A stretch of 64,000 nt of DNA from contig NZ_CM001240.1 of NCBI RefSeq assembly GCF_000230835.1, forward strand, positions 2,240,501 to 2,304,500, given 5' to 3'. The DNA is from Clostridium sp. DL-VIII (GTDB lineage Bacteria; Bacillota; Clostridia; Clostridiales; Clostridiaceae). The translations under genes were made by a program, and so were the position numbers. Shown here one piece after another: positions 1 through 64,000 of the stretch (the stretch's first letter is position 1; each line of letters starts with the position of its first letter). The notes beneath the pieces were generated by a model. It worked only from the letters and a program-made list of their open reading frames with translations. It was not told the DNA's origin and searched no databases.

Positions 1-734
1 ATATGATATTAACCCCACTTGGAAAAGAGCTGATACCACATGCGGATGAATTACTTAATACAGTAAAAAAGATTGAAAATATCGGCAAATATAATAATAA
101 TATAACAGGAGAACTAAAAATCGCTGTTGCAGAATCATTGATGTCTTATAAGTTACAAGATGTTTTACGTTTATTTAAAGAAAAAGCCCCTAATGTAAAA
201 CTTTCTATAATGGCCATGAATTGCTACTCAATAAAAAATATTATATTGGATGGAAATGTGGATCTTGGCTTAATGTATGATGTAGGTGCTCAAAATAATA
301 ATTTGCTTTCAGTAAAACTTTCTAATTTTAGTCTAGCTTTGGTATGTTCTCCAGCATTTTTAGAAGAAAATATAGATTTTTGTAAACAAAATCAAAAAGT
401 TAGGACAAGTCTTGTAATTAATGAAGTTGAATCTATTTATAGACAAATAATTGAGAATTATTTTTTTAGTAATAATATATTTCTAGATAATACAATTGAG
501 CTTTGGAGCATAGAAGCAATAAAAAAATCTGTAATTAATAATTTAGGAGTCTCATTTTTACCGCGATTTACGGTAGAAGAAGAGCTAAAAAGTGGAAAGT
601 TAAAAGAGATAAAGATAGGTTGCTCAGATGATAAAATTACAGCAATATATGCTCACCATAAGAATAAATGGATCAGTCCTGCAATGTCATTATTTATCCA
701 ATTAGTAAGAGAAAATTTTAAGGTTGAAAAATAA
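1..734 (+). CDS. LysR-family transcriptional regulator, C-terminal part (5' end outside window)
   Basis: The reading frame is open to the window edge. The first visible residues (TPLGKELIPHADELL) match the end of a LysR N-terminal region, the linker helix after the DNA-binding helix-turn-helix, which lies outside. From about residue 35 the protein is an effector-binding domain of the periplasmic-binding fold (GELKIAVAES, then GVSFLPRF near the end). About 80 N-terminal residues are missing compared with the usual 290-300 aa, so the true start is upstream. The gene converges on the MFS transporter at 788-2071. The effector is unknown; the transporter is a possible target but nothing in the sequence proves it. 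Confidence 0.85.
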   Translation, partial: MILTPLGKELIPHADELLNTVKKIENIGKYNNNITGELKIAVAESLMSYKLQDVLRLFKEKAPNVKLSIMAMNCYSIKNIILDGNVDLGLMYDVGAQNNNLLSVKLSNFSLALVCSPAFLEENIDFCKQNQKVRTSLVINEVESIYRQIIENYFFSNNIFLDNTIELWSIEAIKKSVINNLGVSFLPRFTVEEELKSGKLKEIKIGCSDDKITAIYAHHKNKWISPAMSLFIQLVRENFKVEK

Positions 735-743
735 TTTCAACCT
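721..743. terminator. Hairpin at the end of the LysR gene
   Basis: Perfect 9-bp inverted repeat AGGTTGAAA / TTTCAACCT with a 5-base loop that includes the LysR stop codon, in the short gap between two convergent genes. The T-tract after it is weak, so it may act as a modest bidirectional terminator. Confidence 0.5.
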
Positions 744-787
744 ATGTTTTATATGATGTTAAAAGATTGTCTAAAAATTATAATTTA

Positions 788-2071
788 TTATGTAGTTATA
801 ATTTTTTTTTGAGGTGAATTTAATCTTAAAACAATAAATGAAGCAAGTAAGCAGAATAAACCACCTGAAATAAAAGTAATAATGTAATTACCAGTTAGTG
901 TATATAATGTCCCGCCATAAATTGTTGCTACTGCTGATCCTAGTTGGTGAATAGCCATTATCCACCCAAATACCATATTACCATTTTCCTTAAATATATC
1001 GTTACATAGGCGTACAGTTGGTGGTACAGTTGCCACCCAATCTAAACCATAGAATATTACAAAAATATCAATACCTAGATGACTTGATCCAATAACAAAC
1101 GGAAGAAGTATTAAGGAAAAACCACGTAAACTATAATACCAAAATAATAACCATCTATTATCAAAGCGGTCTGATAACAATCCTGAAAGAGTGGTTCCGA
1201 AAATATCAAAAATACCCATTACTGATAATAATCCAGCGGCATAAACTTCGGTACTTCCACAATCCATGCAGGCAGGTATAAAATGAGTTCCTATTAATCC
1301 ATTTGTAGAGGCACCACAAACGAAAAAACTAATTGACAATAACCAAAACTCTTTAGAATGGATACTTGTTCTTAAACTATGAAAAACTAATTTAAACGGA
1401 TTATCTCCAGTTTCTACATGGTTAGAAACTTCCTTAGGCGGATCTTGCTTTAAGGATTCCATATTATTTGGTTTGTCACGCATAAATATAAATATTAATA
1501 TACAAGTGAGTAGAGCAGCACAAGAGATAATGTATATTAGAAATTTCCATGAGTGATTTTCTAATAATTTTGCAAATAAAGGTAAGAATACAAGCTGACC
1601 AGCAGAGCCGCTAGCACCAAAAATTCCAATTACCAAGCCTTTGTGTTTTGAAAACCATCTATGAGCAATAACTGATCCTAAAACTTGAGTGGTTAAACCC
1701 GATCCAATTCCGATAATTATTCCCCAAAGTATTGTCAGGTGCACTGGCGTTTGCATCCAAGAAGATAGATAAGTACCCAAAAACAATAATATTAGTGAAA
1801 TAATCATTACACGTTTAGCACCATAAATGTTAGTTAAAGCAACAGAAAATGGGCCAAGTAGACCATATAATGCAAGATTAATTGCTAATGCAAAACTAAT
1901 AAATGCTCTATTCCATCCGAAATATTGCTCAAATGGTATTATAAGTAATCCTGAAGTTGAACGAATTCCAGAAGATATTAACAAAGTAAAAAAAGTTACT
2001 AGCATTATAACCCAGCTGTAGTGAAAGTTTAGTTTATTAAATTTTAATTTAGTTTGAATATACCTGATCAT
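788..2071 (-). CDS. MFS transporter, 12 TM (monocarboxylate/OFA-like)
   Basis: This is a 427-aa major facilitator protein with two blocks of about six hydrophobic helices separated by a hydrophilic loop near residues 200-225. The loop after TM2 carries the family A-like motif (YGAKRVMI), and the second half repeats it as GLLSDRFDNRW. The general pattern (GWNRAFISFALAINLALYG near the start) is that of the OFA / monocarboxylate branch, which moves small organic acids. An ATG at 2071 preceded by GGGGGTT is chosen over an in-frame TTG 12 bases upstream that would lie inside the ribosome site. The substrate cannot be read from sequence. The downstream convergent LysR gene might control it. Confidence 0.8.
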   Translation of the reverse strand: MIRYIQTKLKFNKLNFHYSWVIMLVTFFTLLISSGIRSTSGLLIIPFEQYFGWNRAFISFALAINLALYGLLGPFSVALTNIYGAKRVMIISLILLFLGTYLSSWMQTPVHLTILWGIIIGIGSGLTTQVLGSVIAHRWFSKHKGLVIGIFGASGSAGQLVFLPLFAKLLENHSWKFLIYIISCAALLTCILIFIFMRDKPNNMESLKQDPPKEVSNHVETGDNPFKLVFHSLRTSIHSKEFWLLSISFFVCGASTNGLIGTHFIPACMDCGSTEVYAAGLLSVMGIFDIFGTTLSGLLSDRFDNRWLLFWYYSLRGFSLILLPFVIGSSHLGIDIFVIFYGLDWVATVPPTVRLCNDIFKENGNMVFGWIMAIHQLGSAVATIYGGTLYTLTGNYIITFISGGLFCLLASFIVLRLNSPQKKIITT

Positions 2072-2348
2072 TGTAACCCCCAATAATATAATTTAAATAT
2101 GCTTCTTAATAGCATTAGAATTAGTATATTATCGGTATTAACATTTGTAAAATTGAAATAATCAAAGTAATAGTTCATAAAAAATGAACTATTGAGGTGA
2201 ATAGAATTTATCCTATATACATTTTAAAATATAATAATACATTTATAAAAATGAAATGTATTATTGAAAATATCAATTATACAAATAAACTTATATTTGC
2301 TAGTATTATGATAATTAATATGTTTTTTATAGAGGAGGAAATGATATC

Positions 2349-3326
2349 ATGGAAAAACCAAAAGTATTTATTGCAATGAAAATACCTAAAGAAGTAGAAG
2401 CATATATCGGTGAATACTGTGAATATGAAATATGGCAGGCTGACAGAGATATAACTAAAGATGAATTAAAGCATAAACTTTTTGATAAAGATGGAGTGTT
2501 GCTTATGGGTATTAAAATCGATGAGGATTTGCTTAAATATGCTCCAAGGTTAAAGGTCGTAAGTAATTTTACAGTTGGATATAATAACTTTGATATAGAA
2601 ATAATGAAGAAAAGAAAGGTCATTGGTACTAATGTACCAAATGTAATGAATAACAGTGTTGCAGACTTAGTTTTTGGATTAATTTTATCTGTTTCACGTA
2701 AAATAACTCAATTAGATAAATATGTAAAAAATAATAAGTGGAAAAATAGCATTGATAAAAATTTTTATGGGATAGATGTTCATCAGTCAACTTTGGGAAT
2801 TATAGGTATGGGAAGAATTGGAGAGGTTGTTGCTAAAAGAGCAAAATTTGGATTTGATATGAATGTTTTATATCATAACAGGAATAGACGCATGGATTTG
2901 GAAGAGACATTAGGAGTAGAATATTCAGATTTTAAAGATATTTTAAAGAAGTCTGATTTTATTGTGCTCTTAACTCCATTAACAGAAGAAACTTATCATT
3001 TAATAGATTTTGAAGAATTTAAATTGATGAAAAATACTGCTGTTTTTATAAATGTATCAAGAGGACAAACCGTAAATGAAACAGCACTTATAGATGCTCT
3101 TAAAAGTAATAAAATATTTGGAGCAGGGTTAGATGTATATGAAAAAGAACCCATCAGTTTGGATAATGAATTAATTAACATGCCTAATGTAGTGACACTT
3201 CCACACATTGGAACTGCTACTCAAAAAACTCAGTTTGATATGGCTATGGTTGCTGCTAAGAATCTTGTTGAAGCCGTATGTGGAAAATCACCTGAGAATG
3301 TTGTGAAAGAATTAAGAGATCTTTAA
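2349..3326 (+). CDS. D-isomer-specific 2-hydroxyacid dehydrogenase (glyoxylate/hydroxypyruvate reductase-like)
   Basis: A 325-aa soluble NAD(P)-dependent dehydrogenase that interconverts a 2-keto acid and a D-2-hydroxy acid. The inserted Rossmann domain shows G153-M-G155-R-I-G158, and the catalytic triad of the family is present: R238 (NVSRGQ), E267 (YEKEP) and H286 (LPHIGTA). Length is normal. The start has a strong GAGGAGG ribosome site at about 2332-2338. It lies 30 bases before a membrane hydrolase with its own ribosome site, so the two may be co-transcribed. The exact substrate (glyoxylate, hydroxypyruvate, other) is not determinable. Confidence 0.88.
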   Translation: MEKPKVFIAMKIPKEVEAYIGEYCEYEIWQADRDITKDELKHKLFDKDGVLLMGIKIDEDLLKYAPRLKVVSNFTVGYNNFDIEIMKKRKVIGTNVPNVMNNSVADLVFGLILSVSRKITQLDKYVKNNKWKNSIDKNFYGIDVHQSTLGIIGMGRIGEVVAKRAKFGFDMNVLYHNRNRRMDLEETLGVEYSDFKDILKKSDFIVLLTPLTEETYHLIDFEEFKLMKNTAVFINVSRGQTVNETALIDALKSNKIFGAGLDVYEKEPISLDNELINMPNVVTLPHIGTATQKTQFDMAMVAAKNLVEAVCGKSPENVVKELRDL

Positions 3327-3356
3327 CAATTAGACAAAGAACTAAAGGAGAAGAAT

Positions 3357-5204
3357 ATGAATGGTGATATTATACAAAAAAGAACTATAAAGAATTGGGA
3401 TATTCGTTTATTATGTATTGCTCTTATACTTATTTTAATAGGAAGTATTGGTGCTTACTTTATTCAGACTGATGGGAATAAAATTGATGTTATTGGAATT
3501 AAGATACCTACTGAAAATGGCCAGTGGGTTAAAGCTGATTTATTTAAACCTAAAATAGCAACAGCTAGTAATCCGGCTCCTATGGTAGTTATAATACCTG
3601 GGTTCTCACGAACTAAAGAAACTCAAATAAGTAATTCACTTGAACTAGCTCGTCGAGGAATAGTTACACTTGCAATTGACCCCTATAATCAAGGTGATTC
3701 AAGTACCACTTTAAGTGAAGACAGTGTTAGAGAAGAGGGATATGGTGCTATACCAATAATAAAATATATTACAGAAACTAATGTGTTTAATTATGTTGAT
3801 AAAGAAAGAATTGGTGTAACTGGGCATTCAGCAGGTGGAAATGCTGCTTTGCAGGTGGCAGCTTACTTTGGTGAAGAAGCAAATAGAGATAAAAAACCAA
3901 GTAAAATATCTTCTGCTTTTATTGTTGGCTATGATCTTAGTTTAACTAATAAGACGTTAAAGAATATAGATTCTAATCTAGGATTAAGCTACGGTTATTA
4001 TGATGAAGGCTCATACAGAAATCAAAATCATAATGCTCACATGAAGAATTCACCAGAGGCATTAGAAATGGTTAATAGTATTTTTAGTGAATCAGATAAA
4101 ATTTCATCAGTTGAAACTGGTAAAATGTATGGTGATTCAGATAATAAAACATTAAGAGTGGTTTATAATGAAAAAATAGATCATATATTTCAGCCATACG
4201 ATACTTCAGATGTTTCTGATATGCTAAAGTTTTTTACAACTAGCTTTCATATAAATAATACGCTTATGCCTACAAATCAAATATGGTTTATAAAAGAGAT
4301 ATTTAGCCTTATAGCACTTGTTGGTGCATTTTTGTTTATTGTTCCATTTGCAGGTATATTGCTGCGTACAAAAATATTCAGTTCACTTGTAGAGAATATT
4401 CCTAAACCAATTTTATATAACAAGAAAGAGAAGATAATTTTTGCAGGTACATTTATTGCTGCTATTTTAATTGCGTTTATTTCATATAATTCAATTCCCA
4501 AAATATCATATCTTCTGTTTAGAAATGCTAGTAAAGGAATAAATACTTTGTGGTTTCCAGAAGAAGCTAATAATACTATTCTACTTTGGACTCTATTCAA
4601 CGGAATTGTTGGATTAATTATCTTTGCTTTTACATATAAACTTCATTGGAAGAAAAATGAAATATGGAATATAAAAATAGATTTAAAGAAATTAGTAAAA
4701 ACTATTGTATTAGCTATATGTATATTTAGTACATTTTACGGATTAGTAGAAATAACTTATAAATTTTTTCATACGGATTTTAGATTTGTATTAATAGCTG
4801 TAAGACCACTTAATACTACTATTTTATTAGTTTCACTTATGTATTTGCCATTTTTCATTATCTTTTTCCTTTATAATTCAATCCGCGTAAACTATGCCAG
4901 TCGCTTTGGTGGACAAAAAGAGTGGATAAGTATACTTATATGTGCTTTGGAAAATTGTTTAGGATTACTTATGCTTTTGATTATTCAGTATGTACATCTT
5001 GCAGTTACTGGAAAAGTATTTTGGACTACAAATTGGTTGTTTGTAGGTCAACTTTTTGGTTTTATACCATTAATGTTTATTATTCCGTATTTCAACCGTC
5101 ATTTCTTTAGAAAAACAGGAAATCCGTATCTTGGGGCAATGGTAACTTGCCTAATATTAGTTATGGTTATGCTTAATAATAGTATTATTCATGTACCACT
5201 CTAA
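3357..5204 (+). CDS. Membrane-anchored alpha/beta hydrolase with polytopic C-terminal domain
   Basis: This 615-aa protein has three parts. Residues 17-36 form one membrane helix. Residues 45-300 form an alpha/beta hydrolase domain with the nucleophile elbow GHSAGG (Ser158), an oxyanion-type PGFSRTKET near 81 and a late His in KIDHIFQPYD. Residues 315-615 hold about seven further hydrophobic helices. The fused architecture is seen in clostridial proteins annotated simply as alpha/beta hydrolase. The catalytic domain is probably extracytoplasmic, between the anchor and the membrane bundle, but this is inferred. The start has AAAGGAG at about 3344. It follows the dehydrogenase by 30 bases. Substrate unknown; an esterase or peptidase are both possible. 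Confidence 0.75.
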   Translation: MNGDIIQKRTIKNWDIRLLCIALILILIGSIGAYFIQTDGNKIDVIGIKIPTENGQWVKADLFKPKIATASNPAPMVVIIPGFSRTKETQISNSLELARRGIVTLAIDPYNQGDSSTTLSEDSVREEGYGAIPIIKYITETNVFNYVDKERIGVTGHSAGGNAALQVAAYFGEEANRDKKPSKISSAFIVGYDLSLTNKTLKNIDSNLGLSYGYYDEGSYRNQNHNAHMKNSPEALEMVNSIFSESDKISSVETGKMYGDSDNKTLRVVYNEKIDHIFQPYDTSDVSDMLKFFTTSFHINNTLMPTNQIWFIKEIFSLIALVGAFLFIVPFAGILLRTKIFSSLVENIPKPILYNKKEKIIFAGTFIAAILIAFISYNSIPKISYLLFRNASKGINTLWFPEEANNTILLWTLFNGIVGLIIFAFTYKLHWKKNEIWNIKIDLKKLVKTIVLAICIFSTFYGLVEITYKFFHTDFRFVLIAVRPLNTTILLVSLMYLPFFIIFFLYNSIRVNYASRFGGQKEWISILICALENCLGLLMLLIIQYVHLAVTGKVFWTTNWLFVGQLFGFIPLMFIIPYFNRHFFRKTGNPYLGAMVTCLILVMVMLNNSIIHVPL

Positions 5205-5386
5205 GTTGTATGATAAGAACATTTTAAGACTTTATTACAAAATCTGTATCTACAGATAAATCTGGATTAGCTTCAGAGGGACTTAATATGATTGAAAATA
5301 TTGTCATTGTATTAGAAAGAGGTGTTTACTCTTAATAGCAGAGTTTCAACTGACTATAAAATTATTACAGGATGTGATTAAATATT

Positions 5387-6421
5387 ATGAAAACAATTGA
5401 AAAAATGATTCAACAAAAAGCTTATGAACTTGGATATGAAAAGTGTGGTATTATTCCTATTAGCTTAATGAAGGGATATGTTGAAAAATTTGAGGAGCGT
5501 ATGGAAAAAATTCCTCAATCAAGACCTTTTTACGAAATGCAACATCGTTTAATTGATATATTTGAAATATATCCATGGGCAAAGTCGGTTGTAGTAGTTA
5601 CGGCTGTATATGGTAAATATAAGATCCCGGAAAAATTGAAGGGAAATATTGCTAAGGCTTATTTGGTTGATACACGTGTAGATAAAAATACAAAAGAATA
5701 TCAGAATAACCGTGAATTGGATAAATATATGAAAGAGCTTGGTTTAAAAGTAGAAACTGACCAGAAATTTGGAGTGGTTGGAATGCGCTGGGCAGCTAAG
5801 GAAGCTGGAATTGGAATAATTAGAAGAAATAATTTTTTATATACTGAATCGGGTTCGTGGGTTCATTTAGACGCTTGGGTTACAGATCAAGAAATGGAAT
5901 TAAAGGAAACTAATAATGTTCCAGAGTGCCCTAAAGGATGCAGGCGTTGCATTGAGAGCTGCCCAACTAAATCTCTTTCTGAACCATATACAATGCTGCC
6001 TAATACTTGCATTTCATTTCTAACTACATTTGGAGGCCGTAATCTTCATCAGGAACCATTAAGAAAAACTTTCGGAAATTGCATTTATGGATGTGATATT
6101 TGTCAAGATGCATGTCCTATGAATAAAGGAAAGTGGAAAGAATCTGAGGAATTTTTGGGTCTTGAAGAATTAGCTTCTCAATTGACTCCTGAAAATATTT
6201 TGAGTATGGAAGAAAGTTTTTATCGTGAGAATGTTCAACCTAAATTTTTCTATCTTTCACCAGATGAACTTTGGAAATGGAAGGTTAACGCACTGAATTA
6301 TATGAGTAATAACTATAAGGAAGAGTATAAACCTTATATTATAAATGCTTGTAACAGTGAATATGAAAAAGTTCGCGAAATAGCATTGCTTATTTGTAAA
6401 GAACTAAAGAGGGGACTATAA
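5387..6421 (+). CDS. QueG-like protein with two [4Fe-4S] clusters (epoxyqueuosine reductase-related)
   Basis: The 344-aa protein carries two bacterial-ferredoxin-type motifs: C181-x3-C185-x2-C188-x3-C192 and C232-x3-C236-x2-C239-x3-C243. This arrangement, with an N-terminal cobalamin-binding-like domain and a C-terminal HEAT-like helix pair (residues about 300-344), is the layout of epoxyqueuosine reductase QueG and of a set of paralogs of unknown function. It lacks a recognisable full HEAT repeat, so paralog status is likelier than true QueG. The 180 bases upstream hold no convincing gene. No strong ribosome site is visible before this ATG (weak AGGATG). Confidence 0.75.
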   Translation: MKTIEKMIQQKAYELGYEKCGIIPISLMKGYVEKFEERMEKIPQSRPFYEMQHRLIDIFEIYPWAKSVVVVTAVYGKYKIPEKLKGNIAKAYLVDTRVDKNTKEYQNNRELDKYMKELGLKVETDQKFGVVGMRWAAKEAGIGIIRRNNFLYTESGSWVHLDAWVTDQEMELKETNNVPECPKGCRRCIESCPTKSLSEPYTMLPNTCISFLTTFGGRNLHQEPLRKTFGNCIYGCDICQDACPMNKGKWKESEEFLGLEELASQLTPENILSMEESFYRENVQPKFFYLSPDELWKWKVNALNYMSNNYKEEYKPYIINACNSEYEKVREIALLICKELKRGL

Positions 6422-6805
6422 AAAAGCTTTATTCCATCTCCCATCTTACTCATTATTTCAAGAGTGTTTAGACCTTGATGAGAGAGTAATTCGTATAAAG
6501 TTTGATAAAGAAAGTTTTGAAAATGATAACGGAGAAATTCAAGAAGAAATTTGCAATAGGATAATACAATATGATCAGGTTTAGTATATATCTTGGTTAT
6601 TTAATATTTAATTAATCTAAAAAAATATCTATGTATATAGAGACTAAAACCAGGGTTAGAATACGTGTACAAAAATATCCTGAATTTAAGGATTGAGTAT
6701 ACGAACATGTCATCATGAGATGATAAAAGCTACGGCGAGTAATTTTATTAATTTAAATTGCAGATGTGTAAATTATATAATTAAGATATTAGTAATATCA
6801 GATTG

Positions 6806-6943
6806 AAGGACTTTATAATAAAATTAATTGTCCGCGCAGACGATTTGGGATTAACAGATGGAGTGAATAACGGTATATTCTAATTAATTAAAGATGAAAT
6901 TGTTACAAGCACAGGCTATTTTATACATTTGAATGAATTATAA
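6806..6943 (+). pseudogene. ChbG/YdjC-family carbohydrate deacetylase remnant
   Basis: The plus-strand reading KLIVRADDLGLTDGVNNGIF, then a stop, then IKDEIVTSTGYF matches the N-terminal start of ChbG/YdjC deacetylases, whose metal-binding ADDLG motif and GIV(T)STG segment are diagnostic. Only about 45 of the usual 240-290 codons remain and one in-frame TAA interrupts them. It is a relic, with no ribosome site or intact frame. Confidence 0.7.
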
Positions 6944-7134
6944 TAATAGATAAATCATATACCTTGTTTTCAGATCGTATTTTTCATTACTAGGATATAG
7001 TGGCAGCATTAAGAAATAGATTTATGATAAGCACTGTAGACATTTTAGTGAAGAATATTATATGAAAGACTATGGGTCACAAACGCTAGTTGTTAATATT
7101 AATAAGGCCGCCAAGCTGTTATTAAAATGGGAAT

Positions 7135-7300
7135 GAGTAAAGATAATCTAGCGTTTCAAGTAAATGCACGTGATGGTTTTGCAATTATGATACCTGCTGA
7201 TACATGATATAATATTATAAATACTGGTAATAAGCCGCTTAAAGTATACTCTATATATGCACCACCCCAGTATCATCATGGAGTAGTTCATGTGACTAAA
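7135..7300 (+). pseudogene. Cupin-domain protein remnant
   Basis: The plus-strand reading DGFAIMIPADT-stop-YNIINTGNKPLKVYSIYAPP, followed by an HHG and VHVTK segment, is the second half of a small single-domain cupin. In intact relatives the stop position is normally a Trp-His pair. The N-terminal metal-binding half is not recognisable upstream. One in-frame TGA and loss of the first half mark it as non-functional. Confidence 0.7.
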
Positions 7301-7755
7301 CAAGTTTTAGTAAAAATCATAGGTAATTACTATAGTCTACCTGTATGTGAATTTATGGCATGGGGTAGGCTTTTTTTATGGCAGGTATTTATTCCATGTG
7401 CTTTTAATCCGGATGCTATTTTACTATAGTTTGATTTTTTAAAGTTACATTTTTCATGTTTCAATTGTTATAAGTGAAAGGTAATGTTACATAGAGGAAT
7501 GAATTATATTAACGTAAGGGGGGGACGTATAATACACTCTATCACTAAAGATAAGTTATGAGGTAAGAACATGTATATTCATCATGGATTATGAATAAAA
7601 GAAATTTGTGTTACTATACGAAACTTAGAAGGAGTATTATAATAATTATAGAATAATAATTACAAGATAATGATTATCTGCAGAAGCTTAATATTATATA
7701 TTAAATTAAAGAATAGTATACAGTTACTTATCGCTAAAATTAAAGGAGGGAACTT

Positions 7756-9021
7756 ATGAAAAAGAAATTAGGGATTACAATTATTCTATTAAGCATGGCA
7801 ATAACCTGGATAACATGGTTATTTATTGAACCAACAAGAGAAATTTCAGCCATGACTGGATATTCACAATTATTAGCATCATTTGCTTTAATTGCATTTG
7901 CATTTATTAATTTTATTTCTACTAGACACAAGATTTTGGATAATTTATTTGATGGTTTAGATAGATCATATATTTATCATAGATATTTAAGTATATCCGC
8001 ACTTCTTTTAGCTATTTTTCATAATATTACAATGGATATTGGAAAAAGAGCTGAAAGAGCATCAGGCATAAAAGGAGTAAAAGATCCTTATGCTATGTTT
8101 GGAACTTTTAGTATGTATTTATTTATAGCTCTTATAATTATAGCCATCGTTGCAAAAAAACTAAATTATGAAAGATGGAAGACTATTCACAAATTCATGA
8201 TTATCCCATATGCATTTGGAATTTATCATTATTATGGAAGTGCAACTTATGCTGTATTTTCAATCAGACCATATGCTATATGGATGGACATTATAAATTT
8301 AATAGGATTAATATCTGTAGCTTATAGTACATTCTTTTATGAAAAACTTTCCTTTAAATACAAATATAAAGTACAGAAGTTAGAGAGTGTAGCTAATGGA
8401 ACTCTAGAGATAACAGGAACTGCACTTGGAAATGATATGGAATTTAAGCCTGGTCAATTTGCTTTCTTAAAGATATTAGATAAGGATAATAAGTTTTTAT
8501 CTCATCCATTTACCATAAGTCAGGCACCAAAAAAAGGATATATACAGTTCACAATTAAAGCGCTGGGAGACGATACTAAAGCATTATATGATAATCTTAA
8601 AGTAGGAAGTGAATTTTCAGTATCAGGACCACACGGTAAGTTTGATTATAGAACTGGAGCAAAAAATCAAATATGGATTGCAGGAGGAATAGGTGTAACA
8701 CCGTTTAGGAGCTTTGCTCAGTCTAATATAGATAAGAATTTTTCAATAGACTTTTTCTATGCATATAATAATGAAGCAGAGGGAGCTTATACAGATGAAT
8801 TGCAGGCTTTAAGTAAGGATAACTTAAGAATACATCTATGTAACTCAAAGGAAAAAGGATTTTTATCAGTAAAAGAGATAAGTAATTTTGTAAATATAAA
8901 AGATGACATAGAGGTATATTTTTGTGGACCCAAACCAATGCGAGAGAATTTAAAAAAGCAATTTAAAGATAGTAATTTTAATATTTCAAATTTTAACTAT
9001 GAACATTTTCAATTTAAATAA
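7756..9021 (+). CDS. Ferric-reductase-like transmembrane protein with FAD/NAD(P)H reductase domain
   Basis: The 421-aa protein joins about six membrane helices (residues 5-200) to a ferredoxin-NADP-reductase-type module. The membrane part has paired His candidates for b-type heme (IFHN near 95 and WKTIHKF plus GIYHYYG around 140-155). The flavin and nucleotide part shows HPFTISQAP (FAD), GGIGVTPFRS (pyrophosphate loop) and YFCGPKPM near the end. It should pass electrons from NAD(P)H across the membrane to an acceptor such as ferric iron or oxygen. The start is fixed by AAAGGAGGG at 7742-7750. A strong terminator follows directly, so it is probably monocistronic. Confidence 0.82.
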   Translation: MKKKLGITIILLSMAITWITWLFIEPTREISAMTGYSQLLASFALIAFAFINFISTRHKILDNLFDGLDRSYIYHRYLSISALLLAIFHNITMDIGKRAERASGIKGVKDPYAMFGTFSMYLFIALIIIAIVAKKLNYERWKTIHKFMIIPYAFGIYHYYGSATYAVFSIRPYAIWMDIINLIGLISVAYSTFFYEKLSFKYKYKVQKLESVANGTLEITGTALGNDMEFKPGQFAFLKILDKDNKFLSHPFTISQAPKKGYIQFTIKALGDDTKALYDNLKVGSEFSVSGPHGKFDYRTGAKNQIWIAGGIGVTPFRSFAQSNIDKNFSIDFFYAYNNEAEGAYTDELQALSKDNLRIHLCNSKEKGFLSVKEISNFVNIKDDIEVYFCGPKPMRENLKKQFKDSNFNISNFNYEHFQFK

Positions 9022-9025
9022 TAGC

Positions 9026-9060
9026 AAATAAAGCGATGTAGTTAATACATCGCTTTATTT
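9026..9060 (+). terminator. Rho-independent terminator after the ferric-reductase-like gene
   Basis: Perfect 15-bp inverted repeat (AAATAAAGCGATGTA and its complement) with a 5-base loop, five bases past the stop codon. The descending arm ends in a T-rich run. Confidence 0.85.
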
Positions 9061-9228
9061 GTTGTAAGATAAATAGACTCTGGTAATCTTTTGATTGTGC
9101 CTTAGTATAAGTACTATAAAAATTTCATAATACTATTTTGTAACAGTAATTTAGTTCTTGAATAATATAACTATATAGATTGTTGTATATTTAGTTGTGT
9201 TAAAAGTAAATTAAGTAACTAAGTCATA

Positions 9229-9257
9229 TTGACAATGCATCGATGATGTTCTATATT
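9229..9257 (+). promoter_or_regulatory. SigA promoter of the ars operon
   Basis: TTGACA at 9229-9234, a 17-base spacer, and TATATT at 9252-9257, placed 38 bases before the arsR start. The spacing and hexamers are near consensus. Confidence 0.75.
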
Positions 9258-9260
9258 GAG

Positions 9261-9282
9261 TATATAGACATATATCTATATA
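9261..9282 (+). promoter_or_regulatory. Probable ArsR operator
   Basis: Dyad TATATAGA / TCTATATA with a 6-base centre immediately downstream of the -10 box and 12 bases before arsR. Bound ArsR would block initiation. The position and symmetry fit the ArsR/SmtB family, which is released by As(III). Confidence 0.65.
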
Positions 9283-9294
9283 GGAAAGGTATGA

Positions 9295-9618
9295 ATGAAG
9301 ATGGATTATGAAGAAAATGCAAAAATTTTCAAAGCACTATGCGATCCAAGCAGATTGAAAATAATTGATATATTATCCTGTGGTGAAAGATGTGCATGTG
9401 ATATTCTAGAATATTTTGATTTTACTCAACCAACCCTTTCGCATCACATGAAAGTATTAAGTGAATGTGGTCTTGTAGAAGTTAGAAAAGAAGGGCTTTG
9501 GAATTATTACAGCTTAAATATTAATAATTGTAATAAGCTAACATTGTTTATGATGAATCTTGTGACAGAGACGAAAGATTGCATTTGTAAGAATAAATCA
9601 AATTGTACTTGTAAATAA
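9295..9618 (+). CDS. arsR: ArsR-family arsenite-responsive repressor
   Basis: A 107-aa winged-helix repressor of the ArsR/SmtB family. The recognition helix is TQPTLSHHMKVL (about 44-55). Upstream of it, C29, C33 and C35 (SCGERCACD) form an As(III)-binding set at the alpha-3 position used by E. coli ArsR. The C-terminus carries further Cys residues (CICKNKSNCTCK) that may add metal ligands. An AGGAAAGG ribosome site precedes the ATG. It heads the operon with arsD, arsA, arsC and acr3, and a dyad at 9261-9282 is its likely site, giving autoregulation. Confidence 0.92.
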   Translation: MKMDYEENAKIFKALCDPSRLKIIDILSCGERCACDILEYFDFTQPTLSHHMKVLSECGLVEVRKEGLWNYYSLNINNCNKLTLFMMNLVTETKDCICKNKSNCTCK

Positions 9619-9657
9619 GAATTAAATTATATTTATAATATAAAGGAGTTAATGAAA

Positions 9658-10044
9658 ATGAAAAAAATGATAATATTTGATCCAGCAATGTGTTGTTCAA
9701 CAGGTGTTTGTGGACCATCTGTAGATAAAGAATTATTGAGAGTTGCAACTGTCTTAAATACCTTAAAAAACAAAGGAATAGTAATTGAGAGATATAATTT
9801 AACTAATAATCCACAGATATTTGTAACTAATAAAGTAATAAATAAAATTTTAAATACTAAGGGAGTCGAAGCTTTACCTATAATTATGGTTGATGGAGTT
9901 GTAGTTAAAGAGGGCAAGTATCCGACTAATGAGGAATTCTGTAGTTTGCTTGGCATACCTTCAGATACTTTAAAGCTTACTATAAAGAAAGCTAGCATAA
10001 AGAAATCAACAAAAAGTTGTGGATGTAAGGATGGATGTTGCTAG
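9658..10044 (+). CDS. arsD: ArsD arsenic metallochaperone
   Basis: A 128-aa ArsD that hands As(III)/Sb(III) to the ArsA ATPase. With the start at 9658 the metalloid-binding Cys residues fall at C12, C13 and C18, exactly as numbered in the well-studied ArsD; this and the spacing from AAGGAG favour 9658 over the ATG at 9652. The C-terminus ends in CGCKDGCC, a second vicinal Cys cluster also known in some ArsD proteins. It lies 16 bases before arsA. Confidence 0.93.
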   Translation: MKKMIIFDPAMCCSTGVCGPSVDKELLRVATVLNTLKNKGIVIERYNLTNNPQIFVTNKVINKILNTKGVEALPIIMVDGVVVKEGKYPTNEEFCSLLGIPSDTLKLTIKKASIKKSTKSCGCKDGCC

Positions 10045-10060
10045 AAAGAGGAGGAAAATT

Positions 10061-11809
10061 ATGTTTAAAGCATTTGATATAAAAGAGGTAAACTTAACTA
10101 AATATTTATTTTTTACAGGAAAAGGTGGGGTTGGTAAAACTTCAACAGCTTGCGCTGTAGCTTTAAATTTAGCAGATCAAGGAAAAAATATTATGCTTGT
10201 AAGTACTGATCCTGCTTCTAACCTTCAAGATGTATTTAATACGGAATTAAATAACAAAGGTGTTCAAATAAAAGAAGTTCCAAACTTAACAGTAGCAAAT
10301 TTTGAACCAGAAGTTGCTGCAGCTGAATATAGGGAAAGTGTAATATCTCCATATAGAGGTAAATTACCGCAATCAGTTATAGATAACATGGAAGAGCAAT
10401 TATCAGGTTCGTGTACTGTAGAGATTGCAGCTTTTAATGAATTTTCTGGGATGATAACTGATGAAAAAGCTTTTAATGAATATGATCATATCATTTTTGA
10501 CACAGCACCAACAGGTCACACTTTGAGAATGTTACAATTACCTTCAGCTTGGAGTAATTTTATAAGTGAAAGTACTCATGGAGCATCATGTTTAGGCCAG
10601 CTTGCGGGACTTGAAGAAAAGAAAGAAGTATACAAAAAAGCAGTACAAACTTTAGCTGATAAAGATAAAACAATTCTTGTGCTCGTATCTCGTCCTGAAA
10701 ATTCTCCATTAAAAGAAGCTGAAAGAGCTTCCAGTGAACTTCAAGAAATAGGAGTGAATAACCAAATATTAATTATTAATGGTGTACTTCAAAATCATGA
10801 TGATGAACTTTCAACAGCTATTTACGAAAAACAACAAAAGGCTCTTCAAAATATGCCAGCTAAATTTAAAAATATAGAAACTTTTGAAATTCCTTTAAGA
10901 CCTTATAATATAACTGGACTCGATAATGTAAGAGCTCTACTAAAAGAAGATCATATTAAAATTAGTGAAGATACGATAAATACTATTGATATGCTAAAAC
11001 TTAAAAATGTCATAGAAGATCTTTATAATAGCAACAAAAAGGTTATATTTACAATGGGTAAAGGGGGAGTTGGTAAAACAACTATTGCTTCAGCTATAGC
11101 ATTAGGCTTAGCTAAAAGAGGTAAGAAAGTTCACTTAACAACTACTGATCCAGCAGCTCATTTAAAATTTGTAATAGATGAAAGTTATGGAATTTCTTTA
11201 AGCAATATTGATGAAAAAGAAGAACTTGAAAAGTACAGACAAGAAGTATTAGCTAAGGCAAGAGAAAACAATATGAGTGATGAAGATATTGAGTATATCG
11301 AAGAAGATTTAAGATCTCCTTGTACTCAGGAAATAGCAGTATTTAGAGCATTTGCAGATATTGTTGAAAGATCAGAAAATGAAATTGTAGTAATAGATAC
11401 AGCACCAACAGGTCATACTCTATTGCTTTTAGATTCAACAGAAAGCTATAATAGAGAAATTTCTAGATCAGAGGGTGATATACCAGAATCAGTTATAAAG
11501 TTATTACCTAAATTAAGAAATGAAAAAGAAACTGAAGTTATAATAGTAACTTTAGCTGAGACTACTCCGGTATATGAAGCTATGAGATTACAAAAGGATT
11601 TAGATAGAGCGAAAATTTATAGCAAATGGTGGGTAATAAACTCAAGTCTTTATGCGACTAATACGACTAATGAAATTTTAAAGGCAAAAGCAAACAATGA
11701 AATTCAATGGATAAATAAAGTTGATGAAATTTCAAATGGAAACTTTGCTGTTATTGAATGGAAAGCAGAAGATATAAAAGAAAATAATTTAATTAATTTA
11801 ATTAAATAA
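10061..11809 (+). CDS. arsA: ArsA arsenical pump-driving ATPase
   Basis: The 582-aa protein has two homologous halves, each with a P-loop (GKGGVGKTS at 20-28 and GKGGVGKTT at 333-341) and a DTAPTGHTL signature. C118, C177 and C421 sit where the three metalloid-binding Cys of E. coli ArsA (113, 172, 422) are found. The start at 10061 has GAGGAGG in front; an upstream in-frame ATG overlaps the end of arsD and is unlikely. ArsA takes arsenite from ArsD and couples ATP hydrolysis to the efflux protein, here an Acr3 rather than ArsB. Confidence 0.95.
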   Translation: MFKAFDIKEVNLTKYLFFTGKGGVGKTSTACAVALNLADQGKNIMLVSTDPASNLQDVFNTELNNKGVQIKEVPNLTVANFEPEVAAAEYRESVISPYRGKLPQSVIDNMEEQLSGSCTVEIAAFNEFSGMITDEKAFNEYDHIIFDTAPTGHTLRMLQLPSAWSNFISESTHGASCLGQLAGLEEKKEVYKKAVQTLADKDKTILVLVSRPENSPLKEAERASSELQEIGVNNQILIINGVLQNHDDELSTAIYEKQQKALQNMPAKFKNIETFEIPLRPYNITGLDNVRALLKEDHIKISEDTINTIDMLKLKNVIEDLYNSNKKVIFTMGKGGVGKTTIASAIALGLAKRGKKVHLTTTDPAAHLKFVIDESYGISLSNIDEKEELEKYRQEVLAKARENNMSDEDIEYIEEDLRSPCTQEIAVFRAFADIVERSENEIVVIDTAPTGHTLLLLDSTESYNREISRSEGDIPESVIKLLPKLRNEKETEVIIVTLAETTPVYEAMRLQKDLDRAKIYSKWWVINSSLYATNTTNEILKAKANNEIQWINKVDEISNGNFAVIEWKAEDIKENNLINLIK

Positions 11810-11834
11810 ACTTTTCAAGGGAGAGATAAAAAAT

Positions 11835-12248
11835 ATGAAAACAAAAGTAGCATTTATATGTGTACACAATTCGTGTAGATCACAAATGGCAGAAGCACTA
11901 GGAAAACTTTATGGAAGTTCAGTATTTGAAAGTTATTCAGCGGGAACAGAAACAAAACCTCAAATAAATCAAGATGCAGTCAGAATTATAAAGGATTTAT
12001 ATAATATTGATATGAATGAAACACAAAAATCTAAACTTTTAAGTGACATTCCGGAGGTAGATATTGTAGTAACAATGGGGTGTAATGTTCAGTGCCCATT
12101 TTTACCATCTAAGCATAGAGAAGACTGGGGGCTAGATGATCCAACTGGTAAAAGTGATGAAGAATTTATACTAACAGCTAAAAAGATAGAGGAAAAAATA
12201 AAAGATTTAGCAAAGAGAATTAAAGATAATGAAATTAATTTAGATTAA
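11835..12248 (+). CDS. arsC: Arsenate reductase, low-molecular-weight phosphatase fold
   Basis: A 137-aa cytoplasmic enzyme reducing arsenate to arsenite. The P-loop C9-VHNSC-R15-S is the nucleophilic CX5R motif of this class. C83 and C87 (CNVQC) supply the redox Cys pair; their spacing is closer than the C82/C89 pair of S. aureus ArsC but common in anaerobe homologs as I recall. Electrons would come from thioredoxin. The enzyme feeds arsenite to ArsD/ArsA/Acr3 in the same operon. GGGAGAG precedes the ATG. Confidence 0.92.
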   Translation: MKTKVAFICVHNSCRSQMAEALGKLYGSSVFESYSAGTETKPQINQDAVRIIKDLYNIDMNETQKSKLLSDIPEVDIVVTMGCNVQCPFLPSKHREDWGLDDPTGKSDEEFILTAKKIEEKIKDLAKRIKDNEINLD

Positions 12249-12274
12249 TAAAGTAAATTAGGGGGGATTTAAAA

Positions 12275-13336
12275 TTGAGTAATAAATCATCGAGACTGTC
12301 ATTTTTAGACAGATACTTAACACTGTGGATATTTGCAGCAATGGCACTAGGAATAATACTTGGATGGGGAGTGCCATCATTATCAGAGGGACTCGCAAGT
12401 TTATCTGTTGGAACAACATCAATACCTATAGCTATAGGACTTATTGTTATGATGTATCCACCACTTGCAAAAGTAAATTACAAGGAACTTGGAAAAGTAT
12501 TTAAAAATCCAAAAGTTCTTGGATTGTCATTAGTGCAAAATTGGTTTATTGGGCCAGTTTTAATGTTTATTCTAGCATTTGTATTTTTGAAATCTGATTC
12601 AGAATTAATGACTGGACTTATTCTTATTGGTCTTGCTAGATGTATAGCTATGGTAATTCTTTGGAACAGCTTAGCAGATGGAGATAGTGAATATGCAGCA
12701 GCATTAGTAGCATTTAATTCTATATTTCAAGTAGTATTTTATTCGGTATTTGCTTATTTCTTTATTACTGTGTTACCACCTGTGTTTGGACTTACAGGAT
12801 ATGAAGTTCATATTTCTATGGGACAAGTAGCAACATCTGTTGCAATTTATCTAGGTATACCATTCTTGCTTGGAATGCTTACTAGACTAATATTAGAACC
12901 TATGAAGGGAACAGAATGGTACGTGAAAAAATTTGTTCCTAAGATTAGTCCATTAGCTTTAATAGCTTTATTATTTACAATAGTAGTAATGTTCATGTTT
13001 AAGGGCAAATATATTGTAGAGTTACCTATGGATGTTATTAAAGTAGCAATACCGCTTGTAATATATTTTATAGTAATGTTTTCTATATCATTCTATATAA
13101 GTTACAAATTAGGTATAAATTATCACCAAACTACTACTTTATCATTTACAGCTGCAAGTAATAACTTTGAACTCGCAATAGCTGTTGCAGTAGCAGTATT
13201 CGGAATTCAATCAAGGGTAGCATTTGCTGCAGTAATAGGACCGCTAATTGAAGTGCCAGTAATGATTGGACTTGTAAATGTAGCATTACACTGGGGAAGA
13301 AAGTATTTTTCGTATTCTAAAGAAGAAAATGCATAA
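12275..13336 (+). CDS. acr3: Acr3 arsenite efflux permease
   Basis: A 353-aa protein with ten predicted membrane helices. The conserved Cys of Acr3 is C123 ([13 protein letters not shown]), and the later helix with [12 protein letters not shown] is also family-typical. The start is TTG at 12275, supported by GGGGGGA eight bases upstream; no ATG alternative keeps the N-terminal [10 protein letters not shown] segment. It exports arsenite, either on its own or energised by ArsA. It closes the operon. Confidence 0.94.
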
Positions 13337-13476
13337 AGTATAAAATTTTATATTTAATTTAGTTTTTAATTAAATTAACTTCATAAAGATATAAAAAGCC
13401 ATATTCAAAATATATAATCTTATTTTTAAATTAATTTAAACATATAGAAATTAATAATTTAAAAGGAGATTGAAAT

Positions 13477-13689
13477 ATGAAGTATTATTTTATGACTTAT
13501 AGTGCAGAAGTTACACTTAGTGGTAATAGAATTTATTGGAGCAAAGCTATAAATATTGATCCTATAGATTATTTTATAAAAGTAAAAGAAGAAGAGGAAA
13601 GAAAACCACCAATTAATCATTATAAAAATTTTGTATTAAACTTTTTTACTGAAATAACTGAAGAACAATATTTAAAATTGAATAGATAA
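13477..13689 (+). CDS. Small hypothetical protein, 70 aa
   Basis: An intact 70-codon frame with a good ribosome site (AAAAGGAG, 7-8 bases before the ATG). The protein is rich in aromatic residues (MKYYFMTYSAEV) and ends with a segment beginning FFTEITEEQ. No signal peptide or membrane helix is present. I do not recognise a family. It stands alone between acr3 and an aminotransferase relic. Confidence 0.55.
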   Translation: MKYYFMTYSAEVTLSGNRIYWSKAINIDPIDYFIKVKEEEERKPPINHYKNFVLNFFTEITEEQYLKLNR

Positions 13690-13734
13690 CTTGGATATGA
13701 ATTTAAAATATTTATAAGTACAATAATATTGATG

Positions 13735-13992
13735 AAAGCATCTATTCTGAAAAAGGATAGATGTTTTTATAAATTAACTAATATAAGAGGAAAGGGATTA
13801 CTTTTAGCCTTTGATATTCCAGAAGATAAGGGAAGTGAAATTGTCGAAGAATGCTTAAATGCAGGGCTCTTAATAAATTCACCAAGACCATCAATAATTC
13901 GCTTAATGCCTCCTTTAATAATAACTGAAAATGATACTGATAAGATGCTTAATATTCTTTGTAGCGTATTAGATAAAGTATTAGTGCAATAA
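13735..13992 (+). pseudogene. C-terminal fragment of a class-III (acetylornithine-type) aminotransferase
   Basis: About 85 codons encode NIRGKGLLLAFDI, then GLLIN, then IIRLMPPLIITENDTDKML, which is the end of ArgD-type aminotransferases. The intact homolog at 36108-37319 ends with a similar stretch (GQGLLIGVEF, IIRMIPPLIISEKD). The PLP lysine and the first 300 residues are absent. It has no convincing ribosome site and is a relic left by deletion or recombination. Confidence 0.75.
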
Positions 13993-14091
13993 GTATAATT
14001 TAAAAAATACAATTAAAGAATTTATTAACCAATAGAGATGTATTAAAAAATATGCTAAACAAGAAAAAATAAGATTTAAAAATATTTAAAC

Positions 14092-14139
14092 TAATAATAG
14101 ATAATCAAGTTAAAATTTTACTTTGATTATCTATTATTA
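14092..14139. terminator. Bidirectional terminator
   Basis: 17-bp perfect inverted repeat (TAATAATAGATAATCAA and its complement) with a 14-base loop, between the aminotransferase relic (plus) and the GNAT gene (minus). A/T-rich arms give U-runs in both directions. Confidence 0.75.
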
Positions 14140-14160
14140 ATTTTATTTATGAATTTATAA

Positions 14161-14661
14161 TTAATTGATTCCAACTGCTTTACTTCTACGTTCCATTAAA
14201 ACAGTATCATGCCAGATACCATTATCCATCTTAGCAACTTTTTCTCTTATTCCTATTTCTCTAAAACCGCATTTTTTATGCAGCTCTATGCTAGAAGTAT
14301 TTTCTCTAATTATTCCAGATTGTAAAGTCCAAAAATTATTTTCTTCTGAGAGATTAATTAAATTTGTTAGTAGAGCTTTACCTATTCCAAGTCCTCTGTA
14401 ATTTTTACCAATGTAAATACTAACTTCAGCTACACCAGAATAAACAGCTCTGCTTGAAGTAGCACTTAAAGCAGTAAAGCCAAGGACTTTTTCATCTGAT
14501 TTAGCAACTAATCTGCAAGATTTAATATGTCCGTTATTCCACTCATCATAAGTTGGGATAGAGTTTTGAAAGGTGGCTATACCTGTATTGATTCCTTGAA
14601 GATATATTTTTGAAACTTCTTCCCAATCAGATTCTTTCATTTCTTCAATTGTATAATTCAT
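14161..14661 (-). CDS. GNAT acetyltransferase, phosphinothricin/arsinothricin type (ArsN1-like)
   Basis: A 166-aa N-acetyltransferase of the PAT/bar branch: early YxxGINTGIATFQ, then VAEVSIYIG and the acetyl-CoA pyrophosphate loop YRGLGIGKALL, then HKKCGFREIG. This branch acetylates phosphinothricin, methionine sulfoximine or, for ArsN1, the arsenical antibiotic arsinothricin. The ATG at 14661 is set by GGAGAAAG; an upstream extension would overlap the methyltransferase. It is third in an operon with MarR and a Cys-rich methyltransferase that faces the ars operon, so an arsenical substrate is plausible but inferred. Confidence 0.8.
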   Translation of the reverse strand: MNYTIEEMKESDWEEVSKIYLQGINTGIATFQNSIPTYDEWNNGHIKSCRLVAKSDEKVLGFTALSATSSRAVYSGVAEVSIYIGKNYRGLGIGKALLTNLINLSEENNFWTLQSGIIRENTSSIELHKKCGFREIGIREKVAKMDNGIWHDTVLMERRSKAVGIN

Positions 14662-14686
14662 AATACTTTCTCCTTTATAAAAATAA

Positions 14687-15316
14687 TTAAATTTTTTCTC
14701 CATATGCGGCGAAAATGCTAATGCTAACTTTCTCACATCCACATTTTGAATCAGTACAACAGTTGCTTCCTACACAATTTACAGTTACATTCTTAAGCCC
14801 GGCATCTTCAAACCATTCTATAATATTATTTCTATCAAACCCCATCCAAACATCATATTGCTCAGTTTTCAAAAATTCGAAGTTATGCTTATCTAAGTCA
14901 GTAATTACAAGTTTTCCTCCAGATTTTAAGATTCTTTGCATTTCTTTTATTACTAAACTTGGATTTTCAACATGATGTAAAAACATGTTTGCAAACACAT
15001 AATCTACTGAGTTATCTTCAATAGGTAATTTTTCACCGACTCCTTGAATGCATTTAAGATCTTTGTAATTTGAAAACTTGTTTTTTAATAAATTAAGCAT
15101 TTCTTCTGATTGGTCAACAGCAATAACTTTAACATTTTTATTGATTAAACCTTCTGTTATAAATCCAGTACCAGCTCCTATATCTGCAGCTACTTTTCTT
15201 TCTTGAACGTCAGCAGTTTTATAGGCTACCAATCTTACTTCATCCGAAAAAAAGTCATTTCTCATATTGTCCCAATTAGATGATACTTCATCAAAATATT
15301 CTTTACTTTCTTTCAT
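14687..15316 (-). CDS. Class I SAM methyltransferase with Cys-rich C-terminus
   Basis: A 209-aa methyltransferase with the SAM-binding AADIGAGTGF (about 42-51), acidic loop AVDQSEEML and a motif IV-like VDYVFANMFLHHV. The C-terminal 30 residues contain C-x4-CC-x4-C-x-C (NCVGSNCCTDSKCGCEK), unusual for a general methyltransferase and suggestive of metal or metalloid binding. It is shorter than ArsM (usually over 240 aa) and lacks the standard ArsM Cys layout, so it is not called ArsM. It lies between marR-like and GNAT genes in one operon, 25 bases from the GNAT start. Confidence 0.8.
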   Translation of the reverse strand: MKESKEYFDEVSSNWDNMRNDFFSDEVRLVAYKTADVQERKVAADIGAGTGFITEGLINKNVKVIAVDQSEEMLNLLKNKFSNYKDLKCIQGVGEKLPIEDNSVDYVFANMFLHHVENPSLVIKEMQRILKSGGKLVITDLDKHNFEFLKTEQYDVWMGFDRNNIIEWFEDAGLKNVTVNCVGSNCCTDSKCGCEKVSISIFAAYGEKI

Positions 15317-15396
15317 TATTAACCCTCCAATATTTTTATTAGGAAAGAGTTCTTTAAGTAAAAATAAAAATGCGTAAACTGAACGTCTTTTCCGGT

Positions 15397-15888
15397 TTAT
15401 TTATTTTCACTATTGTTTAAACCCTTATTGCAGCAGTTAGATATGTTTTCATTTTTTGTTAGTGCTTCAATAATAATGTTTAATCCATTAAAAACAGTTA
15501 ACTGGTCTTCAAAAGAAATTTGATTAAAAATATTATTAAATTTATCATCCATTTTGTTTTCAATATCTCTAAAAAGTACTAATCCTTTTTCTGTTAATTC
15601 AATATCTACACTTCGTCTATCCGTTTCTGATGGAGTTCTAAATACAAATTCTTTTTTTACAAGGCTGTCTACAGTTCTACTCATAGTACTAATGTCTAGG
15701 TCAATTAAATTGGCTAAAGCTTTTAGTGAAATATTTTCGGCACGTCCTATCTCAACTAATGCATGACATTGAGCTAAAGTAACTTCTAAACAGCAGCTAT
15801 CTTGTTTGTTTAATAATCCCAGTTTTCGCTCTAGTATTCTTATTAATTCTCTAAAATCTTTACTATCTGCAGCATTCAAAAATATCAC
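15397..15888 (-). CDS. MarR-family regulator with terminal Cys pairs
   Basis: A 163-aa MarR-type winged-helix protein (ISLKALANLIDLDISTMSR recognition region, then wing SETDRRSVDIELTEKG). It carries vicinal Cys at both ends (DSCC near 32 and NCC near the C-terminus), which would suit sensing of thiol-reactive agents or As(III). It leads the minus-strand operon with the methyltransferase and the GNAT. The start has AAGGAGTG in front. The 300 bases upstream (15889-16188) carry no gene; a short CAATA / TATTG dyad at 15919-15934 could be its operator. Confidence 0.82.
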   Translation of the reverse strand: MIFLNAADSKDFRELIRILERKLGLLNKQDSCCLEVTLAQCHALVEIGRAENISLKALANLIDLDISTMSRTVDSLVKKEFVFRTPSETDRRSVDIELTEKGLVLFRDIENKMDDKFNNIFNQISFEDQLTVFNGLNIIIEALTKNENISNCCNKGLNNSENK

Positions 15889-16188
15889 TCCTTAGGAAAA
15901 TAATAGCATAATTAATTGCAATATACAACTATTGTACTTAGAAAGTAATTTTTAAATTATATTAGATGAGTTATAAAATAGTAGTAATATGATTAAGTCT
16001 ACTCAAGAAATCCAATCACTAAGAATAATATAAAGAAATATTTAATCATAAAGAAAATTAACCAATAGTTAATTTTCATGAACAAAAAATGAAAATACTT
16101 CAATTGTTAAAATTATGTAGCTTTGATATGATTTAATTAACGAAGGCCGAAGTTAATTAATGTATAGATAAGTGAAGGTGTTTATTTT

Positions 16189-16260
16189 ATGAGAATAGGT
16201 GAAGTTATTAGAAAATGTAGAAAAAAAGAAAATCTTACTCAAGAGCAAGTTGCTAATTAT
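16189..16260 (+). pseudogene. XRE-family regulator N-terminus, cut off
   Basis: From the ATG at 16189 the frame reads MRIGEVIRKCRKKENLTQ, then EQVANY: the first two helices of a Cro/CI-type HTH. At about 16260 the match stops abruptly, exactly where the reverse-strand Tn3 transposase relic ends, and the frame closes nine codons later. The remaining helices are not found on the other side of the relic. It was probably broken by an insertion. Confidence 0.65.
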
Positions 16261-17414
16261 TTTATTTCAAAAAGAATTTTCCTATGATTTTTAAAACTAT
16301 TCCATAATAATGGGAAATAATTTTTATTATTATAAGCTGATATTTCTTCACAATCGTTGACTAAAGTTTCATATCCACCTTTACTTGTAAGAATTTTTCT
16401 ATAATTTTCAGTAATTTCAATATCAGTGCTTTCTGGCGATAGTATTAGTAATTCACGAAAGGCTTCAATAATATTTTCTGTTTTTGATCTTTGTTTTTCA
16501 ATTATATTTTGTAATTTTTCTTTACCTCTATTATGTATTGTACCAGTTCTTTTAATAAACATAGTTATGAGATTGTCACATGTTTTAATAGTAGATATAT
16601 AGATAAGGTAAAGTATAATGGTATATCTTTTATTTTCGGAAAAATCTTTCATTTCAGAAGCATCTAATGCATTTCCTTGAGCTGCAAAAAACTTAATTTT
16701 TGAAGGATGAATATTTTTTAAAATCTCTTTCCCATGGTTAATATTTTTAAGATAAAGATAGTTTTTTTTCAATTTCTTTCATATGTTTTAATGTTGGACT
16801 TTTAGGAAGCTCCTTTATATAATTAAATCCTGAAATTCCTTTTTCATTAGTTTCTAACATTAAATCTAATGCTTTCTTAGTGATTTCATTTAAATTACTC
16901 GAAACATACTCAAATATATCTTTATTAATTGTAGCTCTTTTACTGTTAATTAATCTTTCAAGTGTACTAAATGCGGGCAATTCACAATTGTTTTTGATTA
17001 AAATTTCAATTATTGCATTAAAAACGTCCGCAGGATGTTCCATGATAGGATCGAACTCCATAACTGTTTTTAATACCAAATTAGTTATAAATTCCTTATC
17101 ATCTATTACATTTAAGTATATTTTTATGATTAATTTATATTTTTGAATAGTTTTTTCTGATACATTTATCTCAATATTATCACATATATTAATGCTTTCT
17201 TTTATATGTTCAATTATTCTATTATGGATACTCTTATAACTTGGAAAATAGTTAAGTAGTTTAAATGTTTTTAACATTATAATAAAAACAACTATGTTAG
17301 GTAAGCCTTTTGCGTATTTATATGCAATTGAAATGGAGTATACAATTTTATTAGTTCATTTTTACTTGTCATTTTACTAAATCTTGGATATATAGTGCGT
17401 TCAATTAAAGCCAT
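16257..17414 (-). pseudogene. Tn3-family transposase, N-terminal part, frameshifted and truncated
   Basis: Read from 17414 (ATG, preceded by AGGAAGGA), the protein begins MALIERTIYPRFSKMTSKNE, the DUF4158 start of Tn3 transposases. The frame shifts near 17320, continues as YAKGLPNIVVFIIMLKTFKL, and runs to LPKSPTLKHMKEIEKKL. It shifts again near 16750-16770 and continues to 16257. Expected Tn3 features are visible (PAFSTLERL, then KFFAAQGNALDASEM). Intact transposases are near 1000 aa; the C-terminal DDE domain is missing. No 38-bp terminal repeats were found by eye. Confidence 0.8.
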
Positions 17415-17483
17415 TAGCATCCTTCCTGATTTTCAATATTTTTGTACAAAAAATTAAATATATTCAATGTTTGTTTATGATAT

Positions 17484-17519
17484 AAAAAACTATAAAGTGT
17501 TGATACCTTATAGTTTTTT
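17484..17519. terminator. Terminator downstream of the minus-strand hydrolase gene
   Basis: 12-bp perfect inverted repeat AAAAAACTATAA / TTATAGTTTTTT with a 12-base loop, 22 bases past the hydrolase stop codon. U-run in either direction. Confidence 0.8.
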
Positions 17520-17540
17520 AGTTAAAATAAGCACGCTTTA

Positions 17541-18749
17541 TTATAAGCCAACATTTATGTGATTATTTATAGTATCTTCAATCCAATTAAAAATGCGTTC
17601 ACCTGCAATTAATTTAGCTCCAACCTGACAATGTTCTTCAGCACATTCATCTTTGGTAAATAGCATAAAATCTTTTTTACATTCAAGTTCATCATAAAGT
17701 ACTTTAGCCTGTCCAGGAAAAAAGTTTTCATTCTCAGTATCAATAACAAGTGTAGGGCATGTAATTTTTTCTGCTATTCCTTTAAGATAATATTCTTCAG
17801 TTTTTAAAATGAATTCAGCAGGAGTTTTTGCATCGGATACGTACATTCCATGTGAAATTGCCCATCTCATTTCTGAGTTCTTTTTAATTTCTTCATAGTT
17901 AATAGCATTAACTTCGTCCTGATTATTACGTACGTATGCAAAAAAGTCTTCTCTTGAAAAATTAGAAGGTTTTCTGAATCCCATAAAATCATATACTCCG
18001 CCATTAGCAATACAAGCAGCAATACGTTTATCAAAAGCTGCGGCTCTTGGCGCTAGATATCCTCCAAAACTTTCTCCCATCAACACTATTGCATTTGGAT
18101 CTATTTCTTTTCTTGAAAGAAGATAATCTAAAACAGGAGATATAACCTTTTCATAGTCATATCTAAAAAATAAATGCTGTTTACGAACCACTTCACCCTG
18201 TCCAGGACCTTCAAAAGTAAAAAAGTTCATCCCATGCTCAAGCGCAGACATCGCTAGTCCATAAAATTCTTCTTTAGTACCATCAAACCCATTAACTAGA
18301 ACTAAAGTTGGTCTTGGTTTATTATCAATATGGTAAAAATGTCCTGGAAGAGTTGTATGTTCATATGGTATTTCAATAGCTTCAATGGCAGGAGTATTTA
18401 ATTTCATTACATATGAAAAACAGTATATACTTTTATTATATAGATCATTTATCCTTGGATCATTTGGATTCTCATGTAAATAAAATTCAGCAGTTCTATA
18501 ATAATTTGATGCTCTAAGATATGCCTGTCTTGCACTAATTAAATGTCCATTTGAATAACATACATTAGCAAAATTTTCAATCCTTTTTGCAAGTTCTGTC
18601 CACTCTTTGCACCAGCTTTCAAAATCCCCTTCTTTTATTTTTTGAGCAGTTGAAATAACTTCACCTATGTCAGAGGTGCATGAAGTAGCACCTCCAAGAA
18701 GTCTCAAAATCTGAAATGAAAATTGATTGTCTTTAAAAATTGCCTTCAT
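17541..18749 (-). CDS. Alpha/beta hydrolase, FrsA-like (two-domain, dienelactone-hydrolase type)
   Basis: A 402-aa cytoplasmic hydrolase. The N-terminal 120 residues are helical (cap and TPR-like), followed by a hydrolase domain with the strand-turn VLVNGFDGTKEEFYG, a GPGQGE oxyanion segment and the nucleophile elbow GESFGG. A late catalytic His is in EEHCQVGAK. The layout is that of the FrsA/DUF1100 family of C-C or ester hydrolases. The ATG at 18749 follows GGAGAAAAT and sits one base past the tetR stop codon, so the two are translationally coupled. The TetR gene is probably its regulator. Substrate unknown. Confidence 0.8.
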   Translation of the reverse strand: MKAIFKDNQFSFQILRLLGGATSCTSDIGEVISTAQKIKEGDFESWCKEWTELAKRIENFANVCYSNGHLISARQAYLRASNYYRTAEFYLHENPNDPRINDLYNKSIYCFSYVMKLNTPAIEAIEIPYEHTTLPGHFYHIDNKPRPTLVLVNGFDGTKEEFYGLAMSALEHGMNFFTFEGPGQGEVVRKQHLFFRYDYEKVISPVLDYLLSRKEIDPNAIVLMGESFGGYLAPRAAAFDKRIAACIANGGVYDFMGFRKPSNFSREDFFAYVRNNQDEVNAINYEEIKKNSEMRWAISHGMYVSDAKTPAEFILKTEEYYLKGIAEKITCPTLVIDTENENFFPGQAKVLYDELECKKDFMLFTKDECAEEHCQVGAKLIAGERIFNWIEDTINNHINVGL

Positions 18750-18750
18750 A

Positions 18751-19392
18751 TTAATTTTCTCCTTTCGATAAATACATAGCATTTGGCGACTTTAAGCTAT
18801 TTTTAGAAGATCCAAGTATTCTTTCACTTATATCTTCTGCTGCTTTAGATTTTATCTGTAACTCTTCCAAATTGGTGTTAAATATTCCAGGATCAAACAT
18901 GAATTTAGTAGCTACTAGCATATATTCTGCAGCTTCTTTAGGATATTGGATATCAAATAATCCCTCTTTTACTCCCTGTTCAATAACTGAAGTATAAATT
19001 GGAACAAGCTTGTGTATTGTATTAATAATGAATTGCAGATGAATTCCTGAATTTTTTTCAAGGTGTAATTGTAGAATTAAATCATCATCTGTACGATTTA
19101 TATCAAATTCAAGTCTTATAATTAAATTCATTTTATCAACTGCATTTAAATCATTTCTCTTTTGTACATCAATAAGCTGTTCAATGATTTTCTCTCTTGT
19201 ATTTTCAATTACTGATATAAAAACATCTTCTTTGTTTTTAAAATAGATATAAAAAGTTCCTTGAGCTATACCAGCTGCTTTTACAATGTCACTTACAGCT
19301 GTTTTCTCATAACCTTTTTCTTTAAATAGTTCCATTGCTGCTTTTAATATATCATTTTTTCTCTCTTCCGGATCTTTAATTACTCTAGCCAT
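18751..19392 (-). CDS. TetR-family repressor
   Basis: A 213-aa protein with a canonical N-terminal HTH (ILKAAMELFKEKGYEKT, then GIAQGTFYIYFKNKEDVF) and a variable helical ligand domain. GGGGGATG precedes the ATG. It is first in a two-gene operon with the hydrolase. A dyad at 19410-19425 just upstream is a likely operator, so it probably represses itself and the hydrolase until the hydrolase substrate, or a related compound, binds. Confidence 0.88.
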   Translation of the reverse strand: MARVIKDPEERKNDILKAAMELFKEKGYEKTAVSDIVKAAGIAQGTFYIYFKNKEDVFISVIENTREKIIEQLIDVQKRNDLNAVDKMNLIIRLEFDINRTDDDLILQLHLEKNSGIHLQFIINTIHKLVPIYTSVIEQGVKEGLFDIQYPKEAAEYMLVATKFMFDPGIFNTNLEELQIKSKAAEDISERILGSSKNSLKSPNAMYLSKGEN

Positions 19393-19409
19393 TTTTCATC
19401 CCCCTTGTT

Positions 19410-19425
19410 AATGACTGATGTCATT
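19410..19425 (-). promoter_or_regulatory. Likely TetR operator
   Basis: Dyad AATGAC-TGAT-GTCATT lies 18 bases upstream of the tetR start codon, between it and the probable promoter. Size and position fit a TetR-type palindrome. Confidence 0.55.
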
Positions 19426-19560
19426 CATTAGGATTAATATATCATTACAAACAATATAAGTCAATACAAAATTTACCTAATAAAAAATATTAAAATTAAA
19501 TAAAAAAACATATATCCCCAAAGGTATACCTTTTAAGATACCTATTTTCTCATTTAATTT

Positions 19561-19596
19561 ACGTTTATAAATATATACAAATTTATTTATAAACGT
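19561..19596 (+). promoter_or_regulatory. Inverted repeat upstream of the serine recombinase
   Basis: 13-bp perfect arms ACGTTTATAAATA / TATTTATAAACGT with a 10-base centre, about 75 bases before the recombinase start. The layout is what is expected of one subsite of a resolvase res region, or of an operator that the recombinase uses to limit its own expression. A second small palindrome (AAGGTATACCTT) lies at 19521-19532. Confidence 0.45.
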
Positions 19597-19669
19597 TTAA
19601 TAAATAATATATACTTTTTCAAACTGATTTTGTATAATAATCTTAAAATAATTTGGAGGAAAAGTAAAA

Positions 19670-20275
19670 ATGAGAATTTATGGATATTGTAGAGTTAGCA
19701 CTAAAGATCAAAATTTAGATAGACAATTAATAGAACTCGAAAAGTATGTTGATGATAGATTTATTTTTACAGAAAAACAAAGTGGTAAAGATTTTGACAG
19801 ACCTCAATACCAACTACTTAGAAAAGTTGCACAATCTGGAGATATTATATATATTAAATCATTAGATCGTTTAGGAAGGAATAAGCAGCAAATTAAGCAA
19901 GAGCTAGAATACTTTAAAACTGAAGGGGTCAGACTTAAAATATTAGATATTCCAACAACTATGATGGATATACAACAAGGTCAAGAGTGGCTATTGGATA
20001 TGATTAATAATTTATTGATTGAAGTTTTATCTACAATGGCAGAACAGGAAAAGTTAAATACAAAATTAAGACAAGCTGAAGGTATTGCAGCTGCAAAAGA
20101 AAAAGGAAAACATTTAGGAAGACCCAATATTAATTTTCCTCCAAACTGGCTAGAAATATATACAGATTGGAAAGATAAAAAGATAACTGCAGTAAAAGCC
20201 ATGAAAGAGTTGAACTTAAAGAAAAATACTTTCTATAAATTAGTTAAGCAACATGAGGATTTGATAGAACTATAA
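19670..20275 (+). CDS. Serine recombinase (Tn3-type resolvase/invertase family)
   Basis: A 201-aa small serine recombinase with nucleophile S10 (YCRVSTKDQN) and catalytic Arg residues R8, R67 and R70 (SLDRLGRN), a long E-helix region and a C-terminal HTH-like end (KAMKELNLKKNTFYKLVKQ). It should cut and rejoin DNA at short dimer sites. Ribosome site TTGGAGGA. The gene is intact, unlike the Tn3-family transposase relic at 16257-17414, so it may be the surviving resolvase of that element or an independent chromosomal copy. A dispersed repeat follows directly. Confidence 0.9.
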   Translation: MRIYGYCRVSTKDQNLDRQLIELEKYVDDRFIFTEKQSGKDFDRPQYQLLRKVAQSGDIIYIKSLDRLGRNKQQIKQELEYFKTEGVRLKILDIPTTMMDIQQGQEWLLDMINNLLIEVLSTMAEQEKLNTKLRQAEGIAAAKEKGKHLGRPNINFPPNWLEIYTDWKDKKITAVKAMKELNLKKNTFYKLVKQHEDLIEL

Positions 20276-20349
20276 TATGAATTGTAAAATATATACATCA
20301 TGTTACCGCTTTTTACATGTATCTCGGCGTGTACCCTATACTGCAAGAA

Positions 20350-20512
20350 GATGGCAGATAATATAAATAATATTTTGCCATATTACTGTCACAAATCTCA
20401 AGTATTATATAAATATAAAGTAGTTAAACATTATTTATCCCCTATTAAATAAATATTAACCAGTATTCAGAATGGTCTATAACACTCTAATAGATCATTC
20501 TTTTTTATTTAT
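20350..20512 (+). repeat. Dispersed repeat A, copy 1 (possible small RNA gene)
   Basis: About 160 bases matching copy 2 at 51808-51970 in the same orientation. From TGTCACAAATCTC onward the two copies differ at only about five of 128 positions. Both end with a hairpin (AGAATGGTCT / AGAYCATTCT) and a T-run. A weak promoter-like pair (TTACTG, 17 bases, TATATA) lies at the front of the conserved part. It could encode a transcript of about 90 nt or be a mobile terminator-like repeat. Confidence 0.6.
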
Positions 20513-20641
20513 AGATTTTTGCCTCATAAAGTAAAGCTGCAACCAATTGCTTTTTAAGTTCATCAAATGTATCGAATTTTCTTAGATAGTACATTTCAGA
20601 TTTTAGAATGTCCCAAAAGCCTTCCGTTGGATCATTATCTA
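20505..20641 (-). pseudogene. IS3-family transposase (orfB) C-terminal remnant
   Basis: The minus strand reads DNDPTEGFWDILKSEMYYL, then FDTFDELKKQLVAALLYEA, then a stop. This is the last segment of an IS3/IS150-type integrase, including the catalytic-Glu region (PTEGFWDILKSE). Only about 45 codons remain, directly abutting the end of the HxlR gene. No terminal repeats are recognised. Confidence 0.75.
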
Positions 20642-20995
20642 TATCTTATCAGGAGGTTGCTCTGACAATTTTTTACCCAGCTCATTTAAAGATTCGTAAG
20701 CAGGCTCTAAATATTTACAAATATCCGTCAAAGAATATTCCACATGAGGAGGAATTTTATTAAATTCCTTTCTTTTCACAAGACCATGTTCTTCCAAAGA
20801 CTGCAAGGAACGGGTCAGCATAATATTAGTTATTCCAGGTAGATTTCGCTTAAGTTCATTATATCTAATGCTTTTTGTACGGTATATAACGAACAAGATA
20901 GGCAGTCTCCACTTTCCACCAATGATTTCAAGAGCGTCAATAATGTGACATTCGTCTTTGTAATAAATTATCTTGTTTCCTTGTTGATCTGTCAT
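20639..20995 (-). CDS. HxlR-family regulator
   Basis: A 118-aa winged-helix protein (CHIIDALEIIGGKWRLPILF, then the wing region PPHVEYSLT). The single Cys near the N-terminus is the position used by redox- or electrophile-sensing members such as YodB and HypR. CGGAGG precedes the ATG. It is divergent from the quinone-oxidoreductase-like gene, the usual HxlR arrangement in which the regulator controls the neighbour. The stop codon is next to an IS3 relic. Confidence 0.88.
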   Translation of the reverse strand: MTDQQGNKIIYYKDECHIIDALEIIGGKWRLPILFVIYRTKSIRYNELKRNLPGITNIMLTRSLQSLEEHGLVKRKEFNKIPPHVEYSLTDICKYLEPAYESLNELGKKLSEQPPDKI

Positions 20996-21139
20996 TAGTA
21001 ATACCTCCGATTTTAAGGCACAAAAATGTGCGTACTTGTTATTATGTTACCTATGAAACTATAATAACACTATACATCAAAAGCAAACTATATGTAAATA
21101 ATACATTAGTCAAAAATTAAGAAAATAGGAGGAAATTTG

Positions 21140-22177
21140 ATGATTACTACAATTCAAAAAGAGAAAGATATTTCGGCAAACACTATGAAGGCAATTCGAT
21201 TCCATGAGTTCGGTGGTCCTGATGTGCTACGTTACGAGGATGTGCCGCGTCCTGAACTTAAGACAGGCGAGGTGCTCGTTCGAGTTCACGCAATCGGCAT
21301 CAATCCACCAGACTGGTACATGCGTGAAGGGATGAAGATTCTTCCTCCCGAGATAAGGCCGACTATACCATTACCTTACATTCCAGGAACAGATATATCC
21401 GGAGTTGTTGAGGCTGTAGCTGCGGATGTGAAGGACTTTTCCATAGGCGACGACGTTTTCGGCATGGTTCGTTTCCCTAAACCTGGGAGTAATGCTTATG
21501 CAGAGTATGTTGCTGCTCCTGCGTCGGACCTAGCACTCAAACCTGCTGGCATCGATCACGTGCATGCAGCGGCGGCGCCGATGTCAGGGCTCACTGCGTG
21601 GCAGTACATGATTGATCTTGGGCATAATGAACTAAACTCCCTTCAACTGGCGCCGCATCGCCCGGTTCCGCTTAGCGGCAAGACTGTGCTTATAAATGGT
21701 GCTGGAGGCGGAGTGGGACATTTCGCCGTACAGCTGGCCAAATGGAAGGGGGCTCATGTCATAGCGGTGGCATCAGGTGCGCATGAGACGTTCCTTCGCG
21801 AACTTGGTGCAGACGAATTCATCGACTACACCAAGAACCTTCCTGAGGATGTCGTGCATGACGCTGATCTCGTTATCGACACCATTGGTGGTCCAACAAC
21901 CGGTCGTTTCTTGCGCACACTCAAGCAGGGCGGCGCTTTGTTTCCGATTTTCTTTGGTTCTGCTGACGCTGAGGAGGTTGCAAAGCTTAGTGTAACAGTA
22001 TCAATGCTCCAAGTCCACTCGAACGGTTCACAGCTCGCAGAATTGGCACTCTTACTTGATTCAGGCACAGTGCGCGTTGCAATTGACAGCACGTTCCCGC
22101 TTGCTGATGCTCGCAAGGCGCACGAGCGAGCTGCCCACGGGCATATCCAAGGCAAGATCGTGCTTACAGTTGTGTAA
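21140..22177 (+). CDS. NADP-dependent MDR oxidoreductase (quinone reductase type), foreign composition
   Basis: A 345-aa medium-chain dehydrogenase/reductase without the structural zinc Cys cluster: N-terminal FGGPDVLRYEDVP, GIDISG-like GTDISGVVEAV, and nucleotide-binding VLINGAGGGVGHFAVQLAKWKGA. It should reduce quinones or enones with NADPH. The ATG at 21140 follows AGGAGG; a TTG one codon earlier is unlikely. Codon use is strikingly GC-richer than all neighbours (many GCG, CGC and GTC codons), which points to recent transfer. The divergent HxlR gene probably regulates it. Confidence 0.88.
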   Translation: MITTIQKEKDISANTMKAIRFHEFGGPDVLRYEDVPRPELKTGEVLVRVHAIGINPPDWYMREGMKILPPEIRPTIPLPYIPGTDISGVVEAVAADVKDFSIGDDVFGMVRFPKPGSNAYAEYVAAPASDLALKPAGIDHVHAAAAPMSGLTAWQYMIDLGHNELNSLQLAPHRPVPLSGKTVLINGAGGGVGHFAVQLAKWKGAHVIAVASGAHETFLRELGADEFIDYTKNLPEDVVHDADLVIDTIGGPTTGRFLRTLKQGGALFPIFFGSADAEEVAKLSVTVSMLQVHSNGSQLAELALLLDSGTVRVAIDSTFPLADARKAHERAAHGHIQGKIVLTVV

Positions 22178-22287
22178 GGCCGAAAGCGAGAATGTAGCTT
22201 TCATTAACAGATGGAAGTTTAGCGTGCAAATTTAAGGAAATCAATAGCTATGCAGACTAAACAACTTAAATAAATAAGTCATAGGAC

Positions 22288-22325
22288 GAGTCATCGCCTT
22301 AATAGAGGTGATGGCTTTTCTTTTG
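22288..22325 (+). terminator. Terminator after the oxidoreductase gene
   Basis: Stem AGTCATCGCCT / AGGTGATGGCT, paired with G-U wobbles, loop of about six bases, followed by TTTTCTTTT. It lies 110 bases past the stop codon. Confidence 0.65.
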
Positions 22326-22362
22326 GTAACTTTGTTACATGTTTATAAGTGGTTCTATTTTA

Positions 22363-22809
22363 CTATTTTATCATGTCACATTTTCCAGTAAGTTTACTAA
22401 TTGTCTTTTTTGAACCAACTAAAGCTATTCCAAGGTACTTCATATCTTCTGATGGTATATCTCGTGTAATAGATAGAAATTCTTCATAATTCTTTGTCTG
22501 CTGACCTTCAACAGGGAAGTCTATAACATCGCAGCCTTTTTCCAATGCAGCATTACGAAGTGCTTTCAAATTTTCTTGATTTGTGCACAACATAGGAATT
22601 CCTGTAGGAATTAAACCAGGATGTATTTCACCTGATGCATCAATGAGCTGTTCGCCAAGAAGTACAGGGTGACGTCTGCCTGCTGTTAGTGCTATTACAG
22701 CAATTGCATTAGCAAGAAGTCCTCCTGATAAGGAACTGTCCATTATAATAGTGCAGCGAGTAGGGATTTCTGATAATATTGTTAAGAATTCGTTATTTTC
22801 ATTATACAT
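22363..22809 (-). CDS. DUF2000-family protein
   Basis: A 148-aa protein of the DUF2000 family, which has a peptidyl-tRNA hydrolase II-like fold and no assigned reaction. Recognisable segments are the N-terminal IIMDSSLSGGLLANAIAVI, GIPMLCTN and the late GIALVGSKK. Its start overlaps closely with the end of the EamA transporter gene (one base between), so the two form an operon. Ribosome site GGAGAAAA. Role unknown; pairing with a permease suggests a shared small-molecule substrate. Confidence 0.75.
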   Translation of the reverse strand: MYNENNEFLTILSEIPTRCTIIMDSSLSGGLLANAIAVIALTAGRRHPVLLGEQLIDASGEIHPGLIPTGIPMLCTNQENLKALRNAALEKGCDVIDFPVEGQQTKNYEEFLSITRDIPSEDMKYLGIALVGSKKTISKLTGKCDMIK

Positions 22810-22810
22810 T

Positions 22811-23734
22811 TTAATTTTCTCCTTTTTGAATAGAACTTAATATAACACCTATGATAACAATAACTCCGCCTGATATTTGGAGGGCAGATACACTTTCATG
22901 TAAGATTAATATTGAAAATATTAAACCTAAAACAGGAACTAGATTCATAAGAGATACTGAAATACTAGCGGAGAGTTTTCTGAGTCCTAAATTATATAAT
23001 AGAAATGCAACAATAGAGCAACCTACACTTAGATAGATCAATGCGCTTGCTGAAGTGATGGTAGGCATTCTCCATGTTTTACCCTCGATGATGACAAATG
23101 GCAAAAGGAAGATGAAGCCTGCTAGCATCTGATAATATGTTAACGTCATTGCAGAATATTTATTTGTCAAATCTCTTGTGATAAAGTTGTAGAATGCCCA
23201 TACAATTCCGGCTCCTATTAGGATTATATTTCCTAACATAGATTTAGAATTACCATCTACATTAATTTGAGTTAGAACTGCAACACCAATGATAGCGAGT
23301 ATAATTCCAAGTACTTTTTTTATATTTGGTTTTGAATGATAAATAAAAAATTCTAGTAATGTTGTAACAGCAGGAAAAGAAGCTACTATCAAAGCAGAAT
23401 TTGAAGAAGAGGTCATACTAACCCCAATGTTTTCTATTGCAAAATAAAGTGTAATCCCCAAAAATCCACTTAATGCGATACGGATACGATCTTCCTTTTG
23501 TATTTGTTCATTATTTGATGTGATTTTCCTCATGAACCAAAAGAGAAGCACAGCAAAAAGAGTTCTAACTGCAGCGAGTTGAATAGGAGCAAAAGTTTCA
23601 TAAGCTAATTTTGTTGCGATAAAAGATGCACTCCATAATACAACAGCCCCAGTACTAGCCAAGTAATAGTAAGATAAAGTTCCATTTTGTATATTTATTT
23701 TTTGATTATCTAGTAATGATTTGGCCTTTAACAT
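22811..23734 (-). CDS. DMT-superfamily (EamA) transporter
   Basis: A 307-aa membrane protein with ten helices arranged as two EamA repeats of five (first LWSASFIATKLAYETFAPI, second IWAFYNFITRDLTNKY). Such proteins export amino acids or metabolites. GGGGGA precedes the ATG. It heads a two-gene operon with the DUF2000 protein and is divergent from a TrmB-like regulator, with a dyad between them. Confidence 0.85.
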   Translation of the reverse strand: MLKAKSLLDNQKINIQNGTLSYYYLASTGAVVLWSASFIATKLAYETFAPIQLAAVRTLFAVLLFWFMRKITSNNEQIQKEDRIRIALSGFLGITLYFAIENIGVSMTSSSNSALIVASFPAVTTLLEFFIYHSKPNIKKVLGIILAIIGVAVLTQINVDGNSKSMLGNIILIGAGIVWAFYNFITRDLTNKYSAMTLTYYQMLAGFIFLLPFVIIEGKTWRMPTITSASALIYLSVGCSIVAFLLYNLGLRKLSASISVSLMNLVPVLGLIFSILILHESVSALQISGGVIVIIGVILSSIQKGEN

Positions 23735-23832
23735 AGAAATATATATCCCCCTTTAAATTTAGTGACTACTATTGTAACTACTTGTGATTACAATATCAGT
23801 TTTAGTTGATTGTGTCAATAGATTTAGTTATA

Positions 23833-23861
23833 ATATTAGTTACTAAAGTAGCGACTAATAT
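23833..23861 (+). promoter_or_regulatory. Dyad operator between EamA and TrmB-like genes
   Basis: Perfect 8-bp arms ATATTAGT / ACTAATAT around a 13-base centre, placed 13 bases before the regulator start and about 100 bases from the divergent transporter start. A related element (TAGTGACTACT) lies at 23760-23770. It is a good candidate for autoregulation and control of the transporter. Confidence 0.5.
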
Positions 23862-23874
23862 TATTGGAGGATTT

Positions 23875-24699
23875 ATGGAAGATAACATTTTAGAAGTATT
23901 AAAAAATTTAAATTTTACAGAATATGAAGCAAAAGCATACCTTACATTATTAGAAGAATCACCATTAACAGGCTATGCAGTAGCAAAAAATTCAGGTGTG
24001 CCACGTTCAAAAATATATGAGGTTTTAGATAGTCTTGCTATGCGTGGAGATATTTTAATTAGCCATGGAAATACACAACAGTACGTTCCAATTCCAGCAA
24101 AAGAACTTATTAAAAATCGCAGGGTAAAAGCTGAAGAGAGTTTTAAACTTGCAGAAAAATCTTTAGAACAATATAATCAATCTGCAAAGAATCGTGAGAA
24201 TATCTGGAATATAACTGGTCATGACGAAATACTTGATAAAGTAAAAGAATGCATCCTCTCAGCAAAACATAGAATTCTGATTGAACTTTGGAAAGAGGAA
24301 TTCAAAGAATTGAAAGCTGAATTAAAAAAGGCAGCTGATAAAGGAGTAGTAGTAACAATCATTGCTTATGGAGAAATAATAGCTGATTTTGCAAATGTTT
24401 ACTTACATGATATGAGTACAGAAATTACCGATGAATACGGAGGACGCTGGCTTGTAGCTAGTGCTGATAATTCAGAAGTTGTAGCTGGTATTGTATCACT
24501 CGGTAAAGATAGCAGGGCAGCATGGACAATGCATCAAGGATTGGTTATGCCTATAACAGAAGTCATGATTCATGATCTGTATATTATGGAAATCATGGAG
24601 AAGCATAGAGAATTATTAGAAGAAAGTTTTGGCAAAAATCTTATTGAACTTCGTAAGAAATTTTCTATATACCAAGATTTAAAAAAACATTATGTATAA
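23875..24699 (+). CDS. TrmB-like transcriptional regulator
   Basis: A 274-aa protein with an N-terminal winged helix (LNFTEYEAKAYLTLLEESPLT family segment, then VPRSKIYEVLDSLAMRGDI) followed by a phospholipase-D-like effector domain (AKHRILIELW, then TIIAYGEI). This is the TrmB layout, in which the C-terminal domain senses sugars or other small ligands. The ATG at 23875 has TTGGAGG in front; the longer frame from 23806 would run through the operator. It probably controls the divergent EamA/DUF2000 operon. Confidence 0.82.
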   Translation: MEDNILEVLKNLNFTEYEAKAYLTLLEESPLTGYAVAKNSGVPRSKIYEVLDSLAMRGDILISHGNTQQYVPIPAKELIKNRRVKAEESFKLAEKSLEQYNQSAKNRENIWNITGHDEILDKVKECILSAKHRILIELWKEEFKELKAELKKAADKGVVVTIIAYGEIIADFANVYLHDMSTEITDEYGGRWLVASADNSEVVAGIVSLGKDSRAAWTMHQGLVMPITEVMIHDLYIMEIMEKHRELLEESFGKNLIELRKKFSIYQDLKKHYV

Positions 24700-24795
24700 T
24701 TAATCTATGAAATCATAATATTTTAATTTCAAGAGCTATATCATTGAATATAAATTTAATAAAACAATGTTTTTTGGGAAAGCAATTATATCAGT

Positions 24796-24855
24796 ATAAA
24801 ATAAATAGTGTCAAGGGGTGAGTGCTCACAATCCCCTTAACACTATTTATTTTAT
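24796..24855. terminator. Strong bidirectional terminator
   Basis: Long stem of about 14 bp (ATAAAATAAATAGTGT and complement) extended by AAGGGG / CCCCTT, with T-rich flanks on both strands. It separates the TrmB-like gene from the convergent flavoprotein gene. The 100 bases after it (24860-24965) show nothing recognisable. Confidence 0.8.
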
Positions 24856-24967
24856 ATAGAGCTTAAGTATTTGCCCCCAAAACAGCAGAGGTTTGTCCTA
24901 TAATTTTGGTAATTAATTATAGATTTTATTTGGGCGCTTTAGCCATCAACAAACTGTTTTTATATTA

Positions 24968-25615
24968 TTAGATTATAGATGTTGCAAATTTTGCTCCCAT
25001 TTTAAAAGCTTCTTCACAATCCTTTGGGAACACTTCTTTGCGTATTTTTGCTTTCTTTTCAGGATCAACGCTTGTAACTACTTTTGAATAATCTTCGAAT
25101 TGATAAGTATCAAAACTGAAAAGAGTTTCTGAAGAACCAAATATTTTAGTCAACATCATTTGGTTAAAATTAATATGATGATCCCAGCCTTGTGCTTTCA
25201 AGATTTCCTCTGTTGCATTCATGGTATAAATAAAACCTGTGTGAATCTTTTTAGGAAAAAGAGATTGAGGCTTGGCACTATATACAGAATATTGAAAGAA
25301 CAAACGCTCCATAAACGAATGTATTTCACCGGTTACAGTTCCAGCATATAAAGGAGATCCTAAAATGATAGCATCAGCCTCTTCAATTTTTTTAAATATT
25401 GGTTTTAAATCATCGTTTATAGGACATTTACCATAACTTTTACCATTTTTTGTTTTACAAGCAAAACAGCTCATACAACCTTTGTAGTTCAGATCATAAA
25501 GATTTATAAGTTTGGTACTTGCACCTTGTGAGGCAGCACCTTCAAGAGCTTTATTTAACAATGTACCTGTATTGTTATTTTTTCTTGGACTTCCATTAAA
25601 CGCTAATATATTCAT
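24968..25615 (-). CDS. Flavodoxin-fold NAD(P)H-dependent FMN reductase / iron-sulfur flavoprotein-like
   Basis: A 215-aa flavoprotein with the FMN phosphate loop FNGSPRKNNNTGTLL at the N-terminus and SPLYAGTVTGEIHSFMER as the flavin-stacking region. Between them is C-x2-C-x2-C-x10-C (GCMSCFACKTKNGKSYGKC), the compact Cys motif of iron-sulfur flavoproteins. The ATG at 25615 is set by GGAGGTTA. It is divergent from an HxlR regulator, with a 120-base gap that would hold both promoters. Confidence 0.82.
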   Translation of the reverse strand: MNILAFNGSPRKNNNTGTLLNKALEGAASQGASTKLINLYDLNYKGCMSCFACKTKNGKSYGKCPINDDLKPIFKKIEEADAIILGSPLYAGTVTGEIHSFMERLFFQYSVYSAKPQSLFPKKIHTGFIYTMNATEEILKAQGWDHHINFNQMMLTKIFGSSETLFSFDTYQFEDYSKVVTSVDPEKKAKIRKEVFPKDCEEAFKMGAKFATSII

Positions 25616-25736
25616 AAAATAACCTCCATTTTTAATATATTGTTTGACTTCATGTTCTAAATTATATATTATGTAGAATAAAAAGATAGTACGCACTTTT
25701 TAGGTAGATACTATATAAAAGGGGAGTGAAGTATGA

Positions 25737-26057
25737 ATGGCTAAGCCACATGATTGTTCAATTAAATATACACTATCAGTGATGAGTGGTAAGTGGAAAT
25801 GGATAATACTTTGGTTATTACATAGAGATAATGTGAAAAGATATGGTGAGATTAAGAAAGATTTAGATGATATTACACATAAAATGTTAAGTCAGCAGTT
25901 AAAAGAATTAGAAAGTAGTCTGTTAATAAACCGTAAAGAATATAATCAAATTCCACCAAAAGTAGAATATTCGTTAACTGAAAAGGGTAAAACATTAATA
26001 CCTATCCTAGAATTAATGGCATTTTGGGGAGATGAGCATCATCCTGAAAATAGTTAA
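25737..26057 (+). CDS. HxlR-family regulator
   Basis: A 106-aa winged-helix protein: DCSIKYTLSVMSGKWKWIIL, then the wing segment PPKVEYSLTEKG. Cys at residue 6 is the conserved sensing Cys of the family. Ribosome site GGGGAG. It is divergent from the flavoprotein gene, so the likely scheme is redox- or electrophile-dependent control of that gene. The promoter gap contains AGTACGCAC, a 9-mer also found reversed upstream of the HxlR gene at 20995. Confidence 0.88.
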   Translation: MAKPHDCSIKYTLSVMSGKWKWIILWLLHRDNVKRYGEIKKDLDDITHKMLSQQLKELESSLLINRKEYNQIPPKVEYSLTEKGKTLIPILELMAFWGDEHHPENS

Positions 26058-26250
26058 AATTATATAGAACACGATTATATTACTTATTTCGGTGAGTTAT
26101 ATAAGTCAAAGTCACGGTTATGTTATCTATATGGAACCCTATATAAAAATAAAGGTTAACATACTAATCTGGTATATAAAAATTTGGAATAAACTTCAGA
26201 TATAATCATTTATTTTGTATAAAAATTTTTTTCGGATTATAAAGATAATA

Positions 26251-26288
26251 GTTACCTTTAGGTGCCTATACCACTTTGAAGTGCTTAC
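26251..26288 (+). promoter_or_regulatory. HxlR-type operator candidate upstream of the cupin gene
   Basis: A 38-base block starting GTTACCTTTAGGTGCC that aligns without gaps (24 of 38 identical) to the block at 27310-27347 next to the HxlR gene of 26882-27220. Each has an imperfect AGTGC...GCACT-like dyad. The rest of the gap 26058-26368 shows nothing else. Confidence 0.45.
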
Positions 26289-26368
26289 TTTACATACTGT
26301 ATATATAACCGTATTATAAAAACATAGATAGATAATATCCAATTAATTACATTGAGGAGGCTTTCTCT

Positions 26369-26809
26369 ATGAAAGAACTTACTATTAAAAATTTAAATGC
26401 CATTGAAGCAATTCAAAGAAAACAAAATGATAATGAATTTTACATTAAACCAGTAGTCGCTGGTTCTGATGCTAACCAATGTACAGTATCATTTATTGAA
26501 GTGCCACCTGGAAACCAAGCATTTGGTTACCATTATCACGAAAAAAATGAAGAGGTATTCTATATAATTAGTGGGGTTGGCTCAGTTAGAACACCTGACG
26601 GGATAAAATCAGTTAAGGCGGGTGATATTATAACTTTTCCACCAGGTAAAGAAGGTGCACATGTAATTAGTAATGCTTCCGATACTGAAAATCTTGTTTA
26701 TGTTGATTTTGACACACACAACGTACCAGAAGTTGTCAGCTTACCAGATAGTAACCAAGTAATGGTTTTGGGAAATCATATAAAAGGTACATTTAACATG
26801 GAAAAATAG
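26369..26809 (+). CDS. Single-domain cupin protein
   Basis: A 146-aa cupin. Motif 1 is G-YHYHEKNEEVFYIISG with the two His and the Glu that bind metal; motif 2 is FPPGKEGAHVISN with the third His. The length suits a one-domain metal-binding enzyme or storage protein, and the reaction is not predictable. TTGAGGAGG precedes the ATG. A terminator follows at once, so it is monocistronic. It may belong to the regulon of the HxlR gene at 26882-27220 (shared upstream block). Confidence 0.82.
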   Translation: MKELTIKNLNAIEAIQRKQNDNEFYIKPVVAGSDANQCTVSFIEVPPGNQAFGYHYHEKNEEVFYIISGVGSVRTPDGIKSVKAGDIITFPPGKEGAHVISNASDTENLVYVDFDTHNVPEVVSLPDSNQVMVLGNHIKGTFNMEK

Positions 26810-26820
26810 GATTATTAGCA

Positions 26821-26858
26821 AAAATAGTACTAAGCTTTTGAAAGCAAGGTACTATTTT
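26821..26858. terminator. Terminator between cupin and HxlR genes
   Basis: AAAATAGTAC / GTACTATTTT perfect 10-bp stem with an 18-base loop containing a smaller GCTTT / AAAGC stem, followed by T-rich sequence. It serves the convergent pair. Confidence 0.7.
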
Positions 26859-26881
26859 TATTATATATTGTGCTTATTGAA

Positions 26882-27220
26882 TCATAGATTATTATTGATC
26901 TTCTGTTTATATTGATTTCCCCATGTAAGCATAGAATTAAGTACAGGTTTTAGGCTCATGCCATCTTCGGTAAGTGAATATTCAACTCTCGGCGGTACTT
27001 CAGCATATACAGTTCTTTCTACAAGCCCATCTTCTTCCATTTCTCGTAGCTGCTGTGTAAGCACCTTTTGACTTATAGAATTTATTGATTTCTTCAACTC
27101 TCCAAATCTTTTAGTTCCATTAATGAGGTCTCTTAATATTAACACTTTCCACTTCCCACCTATAAGTAATAGTGTTGTTTCAATTGAACAAGCGGGTAAT
27201 TCTCTTTTCATAAATTGCAC
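26882..27220 (-). CDS. HxlR-family regulator
   Basis: A 112-aa winged-helix protein (CSIETTLLLIGGKWKVLILRDL, a two-helix core, then VPPRVEYSLTEDG). Cys10 is the conserved N-terminal Cys. The start could be 27220 or the Met three codons in (27211); neither has a strong ribosome site. The upstream 360-base gap (27221-27580) contains an operator-like block at 27310-27347 that also occurs before the cupin gene. Confidence 0.87.
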   Translation of the reverse strand: MQFMKRELPACSIETTLLLIGGKWKVLILRDLINGTKRFGELKKSINSISQKVLTQQLREMEEDGLVERTVYAEVPPRVEYSLTEDGMSLKPVLNSMLTWGNQYKQKINNNL

Positions 27221-27309
27221 ATACTTTCTTTTTATATTTTAAGATAAAGAATAAATATTTAGTGATTTGCACTTTAGCATCCATGCATTAAAATACTAAA
27301 AAACTATTA

Positions 27310-27347
27310 GTTACTTTTTAAGTGCTATAGTACTTTTGGGTACTTAA
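27310..27347. promoter_or_regulatory. HxlR-type operator candidate next to its regulator gene
   Basis: Block GTTACTTTTTAAGTGCTATA continuing to GGGTACTTA, with the dyad AAGTGC-TATA-GTACTT. It aligns to 26251-26288. It lies between the divergent HxlR and GNAT genes; the remainder of this gap holds no gene. Confidence 0.45.
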
Positions 27348-27580
27348 TTATAATAGTATACTATTGAACTTATTATATAGCAACGTTCTTTGGAAATCTA
27401 ATAATATTTATAGTATAGCTATAATTAATTAGTTAGTTATGGCTTTTACTATGTATTATTGATATAAGAAACTTTTGTTATTTAACAATGAATTGGTGTT
27501 GACTCTGCCCTGAGGGAAGGATTTAAAATAAATTTAAATGGAAAAGATAATTATTTTATTAACTTTGGAGGCTGATAAAA

Positions 27581-27988
27581 GTGATAAATGGATATTGTAT
27601 TAGTAAAGATAAATCTAGATTACAGATTGAGAGGATAAAGGATTTACTAAAGCAAACATATTGGGCATGTGACCGTGCAGAAAAAACAATAGTTAAATCA
27701 ATTGAAAATTCGGTATGCTATGGGGTATTTGATAGCCATAATAATCAGGTTGGATTCGCCAGAGTTATTACAGATTATGCCACAGCTTATTATCTTTGCG
27801 ATGTAATTATTGACAAGGAGCATAGAGGACAAGGTTTAGGAAAGTCAATGATAGAATTCATTGCAAAAGATGATGATCTGAAAAATTTGCATGGACTTTT
27901 GCTTACTAAAAATGCACATGGATTGTATGAAAAATATGGATTTGAAAGAAATGCTGAAAAATTCATGCATAAAATTGCTGTATTATAA
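27581..27988 (+). CDS. GNAT-family acetyltransferase
   Basis: A 135-aa N-acetyltransferase with the acetyl-CoA loop RGQGLGKSMIEF (about 85-96), strand YYLCDVIIDKEH before it and GLYEKYGFERN near the end. Start is GTG at 27581, with TTTGGAGG ten bases upstream. The acceptor substrate is unknown. It is separated from the GH1 gene by a bidirectional hairpin. Confidence 0.82.
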   Translation: MINGYCISKDKSRLQIERIKDLLKQTYWACDRAEKTIVKSIENSVCYGVFDSHNNQVGFARVITDYATAYYLCDVIIDKEHRGQGLGKSMIEFIAKDDDLKNLHGLLLTKNAHGLYEKYGFERNAEKFMHKIAVL

Positions 27989-28020
27989 TAACTATATGTA
28001 TTTATAGTTAGCTCACATGT

Positions 28021-28130
28021 GTTAAATTATATAAATGAAATAAAATAATCCTGAAGAGAAAAGCCTCTCCAGGATTATTTTATTTCAAATTCAAGCTGTA
28101 TTGGTCTTGTATTAAGATACTATTCGTATT
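28021..28130. repeat. Dispersed repeat B, copy 1, containing a bidirectional terminator
   Basis: About 110 bases related to 51976-52090. The core is a long hairpin at 28036-28087: AAATAAAATAATCCTG paired with its complement, which acts as terminator for the convergent GNAT and GH1 genes. After the hairpin the conserved tail continues (TCAAGCTGTAT..GG.TTGTAT), so similarity is wider than a simple terminator. Confidence 0.6.
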
Positions 28131-28180
28131 CCATTAGGAGGTAAAAGAACAATTAAAGATATAGATCTTAGACTTTAATT

Positions 28181-29647
<1,467 letters not shown>

Positions 29648-29840
29648 TTAAATTAATAACAGCAATACACAATCTATAGTACTATAATTAAAAGTATATA
29701 TACTATGTATTGACAAAAGCTGATACATAACTTAATCATAAAATTTTCTCATATTAGAAACTATTAATATTCTAAGTATAAGATAATTTTATATTATCAT
29801 TCCTAGCCTCCAATCAAATTATATTATGAATTAAAGTATA

Positions 29841-29898
29841 AAAACCCCAATTAATCAAAAGAGATTAATTAATATCTCTTCTCATTAATTGAGGTTTC
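29841..29898 (-). terminator. Leader terminator of the GH1 gene
   Basis: On the minus strand AACCTCAATTAAT pairs with ATTAATTGGGGTT around an inner AGAGATATTAATTAATCTCT stem, followed by TTTT. Its ascending arm overlaps the end of the RAT element, so the two structures are mutually exclusive. Confidence 0.75.
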
Positions 29899-29923
29899 GC
29901 CTGATCAAATCAGTAACAATCCT
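29892..29923 (-). promoter_or_regulatory. Ribonucleic antiterminator (RAT) for a LicT/BglG-type protein
   Basis: The minus strand carries AGGATTGTTACTGATTTGAT followed by CAGGCGAAACCT, 32 nt in all. This is very close to the RAT of bgl/lic leaders (GGATTGTTACTG...CAGGCAAAACC). Binding of the antiterminator would prevent the overlapping terminator from forming and allow GH1 transcription. Confidence 0.8.
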
Positions 29924-30520
29924 GACAATTGTATAAATATTGTAATTCGATGATAACGTTTATACAATTAAATGTCAACAATTTTATTTTAATTTTCTTA
30001 AATATTTTTGGGCATTCAAATAAGTTACCCAGCTTCAAATTTTATAAAAACAAGTAGAGTTAATGGCTAAAAGAGTGGCAAGGATTTATGGTAGTTCTCC
30101 ATGTGTTAATAAATTTGAATTAGATGAAAAAATATCGAAGTTCTATGTACCATATTTATTCTTAAGAATATTACCATAGGAGAATATATATTCTACAACA
30201 TATTACCATATATATTCTGAAGAATATGCGCCTAAAATGCGGGATGAGAGTGCTTTGATAAAAAACAAATAGCTATTATAATTAGAAATTCTACTTTTGA
30301 AGATGAGCTTAAGTGTTAAGTATTAATAAAGAGTTTACAAAAGAATAGAAACAACTATAATACAAGTAAGGGAATAACAGTAATAAGCATTACTGTTATG
30401 TACAATATTAATCATAATACATCGAATTTGCAATAAGCGCAAGTATTATAAAGTTAAACAGGCTAAATCGGCACTCTTTCATTTTTATATGTGCCGACGA
30501 TAGTCGTAAGGGGGGCTAAG
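29924..30520. other. Gene-free gap between the GH1 leader and the LysR gene
   Basis: No credible gene. A 37-codon frame from 30063 (MAKRVARIYGSSPCV) has no ribosome site and no recognised relatives. At 30374-30399 there is a perfect hairpin ATAACAGTAA / TTACTGTTAT without a T-run. The GH1 promoter should lie just beyond 29923 and the LysR promoter before 30500. Confidence 0.4.
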
Positions 30521-31393
30521 ATGGATATTAAAAAATACGAATTGTTTGTAGATGTTGCAGAAACTGGAAGTTTTACAAAAAGCGCTGAGAGAATAGGATA
30601 TACCCAGTCAGGAGTTAGTCATTTGCTTAAGAGTCTTGAAAGTGAAATTGGTTTAGCTCTATTTATTCGATCTAAGAAAGGTGTTACATTAACCCATAGT
30701 GGTGAAATTTTACTTCCACTTATCAGAGGTCTTTTATCCAGCAATGAGTATGTTGAAGAGACAATTCAGGATATTAAAGGCTACGAAATTGGTAAAATTA
30801 AGATTGGAACTTTTACAAGTGTCGCAATTAGTTGGCTACCGCAGATTATATATCTTTTTGAAAAAAAATATCCCAAAATTGAAATAAGCATCAAAGAGGG
30901 TGGAACAGATGATGTAGAGCAGTGGATTGATGACAATACAATAGATATAGGTTTTTTAAGTGAACGTCATATTAATAAAATGGAGTTTATTCCTTTGTAC
31001 GAAGATCCGCTAGTTGCAATACTGCCACTTAATCATAAATTTAGTAAAAATAAATCGGTTCAAATTGAAGAATTTAATGACAAGCCATTCATAATATCTA
31101 CAATAGGAACTGATTATGATATTCATAATGCATTAACAGATGCAGCAGTAAAACCATTTATGAAGTACTCCTGTACTGATGATCATGCGATTATATCTAT
31201 GGTTGCAAATAATCTAGGAATTAGTATATTGCCAGAGTTGATTGCAAGAGACTATAAAAATATAATAGCTATGAGACCATTAAATCCATATTATTGCAGA
31301 AAACTTGGGATCGCATATAAATTAAATGATATGCTTACACCATCTGTCAAAAAATTCATAGAATTTGCCAAAGACTATATAACAAATCAGTAA
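30521..31393 (+). CDS. LysR-family transcriptional regulator
   Basis: A 290-aa LysR protein. The N-terminal HTH is FVDVAETGSFTKSAERIGYT followed by QSGVSHLLKSLE; the effector domain begins near 90 (IGKIKIGTFTSVAISWLP). Start ATG 30521 follows GGGGGG; a longer GTG frame from 30491 is less likely. It lies directly upstream of the D-proline reductase cluster and in the same direction, separated by a terminator-like hairpin. A role in controlling that cluster is plausible; in C. difficile the known regulator (PrdR) is of a different, sigma-54 type. Confidence 0.87.
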   Translation: MDIKKYELFVDVAETGSFTKSAERIGYTQSGVSHLLKSLESEIGLALFIRSKKGVTLTHSGEILLPLIRGLLSSNEYVEETIQDIKGYEIGKIKIGTFTSVAISWLPQIIYLFEKKYPKIEISIKEGGTDDVEQWIDDNTIDIGFLSERHINKMEFIPLYEDPLVAILPLNHKFSKNKSVQIEEFNDKPFIISTIGTDYDIHNALTDAAVKPFMKYSCTDDHAIISMVANNLGISILPELIARDYKNIIAMRPLNPYYCRKLGIAYKLNDMLTPSVKKFIEFAKDYITNQ

Positions 31394-31429
31394 ATTTTAA
31401 TATAAGGCACAATCAAATAAAGTTAGATG

Positions 31430-31475
31430 ACTGGGTACTTTTTATTTTAGCTAAGTACGCAGTTATTTTTTATTC
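31430..31475 (+). terminator. Terminator after the LysR gene
   Basis: Stem ACTGGGTACTT / AAGTACGCAGT with one mismatch and a 12-base A/T loop, then ATTTTTTATTC. It should isolate lysR from the prd operon. Confidence 0.6.
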
Positions 31476-31580
31476 TTTAGGAATTTATAGAATTCTATAA
31501 CTTGAGCAAAGTCATGAGGGTAGCGAATTTTCTTAAAATAAACATGACAATTACTAATCAATAACAGAACAAAAAGTCGC

Positions 31581-31609
31581 TTTACTAATTAAATATGCTG
31601 CCGTATACT
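31581..31609 (+). promoter_or_regulatory. Candidate promoter of the prd operon
   Basis: TTTACT, a 17-base spacer, and TATACT, ending 61 bases before the prdC start. I saw no sigma-54 type GG-N10-GC element here. Confidence 0.4.
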
Positions 31610-31670
31610 GAATTCATAACCAGGAAGACAAAGAAACATCAAGCAATATTGACGTAGATAGGAGGTTATA

Positions 31671-32978
31671 ATGAGACATATTTATGAATATTTGTTGAAA
31701 CAACACATTGGTGAACAAGTTGTTTCCGCAGTTGTCAAAGGTGACAACGTAAAGCGGGGACAACTTGTTTCTTTTCAAAGGGAAAATTCACTTGGGGCAA
31801 ATATATATGCAAGTGTATCTGGAAGAGTCTGTGAAGTCTCAGATAGTAGTATATTTATTCTAGCAGATGAAAAGCAGAGCACTGATTATATTCCTCTAAC
31901 ACAATCAACTCCTCTGGAACTGATAAAAGAAGCAGGTATTGTAGGCGCTGGAGGTGCAGGATTCCCTACTTATGCTAAATTATCCAAACCGTTCAAGAAA
32001 AATGGAACAGTTGTGATAAATGCAGCAGAATGTGAACCAATACTTTCACATAATATAGGGAAAATAGAAAAGAAACCAAAGCAATTACTGAGGGGCTTAG
32101 AAATTGCTATGGAAGTTTCTAATGCATCGTCAGGAGTCATTGCAATTAAAGAATACCAAAGCGTGGCAATCAAAAAGCTGGAAGAAGCAAATACAAACAG
32201 TAATATACATATTGTAACCCTAGATGATATTTATCCTATGGGTGAAGAAAGAGCTATTATTCGAGAAGTATTTGGGAAGCTGTTGCCAGTTAATTCACTT
32301 CCGCTGGAGGCAGATGCAATTGTAATTAATGCAGAAACAGCATGCAGAATTCAAGAGGCTGTTGATGAGAAAAAACCCTTTATTGACAAAGATCTTACGG
32401 TAGCTGGAAAAATCGCAGATAATTCAAATGACAAACTTATTCAAGTTTTTTATGATGTTCCACTAGGAATAAAGGTTTCAGATGTATTTGAGATGGCAGG
32501 CGGTGTTTCTAAAGACTACGGTGAATTAATAATGGGTGGACCATTTACTGGCAAGAGAACAACAATGGATTCTCCAATTGTCAAAACTACAGGTGGTCTG
32601 ATAGCTTCAGAATGTTTCATAAAGGGTCCATCAAAGATAGGGATTTTGGTATGTGCATGTGGCGCTGATAAAGACCGTTTATGTGAGATAGCAGAAAGTA
32701 TGGGTTCACAGGTAGCCGGAGTTGAATATTGTAAACAGGCTATCAAAGTAAATGGAAGCAGGAAATGTGAAAACCCTGGAAAATGCCCAGGACAGGTACA
32801 AAAGGTAATGGCATTAAAAAAGAGTGGAGCAGAAGCGGTTTTAATAAGTAATTGTACAGATTGTTCTAATACAGTTATGTCATGTGCACCCAAATTAGGG
32901 CTTCCAGTATACCACTGTACGGATGGTGCGCTTAGGGCTGTTAACCATAAATTAATAAGAAAATTTAATAAAAGCTAG
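31671..32978 (+). CDS. prdC: PrdC, RnfC-like electron-transfer protein of D-proline reductase
   Basis: A 435-aa protein related to the RnfC subunit of the Rnf complex. An N-terminal biotinyl-like fold (SGRVCEVSDSS) is followed by the nucleotide/flavin region GAGGAGFPTYAKLS, VINAAECEP and MGEERAII, then a Cys-rich end (ILVCACGADK, NPGKCPGQVQK, NCTDCSNTVMSC). It is thought to supply electrons from NADH to the PrdAB reductase. Homologs in C. difficile and C. sticklandii can contain Sec; here all candidate positions are Cys codons. AGGAGG precedes the ATG. First gene of the cluster. Confidence 0.88.
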   Translation: MRHIYEYLLKQHIGEQVVSAVVKGDNVKRGQLVSFQRENSLGANIYASVSGRVCEVSDSSIFILADEKQSTDYIPLTQSTPLELIKEAGIVGAGGAGFPTYAKLSKPFKKNGTVVINAAECEPILSHNIGKIEKKPKQLLRGLEIAMEVSNASSGVIAIKEYQSVAIKKLEEANTNSNIHIVTLDDIYPMGEERAIIREVFGKLLPVNSLPLEADAIVINAETACRIQEAVDEKKPFIDKDLTVAGKIADNSNDKLIQVFYDVPLGIKVSDVFEMAGGVSKDYGELIMGGPFTGKRTTMDSPIVKTTGGLIASECFIKGPSKIGILVCACGADKDRLCEIAESMGSQVAGVEYCKQAIKVNGSRKCENPGKCPGQVQKVMALKKSGAEAVLISNCTDCSNTVMSCAPKLGLPVYHCTDGALRAVNHKLIRKFNKS

Positions 32979-32989
32979 GGGGAAACGAT

Positions 32990-34786
32990 ATGTCTATTAC
33001 AAATGAAACATTAAAACTTCATATGAAAGATCCTGCTATTTTTTGTTGCAGGAGACAAAAGGGACTTGTAATAAGTGCTGCAGATTTAGAAGATCCAACA
33101 TTATTTGATGATATGGAAGAGGCTGGATTATTAACCCTTAGTCCAGATGGTCTTAAGATTGAACAAGTCTTAGGAAGTACGCTTATTAAAGATGTTGAGG
33201 CATTAACACCTATTACAACTGATGTGTTAGACAAAATAAACGATACTGCGCCAGTAAAAAATGATGCATCAAAAAACATGGTTAAGGAAGATAAAGATGA
33301 TTTGCTAAAAAAGATAGTTCATACGACAACAGGAGGGAATGGAATGATTCATATTGAGATTGAAAAGGCAGAAAATATCACAGGATTAAAATTAGATATT
33401 CCTGTATTTGCCGGGGGAAGTAATATAGAAGAAGTTGCTGCACCTACTATACCAAAAGCAGTAGCAGGAGAAAAGAAATCAATTAGAACTCTTGTGAAGA
33501 AACATATGAAAATCACAGATGTTGAAATAGGAGAAAAGACATTTATAAAAGATGGAAAGATCAGCATAGATAAGAATATTGTAGAGAAAGCAGTGAAAGA
33601 AGATCCTTTATGTAAGAGTATAAAACTTGATGTTATATATCCAGATAAGCGTCATGTTTACACTGAAACAATTATGGATGTCTGCCCAATTGCTACAAAA
33701 GTGGAAGGTGAACTTGGAGAAGGTATTACTAAGGTTGCAGATGGAGTTGTATTCATGTTAACAGGTGTTGATGAAGAAGGAGTTCAGGTTCATGAGTTTG
33801 GTTCATCTGAAGGATATCTTGATGAAAAGATGTATTTTGGTCATCCTGGATGTGCAGATGAAAATGATATTATCATTCGATGTCATGTTGTTATACAAAA
33901 AAATACAGGAATGACTCGTCCAGGTCCATTTTCAGCACATAAGTGTCAGGATTATATTATTCAGGCAGTCCGCGATGAGCTTAAGAATTATGATGGAGAA
34001 GTATTGCATGAGGAAGTATGTGAAGATGTAAGACGTAGTGGAAATCCTCGTGTTGTACTTGTTAAAGAGATTATGGGACAAGGAGCCATGCATGATAATG
34101 TAATTTGTCCTACAGAACCTTGTGGAATTCTAGGAGGCCAAAAGAATGTTGATTGTGGTAATGTACCAATTATGCTTACACCAAATCAAGTAAGAGATGG
34201 TTCAATACATGCATTAACATGTATAGGACCGGCTACTAAGGAAATGACACGTCATTATATTCGTGAACCTTTAGTAGAAGGATTGGCAGCTGATGATGAG
34301 TTTGATCTTATCGGAGTTGTATTTGTTGGCTCCCCTCAGGTAAATGATGAGAAAATGTGGGTATCAGAGAGATTAGGTTCTCTTCTTGAATCTTTAGATA
34401 TAGATGGTTGTATTATAACAACAGAGGGATTTGGTAATAATCACATTGACTTTATACAGCATATTGAACAGGCTGGAAAGAGAGATATACCAGTAGTAGG
34501 AGTATCATTCTGTGCATATCAGGGCCAGCTAGTAGTTGGTAATAAATATGCAACAGCAATGGTTGAAGAAAATATGGATATGGGAGGATTTGAAAATAAT
34601 GTAGCTGGATGCTCATGTGTAACAAAAGAAGTTGCAGCCCGTGCAATTCAAATGTTGAAAAACAAGATGGCAGGTGTGGATATTAAGCCGGCATCAAAAA
34701 AATGGAGTAACGACATTATTAATGCCAATAATAAGCTTTTAGGACTTTCAGAAACAAAATTGGTTGATAATGGAACACTACATTGA
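32990..34786 (+). CDS. prdA: PrdA, D-proline reductase proprotein
   Basis: A 598-aa precursor that is cleaved into two subunits, the smaller of which starts with a pyruvoyl group made from an internal Cys. The likely cleavage residue is C411 in HALTCIGPATKE, consistent with the Cys at about 420 reported for C. sticklandii; the exact residue is my inference. Other Cys-rich signatures: IFCCRRQKG at the start, CPTEPCGILGGQ and GCSC near the end. With PrdB it opens D-proline reductively to 5-aminovalerate. It starts 11 bases after prdC and overlaps the next gene at TGATG. Confidence 0.93.
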   Translation: MSITNETLKLHMKDPAIFCCRRQKGLVISAADLEDPTLFDDMEEAGLLTLSPDGLKIEQVLGSTLIKDVEALTPITTDVLDKINDTAPVKNDASKNMVKEDKDDLLKKIVHTTTGGNGMIHIEIEKAENITGLKLDIPVFAGGSNIEEVAAPTIPKAVAGEKKSIRTLVKKHMKITDVEIGEKTFIKDGKISIDKNIVEKAVKEDPLCKSIKLDVIYPDKRHVYTETIMDVCPIATKVEGELGEGITKVADGVVFMLTGVDEEGVQVHEFGSSEGYLDEKMYFGHPGCADENDIIIRCHVVIQKNTGMTRPGPFSAHKCQDYIIQAVRDELKNYDGEVLHEEVCEDVRRSGNPRVVLVKEIMGQGAMHDNVICPTEPCGILGGQKNVDCGNVPIMLTPNQVRDGSIHALTCIGPATKEMTRHYIREPLVEGLAADDEFDLIGVVFVGSPQVNDEKMWVSERLGSLLESLDIDGCIITTEGFGNNHIDFIQHIEQAGKRDIPVVGVSFCAYQGQLVVGNKYATAMVEENMDMGGFENNVAGCSCVTKEVAARAIQMLKNKMAGVDIKPASKKWSNDIINANNKLLGLSETKLVDNGTLH

Positions 34787-35199
34787 TGGATTATATAATC
34801 AACCCAATTAAAATGGGAGGGCTTGTAAAAAAGGTATCGGATAACCAGATAAAAGTCCATTTGCACGGGAGGCTTGGAGTTATTTCTATTCCAAAACATC
34901 TGGTAATACCCTGCGATAATTTGCAAGAAGGCCTAGAAACAGAATTTTATTTTAGTTATATACAGGTAGTTGAAGATCCGTATGATTATGATTCATCGGA
35001 TATGATTACAGATCATGAAATAAGTCCATGCCTGCTTGGAGGAAAGATTTCAGAGGTAAATGATACAGCAGTAAAAGTAGAAATTATAAATCAATTGGGA
35101 ACTATTGCAGTGCCAAGGCGCTGGGTATTTACACCTGTACCGCTAAAAGAAGGTCAGAATATAGAATTTTATTTCAGCTGTATGCAGGTAAGTAGGTAA
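34786..35199 (+). CDS. Small prd-cluster protein with two repeated domains (CBO2463/CBO2479-like)
   Basis: A 137-aa protein made of two homologous halves of about 65 residues. Half 1 has MGGLVKKVSDNQIKVHL, LGVISIP and EFYFSYIQV; half 2 has LLGGKISEVNDTAVKV, LGTIAVP and EFYFSCMQV. Each looks like a small beta-barrel. I recall related proteins in clostridial proline reductase regions named after C. botulinum loci. Its ATG overlaps the prdA stop (TGATG), so translation is coupled; no separate ribosome site is needed. It sits where C. difficile has prdD/prdE genes but is not obviously one of them. Function unknown. Confidence 0.72.
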   Translation: MDYIINPIKMGGLVKKVSDNQIKVHLHGRLGVISIPKHLVIPCDNLQEGLETEFYFSYIQVVEDPYDYDSSDMITDHEISPCLLGGKISEVNDTAVKVEIINQLGTIAVPRRWVFTPVPLKEGQNIEFYFSCMQVSR

Positions 35200-35238
35200 G
35201 AAAAACATCCCACTTGAATCAATATAGGAGGTAGAATT

Positions 35239-35964
35239 ATGAGTTTAACAACAGTAGAAGGAATGCAGTCAGAAATTTTTGTACCAATTACACCTAAACC
35301 GGTGTTTACAGAGTTAAAAAAGCCATTAAGTGAATGTAAGGTAGCATTTATTACAGCAGGAGGAATACACATCAAAAGTCAGGTGCCATTTAATACTTCA
35401 GGTGATTTTTCTTACAGAACTATTCCGTTTGAGATTCCATCAGATCAGTTAATGGTAACACATGGAGGTTTTGATAATTCTGATATTAATAAAGATGTAA
35501 ATGCAATGTTTCCAATTGATCGTCTTCATGAACTTGTAGATGAAGGCTTTATAGGATCACTTTCGACAGAGACATACACATTCATGGGTGGTGGTGGAAA
35601 TGTTGAGAAATTTAAGAATGAGACAGGCCCAGAGATTGCCAAGAAATTAAAGGAGCAAGGAGTAGACATAGTACTTTGTACTGGTGGTTGTGGAACCTGC
35701 CACAGATCAGCAACTATCGTTACAAGATGTTGTGAAGCTGAGGGTATGAGCTGCGTAGTTATAGCAGCACTTCCTCCGATTGCAAAGCAGCAGGGAGCAC
35801 CTAGAATTACAGCTCCACATGTACCAATTGGGTCTAATGCAGGAGAACCTAACAATATTCCACAACAAACAGCAATTATAAAAGAATCTTTGGAGTGGGT
35901 TCGTGATTGTCCAAGTTACAATGCTATAAAAGTACTTCCATATGAATACAGACATAATGTATAA
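35239..35964 (+). CDS. prdB: PrdB, D-proline reductase catalytic subunit, Cys form
   Basis: A 241-aa subunit related to the GrdB-type reductases. The catalytic segment reads LCTGGCGTCHRSAT, with C151 encoded by TGT at 35689-35691. In C. sticklandii and C. difficile this position is selenocysteine (UGA). C154 supplies the partner thiol. The frame is full length, so this is a natural Cys version rather than a truncated annotation. AGGAGG precedes the ATG. It acts with processed PrdA. Confidence 0.92.
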   Translation: MSLTTVEGMQSEIFVPITPKPVFTELKKPLSECKVAFITAGGIHIKSQVPFNTSGDFSYRTIPFEIPSDQLMVTHGGFDNSDINKDVNAMFPIDRLHELVDEGFIGSLSTETYTFMGGGGNVEKFKNETGPEIAKKLKEQGVDIVLCTGGCGTCHRSATIVTRCCEAEGMSCVVIAALPPIAKQQGAPRITAPHVPIGSNAGEPNNIPQQTAIIKESLEWVRDCPSYNAIKVLPYEYRHNV

Positions 35965-36034
35965 ATTAAAGTTATAATAATTGCATTTTTTAAGCACCTT
36001 AACAGCCAAATGTTTTGATGCTCACTTGTAATAT

Positions 36035-36062
36035 ATCTTATGTGGGATGACTCACATAAGAT
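36035..36062. promoter_or_regulatory. Hairpin between prdB and the aminotransferase gene
   Basis: Perfect 10-bp inverted repeat ATCTTATGTG / CACATAAGAT with an 8-base loop and no T-run. It may be an mRNA processing or stability element that sets different levels of the two genes. Confidence 0.45.
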
Positions 36063-36107
36063 GCAAAGCATAAGTGATAATAAAAAAAATATTAGGAGGC
36101 TATAATA

Positions 36108-37319
36108 ATGAGATTAAAGGATTTAGGATTAAGTGCACAGGATATTAAAGATAAAGTCAACAAATATATGATAGAGACATATGAGCGTTTTGACTTTTTG
36201 GCAGAAACAGCCAAAGATCAGTATATATATGATGAAAACGGAACTGCATATTTAGATTTTTATGCTGGTATTGCAGTAAACTCTGCTGGAAGTTGTAATG
36301 AAAAAGTAGTGGAAGCAGTAAAAGATCAAGTATCAGATATTATGCATACATTTAATTATCCATATACTATTCCACAAGCACTTTTGGCGGAAAAAGTATG
36401 TACAACTATTGGAATGGATAAGATATTTTATCAGAATTCAGGTACAGAAGCCAATGAAGCTATGATTAAGATGGCTCGTAAATATGGAGTCGAAAAATAT
36501 GGTCCTAAAAAATATAATATCGTAACTGCAAAAATGGGATTCCATGGAAGAACATTTGGTGCAATGTCAGCCACAGGTCAGCCTGATAATGGATGCCAGA
36601 TTGGTTTTGGTCCTATGACAGATGGTTTTACATATGCAGAGTATAATAACCTTCAGTCATTTAAGGATGCATGTAGTGAAAATACAATAGCTATTATGAT
36701 TGAACCTGTTCAGGGAGAAGGTGGTGTTCATCCAGCAACACAGGAATTTATGAAAGGATTAAGAGAATTCTGTAATGAACATGAAATGCTTCTTTTAATT
36801 GATGAGGTTCAGACAGGATGGTGCAGAACTGGTAAGTTCATGTCGTTTATGCATTATGGTATCAAACCAGATATTATATCTATGGCTAAAGCTCTTGGGG
36901 GTGGTATGCCAATTGGTGCTATATGCGCATCCAAAGAAGTTGCAAAAGCATTTACTTCTGGTTCACATGGTACGACATTTGGTGGTAATCCTGTTTCGTG
37001 TGCAGCAGCTTTAGCTGAAGTGAACGAACTTATTGATAGAGATCTTGCAGGTAATGCAGAAAAAATGGGTGCTTATTTTATGGAAAAATTAAGCAAACTG
37101 CCACACGTCAAAGAGGTAAGAGGTCAGGGACTTTTGATTGGGGTTGAATTTGATGAAAGTATAAGTGGTGTTGATGTTAAACATGCATGTTTTGACAGAA
37201 AGCTGCTCATTACTGCAATTGGTGCTCATATTATTCGTATGATTCCTCCGCTTATTATTTCAGAGAAAGACTGCGATAAGGCTGTTCAAATAATTAAAGA
37301 AGCAGTTGAATCTTTATAA
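36108..37319 (+). CDS. Class-III aminotransferase (ornithine/acetylornithine type)
   Basis: A 403-aa PLP enzyme: YQNSGTEANEAMIKMARK, PLP-binding D222 (IDEVQTGWCRTG) and Schiff-base K251 (SMAKALGGGMPIG). It is closest in pattern to ArgD/ornithine aminotransferase. In a proline reductase cluster an ornithine delta-aminotransferase would yield pyrroline-5-carboxylate and hence proline, but 5-aminovalerate transamination (the product of PrdAB) is an equally reasonable job. AGGAGG precedes the ATG. A related C-terminal fragment survives at 13735-13992. Confidence 0.88.
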   Translation: MRLKDLGLSAQDIKDKVNKYMIETYERFDFLAETAKDQYIYDENGTAYLDFYAGIAVNSAGSCNEKVVEAVKDQVSDIMHTFNYPYTIPQALLAEKVCTTIGMDKIFYQNSGTEANEAMIKMARKYGVEKYGPKKYNIVTAKMGFHGRTFGAMSATGQPDNGCQIGFGPMTDGFTYAEYNNLQSFKDACSENTIAIMIEPVQGEGGVHPATQEFMKGLREFCNEHEMLLLIDEVQTGWCRTGKFMSFMHYGIKPDIISMAKALGGGMPIGAICASKEVAKAFTSGSHGTTFGGNPVSCAAALAEVNELIDRDLAGNAEKMGAYFMEKLSKLPHVKEVRGQGLLIGVEFDESISGVDVKHACFDRKLLITAIGAHIIRMIPPLIISEKDCDKAVQIIKEAVESL

Positions 37320-37391
37320 AATAATAGTTGCGCAGACCTTTTAATATATTGTAGTTGCAGGAATGGGGTATATTATGAATGAGTTTGATTT

Positions 37392-37592
37392 TCTGCAGGT
37401 ATTGCATTTTCATTTGCAAGATTAGGAAATGTTCATGCTATGAGTCATCCGGTGAGTGCATTTTTTAATGTGCCTCATGGAGTCGCTAATGCAATAGTAC
37501 TTCCAACAATTATAGAGTATAATGCACTTGCTGATAACGGTGAATATTATAAAATATATAATTATAGAGAAATGCTGGTTAAGGTGTCATGA
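37392..37592 (+). pseudogene. Iron-containing alcohol dehydrogenase remnant
   Basis: The frame reads SAGIAFSFARLGNVHAMSHP, then VSAFFNVPHGVANAIVLP and IIEYNA. This is the metal-binding segment of group III Fe-dependent alcohol dehydrogenases (GxxHAMxH...PHG). About 65 codons remain, with no start and a stop after a short unrelated tail. The rest of the 37320-37675 gap has no gene. Confidence 0.75.
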
Positions 37593-37675
37593 CAAAATTT
37601 AATGATATATATAATAAAATATCAGTTTACAAAAGAGGAAATATATGAGTATAATGCATATATATAATAAAATAT

Positions 37676-37723
37676 AAGGTAGGCAAAGGTGCTTAAAAAA
37701 AGTAATTTGCCTGCCTTTTTTTT
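37676..37723 (+). terminator. Terminator before the ABC transporter operon
   Basis: Stem AAGGTAGGCAAA / TTTGCCTGCCTT with one G-U pair, an 18-base loop, and a run of eight T. It divides the prd part from the transporter part of the cluster. Confidence 0.8.
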
Positions 37724-37802
37724 ATATCTTATAGTTAAAAAACATAAAACAACTTGCTGATAGGTCAATAAAAAAATTATTAAAATATGGGGAGGAAATA
37801 TT

Positions 37803-38633
37803 ATGAAAAAGAAAATATTAGCTGTTTTGATGTTAGGAGTTATGACATTATCGTTTATGGGATGTGGAAGTTCTGGAAGTGATTCAGCTTCAAAACCAGC
37901 AGATGCTCAAAAAGCATCAACAACCGATTTAGAGGGGTCAATGAAAGATGTTTCAATTAAAATAGGTACTTCGGGGTTATTTGGGCCATTCTCGTATTAT
38001 GATAAAGATGGAAAAACATTAATTGGGTATGATATTGACTTAATCAATGATATCCAGAAAATTCTTGGATTTAAAATTGATGGCGGCGGTCTTCAGGCAA
38101 TGGATTATTCTGCACTTACAACTTCTATTGCAGAAGGAAAGTTAGATGTAGGAGCAGCAGCTTTATGTGCAACAGATGAAAGAAAAGCAGTAATGAAATT
38201 CTCAGATACATACTGTGATTCAGGTCAGAAAGTTATGATCAATAAAAACAATGATGAAGGTATCACAGGTGTAGATTCATTAGCAGGAAAAACAGTAGCA
38301 GTTGAAAAAGGAACAGCGTCACACATTTATGCACAGAAAAATCTAACAAATTCCAAAATTGAAGTTCATGATACTATTACAACAGCTTATGAGTCTTTAG
38401 AACAAAAGAAGGTAGATGCAGTTATTCAGGATGCTCCAGGATGCGCATTCTATATAAAGACAACAAATGGAACAGCATTAGAGACAGTTGGAGATGAGTT
38501 TAATAATGGACAGGCACCATATGCAATTGCGTATAATAATAATTTTAAGTATAAAGATAAGTTCGATGCAGCACTTGCAAAATTAAAAGAAGATGGAACA
38601 TTAGATAAACTTTACGATAAATGGTGCAAATAA
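37803..38633 (+). CDS. Amino acid ABC transporter, substrate-binding lipoprotein
   Basis: A 276-aa extracellular binding protein. A signal peptide with lipobox FMG-C21 is followed by a short Ser/Ala linker and a family 3 solute-binding domain (GLFGPFSYYDKDGKTLIGYD, then AAALCATDERKAVMKFS). Family 3 members bind polar amino acids and opines. In this cluster proline, hydroxyproline or ornithine are the obvious candidates; the ligand is inferred. GGGGAGG precedes the ATG. It begins a five-gene run with permease, ATPase, kinase-like protein and racemase. Confidence 0.9.
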   Translation: MKKKILAVLMLGVMTLSFMGCGSSGSDSASKPADAQKASTTDLEGSMKDVSIKIGTSGLFGPFSYYDKDGKTLIGYDIDLINDIQKILGFKIDGGGLQAMDYSALTTSIAEGKLDVGAAALCATDERKAVMKFSDTYCDSGQKVMINKNNDEGITGVDSLAGKTVAVEKGTASHIYAQKNLTNSKIEVHDTITTAYESLEQKKVDAVIQDAPGCAFYIKTTNGTALETVGDEFNNGQAPYAIAYNNNFKYKDKFDAALAKLKEDGTLDKLYDKWCK

Positions 38634-38676
38634 TTAGATAAGTCTATGCAGCCTAAAGAAAGGACAGGTATAATGT

Positions 38677-39321
38677 ATGAATATACAATTCTATCAAACA
38701 ATTTTACCAATGCTGTTTTCTGGAATTAAAATCACATTTTTCATAGCAGTATTAGGTATTTTATTTGGATTAGTAATTGCTGGTTTTTGCGGTTTCATTT
38801 TACAGTCACAATTAAAAGGTTTAAAGATTATTGCAGAAGTTTATATTTGGATTATTCGTGCTACTCCATTAATGGTGCAAGCTCTCTATGTATATTTTGT
38901 CATTCCTAAATTGACAGGAATAGATTTTGGGGCAACAACAGTTGGAGTTATTGTAATAGCATTAAATTCAGGTGCATTTATGTCAGAAATAATTAAGGGT
39001 GCGCTTCAGAGTGTTGATTTAGGTCAGAAAGAGGCGGCAGTCTCTTTGGGACTTACAAAGATTCAAGTTATGATTCATGTTATTATTCCTCCAGCAACAA
39101 AAATTGCACTTCCAGGGTTGTTTAATCAATTTATTATTTCTGTAAAAGATACAGCGCTTCTATCTGTTATTACAGTAAGTGAAGTAACTCATCAGGCACA
39201 GACGTATGCAGCATTAAGTTTTCAGACAATTCCAACATATACAGTACTAGCAGCATTTTATTTAATTGTTATATCAGTTCTGATTATTATTCAAAAATTT
39301 ATTGAAAAGAAAATGAGGTGA
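38677..39321 (+). CDS. Amino acid ABC transporter, permease
   Basis: A 214-aa His/Glu/Gln/Arg-type permease with about five helices. Family markers are IWIIRATPLMVQALYVYFV near the start and the EAA loop QKEAAVSLGLTKIQVMIHVIIP (residues about 120-141), which contacts the ATPase. An ATG at 38673 in another frame is ignored. It ends eight bases before the ATPase gene. Confidence 0.9.
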   Translation: MNIQFYQTILPMLFSGIKITFFIAVLGILFGLVIAGFCGFILQSQLKGLKIIAEVYIWIIRATPLMVQALYVYFVIPKLTGIDFGATTVGVIVIALNSGAFMSEIIKGALQSVDLGQKEAAVSLGLTKIQVMIHVIIPPATKIALPGLFNQFIISVKDTALLSVITVSEVTHQAQTYAALSFQTIPTYTVLAAFYLIVISVLIIIQKFIEKKMR

Positions 39322-39328
39322 ATAATTA

Positions 39329-40057
39329 ATGATAGAAGTTAAACATTTAAAGAAAAATTTTGGTGATTTAGAAGTTTTACGTGATGTGAATATACACATA
39401 AAGCCTGGGGAAGTAGTATGTGTTATAGGACCATCAGGTTCAGGTAAAAGTACATTTCTGCGCTGCATAAATCAATTGGAAACAGTTACAAGCGGAGAAA
39501 TATTATATAATGGCAAGAATATTATTGATAAATCATATGATATTCGTAAATTTCGAGAAGAAGTTGGAATGGTTTTTCAGAGGTTTAATCTTTTCCCATT
39601 AAAAACAGTACTGCAAAATGTTATGATGGCTCCAATGCTAACTAAACATAAATCAAAGTCTGAAGCAAAGGAACTAGCAATAAAATTACTAAAAAGGGTT
39701 GGACTTGAAGAAAAAGCAGATGTCTATCCACCTACACTTTCTGGTGGGCAGCAGCAGCGTGTGGCTATTGCAAGAGCACTTGCAATGGAGCCACAAGCAC
39801 TATTGTTTGATGAACCAACCTCTGCGTTAGATCCTGAACTGGTTGGAGATGTGTTAAATACAATGAAGGATTTGGCAAAAGATGGCATAACAATGATTGT
39901 TGTAACTCATGAGATGGGCTTTGCCAAAGATGTAGCAGATCGCGTTGTTTTTATGGCAGATGGACTTATTGTAGAAGAAGGCAGACCTTCAGAAGTATTG
40001 GAAAATCCAAAGGAAGAGCGTACGAAATCATTTCTTGCCAGATTCTTAACAGCATAA
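39329..40057 (+). CDS. Amino acid ABC transporter, ATP-binding protein
   Basis: A 242-aa GlnQ-type ATPase: Walker A G34-PSGSGKS-T42, Q-loop FQRFNLFP, signature LSGGQQQR (137-144), Walker [13 protein letters not shown] and switch His in VVTHEMGFA. It energises the permease encoded just upstream. AGGTGAATAATTA serves as a weak ribosome site, and close spacing suggests translational coupling. Confidence 0.93.
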
Positions 40058-40070
40058 GGGGGAGAGGTAA

Positions 40071-40676
40071 ATGAGCAAATATGTAATTACAATTACTAGG
40101 CAGTTTGGAAGTTTAGGGCGTCCAATTGCCAAACGTTTATCAGAAATTCTGAATATAGAATACTATGATAGAGATATTGTGGAAGCATCAGCACAGAAAT
40201 TAAATCTTCCAATATCTGTTATAAGTGATCAGGAAGAGAGCAGTTCTGATTTCTTTAAAATGCTGTTTCCCCTTGGAACAGAAAATTTAAGTCAGCAGAA
40301 AAAAATATTTGAGACACAGTCAAAGATCATTCAGGAATTAGCAGATAAGGAAACCTGCATCATTGTAGGAAGATGTTCTGATTATATATTAAGAAATGAA
40401 AAAAATGCATTTCACATATATATTTATGCACCTTTGGATGCTCGTATGAGAAACTGTGTTGATAGTTTGGGAATGAGCACATCAGAAGCAGAAAAGATGA
40501 TTATGAGTGTCGACAAGGCAAGACTGGCATTTCATAAACAGTATGCAAAATATAGTCCTGGAGAACCAACGTCCAAGCATATTCTGGTAAATAGCGCGTT
40601 TCTCGGAGTTGAGGGTACGGCACAATTACTGGCATATGTTGTTAGAAAAAAATTTAGTGAATTAAAAGCCCTTTGA
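40071..40676 (+). CDS. Cytidylate kinase-like family protein
   Basis: A 201-aa protein of the cytidylate-kinase-like group. The N-terminus ITITRQFGSLGRPIAKRLSE replaces the usual P-loop with RQFGSLGR; later VGRCSDYILRNEKN is also typical. These proteins are common in clostridia next to transporters or metabolic clusters; their substrate is not established. GGGGGAGAGG precedes the ATG. It lies between the ATPase and the racemase and is probably co-transcribed with both. Confidence 0.75.
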   Translation: MSKYVITITRQFGSLGRPIAKRLSEILNIEYYDRDIVEASAQKLNLPISVISDQEESSSDFFKMLFPLGTENLSQQKKIFETQSKIIQELADKETCIIVGRCSDYILRNEKNAFHIYIYAPLDARMRNCVDSLGMSTSEAEKMIMSVDKARLAFHKQYAKYSPGEPTSKHILVNSAFLGVEGTAQLLAYVVRKKFSELKAL

Positions 40677-40701
40677 CAAAAGAATATAGGAGGGAATGAA
40701 T

Positions 40702-41748
40702 ATGAAGTTCAATCCAAAAACAATGGACTATAAATATAAATTCAAAACAATAGATTCTCATACCATGGGAGAGTCAACTAGAATTATATATGAAGGTTTT
40801 CCAGAAATTCCGGGTAAAACAATGATGGAGAAAAAGCAGTATTTAGAGAAGCATTATGATAATTGTCGAGAAGCAATTATGCTTGAGCCACGAGGACATA
40901 GAGATATGTTTGGGGCACTTCTTACAGAACCAATCCATGAAGAGGCAGATATAGGAGTAATATTCATGGACAGTGATAATTATTTAAATATGTGTGGGCA
41001 TGGCAGTATTGGGGTGGCTTCTATGGCTGTTGAAACTGGCATTGTTGAAGTAAAAGAACCATATACTGAAGTGGTTTTAGATGCCCCCTCCGGGATAATA
41101 CAAACAAAAGTTAGGGTTATTAACCATAAAGCAGTAAATGTAAGCATTATAAACGTTCCATCATTTTTGTATAAGAGTAATTTGCAAATAGAAGTACCTC
41201 AATATGGAAACATCACATATGATATTTCATTTGGAGGATCATTCTTTGCTTTGGTAGATGCAGATGCTATTGGTCTGAAATTAACAGAGGAGAACATGAA
41301 GGAGATTACAGATCTTGGAATGAAACTAAGAAAGATGATTAATTATACACAGAATATTAAGCATCCATATTTGGACATAACAACTGTGGATTTAGTGGAA
41401 TTTTATACGCATGATTGCAGTGACAAAGCCAGTATGAAGAACTGTGTAATTTTTGGAGGTGCTCAGGCAGACAGATCCCCATGCGGAACAGGAACAAGTG
41501 CTAAGCTTGCAGCACTGTATGCAAAAGGAGAGCTTGAAATTGGAGAAGAATTTGTTTATGAAAGTATTATAGGTTCTTTATTTATGGGAAAAGTGACAAA
41601 AGAAATTGAAATTGACGGAAAAAAGGGAATTATACCACAAATAACTGGAAGCGCATATATCACCGGAATGAATACATGGATATTAGATGATGACGATCCG
41701 CTGGAATTTGGTTTTAGCATTGGTACTAAGGTACAATCAAATAAATAA
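40702..41748 (+). CDS. prdF: Proline racemase
   Basis: A 348-aa PLP-independent racemase. The two catalytic Cys are C98 (NMCGHGSIG) and C261 (DRSPCGTGTSAK), the thiolate pair of proline racemase; the second motif with Cys rather than Thr separates it from dehydratase relatives. It makes D-proline for PrdAB. Hydroxyproline 2-epimerases share both Cys, so substrate rests partly on context. The start at 40702 has GGAGGG seven bases upstream; the ATG at 40696 is too close to it. Last gene of the prd/ABC run. Confidence 0.88.
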   Translation: MKFNPKTMDYKYKFKTIDSHTMGESTRIIYEGFPEIPGKTMMEKKQYLEKHYDNCREAIMLEPRGHRDMFGALLTEPIHEEADIGVIFMDSDNYLNMCGHGSIGVASMAVETGIVEVKEPYTEVVLDAPSGIIQTKVRVINHKAVNVSIINVPSFLYKSNLQIEVPQYGNITYDISFGGSFFALVDADAIGLKLTEENMKEITDLGMKLRKMINYTQNIKHPYLDITTVDLVEFYTHDCSDKASMKNCVIFGGAQADRSPCGTGTSAKLAALYAKGELEIGEEFVYESIIGSLFMGKVTKEIEIDGKKGIIPQITGSAYITGMNTWILDDDDPLEFGFSIGTKVQSNK

Positions 41749-41788
41749 CAAGTCCATTTGCCAGCCTATTTTCCATCATCAAAGGAGG

Positions 41789-41810
41789 TTAAATTGCATG
41801 TGCAATTTAA
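41789..41810. repeat. Perfect palindrome overlapping a small-ORF start
   Basis: TTAAATTGCA-TG-TGCAATTTAA, 22 bp, directly after AAAGGAGG. It could hide the ribosome site or start in a hairpin, or serve as an operator. Confidence 0.5.
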
Positions 41811-41870
41811 CTAAGTTCGAGAAACCAAATACAAGATTTGGACTCTCACTTATAATAGGCCCACTATGAG
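41799..41870 (+). CDS. Possible 23-aa small protein or leader peptide
   Basis: ATG at 41799, ten bases after a strong AAAGGAGG, encodes MCNLTKFEKPNTRFGLSLII plus GPL and a stop. The hydrophobic end could touch membrane. The ribosome site is far better than chance, but no relatives are known to me. The rest of the gap to 42199 holds only a weak hairpin with T-run at 42081-42106. Confidence 0.35.
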
Positions 41871-42199
41871 GGCAATTACTTTCTTGCCTGATGAAAAATA
41901 TCCATGTCAACTTTGGACTTGTTATTTATTTTCATGTGCCTAAGGAGATGAAGAGGGAAGAAAGTATTCAGTAATGAATTTGTAGGCATTACTATGATAA
42001 TAGTAGGAATTGAAATACAGATAAGAGAATCGAAAAAATACAAAAAAAATTATGATTATAAGTAATTAAAATGAAATTTTAGAGTGGGGGAAATCTCACT
42101 CTTTTTAAGAATTTAAGTGAATCTTAGTTGAACTTGAATAGTTGAATAGTAAAGAAAGTTTTAAGATATCGTTATCCAAAAAGAATTGAGGAGTTAATT

Positions 42200-43114
42200 T
42201 TGAAAAATGTATATATAACAAATATTCAAAAATATTCAATACATGATGGGGATGGAATTCGTACTACTATATTTTTTAAAGGCTGCCCTTTACGATGTAG
42301 TTGGTGTCATAATCCTGAGACTCAAAATTATGAGAAGGAAATAATGTACAATAAAGAACAGTGTACAAAATGCAGGCAATGTATTGAAATATGTCCACAA
42401 AAAGCAATACATGTTAAAGAAGAATATATGTTTACAGAAAAAGAAATTTGCAAAGCTTGTGGCACTTGCACTGACTATTGCTTGCAAAATGCTAGAAATA
42501 TAGCTGGAAAACATTACTCTGTCTCAGAGCTTATAAAAGAGGTAGAAAAAGATTATTTATTTTATGAAGAATCAGGAGGTGGAGTTACTTTATCTGGTGG
42601 AGAAGTTATGGCTATGGATATGGAATACGTAGAAAAACTTGTAAAAGAATTTCACAAAAGAGGAATCAGAGTTAATATTGATACTTGTGGCTTTACTTGT
42701 TATGAAAACTTTGAAAAAATTCTAGCGGTTATAGATACATTTTTATATGATTTAAAACTTATAGATAATGAACTTCATAAAAAGTATACAGGAGTAGATA
42801 ATACACTGATTCTGGATAACTTAAAAAAACTTTATAAAGATAAAGCCAAAATTTATATTAGGATTCCTCTCATTGAAGGTGTGAATGCTGAGGAGAAGCA
42901 TATAAGAGATATAATAAAATATTTGCTAAGTAACAATATAAGGCCTCATAGAATTAATCTTTTGCCATATCATAATACGGGAATGAGTAAATATTACAAA
43001 TTACAAAAAATATATGAAGGTGATAACTGGCGTGCTCCAGATCCTAAGAAGATGCAAGAATATAAAAAAGAATTTGAAAAGTATGGATTTATAAATGTTA
43101 TTATAGGAGGTTAA
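42200..43114 (+). CDS. Glycyl radical enzyme activase (radical SAM) for HypD
   Basis: A 304-aa activase. The radical-SAM cluster is C29-x3-C33-x2-C36 (GCPLRCSWCHNPE), followed by an inserted ferredoxin domain with C55/C58/C61/C65 and C84/C87/C90/C94. It uses S-adenosylmethionine to place a glycyl radical on the adjacent enzyme. Start is TTG at 42200 with GAGGAG upstream; the YITNIQKYSIHDGDGIRTT segment is family-typical. It lies three bases before hypD, the usual order. Confidence 0.92.
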   Translation: MKNVYITNIQKYSIHDGDGIRTTIFFKGCPLRCSWCHNPETQNYEKEIMYNKEQCTKCRQCIEICPQKAIHVKEEYMFTEKEICKACGTCTDYCLQNARNIAGKHYSVSELIKEVEKDYLFYEESGGGVTLSGGEVMAMDMEYVEKLVKEFHKRGIRVNIDTCGFTCYENFEKILAVIDTFLYDLKLIDNELHKKYTGVDNTLILDNLKKLYKDKAKIYIRIPLIEGVNAEEKHIRDIIKYLLSNNIRPHRINLLPYHNTGMSKYYKLQKIYEGDNWRAPDPKKMQEYKKEFEKYGFINVIIGG

Positions 43115-43117
43115 ATT

Positions 43118-45490
43118 ATGGAAAGAGGAATGAACGATCGTATTAAAAAACTTAGAAAACAAAGTGTAGATACAGAAGCGCATATATATATGGAAAGAGC
43201 TAAAATTATGACTGAAACATATAAAGAATATGAAGGTACAGTATCTGTACCAGAGCTTCGTGCTATTTGTCTTAAAAATTATTTTTCAAAAAAAACTCTA
43301 TGTATTAATGAAGGTGAACTCATTGTAGGAGAAAAAGGTGATGGTCCTCAAGCAGCTCCAACATTTCCAGAACTTTGCTGTCATACTATAGAAGATATGC
43401 ATGTTATGAATGATAGAGATTTAATTAGCTTTAATGTTAAAGATAAAGATTATGCATATCAAGAAGAAGTTATTATTCCATTTTGGAAAAATCGTTCTAT
43501 TCGTAACTTAATCTTAAGAAATATGAGTAATGAATGGAAAAATGCTTATGAATGCGGTATTTTTACTGAATTTATGGAACAAAGAGGGCCAGGTCATACT
43601 GTGGGTTCTGGAAAAATATATGAAAAAGGATTTTTAGATTACAAAGAAGATATAAAGAAAGCTATAACTGAGTTAGATTTTTTAAATGATGCCGAAGCAT
43701 TAGACAAAAAAAATCAATTATCAGCAATGAGTATAGCATGCGATGCAATTATTATTTTAGGCGAAAGATATGCAAAGCTTGCAAGAGAAGAAGCAGAAAA
43801 AACATCAGATCCTTCATGGAAAGCGGATCTTTTGCAGATTGCAGAAAACTGTGAAGTAGTTCCAGCTCATAAACCAAAAACCTATTGGCAGGCCTTACAG
43901 ATGTATTGGTTTGTGCATCTTGGGGTTACTTCTGAATTAAATCCATGGGATGCATATAGCCCAGGAAGATTAGATCAACATATATATCCTTTCTATGAGA
44001 ATGATATTGAAAAAAATATTTTAAATGATGAAAAGGCAAAAGAACTTTTAGAATGTCTTTGGATAAAATTTAACAACCAGCCTGCTCCACCTAAAGTAGG
44101 GATTACACTAAAAGAGAGCAGTACCTATACAGATTTTGCAAATATTAATACTGGAGGAATAACTCCAGATGGAGAAAATGGTGTAAATCCTGTTAGTTAC
44201 TTGATTTTAGACTGCATGGATGAAATGAAACTTTTGCAGCCAAGTTCAAATGTTCAAATCAGTCGTAAAACTCCACAGAAGTTCTTAAAAAGAGCTTGTG
44301 AAATATCAAGAAAAGGATGGGGACAGCCTGCCTTTTATAATACGGAAGCAATTATTCAGGAATTATTAAATGCTGGGAAAAGTATTGAGGATGCGAGAAC
44401 TGGAGGAACAAGTGGTTGCGTAGAAACAGGAGCTTTTGGAAATGAAGCTTATATTTTAACTGGATATTTTAATCTTCCCAAGATATTTGAACTTACTTTA
44501 AATAATGGATATGACAAGGTAAATGGTAAACAATTGGGTTTAGAACTTGGGTATGCTGAAGATTTTAATACTTATGAAAAACTTTTTGATGCTTACAAGA
44601 GGCAGATTGAATATTTCCTTGATATAAAAATTAAGGGAAGTAATATTATTGAAAAAATATATGCAGATAATATGCCTGTACCGTTTTTGTCTATAATTAC
44701 TAATGACTGTATTAAAAAAGGAAAGGATTATAATGCAGGAGGAGCACGTTATAATACAAATTACATTCAAGGGGTTGGCATAGGAACTATCACAGACAGC
44801 TTGGCATCTGTAAAATATAATGTATTTGATGAAAAAAAATTTACTATGAAAGAGCTCATGAATGCCCTTGAAAATAATTTTGAAGGCTATGAGAGAATAC
44901 TTAATTTAGTTCGTAATAAAACACCGAAATATGGCAATGATGACCCTTATGCAGATTCAATTATGAAAAGTGTTTTTGACTTTTATAGCAAAAGTGTTAC
45001 AGGCAGGCCTAATATGAAAGGTGGAACATATAGAATTAACATGCTTCCAACTACATGTCATGTATATTTTGGAGAAGTAATGATGGCCAGTCCTAATGGT
45101 AGATTTGCTTATAAACCGGTATCAGAGGGGATTTCACCTGAAAAGGGTGCTGATACAAAAGGTCCTACTTCAGTGATAAAGTCAGCATCTAAGATGGATC
45201 ATTTAAGAACAGGGGGAACATTATTAAATCAAAAATTTACTCCTAGTGTTGTAGCAGGGGAAAATGGTTTGGAACAAATGTCAAATCTTATACGTACTTA
45301 TTTTAATATGGATGGACATCATATTCAATTTAATGTTATTGATAGAGAAACTTTGATACAAGCACAAAAAAATCCTGAAGAATATAAAGATTTGATTGTG
45401 AGAGTTGCAGGCTATAGCGATCATTTTAGAAATCTTAGTAAGGCACTACAAGATGAAATAATTGAACGTACAGAACAATCATTTAATTAG
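43118..45490 (+). CDS. hypD: trans-4-hydroxy-L-proline dehydratase, glycyl radical enzyme
   Basis: A 790-aa PFL-like enzyme. By direct count the residues reported for C. difficile HypD all fall at the same numbers: F152, D278, S334, F340, thiyl C434 and E436 (GTSGCVETGAF), Y450, T645 and radical G765 (RVAGYSDHF). This is strong evidence against choline or glycerol dehydratase. The product, pyrroline-5-carboxylate, would be reduced to proline by ProC (not in this window) and then used by the racemase and PrdAB upstream. Start ATG 43118 follows AGGAGG. Confidence 0.95.
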   Translation: MERGMNDRIKKLRKQSVDTEAHIYMERAKIMTETYKEYEGTVSVPELRAICLKNYFSKKTLCINEGELIVGEKGDGPQAAPTFPELCCHTIEDMHVMNDRDLISFNVKDKDYAYQEEVIIPFWKNRSIRNLILRNMSNEWKNAYECGIFTEFMEQRGPGHTVGSGKIYEKGFLDYKEDIKKAITELDFLNDAEALDKKNQLSAMSIACDAIIILGERYAKLAREEAEKTSDPSWKADLLQIAENCEVVPAHKPKTYWQALQMYWFVHLGVTSELNPWDAYSPGRLDQHIYPFYENDIEKNILNDEKAKELLECLWIKFNNQPAPPKVGITLKESSTYTDFANINTGGITPDGENGVNPVSYLILDCMDEMKLLQPSSNVQISRKTPQKFLKRACEISRKGWGQPAFYNTEAIIQELLNAGKSIEDARTGGTSGCVETGAFGNEAYILTGYFNLPKIFELTLNNGYDKVNGKQLGLELGYAEDFNTYEKLFDAYKRQIEYFLDIKIKGSNIIEKIYADNMPVPFLSIITNDCIKKGKDYNAGGARYNTNYIQGVGIGTITDSLASVKYNVFDEKKFTMKELMNALENNFEGYERILNLVRNKTPKYGNDDPYADSIMKSVFDFYSKSVTGRPNMKGGTYRINMLPTTCHVYFGEVMMASPNGRFAYKPVSEGISPEKGADTKGPTSVIKSASKMDHLRTGGTLLNQKFTPSVVAGENGLEQMSNLIRTYFNMDGHHIQFNVIDRETLIQAQKNPEEYKDLIVRVAGYSDHFRNLSKALQDEIIERTEQSFN

Positions 45491-45525
45491 GAACAATTAA
45501 AAAAGAAATAAAACTTATAAGAACT

Positions 45526-45773
45526 ATGGCTAAGAAGAAAAAACTAAAGGAAAAATTGTAGCAGCAGCATGGAGTTTATTTAAAAAGCAAGGATATGAGG
45601 ATACAACCATAGATGAAATTATTGATGAAGCTGATGCTTCAAGAGGTACGTTTTATTACTATTTTAATGGGAAAGATGATCTTTTAAGTTCACTTTCCAT
45701 TTTTTTTGATGATAAATACGAAGAAGTAATGCAGCAAATAGATCTTAAAATTAATAGTTTTGATAAACTTTAA
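45526..45773 (+). pseudogene. TetR-family regulator, frameshifted and truncated
   Basis: ATG at 45526 gives MAKKK, then a one-base shift in the A-run leads to TKGKIVAAAWSLFKKQGYED, then TTIDEIIDEADASRGTFYYYF and GKDDLL: a TetR DNA-binding domain. The frame closes after about 80 codons, so the ligand domain is lost. It directly follows hypD and could once have regulated it. The gap 45774-45908 is empty. Confidence 0.75.
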
Positions 45774-45908
45774 AATTTAAAGTTCATTTAGATCTTAAAA
45801 GAATATATAAAATTTTCAATTATGCTTCTAACTGAAAATTTTACAAAAAAAGTCAAATTTATAAACATAATATTTCTTAATTCTCCTAAAATATTAGTAA
45901 ATGTTATA

Positions 45909-46241
45909 TTAATTACATCTTTTAAATTCCATTTCCAATACTGTATTAACCGTGTGCTTGCCCACATAATCTAAGGAATTGTATTTATCTAATAAAGATT
46001 TCTCTTCTTCAGTTAATTGTGATTTTATGTCAATTTTTTCTTCTTCCCACCCCATTAAGTATGCTGGTGTTGTCTCTAAGATAGCTGCGAGTTTTTCAAT
46101 TTTATCAGAGGGTATATTGGAAATTACACCACTCTCGTATCGTTGAAGAGTTGGCTTACTAACAGATAGTTTATTCGAGACTTCCTCCAATGTGAGGTTC
46201 AAATCTAAGCGTCTTTTTTTTATATTTTCTTTTAATCCCAT
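45909..46241 (-). CDS. CI-like phage repressor (XRE family)
   Basis: A 110-aa repressor: HTH MGLKENIKKRRLDLNLTLEE, VSNKLSVSKPTLQRYESG, then KLAAILETTPAYLMGWEE, the standard lead-in to phage repressor C-terminal domains, which here is short. The start at 46241 has GGGGAAAG nine bases upstream. A promoter TTGCAT-16-TATAAT lies at 46284-46311 on the minus strand. It faces a Cro-like gene, with operators between, as in a lysogeny switch. Confidence 0.85.
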   Translation of the reverse strand: MGLKENIKKRRLDLNLTLEEVSNKLSVSKPTLQRYESGVISNIPSDKIEKLAAILETTPAYLMGWEEEKIDIKSQLTEEEKSLLDKYNSLDYVGKHTVNTVLEMEFKRCN

Positions 46242-46337
46242 AGTTTTTATCTTTCCCCTCATAATTTAATTCAAATTAATTATATTATAACATTTGTTTC
46301 TGTATATGCAACAATTATTTCCTAAAACTTGGAATAA

Positions 46338-46398
46338 GTTACTTGTTAAGTATTGACAGCAATATCCAAATAATGTATTATATTACTTAACAAGTAAC
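46338..46398. promoter_or_regulatory. Divergent switch region: early promoter flanked by two operators
   Basis: TTGACA (46353-46358), 17 bases, TATTAT (46376-46381) form a near-consensus promoter towards the Cro-like gene. It is flanked by exact inverted copies of a 15-mer, GTTACTTGTTAAGTA (46338-46352) and TACTTAACAAGTAAC (46384-46398). Each contains a half-dyad TTACTT-N3-AAGTA. A third site (TTACTTAGAAAGTAA) lies at 46613-46627. Confidence 0.75.
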
Positions 46399-46413
46399 AA
46401 AAGGGGGATTATT

Positions 46414-46608
46414 ATGATACTAGTTAATGAGTTGAAAGGGAAAATAAAATCAAAAGGCTATACTCAAGAAAAACTCGCGAGAGAATTAGGAATTTCTCCA
46501 AAAACTTTATGTACTAAACTAAACAAAGGGATCTTCGGATCTGATGAAATTGAAAATATGATAAGAATATTAGAAATACAAAATCCGATAGAAATTTTTT
46601 TTGCCTAG
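46414..46608 (+). CDS. Cro-like XRE-family protein
   Basis: A 64-aa protein that is a single HTH domain (GKIKSKGYTQEKLARELGIS, PKTLCTKLNKG, ending NPIEIFFA). This length and ending are typical of DUF739/Cro-like phage proteins. AAAGGGGG precedes the ATG. It is transcribed from the promoter at 46353-46381 and probably competes with the divergent repressor for the three operators. Confidence 0.82.
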   Translation: MILVNELKGKIKSKGYTQEKLARELGISPKTLCTKLNKGIFGSDEIENMIRILEIQNPIEIFFA

Positions 46609-46612
46609 TAAG

Positions 46613-46627
46613 TTACTTAGAAAGTAA
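46613..46627. promoter_or_regulatory. Third operator of the phage switch
   Basis: TTACTT-AGA-AAGTAA, a perfect 6-bp dyad matching the two sites around the early promoter, just past the Cro-like stop codon. The following gap up to 46828 has no gene. Confidence 0.55.
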
Positions 46628-46828
46628 AATATATAATTTAAACATAGATAACTAGAGATTAATAACTATTAATCAGCAATGGCTTGAAAATATCTCAAAA
46701 ACACATCAGGAAGTAAGAAGATAATAAATTGAAAAGATAAAAAAATAACTTAAACAAAGGTTTAAATTAATGCATTGTCTATACAGTGTAAAGGTTTAGA
46801 TTAATTATTAAATGAGGTGATTTATAAA

Positions 46829-47410
46829 ATGGGAAAATTAGAATGCCTAGTAAAAGAAACCGAGAAGTTTGAAGGAAAAGATATTGGAGCAATTCTTGGT
46901 TTTGATAAATACAGAAGTATTGAAGATGTCTATGCAGAAAAGATTGGAGAAATTGAATTTTTAAGACAAGGTCTTGAAGTTATATATTGGACAAGTACCT
47001 TAGAAGAAGTAGTTTCAAGAGAATTTATGATTAGAACTAAAAAGAAGATACGGAAGAATAATATAAATTCAGTTGATAAGGATTATGAATATATGGTTTC
47101 TAATGTTAATAGAAAAATCATAGGAGAAAATTCAATTCTGGATTGCAAAGTAATTAATGGAATAGATGAAGCTCAGATAAATGATAAAAACTTTATTAGG
47201 ATGAGAGTATTAGAGGCTCAACATAATATGAAAGTAAAAGAAGTAGATAAATGCTACATTGCAATGCTTATTAACGGTCGAAAATTCATCTTAAAAGAAA
47301 TTAAACGTGATGAAAGTTTAATTTCTAAGATAGTTAAAGTAGAAGAAAAGTTTTGGAATTATTATATAAAAAAGAAAGTCAAGCCTAATGAATCATTGAG
47401 TTTGGATTAA
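46829..47410 (+). CDS. YqaJ-like phage recombination nuclease family protein
   Basis: A 193-aa protein beginning like YqaJ/lambda-exonuclease-type alkaline nucleases (DIGAILGFDKYRSIEDVYAEKIG). In the active-site region it reads MVSNVNRKIIGENSILDCKV: the D-x-K pair is kept (L-D-C-K), but the first Asp of the usual NVD motif is Asn and the protein is short. It may be a weakened or DNA-binding-only version. The start at 46829 follows GAGGTGA. It is part of the phage early operon. Confidence 0.65.
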   Translation: MGKLECLVKETEKFEGKDIGAILGFDKYRSIEDVYAEKIGEIEFLRQGLEVIYWTSTLEEVVSREFMIRTKKKIRKNNINSVDKDYEYMVSNVNRKIIGENSILDCKVINGIDEAQINDKNFIRMRVLEAQHNMKVKEVDKCYIAMLINGRKFILKEIKRDESLISKIVKVEEKFWNYYIKKKVKPNESLSLD

Positions 47411-47578
47411 TTAATGCTCAAAATTTTAAAATGGTAAGGAGAGTAGAAAGAGAGATTTTATAAATGAATTTCAAAATCTTTAAATCTTATATCTACGTTT
47501 GTAATTTTATTGGACTAACTCCATCATGGGAAGGGCTTGAAAGGTTCAGGTTATTTTGTTTAAGGGAGCGTGGAAACA

Positions 47579-48808
47579 GTGGCAGATATCAAATGGATTA
47601 AGTTATCTACTAATATGCATGATGATGAAAAGATGAAATTAATAGATGCAATGCCAAAGAGAGATACAATACATTATGTTTGGATAAGAATACTTTTATT
47701 GGGTGGAAAGCTTAATGCAAACGGAGAGATATTTTTATCAGAAGGAAAACCTCTTACAGCTAAAATGTTAGCCGTATTATTTTCAAGATCATTAGAGGAC
47801 ATTAAACTTGCACTAAAAGTATTATCTCGATTTGGCATGATTGAAATAGCTCCTAATAAGGTGATTAAAATTGTAAATTGGGAAAAGCATCAAAACATAG
47901 AAGGAATGGAAAGAGTTCGTGAACAAAATAGAAAAAGAGCTGAGAACTATAGAGAAAAGAAAAAATTAGATGAGAAAGCTTCACAAAATAACAAAGAGAA
48001 TGATGCAAATATTTTTGAAGCTGAAAATTTAGATGAGATGGAGGCTGATGAAAATAAACCAAAAGACGATTTTGAAACTAATGAAAGTATAGCAATTGAT
48101 TCTGATGATAAAAGTAAAATTGATTCAGAAGATCCTGCTAAGAATAATTCTAATAATGATGAGATAGCTGATCTCAATTCTATAAAAAACAATAAAAATA
48201 AAGGAAACATTACTCAAAAAAACAGTAACGTTACAAAAAATGAAAGTAACGCTATTGTAACGGAGCAGAATAAGAAAGAGATAGAGAATAAGAAAAAGAG
48301 GGATAAAAAAGATATAGAAATAGAGAATACAAATTTGATTTCTAAGATAAATAATGAGACTTCTACAAGTCAAAAAGTAAATTCTGTAATATCCATGGTA
48401 CCAGAAGTTATGGCAGATCAAATAACTACATCACATAAGGATGATGACATAAACGCAAGCTCTATGAGAATTATGTTTTATTATCAAAAAATAACGGGAA
48501 TACCTGGTGGAGCCTATAGCTTTGCCATTAGGAAAGCAATTGATACTTATGGTGAAAAAGTAGTTAAGATGGCTATAGATACAGCCTTTGATCAAAATCA
48601 AACTGGATTTAAGTATATTAATGGCATATTAAAAAATTGGAAGAGAGATGGATATCCAAAAGAGGATAAGGAGGTAAAGAAAAATGGGGTTAGAAGCTAT
48701 GGAAAGAATATCAAAGCAGATAAAAACGAATTTGCAGGATTCAAACCAAAGGAATCACGAAAACTTACAGAAGCTGAAAGAAAGAGAATTCATGCAAACC
48801 TCATATAA
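47579..48808 (+). CDS. DnaD-type phage replisome organizer
   Basis: A 409-aa replication protein. The N-terminal phage_rep_org domain is IKWIKLSTNMHDDEKMKLID followed by ILLLGGKLNANGEIFLSE. The middle is a long, low-complexity, Asn/Lys/Glu-rich linker (about 120-265), and the C-terminal DnaD domain is FYYQKITGIPGGAYSFAIRK, then GFKYINGILKNWKRDGYP. It helps load the helicase at an origin. Start is GTG at 47579 with AAGGGAG ten bases before. Its last 125 bases overlap the dnaC-like gene in another frame. Confidence 0.85.
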   Translation: MADIKWIKLSTNMHDDEKMKLIDAMPKRDTIHYVWIRILLLGGKLNANGEIFLSEGKPLTAKMLAVLFSRSLEDIKLALKVLSRFGMIEIAPNKVIKIVNWEKHQNIEGMERVREQNRKRAENYREKKKLDEKASQNNKENDANIFEAENLDEMEADENKPKDDFETNESIAIDSDDKSKIDSEDPAKNNSNNDEIADLNSIKNNKNKGNITQKNSNVTKNESNAIVTEQNKKEIENKKKRDKKDIEIENTNLISKINNETSTSQKVNSVISMVPEVMADQITTSHKDDDINASSMRIMFYYQKITGIPGGAYSFAIRKAIDTYGEKVVKMAIDTAFDQNQTGFKYINGILKNWKRDGYPKEDKEVKKNGVRSYGKNIKADKNEFAGFKPKESRKLTEAERKRIHANLI

Positions 48809-49484
48809 GTGTGATAAATGCTGTGATACTGGATGGATTTTAATACCACAGGAACATATGCAGCCACTTGCGGTAGCCTGTGAATGCAGAAAAATAGAAA
48901 AGCTGAAAAGTGAGTGGAAGTATTCTGGAATAAATGTTGAGCAAAGTAAATATACTTTTTCAAATTTTGAGGTATGGAATGAAGCATCTAGTAGAATAAA
49001 AGATACTGCAGCAGCTTATTGTACTGATTTTGATGATATAAGAGATAAGAGAAGAAACAGTCTATTGCTATGTGGTCAGGTTGGTTGTGGCAAAAGTCAC
49101 ATGAGTGTTGCAGTTGCACTAAACTTTTTAAAACAAAAGATTAAAGTTGTTTATATGCCGTACAGAGATGTAATAACAGAAATAAAGCAGAATATGATTG
49201 ATCAGGAATATTATAAAAAAGCAATCTCAAAATATCAATTATGTGAAGTATTGCTTATTGATGACCTCTTTAAAGGAAAAATAAACGACAGTGATATAAA
49301 TGTGATGTTTGAGATTATAAATTATAGGTATCTTAATTTTTTACCAATTATAGTAAGCAGCGAATTTTCAATTGATAGGCTTTTAAACTTTGATGAAGGG
49401 GTGGGGTCACGCATATATGAGATGGCCAAAGATTATGTTGTAGAAGTTGAAAAGGATATAAGGAATAACTATAGACTTAAGTGA
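48684..49484 (+). CDS. DnaC-type helicase loader ATPase
   Basis: A 266-aa AAA+ loader. Zn-binding CDKCCDTGWI and CECRK near 43-75, Walker A GQVGCGKSH, Walker B VLLIDDLFKG, and a sensor region IVSSEFSIDRLLNFDEGVGSR. The ATG at 48684 has AAGGAGG at optimal distance, inside the dnaD coding sequence; the next Met (48792) has no good ribosome site. The overlap of 125 bases therefore looks real, and both frames encode family-typical residues there. Confidence 0.87.
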   Translation: MGLEAMERISKQIKTNLQDSNQRNHENLQKLKEREFMQTSYKCDKCCDTGWILIPQEHMQPLAVACECRKIEKLKSEWKYSGINVEQSKYTFSNFEVWNEASSRIKDTAAAYCTDFDDIRDKRRNSLLLCGQVGCGKSHMSVAVALNFLKQKIKVVYMPYRDVITEIKQNMIDQEYYKKAISKYQLCEVLLIDDLFKGKINDSDINVMFEIINYRYLNFLPIIVSSEFSIDRLLNFDEGVGSRIYEMAKDYVVEVEKDIRNNYRLK

Positions 49485-49596
49485 AACCTTTCTAGTTGAG
49501 TTTTACTTAATCTCAAACTACTAAAACTTATGCATATCTTTAGATGATAATAACAATGTTTGAGTGGGATAAATAAAATTTTGGAGGCGTTTGAGC

Positions 49597-49839
49597 ATGA
49601 AAGCATCGGGAATAGTAAGAAATCTTGATAATTTGGGAAGGGTTGTAATACCCAAAGAAATGCGGAATTTAATGGCGATTAAGGAAGGAGATCCAGTGGA
49701 AATTATTAAAGTAAACAATGAGGTGGTTGTTAGGAAATATAGCAAAGGATGTATCTTTTGCGGAAGTAGTCAGGAGATTTCTGAATTTAAAGAAATAATT
49801 GTTTGCAACGAATGTAGAAAGGCTTTAGGTCAAGAGTAA
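49597..49839 (+). CDS. AbrB-family transition-state regulator with zinc-ribbon tail
   Basis: An 80-aa protein: the AbrB/MazE swapped-hairpin domain (GIVRNLDNLGRVVIPKEMRN, VEIIKVNNEVVVRKY) followed by a CIFC...CNEC pair that may bind zinc. It resembles AbrB-like proteins often found in clostridial phages. The ATG at 49597 is preceded by TTGGAGG. It is the last recognisable gene of the phage-derived module; no integrase or structural genes are present. Confidence 0.85.
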   Translation: MKASGIVRNLDNLGRVVIPKEMRNLMAIKEGDPVEIIKVNNEVVVRKYSKGCIFCGSSQEISEFKEIIVCNECRKALGQE

Positions 49840-49903
49840 ATATTCAGAGTAAAAAATAGAAGCTTATCTGCTAAAGGATAAACTTCTATAATTTTACTTA
49901 AAA

Positions 49904-50122
49904 TTAAGCTATATCAAATTTTGTGACTTGTCTTTGAGTAACTTGAGCTCCAGATTTCTTAGCTAAACCACCAGAATTTGTTTTGAATATATCTTTTGCT
50001 ATTATAGTATCCATAAGTGAATTGACTTCAGCTTTAGTAAGATCTGATTTAACACTTGGAATATTTAAAGTAGTCTTTTCGCCATTTTCAGTTAGAAAAG
50101 TCAAAGATAAGGTATATTCCAT
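49904..50122 (-). CDS. DUF2922 protein
   Basis: A 72-aa protein of the DUF2922 family: LSLTFLTENGEKTTLNIPSV, ALMDTIIAK-like SLMDTIIAKDIF and the end QVTQRQVTKFDIA. Function unknown. It is downstream of a DUF1659 gene, the usual clostridial pairing. AGGAGGACC precedes the ATG. Confidence 0.85.
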   Translation of the reverse strand: MEYTLSLTFLTENGEKTTLNIPSVKSDLTKAEVNSLMDTIIAKDIFKTNSGGLAKKSGAQVTQRQVTKFDIA

Positions 50123-50162
50123 TAATAGGTCCTCCTTTCATAAAGTTCATTAAGTTAAGGAA

Positions 50163-50188
50163 ACTCCTACTCCTAGCGTCGTAGGAGT
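50163..50188. promoter_or_regulatory. Hairpin between DUF1659 and DUF2922 genes
   Basis: ACTCCTAC / GTAGGAGT 8-bp stem with a 10-base loop, in a 115-base, somewhat GC-richer spacer. A flanking GCGA...TCGC pairing is also possible. It could set the relative expression of the two genes. Confidence 0.4.
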
Positions 50189-50237
50189 ACTCACATAGTA
50201 AGCGACCATCATCAAATCATAGATTCGCGATGCCTGC

Positions 50238-50462
50238 TTAAGCATTAACTAAACTAGAGGCTTCATTTACAAAGTAATCTCTAGTCTGAACTGATAAAAC
50301 AGCTTTTATAGCTTCAGCAACATCATAGATGTTTTGGGAAGCAGCATCTGTTCTAACATTGGAAAAAGTTTTCTTGGTAAATATCGCGTCGCCCGCTTTA
50401 TCAGTTCCACTTTGGATCTCAATGCTTAATGATGTTGTTTGAAGTGATTTTGTTACAGCCAT
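50238..50462 (-). CDS. DUF1659 protein
   Basis: A 74-aa protein of the DUF1659 family: SLQTTSLSIEIQSGTDKAG, FSNVRTDAASQNIYDVAEAI and the end SSLVNA. It is probably the first gene of the two-gene minus-strand unit with DUF2922. GGAGG precedes the ATG. Function unknown. A 24-base match to its 3' end recurs at about 54933-54956. Confidence 0.85.
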   Translation of the reverse strand: MAVTKSLQTTSLSIEIQSGTDKAGDAIFTKKTFSNVRTDAASQNIYDVAEAIKAVLSVQTRDYFVNEASSLVNA

Positions 50463-50672
50463 AGTCTAAACCTCCTTTATTTTTATTTCATATAGGATAT
50501 ATGTAAGGTTTAGAAATGTCACATTAATATTAAAAAAATTTTTATATTTTTTATAAGTTTTGAAAGGAGCATGCATGAAAAAGGTAGAGTAAATAGACTG
50601 AAAAATATTTATATATGATTAAATACTTAAAAATAAGGAAAGGATTAAAATAAAAAGATCTAGGAGGGACTT

Positions 50673-50858
50673 ATGGCTGATATGATAAATAGCTTATATA
50701 ATTTAACACTAGTCTTATTACGTGGATGTATAGTTACGGTGCTTATTACAGGAGTGTATATAATAGGAATAGTAAAATATGAGAGAAAATATATATTACT
50801 TACTCAAGAATTAGATAAGAAAAAAGTTGATGATATAACCTATAAAAGTAAATTTTAG
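50673..50858 (+). CDS. Small single-pass membrane protein, 61 aa
   Basis: One membrane helix (LTLVLLRGCIVTVLITGVYI) followed by a basic tail. A strong AGGAGGG ribosome site precedes the ATG. It resembles in size the small membrane proteins (YvrJ-like) that often accompany DUF1659/DUF2922 genes, but the sequence is not a clear YvrJ. Confidence 0.5.
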   Translation: MADMINSLYNLTLVLLRGCIVTVLITGVYIIGIVKYERKYILLTQELDKKKVDDITYKSKF

Positions 50859-50963
50859 AAAAGTTAAAATGTAGCGATGCAAATAAGTGTTGCTACATTA
50901 ACTATGTACAATTTATGTTATAATTAATAACAGTACAAGGTTACAAATAAAAGGGGAATTTGG

Positions 50964-51683
50964 ATGATAAAAGTTAAAATGCTTAAATTAACTAAAATAA
51001 TAGTTAGTACATTAGTAATAGTTTCAGTATTAATATTAAATCCAATAGGAGCAAGTGCGGAGTGGGAGCAAGATAATCAAGGTTGGTGGTATACAGAAGG
51101 TAGTTCATGGTCAGTTGGTTGGAAGCTAATTGATTGGAAATGGTACTATTTTGGAGAAGATGGGTATATGAAAACAGGTTGGATAAAATATGATAGTAAA
51201 TCATATTATTTAAATTCAGATGGAAGTATGGCCCATGATACGACAATAGATGGATGTGCAGTAGGTTCAGATGGCGCATGGAATCAAATTGCTGGAACTA
51301 GTTCAATACATGTATCAAAGGTTAATCCAAACGCCACAACAATAAGTGGTGTAACTGGTATAAAATTTGATGATATTACAAAAATAGTTTTTTGCGACGG
51401 ATCATTAAAAAATAACACAGTAACAATTGAAGATAAACAAAAGATTAAAGAATTTATGGGATATTTAGATGCTTATTCTGTTAATAACATAGATGTTCCG
51501 GTAGTAACAGGTTGGCTGCATAGGGCATTATTCTATATCAATGATAAAGAGGTAATGGATATATCTTTTGATAATCCAATTGATATTAATGGAGAACAAT
51601 TTAATGTCACAAAAGGTAACTTAGATATTAAAACAATTGACAGGTATCTAAAATCAATTGATTCGTCTTATATAGAACATTAA
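50964..51683 (+). CDS. Secreted protein with cell-wall (choline-type) binding repeats
   Basis: A 239-aa secreted protein. The signal peptide ends at about GASAEWEQ (residues 27-34). Two to three CW_binding_1-type repeats follow (QGWWYTEGSSWSVGWKLID, WKWYYFGEDGYMKTGWIKY, SKSYYLNSDGSM). The C-terminal 140 residues are a separate globular domain that I do not recognise. It should attach to the cell wall. AAGGGGAA precedes the ATG. Confidence 0.83.
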   Translation: MIKVKMLKLTKIIVSTLVIVSVLILNPIGASAEWEQDNQGWWYTEGSSWSVGWKLIDWKWYYFGEDGYMKTGWIKYDSKSYYLNSDGSMAHDTTIDGCAVGSDGAWNQIAGTSSIHVSKVNPNATTISGVTGIKFDDITKIVFCDGSLKNNTVTIEDKQKIKEFMGYLDAYSVNNIDVPVVTGWLHRALFYINDKEVMDISFDNPIDINGEQFNVTKGNLDIKTIDRYLKSIDSSYIEH

Positions 51684-51807
51684 AGTATCCAGGAGGATGT
51701 AGTATTTTGCAACATCTCTATAAGTAAAATAAATAGCAAGTTAAAATATCACACTATTCATAATAAATAAATGTGTGGTATTTTTTAACTGCGTAATTCT
51801 ACTCAAA

Positions 51808-51970
51808 GGTAGCAGATAATTAAAATTTGATTTTGTCATATTGCTGTCACAAATCTCAAGTATTATATAAATATAAAGTAGTTAAACATTATTTGTCCCC
51901 TATTAAATAAATACTAACCAGTATTCAGAATGGTCTATAACACCCTAATAGACCATTCTTTTTTATTTAT
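51808..51970 (+). repeat. Dispersed repeat A, copy 2 (possible small RNA gene)
   Basis: Same-orientation copy of 20350-20512. In this copy the terminal hairpin is perfect (AGAATGGTCT / AGACCATTCT, then TTTTTT). Upstream TTGCTG, 17 bases, TATATA could start a transcript near 51875 that ends at about 51965. Both copies lie just downstream of a gene. Confidence 0.6.
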
Positions 51971-51975
51971 GGAGT

Positions 51976-52090
51976 TAGATAATTTATGGTAAATTGTATA
52001 AATGAAATAATCCTGAAGAAGACCTTTCTAGGATTATTTTATTTCAATTTCAAGCTGTATAGGGTTTGTATCAAGGTAATGTTTATATTC
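51976..52090 (+). repeat. Dispersed repeat B, copy 2
   Basis: Matches 28021-28130 (TAAATTRTATAAATGAAAT, hairpin with AATAATCCT / AGGATTATT, then the TCAAGCTGTAT tail). It follows repeat A copy 2 after only a few bases. Between here and 52300 only a small terminator-like hairpin (AAAGTGCCT / AGGTGCTTT, 52184-52206) is seen. Confidence 0.55.
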
Positions 52091-52325
52091 TAGCTTATAG
52101 TATAGAACTAATTTTCTTCGGCTTTCGTAAGGCAATAAGAGGCTACATGAAATTATGTATTAGAGAATAAATTATAAATAGTAAAAGTGCCTAAAAAGGT
52201 GCTTTTTTGTACATAAATAATGTTTGTAATACATATTAAGAAATTGTAAATATTGCTATAATATATATAGTAAAATTATTTATATAATGAATAGACCAGT
52301 AGTAATATATAGAGAAGGTGAAATC

Positions 52326-52382
52326 ATGAAGACATTTTTACGTATGCATCCAAAGAATGTATTAACCTCTGTGCAACTATAG
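52326..52382 (+). CDS. Possible 18-aa leader peptide
   Basis: ATG at 52326 with AGAAGGTG six bases before encodes MKTFLRMHPKNVLTSVQL. Its last codons form the left arm of a hairpin that covers the ribosome site of the next gene, so translating it would expose that site. Confidence 0.35.
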   Translation: MKTFLRMHPKNVLTSVQL

Positions 52383-52401
52383 AATTAATATTGTGCAGAG
52401 G
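52366..52401 (+). promoter_or_regulatory. Ribosome-site-sequestering hairpin
   Basis: CCTCTGTGCAA pairs with TTGTGCAGAGG (11 bp, two G-U) with a 14-base loop. The right arm contains most of the GAGGAG ribosome site of the MBL-fold gene at 52414. Confidence 0.45.
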
Positions 52402-52413
52402 AGTGTATATTAA

Positions 52414-53229
52414 ATGGATAGATTAAATAAACCAGTTATTACAAAAGAAACAATAAAAGCAATGGAGGATATGTCATTTTTCACTCATGCTAAGATTTTT
52501 GACGATTTGCTAATTGTTGCACAAAAGCAAACAAATTGTTTTATATTGAAGACGAGTGATGGTTTAATAGTGATAGATGCTATTTGGCCAGCAGAAAAAG
52601 CTTTTGAGGCAATAGTAGACGCGATTAAAGATGTGGGATGGAATCCAGATACAATAAAAAAACTGGTTTTGACACATGGACATGTTGATCATACAGGATG
52701 TGGGAGATGGTTTGTTGAAAAGTATCATGTTTACACATACCTTTCTAAAATAGATGATGCTTTCTGGGAGGAACATCCAACGAAGCCTAATAGACCAGAA
52801 ACATGGAAAGATTATAAAATTGATGTTTATGTTCAAGATGGAGATACCATAACATTAGGCGATAAAACAATATATATTTACGGTACCCCTGGTCATGCTC
52901 CAGGAGGATTAAGTTACATATTTCCTGTAAAAGAAGATGGAGAAATCCATATGGCAGCATTATGGGGAGGTACGACACCACCATGGACAAAGAATGAAGT
53001 TAAACAATATCTCAAGTCATTGGATTACTTTATCAGTGAAGCAATGCATAAAAAAGTAGATGTAGCTTTAAGTAATCATACAGCTATAGATAATGGTTTG
53101 GAGCGTATTATGTATTCAAAAGTTAGAATGGACTATATGCCTAATATTTATATTATTGGGCAGGATGGATTTCAAAAGTACTGTCAGGTATTTCGTACAT
53201 TGAGTTATGAGATAATGGAAAAATTATGA
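52414..53229 (+). CDS. MBL-fold metallohydrolase
   Basis: A 271-aa metallo-beta-lactamase-fold protein with the dinuclear motif THGHVDHTG (about 88-96), third metal His in YGTPGHAPGG and a later SNHTAIDNG. The group includes lactonases, thioesterases and beta-lactamase-like enzymes; the substrate is open. The ribosome site GAGGAG at 52398-52403 is partly buried in a hairpin that follows a possible leader peptide, which hints at inducible translation. Confidence 0.83.
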   Translation: MDRLNKPVITKETIKAMEDMSFFTHAKIFDDLLIVAQKQTNCFILKTSDGLIVIDAIWPAEKAFEAIVDAIKDVGWNPDTIKKLVLTHGHVDHTGCGRWFVEKYHVYTYLSKIDDAFWEEHPTKPNRPETWKDYKIDVYVQDGDTITLGDKTIYIYGTPGHAPGGLSYIFPVKEDGEIHMAALWGGTTPPWTKNEVKQYLKSLDYFISEAMHKKVDVALSNHTAIDNGLERIMYSKVRMDYMPNIYIIGQDGFQKYCQVFRTLSYEIMEKL

Positions 53230-53445
53230 GTATAACGCGAAATCGGCAAATTATAACTTGAAGGGGAAAATTAACTTGATGTCTGGAGTTAATGATTTAG
53301 TAGAAAATCCTAAATTAGTTTCTTTAGAAAGTAAATATAAGGTATCTAAAACAGTGATGTCATTACATTTTTTCTTGAAAGAATTAGAACCGTAAATTGT
53401 AATTTGTAGTGGAGACTAGTTATATATTACAGGGAGGAAGAGTGG

Positions 53446-53577
53446 TTGGAACGTATTTTAATTATTGGTGGTAATGGATGCGGAAAAACGACATTAGCAC
53501 AAACATTAGCTAGTAAATTAGAAATTCCTTTAATTCACCTTGATAAGCTATATTGGAGAGACAATTGGGAAAGTTAA
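53446..53577 (+). pseudogene. Adenylate-kinase-like (FlaR-type) P-loop protein, truncated
   Basis: TTG at 53446 after AGGGAGGAA begins ERILIIGGNGCGKTTLAQTL, then EIPLIHLDKLYWRDNW and a stop. This is the N-terminus of topology-modulation/FlaR-like kinases (P-loop and HLDKLYW). Only 43 of the usual 170 codons are present. A 38-codon frame at 53280-53394 before it is unrecognised. Confidence 0.7.
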
Positions 53578-53603
53578 GAATATAAAATAAGTTATTGAAA
53601 AGC

Positions 53604-53636
53604 AAAAAATCACTGGAAATTCTCCAGTGATTTTTT
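53604..53636 (+). terminator. Rho-independent terminator
   Basis: Perfect 14-bp stem AAAAAATCACTGGA and complement, 5-base loop, T-run. It follows the truncated kinase gene. Confidence 0.8.
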
Positions 53637-53779
53637 AAAAAACTTATGACATTATGATAACACAATGGAAATTATAAGTCTAGTAATATATGTATAAAAT
53701 GATAAAATTTTAATATCAGGTTAACTCGCGAGTGCATTTGATTATAAAAAAAGTATCAATTGTAAAGGAGATAAACTTA

Positions 53780-54691
53780 ATGAATAAAGATTGTCATATA
53801 GAAGTAGTATATTTACAAAAGATTTTATGTAAAAACTTAAGTCAAGACTTTAAAATACTCAAAATTATAAGAATTTATGGAGGAGCACGGAAAGTAACAT
53901 ATAAAATAGAATGTAACAAAGGCTTCTCCTGTATTCTTTATGTTTGGGATAATTCTATGGATTATTTTAATGAAAAAACAGATGAGGATGATATATTTAA
54001 ATCAAATGGGGCAGATTTGTTTGAATTAAATAATAAATTCCTTACACAAAATGGGATTAGGACACCAAGAATATATTATATAGACAGAAATAAGAAAGAA
54101 TACTCATTTGATTTTGCACTAGTTGAATATATAGCAGGTGGAGAAATAGAAAAATATTTTTATGCTGATGAAGAGACTAAATATAAAGTATTTACTGATT
54201 TAAGCAAAAACATTAAGAAAATGCATTTTATCAGAAATAAACTTTATGGAAATCTTAAAACTGAAAAAACATTGAAGTTTGGAAGTGAAAGAATATTACT
54301 GGATAGAAATATAAAAGAAATTGAATATTCATCAAGATTTCATGAAGGAATATTAAAAAATAAGACCATGTTAATTAATAAAATACAAGAATTGTATGAT
54401 AATATGAAACCTAGAAATGATTATGTATTTATACATGGGGAATTAGGCCCAAATCATGTTTTGGTGGATGAAAATCTTAATACTTACTTAATAGATATAG
54501 AGAGCGCTATGTTTTTTGATGCAGAATATGAACATAGTTTTTTGCAATTCAGATTTGGTGAGTATTATAAATATTTTAATAAAGATAACCTTGATTTAGA
54601 TAGATTAAAATTTTATAAAATGCATTTGCACATTTCATGTCTCTCAGGTGCATTGGAGCTTAAACAAAAATTACTGAGGTTAATGATATGA
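53780..54691 (+). CDS. Aminoglycoside-phosphotransferase-like kinase, variant active site
   Basis: A 303-aa APH/choline-kinase-fold protein. N-lobe GGARKVTYKIE resembles the nucleotide loop; the catalytic segment is FIHGELGPNHVLVD and the metal site LIDIESAMFFD. The family norm is HGD-x4-N; here the base Asp is Glu and the Asn position is His. I recall a subfamily with this HGELGP pattern, so activity is possible but the substrate is unlikely to be a known antibiotic. The start at 53780 follows AAAGGAG. A short tail frame at 54688-54738 (MIEYNSEQALNFLG) looks like a displaced C-terminus, suggesting a frameshift. Confidence 0.7.
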   Translation: MNKDCHIEVVYLQKILCKNLSQDFKILKIIRIYGGARKVTYKIECNKGFSCILYVWDNSMDYFNEKTDEDDIFKSNGADLFELNNKFLTQNGIRTPRIYYIDRNKKEYSFDFALVEYIAGGEIEKYFYADEETKYKVFTDLSKNIKKMHFIRNKLYGNLKTEKTLKFGSERILLDRNIKEIEYSSRFHEGILKNKTMLINKIQELYDNMKPRNDYVFIHGELGPNHVLVDENLNTYLIDIESAMFFDAEYEHSFLQFRFGEYYKYFNKDNLDLDRLKFYKMHLHISCLSGALELKQKLLRLMI

Positions 54692-54748
54692 TTGAATATA
54701 ATTCTGAACAAGCACTGAATTTCTTAGGAAATGAATAAATAAATTTAA

Positions 54749-54790
54749 AGGCGATAAACATTAAAAAAATCAATGTCTATCGCCTGTTTC
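54749..54790 (+). terminator. Terminator after the APH-like gene
   Basis: AGGCGATAAACATT / AATGTCTATCGCCT, 14-bp stem with one mismatch, 9-base loop, then TGTTTCTT. The remaining gap to 54967 has no gene, only a 24-base echo of the DUF1659 3' end. Confidence 0.7.
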
Positions 54791-54967
54791 TTATGCAACC
54801 TTATGAGAATCATCATTAGAGCCATCGGTATCTATTCTATAGCTACTCCAAGCTTTGCAGATATTATGGTATTTGATTTATTTATTGATGTTGATAGGTT
54901 ATCAATACAAAAGACAAGCTTTTGGTTCTCTGCTTAAGCATTGACTAAACTATGTATGACGTTATTA

Positions 54968-56263
54968 TCAACAGTTGTACTTAATATGCAGATCGCGTGA
55001 TGCACCCAGTCCAGCAAATAAGCATAACGCGGAAGCACCGATTAAGACAATAAGTGGTAATTCCCAGCTGTTAGATGCATCATGTAGAAAACCAAAAAGC
55101 ATCGGTCCAAAAGCAGCGAGTAGGTAGCCGATTGACTGTGCCATGCCGGACAATCTTGCCGCTTCATCTGCATTTCTTGTACGAGAACTAAAAAATATCA
55201 TAGCTAGGCAAAAAGTAAGTGTTCCACCAATGCCCAACATAATCATCCATAGGAATATAAGCCCTGTCCATTTTAAGAATATGCCCAAAAGTCCCACCAA
55301 AACACATAGAGAGGCAATGATAACTAATGGACGTTGATTGGCTTTACGTTGAGCAAGGACAGAACCCCAAAATGATACAGGGAGCGATACCAATTGATAA
55401 AGGGAGAGCATCCATCCTGCTTTGTCTGAATTCATACCTTGCTGGATTAAAATAGCAGGCAACCATGCAACCATGCAATAGAGTAGCATAGACTGTAATC
55501 CCATATATACCGATACCTGCCATGCCAAAGTAGATTTCCATAAGTTAACTTTATTAATGACATCTCCGTTAATACTCTCTATTTCATTTTTTTCTTCATG
55601 GATGTCTTTTACTTTTGTTTTAATGTCATTATCGATCGTTCCTTTATCAATGGACATTTCTTGCTTTCTATGTATTATTTGAGGTATCCAGATGATAATG
55701 GATAAGAAACTAAGTGCAGCCCAAATGCTTAACGCTCCGCTCCATCCAAATCTCGATTTTGCCGCAACAGGGACACTGATACCGGATGCTATCGCCCCAA
55801 AAAGGCTCATAGAAGCAGTATAGATGCCAGTTATCAAACCGACCTGTTTAGAAAATTCACGTTTGATTAGACTGGGTATTAGCACATTGCCGACAGAAAT
55901 GGACAATCCAAGGATTAATGTTCCAAGAAATAGTCCCACCCCTCCAAGCAATGAACGTAATATAATTCCGAAAGTCAGAAAAATAAGTGACCAAAGCAGC
56001 ACCAATTTAGTGCCAAATTTTCGCGCCAAACGTGGAGCGAAAGGTGAGAACCCTGCAAAAGCGAATAACGGAAGGGTTGTAATCATACCTGCTAATGTAT
56101 TTGAAATATGTAAGCTACCACGAATTTGATTGACCAACGGGCCAACCGCTGTTAAAGGTGAACGTAAATTTGCTGCAATAAATACAATTCCAATTATCAG
56201 CATTATTGGTGTATTTCTTTTTGAATATAGGTTCTTTTTGTGTTCGTTATGTAATTGATTCAT
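54968..56263 (-). CDS. MFS transporter, CynX/NimT (cyanate/2-nitroimidazole) type
   Basis: A 431-aa, 12-helix MFS protein. N-terminal FIAANLRSPLTAVGPLVNQI is the hallmark of the CynX/NimT branch, and the inter-helix ARKFGTKLVLL and central charged loop (about 200-245) fit. Members export drugs or small anions. AAGGAGAG precedes the ATG. A MarR gene lies upstream in the same orientation; both genes have a near-identical operator in front. Confidence 0.85.
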   Translation of the reverse strand: MNQLHNEHKKNLYSKRNTPIMLIIGIVFIAANLRSPLTAVGPLVNQIRGSLHISNTLAGMITTLPLFAFAGFSPFAPRLARKFGTKLVLLWSLIFLTFGIILRSLLGGVGLFLGTLILGLSISVGNVLIPSLIKREFSKQVGLITGIYTASMSLFGAIASGISVPVAAKSRFGWSGALSIWAALSFLSIIIWIPQIIHRKQEMSIDKGTIDNDIKTKVKDIHEEKNEIESINGDVINKVNLWKSTLAWQVSVYMGLQSMLLYCMVAWLPAILIQQGMNSDKAGWMLSLYQLVSLPVSFWGSVLAQRKANQRPLVIIASLCVLVGLLGIFLKWTGLIFLWMIMLGIGGTLTFCLAMIFFSSRTRNADEAARLSGMAQSIGYLLAAFGPMLFGFLHDASNSWELPLIVLIGASALCLFAGLGASRDLHIKYNC

Positions 56264-56462
56264 TTATATAGTCTCTCCTTAAAATATGATACGATTTTTT
56301 TACATTAAATATAATATTTAGAGTCTCTCATTGCATCGTTTTAGCTACAAGTATTTTAAGTTTATACTTTTGTTCACTCACTTCACTATTATCATAACTG
56401 ATATATAGCCTTGATGAGTTTTTCTTTTTGATGCTAGCCCTCCTAACTTAATTACACTGAAA

Positions 56463-56485
56463 ATGTGTATAGCATCCATACACTT
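56463..56485 (-). promoter_or_regulatory. MarR operator candidate upstream of the MFS gene
   Basis: On the minus strand AAGTGTATGGATGCTATACA, with GTGTAT / ATACAC arms. It matches 18 of 20 positions of the site before marR (56977-56999). It lies about 200 bases before the MFS start; nothing else is seen in the 56264-56496 gap. Confidence 0.6.
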
Positions 56486-56496
56486 GCGTAAAATTT

Positions 56497-56970
56497 TTAT
56501 TCATCAAAATTTTCGTTAAAAAATTTAACCTTGTTTATCAGGCTCGACAAAAAGTTTGACAAAAACTCTAATTCATGTTCGGAGGCATTTTGTAGTTCAT
56601 CTTCAACCATATTATTTATAATAGAATGATAGAGAATATGGTTGCTATGAGCTTTTTTACCTTTTTCAGTAAGACTTAATGAATATCTAGATAAATTAAG
56701 ATCATCAACTTCTTTTATAACCAGAGCCTTTCTCTCTAGCTTTTTGAGAATTTCAGAAACAGCCCCTTTTGTTACTCCTAGAATATCGGCAAGTCCACCT
56801 ACATGAATGCCAGGATGTCCGGCAATAGCCTTTATTACATGTATTTCAGAGTGAAAAATCGGTACATCCGTTCCGAAGTAGCGAGTCTTTTTATCAAGGT
56901 CAGTCAAGGCAAACGCTAAGTCCATAGAATTATATGCAATTTGATGTTTGTTATTTATAAATTTATCCAT
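56497..56970 (-). CDS. MarR-family regulator
   Basis: A 157-aa MarR protein: HVIKAIAGHPGIHVGGLADI, the recognition helix VTKGAVSEILKKLERKALV, and the wing SRYSLSLTEKG. It probably represses itself and the MFS gene downstream through two near-identical sites. No strong ribosome site is visible before this ATG (weak AACATGG context). Confidence 0.85.
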   Translation of the reverse strand: MDKFINNKHQIAYNSMDLAFALTDLDKKTRYFGTDVPIFHSEIHVIKAIAGHPGIHVGGLADILGVTKGAVSEILKKLERKALVIKEVDDLNLSRYSLSLTEKGKKAHSNHILYHSIINNMVEDELQNASEHELEFLSNFLSSLINKVKFFNENFDE

Positions 56971-56976
56971 GTTAAT

Positions 56977-56999
56977 AGTATATGGTTGCTATACACTTT
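56977..56999 (+). promoter_or_regulatory. MarR operator candidate upstream of marR
   Basis: AGTATATGGTTGCTATACAC, with GTATA / TATAC arms, starting seven bases before the marR start codon. It is the partner of 56463-56485. Confidence 0.6.
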
Positions 57000-57090
57000 T
57001 GTCAAGTAATTTTCTTATATAGTGACGAGATGATATATAGTAGGGGAAAAGCTAAAAAACTGCTTTTGTAAAGTAACGCTCTCTTTTTTT

Positions 57091-57228
57091 AAGGCGTATG
57101 AAAACAGCCTTAAAAATCAATTTGGACTTGATTCACAAGATGCATGCTTAAATTATTATGTCAGGGGAGCATATTATGATCAATTCATAGAAAATTATTT
57201 TCAAGAGTGCAAGTCATATGGTTTTTGA
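57091..57228 (+). pseudogene. Unidentified coding remnant
   Basis: An open run of 45 codons (KAYENSLKNQFGLDSQDACL, then NYYVRGAYYDQFIENYFQEC) ends at TGA; it has the composition of real protein but no start or recognised family. The surrounding gap 57000-57390 shows no other gene. Confidence 0.35.
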
Positions 57229-57364
57229 AGTCATCTTGGGTATTTGAGTAGAAAAACAGTGATGGAAAGGATGAAGATAATTTGGGAAAGGCTTTAAATG
57301 AAGAGATTAATACGTGATTGGTTCTTACATTTTTAGCAGAAGAGCAAAAGCATGAGCTAAATAA

Positions 57365-57400
57365 AAAAGGATAACCACAAAAAAACGCGGTTATCCTTCT
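57365..57400 (-). terminator. Terminator overlapping the end of the regulator gene
   Basis: On the minus strand AAGGATAACC / GGTTATCCTT, 10-bp stem with a 12-base loop and TTTTTT. The stop codon of the regulator lies inside the ascending arm. Confidence 0.8.
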
Positions 57401-58704
57401 AAGAGGCTTCCCTCACTGTCGAGAAATAGTAGCTCATAGTACTTTTGGGGTCTTCCTTTGCCGCTGTCTCTTTTTTCAAATACAGTTCTCGCATATTCTT
57501 TTTCTTCGATTTTGTTAAGAATACGGTTTGCGCCTCTGACGGTGATGGACAGGCATTGGGCGACATCCTCAGAAGATAGTTTGTTTGTTCTCATAATTTC
57601 TGCATAATACATGATTTTCTGTAGGTTGATATTATTTATTCCAATGCGTTTTGCCAATGCCATGATTGCTGGATCGCCCTTTTCAGAGAACTGTATAACA
57701 TTCATGTTCTGCATTGGTCCGATTACCTTCTGATCCTCGTTTATAAAAAAGCTGCAGCTGCCTGTAAAGGCATTGGCCTGACGGTGAGCTCTGACGGCGT
57801 TTTCGTTAGCCTGATAATATTCATGCCCAGAGCCCCATCCGATTATTACCTTGTCGCTTGCATACTCTTCTAAATATTTCAACAGTGCACAGTTCTGTGC
57901 ATTAGAGGTGATTTTTATAAAATTTCCGTAGGTGGTGTATAGTTTGACAAAGCCTTCCGAGACTTGGGCCGTATCTGGAAGATTCACATTGCGCAGAAAC
58001 CTGCCGGCTAGCACTTTCAGCTCATGAAGTTGCTCTTCGGACTGTGGGTGCGCCGTTTCGATCGATAAGCATGCCACAACTGCACTCCTGCTCTTGAGCT
58101 CGAGGATGGTAATTTCGTTGATGATCCCACTTATGGTTTCTTTAACGTTTTCCAAAGTGGGTCGTATTAAGATATACCTTACCCCGTGTTTTTTTAGTTC
58201 TGGAACAAAGTGGCTGAATGCCGTAATCGACAAGTCTATTTTATTCTCTTCCCACAGTGTTATATGGTTTTCAAGCATTGTTTCAACTCTTTCGAACAGA
58301 TTATCGCTATCAATAGGCTTTCCCTGATGAGTCAGATACTTTTGGAATTCACTGAAAGAATCGATAATATATGCAAAATCCACATAAATTCTTGATATGT
58401 CAAGCCCCGGTTCAGTAAGCAGCAGCCTAAATAGTTCTCTGTAAAGAAGGGTTTCATTATCCTGCAAAATGTGCGTAGGTACTTTCGTATCTAAACATTC
58501 CTTATCTATTGACTCGTAAAGAAGCCTGCCGCTGATAACAAATCCGTCCACCGAATCTAAGTTGTTTAGATATAAGTCTTTTGTTTCCCTAAAGTTACTG
58601 ATTGTAAGAATCCGAAACTTACATACCGACTGCAATTCTTCTTCAATTTCACGGAAATAGTCTATATAAGATTCCGTCGTGATTATACCAAGTCTGATTT
58701 TCAT
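57391..58704 (-). CDS. Unfamiliar winged-helix transcriptional regulator with large sensor domain
   Basis: A 437-aa protein. Residues 1-110 look like an alpha/beta receiver or PrpR-type sensor (LGIITTESYIDYFREIEEEL, VDGFVISGRLLYESI). The middle (about 165-340) is a second alpha/beta domain, ending SGHEYYQANENAVRAHRQA. The C-terminal 75 residues are a winged helix (KLSSEDVAQCLSITVRGANR, SGKGRPQKYYEL). I cannot name the family. It is divergent from the amidohydrolase and crotonase genes with paired direct repeats around their promoter, so it is the probable local regulator. GC content rises from here on. AAAGGAA precedes the ATG. Confidence 0.6.
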   Translation of the reverse strand: MKIRLGIITTESYIDYFREIEEELQSVCKFRILTISNFRETKDLYLNNLDSVDGFVISGRLLYESIDKECLDTKVPTHILQDNETLLYRELFRLLLTEPGLDISRIYVDFAYIIDSFSEFQKYLTHQGKPIDSDNLFERVETMLENHITLWEENKIDLSITAFSHFVPELKKHGVRYILIRPTLENVKETISGIINEITILELKSRSAVVACLSIETAHPQSEEQLHELKVLAGRFLRNVNLPDTAQVSEGFVKLYTTYGNFIKITSNAQNCALLKYLEEYASDKVIIGWGSGHEYYQANENAVRAHRQANAFTGSCSFFINEDQKVIGPMQNMNVIQFSEKGDPAIMALAKRIGINNINLQKIMYYAEIMRTNKLSSEDVAQCLSITVRGANRILNKIEEKEYARTVFEKRDSGKGRPQKYYELLFLDSEGSLLEG

Positions 58705-58791
58705 GGCAAATTCCTTTCATAAACAATTAATGACATGAATTATAACATAAAAAATATGATATTTCAATGATGCCAGTAGTTGGAAAAAATA

Positions 58792-58869
58792 TGTTCTTAA
58801 AATGTCTTATTTTATTATTGACAACTTTTTGTGCTTAAAGTACAATGAAAGTGTTCTTAAAATGTCTTA
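58792..58869 (+). promoter_or_regulatory. Promoter of the amidohydrolase/crotonase operon flanked by direct repeats
   Basis: TTGACA (58818-58823), 17-base spacer, TACAAT (58841-58846). An 18-base direct repeat TGTTCTTAAAATGTCTTA occurs at 58792-58809 and exactly 60 bases later at 58852-58869, one copy upstream of the -35 and one over the start region. Confidence 0.75.
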
Positions 58870-58937
58870 AAATAAAAAATAAGAAAATTTCAATCTGTTA
58901 TTCACTAATACAATTTATTTTTAAGGAGGTGTTAATT

Positions 58938-60152
58938 TTGGCTGAAAAAACTGAAGAATTTTTAAATATGGCCAATCAGTTACAGGAAAAATTGGTCATG
59001 TACAGACATCATCTTCATTCGATTCCGGAACTTGATCTAAGGTTACCTGGGACAACTGCTTATGTAAAAGAGGCGTTGGAGTCGATTGGCCTTAAGCCCA
59101 CTCCCGTGGGAGAATCAGGCTTAATGGTAACCATCGGCGGACAACGCCCCGGGAAGGTGATTCTTATTCGTGCAGATATGGATGCGCTGCCAATTAAAGA
59201 AGAAACGGATCTTCCTTTTGCGTCATCCAACGGAAATATGCATGCATGCGGTCACGACATGCATACTTCAATGCTGCTAGGCGCTGCAGAGATACTAAAG
59301 GCAAATGAAGGAAAGCTTTTAGGAACGGTCAAACTTATGTTTCAGCCGGGCGAAGAAACCTTGCATGGTGCCAAGATGATGCTTGAAAATGGGATCCTCG
59401 AAAATCCTAAAGTGGATGCGGCAATGATGCTACATGTAATGACAGGAATTCCGTTTCCAATTGGATTATTTATTACGCCTGAGGCTGGAGGAGCGAGTTC
59501 AGCTTCTTCAGATTGGTTCGAAGTCATCATCCAAGGAAAGGGTGCACATGGAGCGATGCCTAATGCCGCAGTAGATCCATTAAATGTAATTGCTCACCTT
59601 CATCTGGCGCTACAGGGTATCATAAGCCATGAAATTTCTCCAACTGATAGTGCAGTTCTTACGGTTGGAGTAATGGAAGGCGGAACTACAAACAACGTGA
59701 TTCCCGATACTGCCAGGATTAAAGGCAGCGTACGTACTTTTGACGCCGTATTGCGGGAAAAAATCGAAACCCGTATCCGGGAAATTTCCACAGGTATTGC
59801 GAAAACATTTGATGCAAAGGCAGAGGTGATTTATACCAGGGGCTGTCCCGAAATAAAAAATGACAGCGAGCTTAGCCGTCAAATGAGAACCACTATAGCA
59901 AACACTTTTGGTGCAGATTCCTATATCTATCTATCACAACTAATACCCGGTGGTAAATTAATGGGATCTGAAGACTTCTCATTTGTAACGCAAGAGGTGC
60001 CAAGTATCTCGGTGTTTATTAATGCAGGCAATTCCAAGGAGGGGTATAGTTACCCTATGCACCATCCAAAGGTAATATTCTCGGATGATGTGCTTAAGAA
60101 AGGTGCTGCCGCTTACGCGGCTTTCGCCAGAGATTGGCTTGAAAATAATTAA
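58938..60152 (+). CDS. M20-family amidohydrolase (hippurate/N-acyl amino acid hydrolase type)
   Basis: A 404-aa zinc metallopeptidase-fold hydrolase: RHHLHSIPELDLRLPGTTAY, DMDALPIKEET, ACGHDMHTSMLLGAA, FQPGEE, dimerisation-domain KGAHGAMPN, and late GSEDFSFVTQEVP. It removes an acyl or similar group from an amide. Start is TTG at 58938, set by AAGGAGGT seven bases before; an upstream ATG frame (58845) crosses the promoter and an operator. First gene of an operon with three crotonase-fold genes, so the amide may be a substrate or product of C-C hydrolysis. GC-richer than the window mean. Confidence 0.85.
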   Translation: MAEKTEEFLNMANQLQEKLVMYRHHLHSIPELDLRLPGTTAYVKEALESIGLKPTPVGESGLMVTIGGQRPGKVILIRADMDALPIKEETDLPFASSNGNMHACGHDMHTSMLLGAAEILKANEGKLLGTVKLMFQPGEETLHGAKMMLENGILENPKVDAAMMLHVMTGIPFPIGLFITPEAGGASSASSDWFEVIIQGKGAHGAMPNAAVDPLNVIAHLHLALQGIISHEISPTDSAVLTVGVMEGGTTNNVIPDTARIKGSVRTFDAVLREKIETRIREISTGIAKTFDAKAEVIYTRGCPEIKNDSELSRQMRTTIANTFGADSYIYLSQLIPGGKLMGSEDFSFVTQEVPSISVFINAGNSKEGYSYPMHHPKVIFSDDVLKKGAAAYAAFARDWLENN

Positions 60153-60183
60153 TAATATTAAAACAAAATTAGGAGGAATTAAA

Positions 60184-61014
60184 ATGTCAGAGAACCGTAT
60201 GATTGGACCAACAAAATTCGAAGAGTACTCAGAGAAGTACAAAGACTTTTTATTAATGACCCGTCGTGATGGAATAATTGAAGTAAGATTGCACACTAAC
60301 GGAGGACCATATGAACATAATTGGGAAGCCCATACCGCATGGTCTCATGCATGGTCAGATATTGGCCGTGACCCTGAAAACGAGGTAATGATTATTTCTG
60401 GAACAGGGGATAAATGGGTAGTAGGAAACCCCGATGTCTGGAACACAAAATTTATGGATTGGCCTAAACAAAAGAAACTTGAACAATATCATGAATCACT
60501 AAGACTACTTGAAAATATGATATTCTGTATTGATATCCCTACAATCGGGGCGATAAATGGCCCTGGAACTCACTGTGAAATTGCATCTCTTTGCGATATT
60601 ACGATTTGTACAGAAGACGCGGATTTTTTTGATCCACATTTTATAGGAGGCACACCTCCTGGAGATGGAATGATTCTTACATTGCAGAACATGATAGGTT
60701 TTAAGAAAGCAGCATACTATGCATACACTGGTAAGAATATTAATGGTCAAACAGCATTAGAGCTTGGTATAGTCAGTGAAGTGTTACCAAGCGAAAAGCT
60801 TCTTCCACGTGCTTGGGAACTTGCAGAGATGATAATGCAAGCACCTCGTTCAGCGAGACATCTTACTCATTCAATTTTATCACGTCCTTGGAAAAAAGCC
60901 TTAGTAAGTGATCAAGGGTTCCAACTTACTCATCAAATGTACGACATGGCCATTGATGAAGAAGGTGTTCATGAAAGATTGACAAAAATGAAAGGGCGCT
61001 TAATGGGCAAATAA
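60184..61014 (+). CDS. Crotonase-fold hydrolase, 6-oxocamphor-hydrolase-like, copy 1
   Basis: A 276-aa crotonase-superfamily protein. Enoyl-CoA hydratase Glu pairs are absent. Instead H130 (NGPGTHCE), H152 and D161 (DPHFIGGTPPGDG) and E249/E250 match in spacing the H122, H145, D154 and E244 that I recall for Rhodococcus 6-oxocamphor hydrolase, which splits a C-C bond of cyclic beta-diketones without CoA. The N-terminal KFEEYSEKYKDFLLMTRRDG and the GIVSEVLPSEKLLPRAWELA segment also fit that branch. AGGAGG precedes the ATG. It is 32 bases after the amidohydrolase. Confidence 0.78.
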   Translation: MSENRMIGPTKFEEYSEKYKDFLLMTRRDGIIEVRLHTNGGPYEHNWEAHTAWSHAWSDIGRDPENEVMIISGTGDKWVVGNPDVWNTKFMDWPKQKKLEQYHESLRLLENMIFCIDIPTIGAINGPGTHCEIASLCDITICTEDADFFDPHFIGGTPPGDGMILTLQNMIGFKKAAYYAYTGKNINGQTALELGIVSEVLPSEKLLPRAWELAEMIMQAPRSARHLTHSILSRPWKKALVSDQGFQLTHQMYDMAIDEEGVHERLTKMKGRLMGK

Positions 61015-61204
61015 GAACAATAGTATTAAATTGATTTTTAAGTAAAGAATAGTGACAGAGGGGCTATATGTGTTACCTCTCCAGCATCTAAAGGTGATAT
61101 TCTCGGATAAAGACTTAATAAAGGTGCTGCCGCTTACGCGGATTTTGCCAGAGATTGGATTGAAAATAACTAATAATATAAAATCAAAATTAGGAGGAAT
61201 TAAA

Positions 61205-62035
61205 ATGTCAGAGAACCGTATGATTGGACCAACAAAATTTGAAGAGTACTCAGAGAAGTACAAAGAGTTTTTATCAATGACCCGTCGTGATGGAATAATT
61301 GAAGTAAGATTGCACACCAACGGAGGACCATATGAACATAATTGGGAAGCCCATACTGCATGGTCTCATGCATGGTCAGATATTGGCCGTGACCCTGAAA
61401 ATGAGGTAATGATTATTTCTGGAACAGGGGATAAATGGGTAGTAGGAAACCCAGATGTGTGGGAAACAAAATTTATGGATTGGCCTAAACAAAAGAAACT
61501 TGAACAATATCATGAATCACTAAGACTACTTGAAAATATGATATTCTGCATTGACATCCCTACAATCGGGGCGATAAATGGTCCTGGAACTCACTGTGAA
61601 ATTGCATCTCTTTGCGATATTACGATTTGTACAGAAGACGCGGACTTTTTTGATCCACATTTTATAGGAGGCACACCTCCTGGAGATGGAATGATTCTTA
61701 CATTGCAGAACATGATTGGTTTTAAGAAAGCAGCATACTACGCATACACTGGTAAGAATATTAATGGGCAAACAGCATTAGAGCTTGGCATAGTAAGTGA
61801 AGTGTTGCCACGCGAAAAGCTTCTTCCACGTGCTTGGGAACTTGCAGAGATGATAATGCAGGCACCTCGTTCAGCGAGACATCTTACTCATTCAATTTTA
61901 TCACGTCCTTGGAAAAAAGCCTTAGTCAGTGATCAAGGTTTCCAACTTACTCACCAAATGTACGACATGGCTATTGATGAAGAAGGTGTTCTTGAAAGAT
62001 TGACGAAAATGAAAGGGCGCTTAATGGGCAAATAA
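61205..62035 (+). CDS. Crotonase-fold hydrolase, 6-oxocamphor-hydrolase-like, copy 2
   Basis: A 276-aa near-duplicate of copy 1; by eye only about half a dozen residues differ (for example DFL-LM to EFL-SM, VWN to VWE, PSEK to PREK, GVH to GVL). All candidate catalytic residues (H130, H152, D161, E249/E250) are kept, so both copies should be active on the same or similar substrate, and gene dosage is the simplest benefit. The upstream 150 bases carry a decayed copy of the amidohydrolase tail. Confidence 0.78.
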   Translation: MSENRMIGPTKFEEYSEKYKEFLSMTRRDGIIEVRLHTNGGPYEHNWEAHTAWSHAWSDIGRDPENEVMIISGTGDKWVVGNPDVWETKFMDWPKQKKLEQYHESLRLLENMIFCIDIPTIGAINGPGTHCEIASLCDITICTEDADFFDPHFIGGTPPGDGMILTLQNMIGFKKAAYYAYTGKNINGQTALELGIVSEVLPREKLLPRAWELAEMIMQAPRSARHLTHSILSRPWKKALVSDQGFQLTHQMYDMAIDEEGVLERLTKMKGRLMGK

Positions 62036-62081
62036 GGACAATAGCATTAAATTGATATTGGAAGTAAAGAAATAGTGATAG

Positions 62082-62144
62082 AGGGGCTATATGCCTTTAA
62101 GTATAAAACTAAAGGCAAACGGCCCCTTTGTTAAGTTTTTTAAG
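62082..62144 (+). terminator. Nested hairpin with T-run between copies 2 and 3
   Basis: Outer stem AGGGGC / GCCCCT, inner stem GCCTTTA / TAAAGGC, then TTTGTTAAGTTTTTT. It should lower transcription into the third gene, which may need its own promoter. Confidence 0.6.
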
Positions 62145-62177
62145 AAATACTGGCATTTTTGCTAAGGAGGAATCGAA

Positions 62178-63014
62178 ATGTCTGATAGATGTATGGTGGG
62201 GCCTACAAGGTTCGAAGAATACTCAGAGAAGTACAAAGACTTTTTCATAATGACCCGCCGTAACGGCATAATCGAAGTACGTTTTCATACTAATAGGGGA
62301 CCGTTTCAATTTGACTGGCCGGGCCAAACCGCATATGGTAATGTATGGTCAGATATTGGCCGTGACCCTGAAAACGAGGTGATGATTCTTACGGGGACAG
62401 GGGATTTGTGGCAAATAGGAAATCCAGAAGTCTGGAAAACAAAATTTATGGATTGGCCGAGAAACCGTAAGCTGGAAATGTATCATGAATCCTTGAGAAT
62501 GATTGAAAATATGATCTATTGCATCGACATTCCAACAATTGGGGCGATTAATGGTACAGGATCACACTGGCAACTGGGAACGTTTTGTGATATTACAATT
62601 TGTGCTGAAGGCACAGAATTTTTCGATGCACATTATCTTGGTGGTATACCTCCTGGAGATGGAATAGTTTTAACATTTCAAAATTTACTAGGGATTAAGA
62701 GAGCGGCATTTTACGCATACACAGGTATGAACATTAATGCTCAATCGGCATTAGACCTCGGTATGGTTAGTGAAGTACTGCCACGTGAAAAGCTTCTTTC
62801 ACGTGCATGGGAACTCGCAGAGATGATAATGAAGGCACCTCGCTCTGCGAGACATCTTACTCATTCAATTTTATCTCGCCCTTGGAAAAAAGCCTTAGTC
62901 AGTGATCAAGGTTTCCAACTTACTCGCCAATTGTACGACATGTCCATTGATGAAGAGGGTGTGCTTGAGAGATTGATAAAAATCAAGGGACGTTTTCAGG
63001 GGAATGAAAGATAG
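62178..63014 (+). CDS. Crotonase-fold hydrolase, 6-oxocamphor-hydrolase-like, divergent third paralog
   Basis: A 278-aa paralog, clearly related to copies 1 and 2 but diverged in the substrate region (GPFQFDWPGQTAYGNVW, NGTGSHWQLGTFCD). The candidate catalytic His and Asp are kept (SHWQ, DAHYLGGIPPGDG, and EE near 251). The C-terminal 90 residues are almost the same as in copies 1 and 2, which suggests gene conversion. AAGGAGG precedes the ATG. It may take a different beta-diketone or the next intermediate. Confidence 0.76.
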   Translation: MSDRCMVGPTRFEEYSEKYKDFFIMTRRNGIIEVRFHTNRGPFQFDWPGQTAYGNVWSDIGRDPENEVMILTGTGDLWQIGNPEVWKTKFMDWPRNRKLEMYHESLRMIENMIYCIDIPTIGAINGTGSHWQLGTFCDITICAEGTEFFDAHYLGGIPPGDGIVLTFQNLLGIKRAAFYAYTGMNINAQSALDLGMVSEVLPREKLLSRAWELAEMIMKAPRSARHLTHSILSRPWKKALVSDQGFQLTRQLYDMSIDEEGVLERLIKIKGRFQGNER

Positions 63015-63154
63015 TCCATTTTGTTAAAAGGATTTGGTAATTACTCGTTTTGTCCGATTCGACCAACTAGCCTATAATTAGATGAATATATTGGTCAAGG
63101 GAAAGGAAGGTCTTTTGATCTTCAAACAGCACAAAGAAAGGAGATAAGGGCGAT

Positions 63155-64000
63155 ATGAAATCATTGACAGAATTATATAAGATCGGCAGTGGGCCGTCCA
63201 GTTCCCATACAATGGGTCCGGAAAAAGCCGCTAGAATCTTTAAAACAGAAAATGAGGGCGCAGAACGCTTCAAGGTATTGATTTATGGTTCCCTTGCAAA
63301 AACGGGCAAGGGTCATATGACTGACAAGGCCATTATTAAGGCACTGTCACCAGTTCCAACTGAGATTGAATTTATTACTCACGCAGATTTTATTCTGCCT
63401 CATCCCAATACCATTGATTTTTTAGATTACAAAGACGGGCGGCAAACAACATCAATGCGTGTTGTAAGTGTCGGCGGCGGGGATATAGTTATCGATGGGC
63501 GTGAGGAAATGTTGGTACCGGATATATATAAGGAAAATACCTTTGCAGAAATCAGCAGCCTCTGTAAAGCAAACAATATCAGCCTAAGCGAGTACATCGA
63601 GCAGTGCGAAGGCAAAAAGATTTGGGATTTTCTCTATGAAATCTGGGATGCGATGAAGCATTCCATTAACGAAGGGCTTATATCCACAGGTGTTCTAGAA
63701 GGTGGTCTCAACGTAGAACGAAAGGCGCAATTTCTTTATAACCAGCGGCATATCGATGAGAGCCCGGAGACTCGTGAAAACAGGATTGTCTGTGCTTATG
63801 CTTTCGCTGTCAGCGAGCAGAATGCCGCCGGTGGTACAATCGTAACAGCCCCAACATGTGGCGCAAGCGGTGTGGTGCCGGCAGTGCTCCGTTATATGCA
63901 AGAGAAGAAAAATGTGACGGACGAACAGATCATACGGGCTCTGGCAGTTGGAGGTCTAATTGGCAACCTAATCAAGCAGAATGCATCCATCAGCGGTGCT
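63155..64000 (+). CDS. L-serine ammonia-lyase, iron-sulfur type, single chain (3' end outside window)
   Basis: 282 codons are visible and the frame is open at the window edge. The beta-domain signature GSGPSSSHTMGPEKA is at residues 11-25, and the start of the alpha domain is VTAPTCGASGVVPAVLRYM, holding one cluster Cys. The enzyme converts L-serine to pyruvate and ammonia using a labile [4Fe-4S] cluster. AAGGAG precedes the ATG. It follows the crotonase genes by 140 bases with similar GC-rich codon use; a functional link is not evident. Confidence 0.9.
   Translation, partial: MKSLTELYKIGSGPSSSHTMGPEKAARIFKTENEGAERFKVLIYGSLAKTGKGHMTDKAIIKALSPVPTEIEFITHADFILPHPNTIDFLDYKDGRQTTSMRVVSVGGGDIVIDGREEMLVPDIYKENTFAEISSLCKANNISLSEYIEQCEGKKIWDFLYEIWDAMKHSINEGLISTGVLEGGLNVERKAQFLYNQRHIDESPETRENRIVCAYAFAVSEQNAAGGTIVTAPTCGASGVVPAVLRYMQEKKNVTDEQIIRALAVGGLIGNLIKQNASISGA

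What the first reader, a model, noticed from the sequence alone, without database searches (positions are those of the whole stretch)
57391..63014. Operon with three beta-diketone-hydrolase-like crotonases, an M20 amidohydrolase and its own regulator
Seen: three tandem crotonase-fold genes with conserved H130, H152, D161 and E249/E250 instead of enoyl-CoA hydratase Glu residues, after an M20 hydrolase and facing a regulator I cannot place. Known: 6-oxocamphor hydrolase uses His/His/Asp/Glu at this spacing to cleave cyclic beta-diketones without CoA. Inference: a catabolic unit for a cyclic diketone joined to an amide, in an anaerobe, where C-C hydrolysis without oxygen would be valuable. I know of no described clostridial pathway with this gene set.
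Basis: partly seen in the sequence, partly recalled or inferred. Interest (0 to 1): 0.75.

Follow-up and report, generated by a model that had tools for sequence, protein, structure and literature searches.

The report
Operon with oxocamphor-hydrolase-like crotonases and deacylase
A rare, apparently horizontally spreading bacterial gene set probably breaks a carbon-carbon bond in a 1,3-dicarbonyl compound without oxygen or coenzyme A and then releases and consumes an amino acid, perhaps serine; the natural substrate is still unknown.

Summary
The genes exist as described. By sequence, predicted structure and tree the crotonases side with 6-oxocamphor hydrolase (OCH) and Anabaena beta-diketone hydrolase. 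H130, H152 and D161 sit on OCH catalytic columns (76 of 76 rows in one alignment; H130 in 45 of 46 in another). Corrections: E249/E250 is absent (the OCH E244 column is Gln251); the three crotonases are two older types (CRO1, CRO3) plus a recent CRO1 copy (CRO2); CRO3 has lost His50 and Glu132; the operon runs on into an Fe-S L-serine dehydratase (SDA). Elsewhere REG | M20-CRO1-CRO3, with SDA in 12 of 19, recurs in Paenibacillus, Lacrimispora, Clostridium, Hungatella and Mogibacterium. A twin operator brackets the M20 promoter in 19 of 19 loci. The regulator is PrpR_N-like + GGDEF-like + winged helix; most remote relatives taken sit beside M20 genes. In two anaerobe genomes a remote crotonase lies with BKACE, thiolase and butyrate kinase, the logic of cyclic 1,3-dione degradation. 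Best reading: CoA-free retro-Claisen hydrolysis coupled to deacylation of an N-acyl-serine and serine deamination. Boldest: retro-Dieckmann opening of a serine-derived tetramic acid. Substrate and activity are untested.

The parts
57391..58704 (-). REG: one-component regulator, 437 aa: PrpR_N-like sensor (about 1-205), nucleotidyl-cyclase/GGDEF-like domain (about 206-335), winged-helix C-terminus
58739..58767 (-). putative REG promoter (TTGAAA-17-TATAAT on the minus strand)
   Evidence: read and counted by eye in the intergenic sequences
58793..58809 (+). operator copy 1, GTTCTTAAAATGTCTTA
   Evidence: the only two exact hits in the 6.48-Mb genome are this and copy 2
58818..58846 (+). sigma-70-type promoter TTGACA-17-TACAAT of the M20 operon
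   Evidence: TTGACA lies between the two operator copies in 19 of 19 loci
58853..58869 (+). operator copy 2, identical to copy 1, 60 bp downstream
58938..60152 (+). M20 amidohydrolase (TIGR01891), start TTG 58938 with AGGAGGTG upstream
60184..61014 (+). CRO1: OCH/ABDH-type crotonase, 276 aa
61058..61173 (+). remnant copy of the M20 3' end carried by the CRO1 tandem duplication (right end approximate)
   Evidence: 60039-61070 matches 61058-62093 at 94.6%
61205..62035 (+). CRO2: recent tandem copy of CRO1, 98% identical protein; 24 of 28 nucleotide differences at third codon positions
62178..63014 (+). CRO3: second, older crotonase type (72% identical to CRO1) lacking the OCH His45 and Glu124 equivalents
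63155..64000 (+). SDA: fused Fe-S L-serine dehydratase, 402 aa, continues to about 64363 beyond the window
   Evidence: the intact homologue in L014 passes the TIGR00720 cut-off (387.4 against 345.1)

Best explanation
A locally repressed catabolic operon. CRO1 (and its copy CRO2) is a CoA-independent hydrolase of the 6-oxocamphor hydrolase type: the H152/D161 dyad activates water, which attacks one carbonyl of a 1,3-dicarbonyl substrate, and H130 stabilises the enolate or oxyanion, so a C-C bond is broken hydrolytically (retro-Claisen) without oxygen. CRO3 is an altered paralogue that works with CRO1, either on a related bond or as a partner subunit. The M20 enzyme hydrolyses an amide to free an amino acid, and SDA deaminates it, most likely L-serine, to pyruvate and ammonia. 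REG binds the twin operator around the M20 promoter and represses until its sensor domain binds the substrate or a product. Shown: family membership, conserved catalytic columns, cassette conservation, twin operator. Inferred: chemistry, substrate, order of steps, REG-operator binding and the sign of regulation.
Against: OCH E244 is Gln in CRO1-3, and the OCH Trp40 column is His (CRO1) or Phe (CRO3), so the pocket differs from OCH. E132 at the first ECH Glu column is retained in CRO1/CRO2. CRO3 lost H50 and E132. SDA is missing in 5 of 19 cassettes (2 more run off the contig), so serine is not a necessary product everywhere; in the window a 140-bp gap precedes SDA and could hold its own promoter. 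L013 (Pelosinus) keeps CRO1 with only a remnant of M20. A second crotonase copy in G042 (L150) stands outside any BKACE cluster. I saw no transporter gene common to the cassettes. No activity data exist.
Confidence: 0.5

Rival explanations
1. Detoxification rather than nutrition: the cassette inactivates an antibiotic or plant/fungal defence compound containing a 1,3-dicarbonyl, with an exporter as optional partner.
For: A two-component system plus ABC-2 exporter adjoins REG in L011, L017, L027 (about 80-110 bp) and lies 0.9-4.2 kb after SDA in L021, L022, L026, its four proteins 53-74% identical between the two groups. ABC/ABC-2 genes stand upstream of solo crotonases in L028 (directly) and L032 (one TetR-like gene between); the best NCBIfam subfamily for the L028 and L032 ATPases is lantibiotic protection, the second best for L011's, all below cut-off. 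The cassette is patchy, 88-95% alike in CRO1 across families for the nearest loci, and is the GC peak of the window, 0.40 against mean 0.317, sd 0.031.
Against: The exporter is near only 6 of 19 cassettes; the window genome has no close copy (29%); four Paenibacillus cassette genomes have a 50-51% copy elsewhere than in the fetched flank; serine dehydratase and the REG-M20 link suggest use of the products.
Confidence: 0.3
2. Ordinary CoA-dependent enoyl-CoA hydratase/isomerase function (the automatic annotation).
For: Pfam ECH_1 hits and source names 'enoyl-CoA hydratase/isomerase'; the first ECH Glu column is kept in CRO1/CRO2.
Against: None of the 25 best NCBIfam models shown for each crotonase reaches its cut-off (57 to 62 models matched per protein); the second ECH Glu column is His and the next motif carries D161 in 76 of 76 rows; structure and tree favour OCH/ABDH.
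Confidence: 0.05
3. The deacylase acts first: M20 splits an N-acyl amino acid, and the crotonases then cleave the freed beta-diketo acid; the amide and the 1,3-dicarbonyl need not share one ring.
For: Gene order M20-CRO1-CRO3-SDA; M20 is the usual neighbour of the remote REG relatives examined.
Against: Gene order does not fix reaction order; CRO loci without an M20 gene in the flank exist (L028, L032; only a remnant in L013).
Confidence: 0.3

Closest known systems
6-oxocamphor hydrolase (OCH, PDB 1o8u, 1szo)
   Different: Glu244 is Gln251, the Trp40 column is His or Phe; operon with M20, SDA and REG; a second altered paralogue CRO3
Anabaena beta-diketone hydrolase (ABDH, 2j5g/2j5s)
   Different: published catalytic Glu243 (PMC3584854, passages); at the OCH E244 column CRO1-3 have Gln, and the ABDH row of my alignment ends before that column
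Anaerobic phloroglucinol pathway of Clostridium scatologenes (DPGC, TfD, TAL; PMC10470551, passages)
   Same: retro-Claisen ring opening of a cyclic 1,3-dione by an anaerobe followed by beta-keto acid cleavage; the remote relatives in G042/G785 share BKACE, thiolase and butyrate kinase
   Different: DPGC is an Mn-dependent 'cyclase' family enzyme, not a crotonase; the window operon has M20 and serine dehydratase instead
YxeP / IAA-amino acid hydrolase type M20 enzymes (1ysj, 1xmb)
   Same: whole-length homology; metal-site motifs kept as read by eye in the alignment to 1ysj
   Different: natural substrate here unknown; neighbour of two OCH-type crotonases
PrpR/NtrC-type PrpR_N sensor domains (2q5c, 2pju)
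   Different: REG shows no sigma-54 activator domain by Pfam; it has a GGDEF-like domain and a winged helix; no Pfam hit at all

Membership tests
OCH/ABDH-type CoA-independent beta-diketone hydrolases | closest sequence and structure relatives are OCH/ABDH rather than ECH | tested here: met
OCH/ABDH-type CoA-independent beta-diketone hydrolases | His122, His145, Asp154 of OCH | tested here: met
   H130, H152, D161 in 76 of 76 rows; in alignment A1 45, 46 and 46 of 46 (the exception P0120 has Gln for H130)
OCH/ABDH-type CoA-independent beta-diketone hydrolases | His45 of OCH / His43 of ABDH | tested here: met
   Met for CRO1/CRO2: His in 21 of 21 CRO1-type and 37 of 37 other rows. Not met for CRO3: 0 of 18 (Gln 12, Leu 6)
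OCH/ABDH-type CoA-independent beta-diketone hydrolases | Glu244 of OCH / Glu243 of ABDH | tested here: not met
   Gln251 in 21 of 21 CRO1-type and 18 of 18 CRO3-type rows; Glu in 17, Gln in 18 of 37 other rows. So filed as a relative of this group, not as a full match to OCH
OCH/ABDH-type CoA-independent beta-diketone hydrolases | hydrolysis of a 1,3-diketone C-C bond without CoA | not testable with these tools
   needs an assay
Enoyl-CoA hydratase (crotonase sensu stricto) | two catalytic Glu residues (rat ECH E144, E164; numbering recalled) | tested here: not met
   second Glu column is His in 76 of 76 rows; the first is Glu in CRO1/CRO2 (E132) but Gln or Leu in CRO3. The three ECH-type rows have Glu at the second column (3 of 3) and Glu at the first in 2 of 3
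TIGR01891 amidohydrolase (M20) | score above curated cut-off | tested here: met
   318.3 against 153.75 bits
TIGR00720 L-serine ammonia-lyase, monomeric | score above curated cut-off; Fe-S cysteines | tested here: met
   Met for the L014 homologue: 387.4 against 345.1; three Cys aligned with 4rqo as read by eye. The window's own copy was scanned only as its first 281 residues (197.1, below cut-off)
PrpR_N domain regulators | Pfam PrpR_N sequence match | tested here: not met
   no Pfam family at E 1e-3; resemblance is by predicted fold only

The most novel reading that the evidence does not exclude
The operon degrades serine-derived 3-acyl tetramic acids (such as the Fusarium antibiotic trichosetin) by an enzymatic retro-Dieckmann reaction: the OCH-type crotonases hydrolyse the C3-C4 bond of the pyrrolidine-2,4-dione ring to an N-(3-oxoacyl)-L-serine, M20 releases serine, and SDA deaminates it. 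This single scaffold explains the 1,3-dicarbonyl hydrolase, the deacylase and the serine dehydratase together, the threonine dehydrogenase variant in L030, and the exporter beside some cassettes. I know of no such pathway in print; three library searches (listings, plus passages of PMC5408200 and PMC10470551) showed none.
Probability: 0.12. Interest if true: 0.85.

Novelty: new variant of a known kind. Interest (0 to 1): 0.5.

Why it matters
OCH and ABDH are the only enzymes named as beta-diketone or oxocamphor hydrolases among the PDB matches listed here. A conserved, apparently mobile operon with two such enzymes and its own regulator and operator gives a direct route to a physiological substrate, and suggests that oxygen-free, CoA-free C-C bond hydrolysis serves fermenting bacteria for more than phenolics. 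The remote cluster with BKACE, thiolase and butyrate kinase is a ready candidate for the hydrolytic ring-opening step of an anaerobic 1,3-dione (resorcinol-like) pathway.

Tried and rejected
Plain enoyl-CoA hydratase: rejected on active-site columns, structure ranking and tree. Three equivalent crotonases: rejected; CRO2 is a young copy, CRO3 an older, altered type. The exporter/two-component module as an obligate partner: rejected, near 6 of 19 cassettes and not close in the window genome. MarR/MFS genes at 54968-56970 as part of the unit: not supported; relatives lie at varying distance in some loci such as L010, L014 and L016. A REG regulon elsewhere in the genome: the operator occurs exactly only at this locus; 3 further hits have 2 mismatches, against 4 hits of the reversed control pattern. 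Mesotrione-type triketone substrate (a 67% relative, of the CRO3 kind by its residues, is named from Paenibacillus mesotrionivorans): no supporting paper seen in the listing. Tetracycline substrate (an FAD monooxygenase with a sub-cut-off tetracycline destructase hit near the crotonase in Rhizobiales): not pursued. Rfam (gathering thresholds) and tRNA scans of the window found nothing.

Caveats. Tree: only three ECH-type rows; OCH and ABDH are long branches; midpoint root; two partial rows (L012_1895, L027_10001) were dropped before the tree and before the column counts, and the short L015 CRO3 ORF did not enter. In high-GC loci many crotonase ORFs were mis-framed by my ORF caller, so not all 79 loci entered. 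REG's GGDEF-like domain was judged from VIA rows only, and its C-terminal domain was not searched on its own.
Full report
WHAT IS THERE. The window is G000:C1:2240501-2304500 of a 6.48-Mb single-contig genome. REG runs on the minus strand (57391-58704); facing it on plus are M20, three crotonase genes and a serine dehydratase gene that runs out of the window to about 64363. CRO1 and CRO2 proteins are 98% identical; 60039-61070 matches 61058-62093 at 94.6%, so the repeat unit includes the M20 3' end and CRO1; 24 of 28 coding differences are at third positions, as expected if both copies are kept (gene conversion is not excluded). CRO3 is 72% identical to CRO1.

ACTIVE SITE. Columns read on a MAFFT alignment, rows counted: 21 CRO1-type, 18 CRO3-type, 37 other family rows. 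OCH H122, H145, D154 = CRO1 H130, H152, D161: 76 of 76. In alignment A1 (46 rows, 43 of them database proteins) H152 and D161 are in 46 of 46 and H130 in 45. OCH H45 = H50: His in 21 of 21 and 37 of 37, but in 0 of 18 CRO3 (12 Gln, 6 Leu). OCH E124 = E132: Glu in 21 of 21 and 37 of 37, in 0 of 18 CRO3 (17 Gln, 1 Leu). OCH E244 = Q251: Gln in all CRO1 and CRO3 rows; of the 37 others 17 Glu, 18 Gln, 1 Ile, 1 gap. The published catalytic set of ABDH is D153, H144, E243, H43 (PMC3584854, passages). The roles of OCH H122, H145, D154 and W40 are recalled; two library searches showed no OCH enzymology paper. So CRO1/CRO2 keep the His/Asp core with a Gln in place of the Glu, and CRO3 is a systematically altered type. 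The CRO1 and CRO3 clades (support 90/80 and 100/100) each hold the cassette rows that entered the tree, Mogibacterium included: the split is older than the cassette's spread, and both types are kept.

THE CASSETTE ELSEWHERE. A genome-contig scan gave 79 loci (154 of 196 pattern matches encoded a relative; the best 80 were kept). M20-CRO1-CRO3 occurs in 19 of the 79, from records named Lacrimispora, Paenibacillus, Paenibacillaceae, Fontibacillus, Clostridium sp. HBUAS56010, Hungatella and Mogibacterium. Three of these are damaged or cut: L012 (M20 cut by the contig end), L015 (short CRO3 ORF), L027 (M20 in two ORFs, short CRO1). REG is present in 18 of 18 where the contig reaches. SDA follows in 12 of 19, is absent in 5 (L010, L011, L012, L027, L029), and cannot be judged in 2 (L009, L017). 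Among the 19 and the window, only the window shows a CRO2. The family is rare: 3 of 59 genomes (own included) match at E 1e-20, and none of the 35 other same-genus genomes does (the third, in G052, groups with ECH in the tree); 2 of 398 in the phylum, own included, at E 1e-40; 10 of 197 in the family of P. macerans, 8 of them with two genes. CRO1 identity to the window is 88-95% for L009-L027, and the cassette is the GC maximum of the window (0.40; mean 0.317, sd 0.031 for 5.6-kb windows). Both suggest horizontal transfer; I did not test this against a species tree.

SERINE DEHYDRATASE. SDA is a fused beta-alpha Fe-S enzyme with a shortened beta domain relative to 4rqo and three aligned Cys kept (read by eye). 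Each SDA-cassette genome examined (G000, G061-G065; 6 of 6) has this copy plus a second SDA at 35-44% identity to the query, so the cassette copy looks dedicated. In L030 (Eubacteriales bin, 3.6 kb) M20 (47%) and CRO are followed by a gene above the cut-off for L-threonine 3-dehydrogenase (576.7 against 380). This is one contig only, but it hints that the amino acid released is Ser or Thr.

REGULATION. Two copies of GTTCTTAAAATGTCTTA lie 56-60 bp apart with TTGACA between them in 19 of 19 intergenic regions (window plus 18); 18 of 19 have both copies at 3 or fewer mismatches; the Mogibacterium pair differs by 3 and 4, three changes being shared; 0 of 5700 mononucleotide shuffles gave such a pair. 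The exact 17-mer occurs only twice in the whole genome, both here. The genomes are related, so 19 is not 19 independent events. The pair brackets the core promoter, which suits a repressor; binding by REG is inferred from position. REG has a PrpR_N-like sensor, a cyclase/GGDEF-like domain and a C-terminal winged helix. Of 391 class genomes, 9 including the own have REG relatives. In the 10 remote loci taken (8 genomes) the neighbours include M20 genes in 7 by Pfam (L122, L123, L124, L125, L126, L128, L129; L122 and L126 only by the dimerisation domain) and in L130 by eye; an Amidohydro_3 gene in L127; none seen in L131. AbgT-type transporters are confirmed in L124 and L125 and look alike in L129 and L130. 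So REG is the kind of regulator that goes with deacylases; that the crotonases were added in this lineage is inference.

ANAEROBIC 1,3-DIONE LOGIC IN REMOTE RELATIVES. In G785 (L149) and G042 (L151) a relative with the same His/His/Asp columns (33-34% identity to CRO1) is followed by butyrate kinase, BKACE, phosphate butyryltransferase and thiolase genes; a BaiCD-like ene-reductase (below the equivalog cut-off) lies directly upstream in L151 and about 4 kb upstream in L149 (in L151 the kinase, PTB and thiolase were named by likeness to L149). A second crotonase copy of G042 (L150) has no such neighbours. In C. [quoted passage not shown] The crotonase is the natural candidate for ring opening in L149/L151. 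This supports CoA-free 1,3-dicarbonyl hydrolysis as the family's chemistry, by context only.

MECHANISM. Most likely: water activated by H152/D161 attacks a carbonyl of a 1,3-dicarbonyl; H130 and perhaps H50 stabilise the leaving enolate; the C-C bond breaks; an amide in the same molecule is hydrolysed by M20; serine is deaminated by SDA. A serine-derived 3-acyl tetramic acid would need exactly these steps: trichosetin is built from L-serine and is thought to be released by Dieckmann cyclisation, and equisetin inhibits Gram-positive bacteria (PMC5408200, passages). Against it: such compounds are strongly enolised, unlike the OCH substrate (recalled), and the exporter link is partial. I give that reading 0.12.

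LIMITS. No activity, no ligand, no expression data. Statements that something is not in print rest on the named searches of one open library (listings, and passages of three papers).

Noticed in passing
L149:2618-14459 and L151:5069-13275 (genomes G785, G042): Gene cluster with BaiCD-like ene-reductase, OCH-type crotonase, butyrate kinase, BKACE, phosphate butyryltransferase and thiolase: a candidate anaerobic resorcinol / cyclohexane-1,3-dione pathway in which a crotonase takes the ring-opening role held by DPGC in the phloroglucinol pathway.
   Followed up: partly
L011:3567-7125, L017, L027 and L021:15867-19420, L022, L026: A four-gene ABC-2 exporter plus two-component module lies on opposite sides of the cassette in the Lacrimispora-like and the Paenibacillus loci (53-74% identical), and more distant ABC-2 exporters lie upstream of solo crotonases in L028 and L032.
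   Followed up: partly
L034:7181-10804, L035, L036 (Rhizobiales): The crotonase relative lies downstream of an FAD monooxygenase with sub-cut-off similarity to tetracycline destructases, a DUF3313 gene and a small cysteine-bearing protein (families searched in L034 only).
   Followed up: no
L013:9616-10846 (Pelosinus fermentans JBW45): CRO1 kept at 93% identity behind an ORF that ends in the last residues of M20; transposase-like genes (by eye) lie nearby, suggesting a decayed cassette.
   Followed up: no
window 31671-45490: By eye: a proline reductase-like cluster, a proline-racemase-like gene, amino-acid ABC uptake genes and a glycyl-radical enzyme with activase, suggesting a Stickland-type proline/hydroxyproline region.
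   Followed up: no
REG-M20 intergenic of L010-L027 (window counterpart about 58745-58761): By eye: an inverted repeat of the type ATCA-N9-TGAT within the putative REG promoter spacer in many of the compared loci (imperfect in the window), a possible second control site.
   Followed up: no
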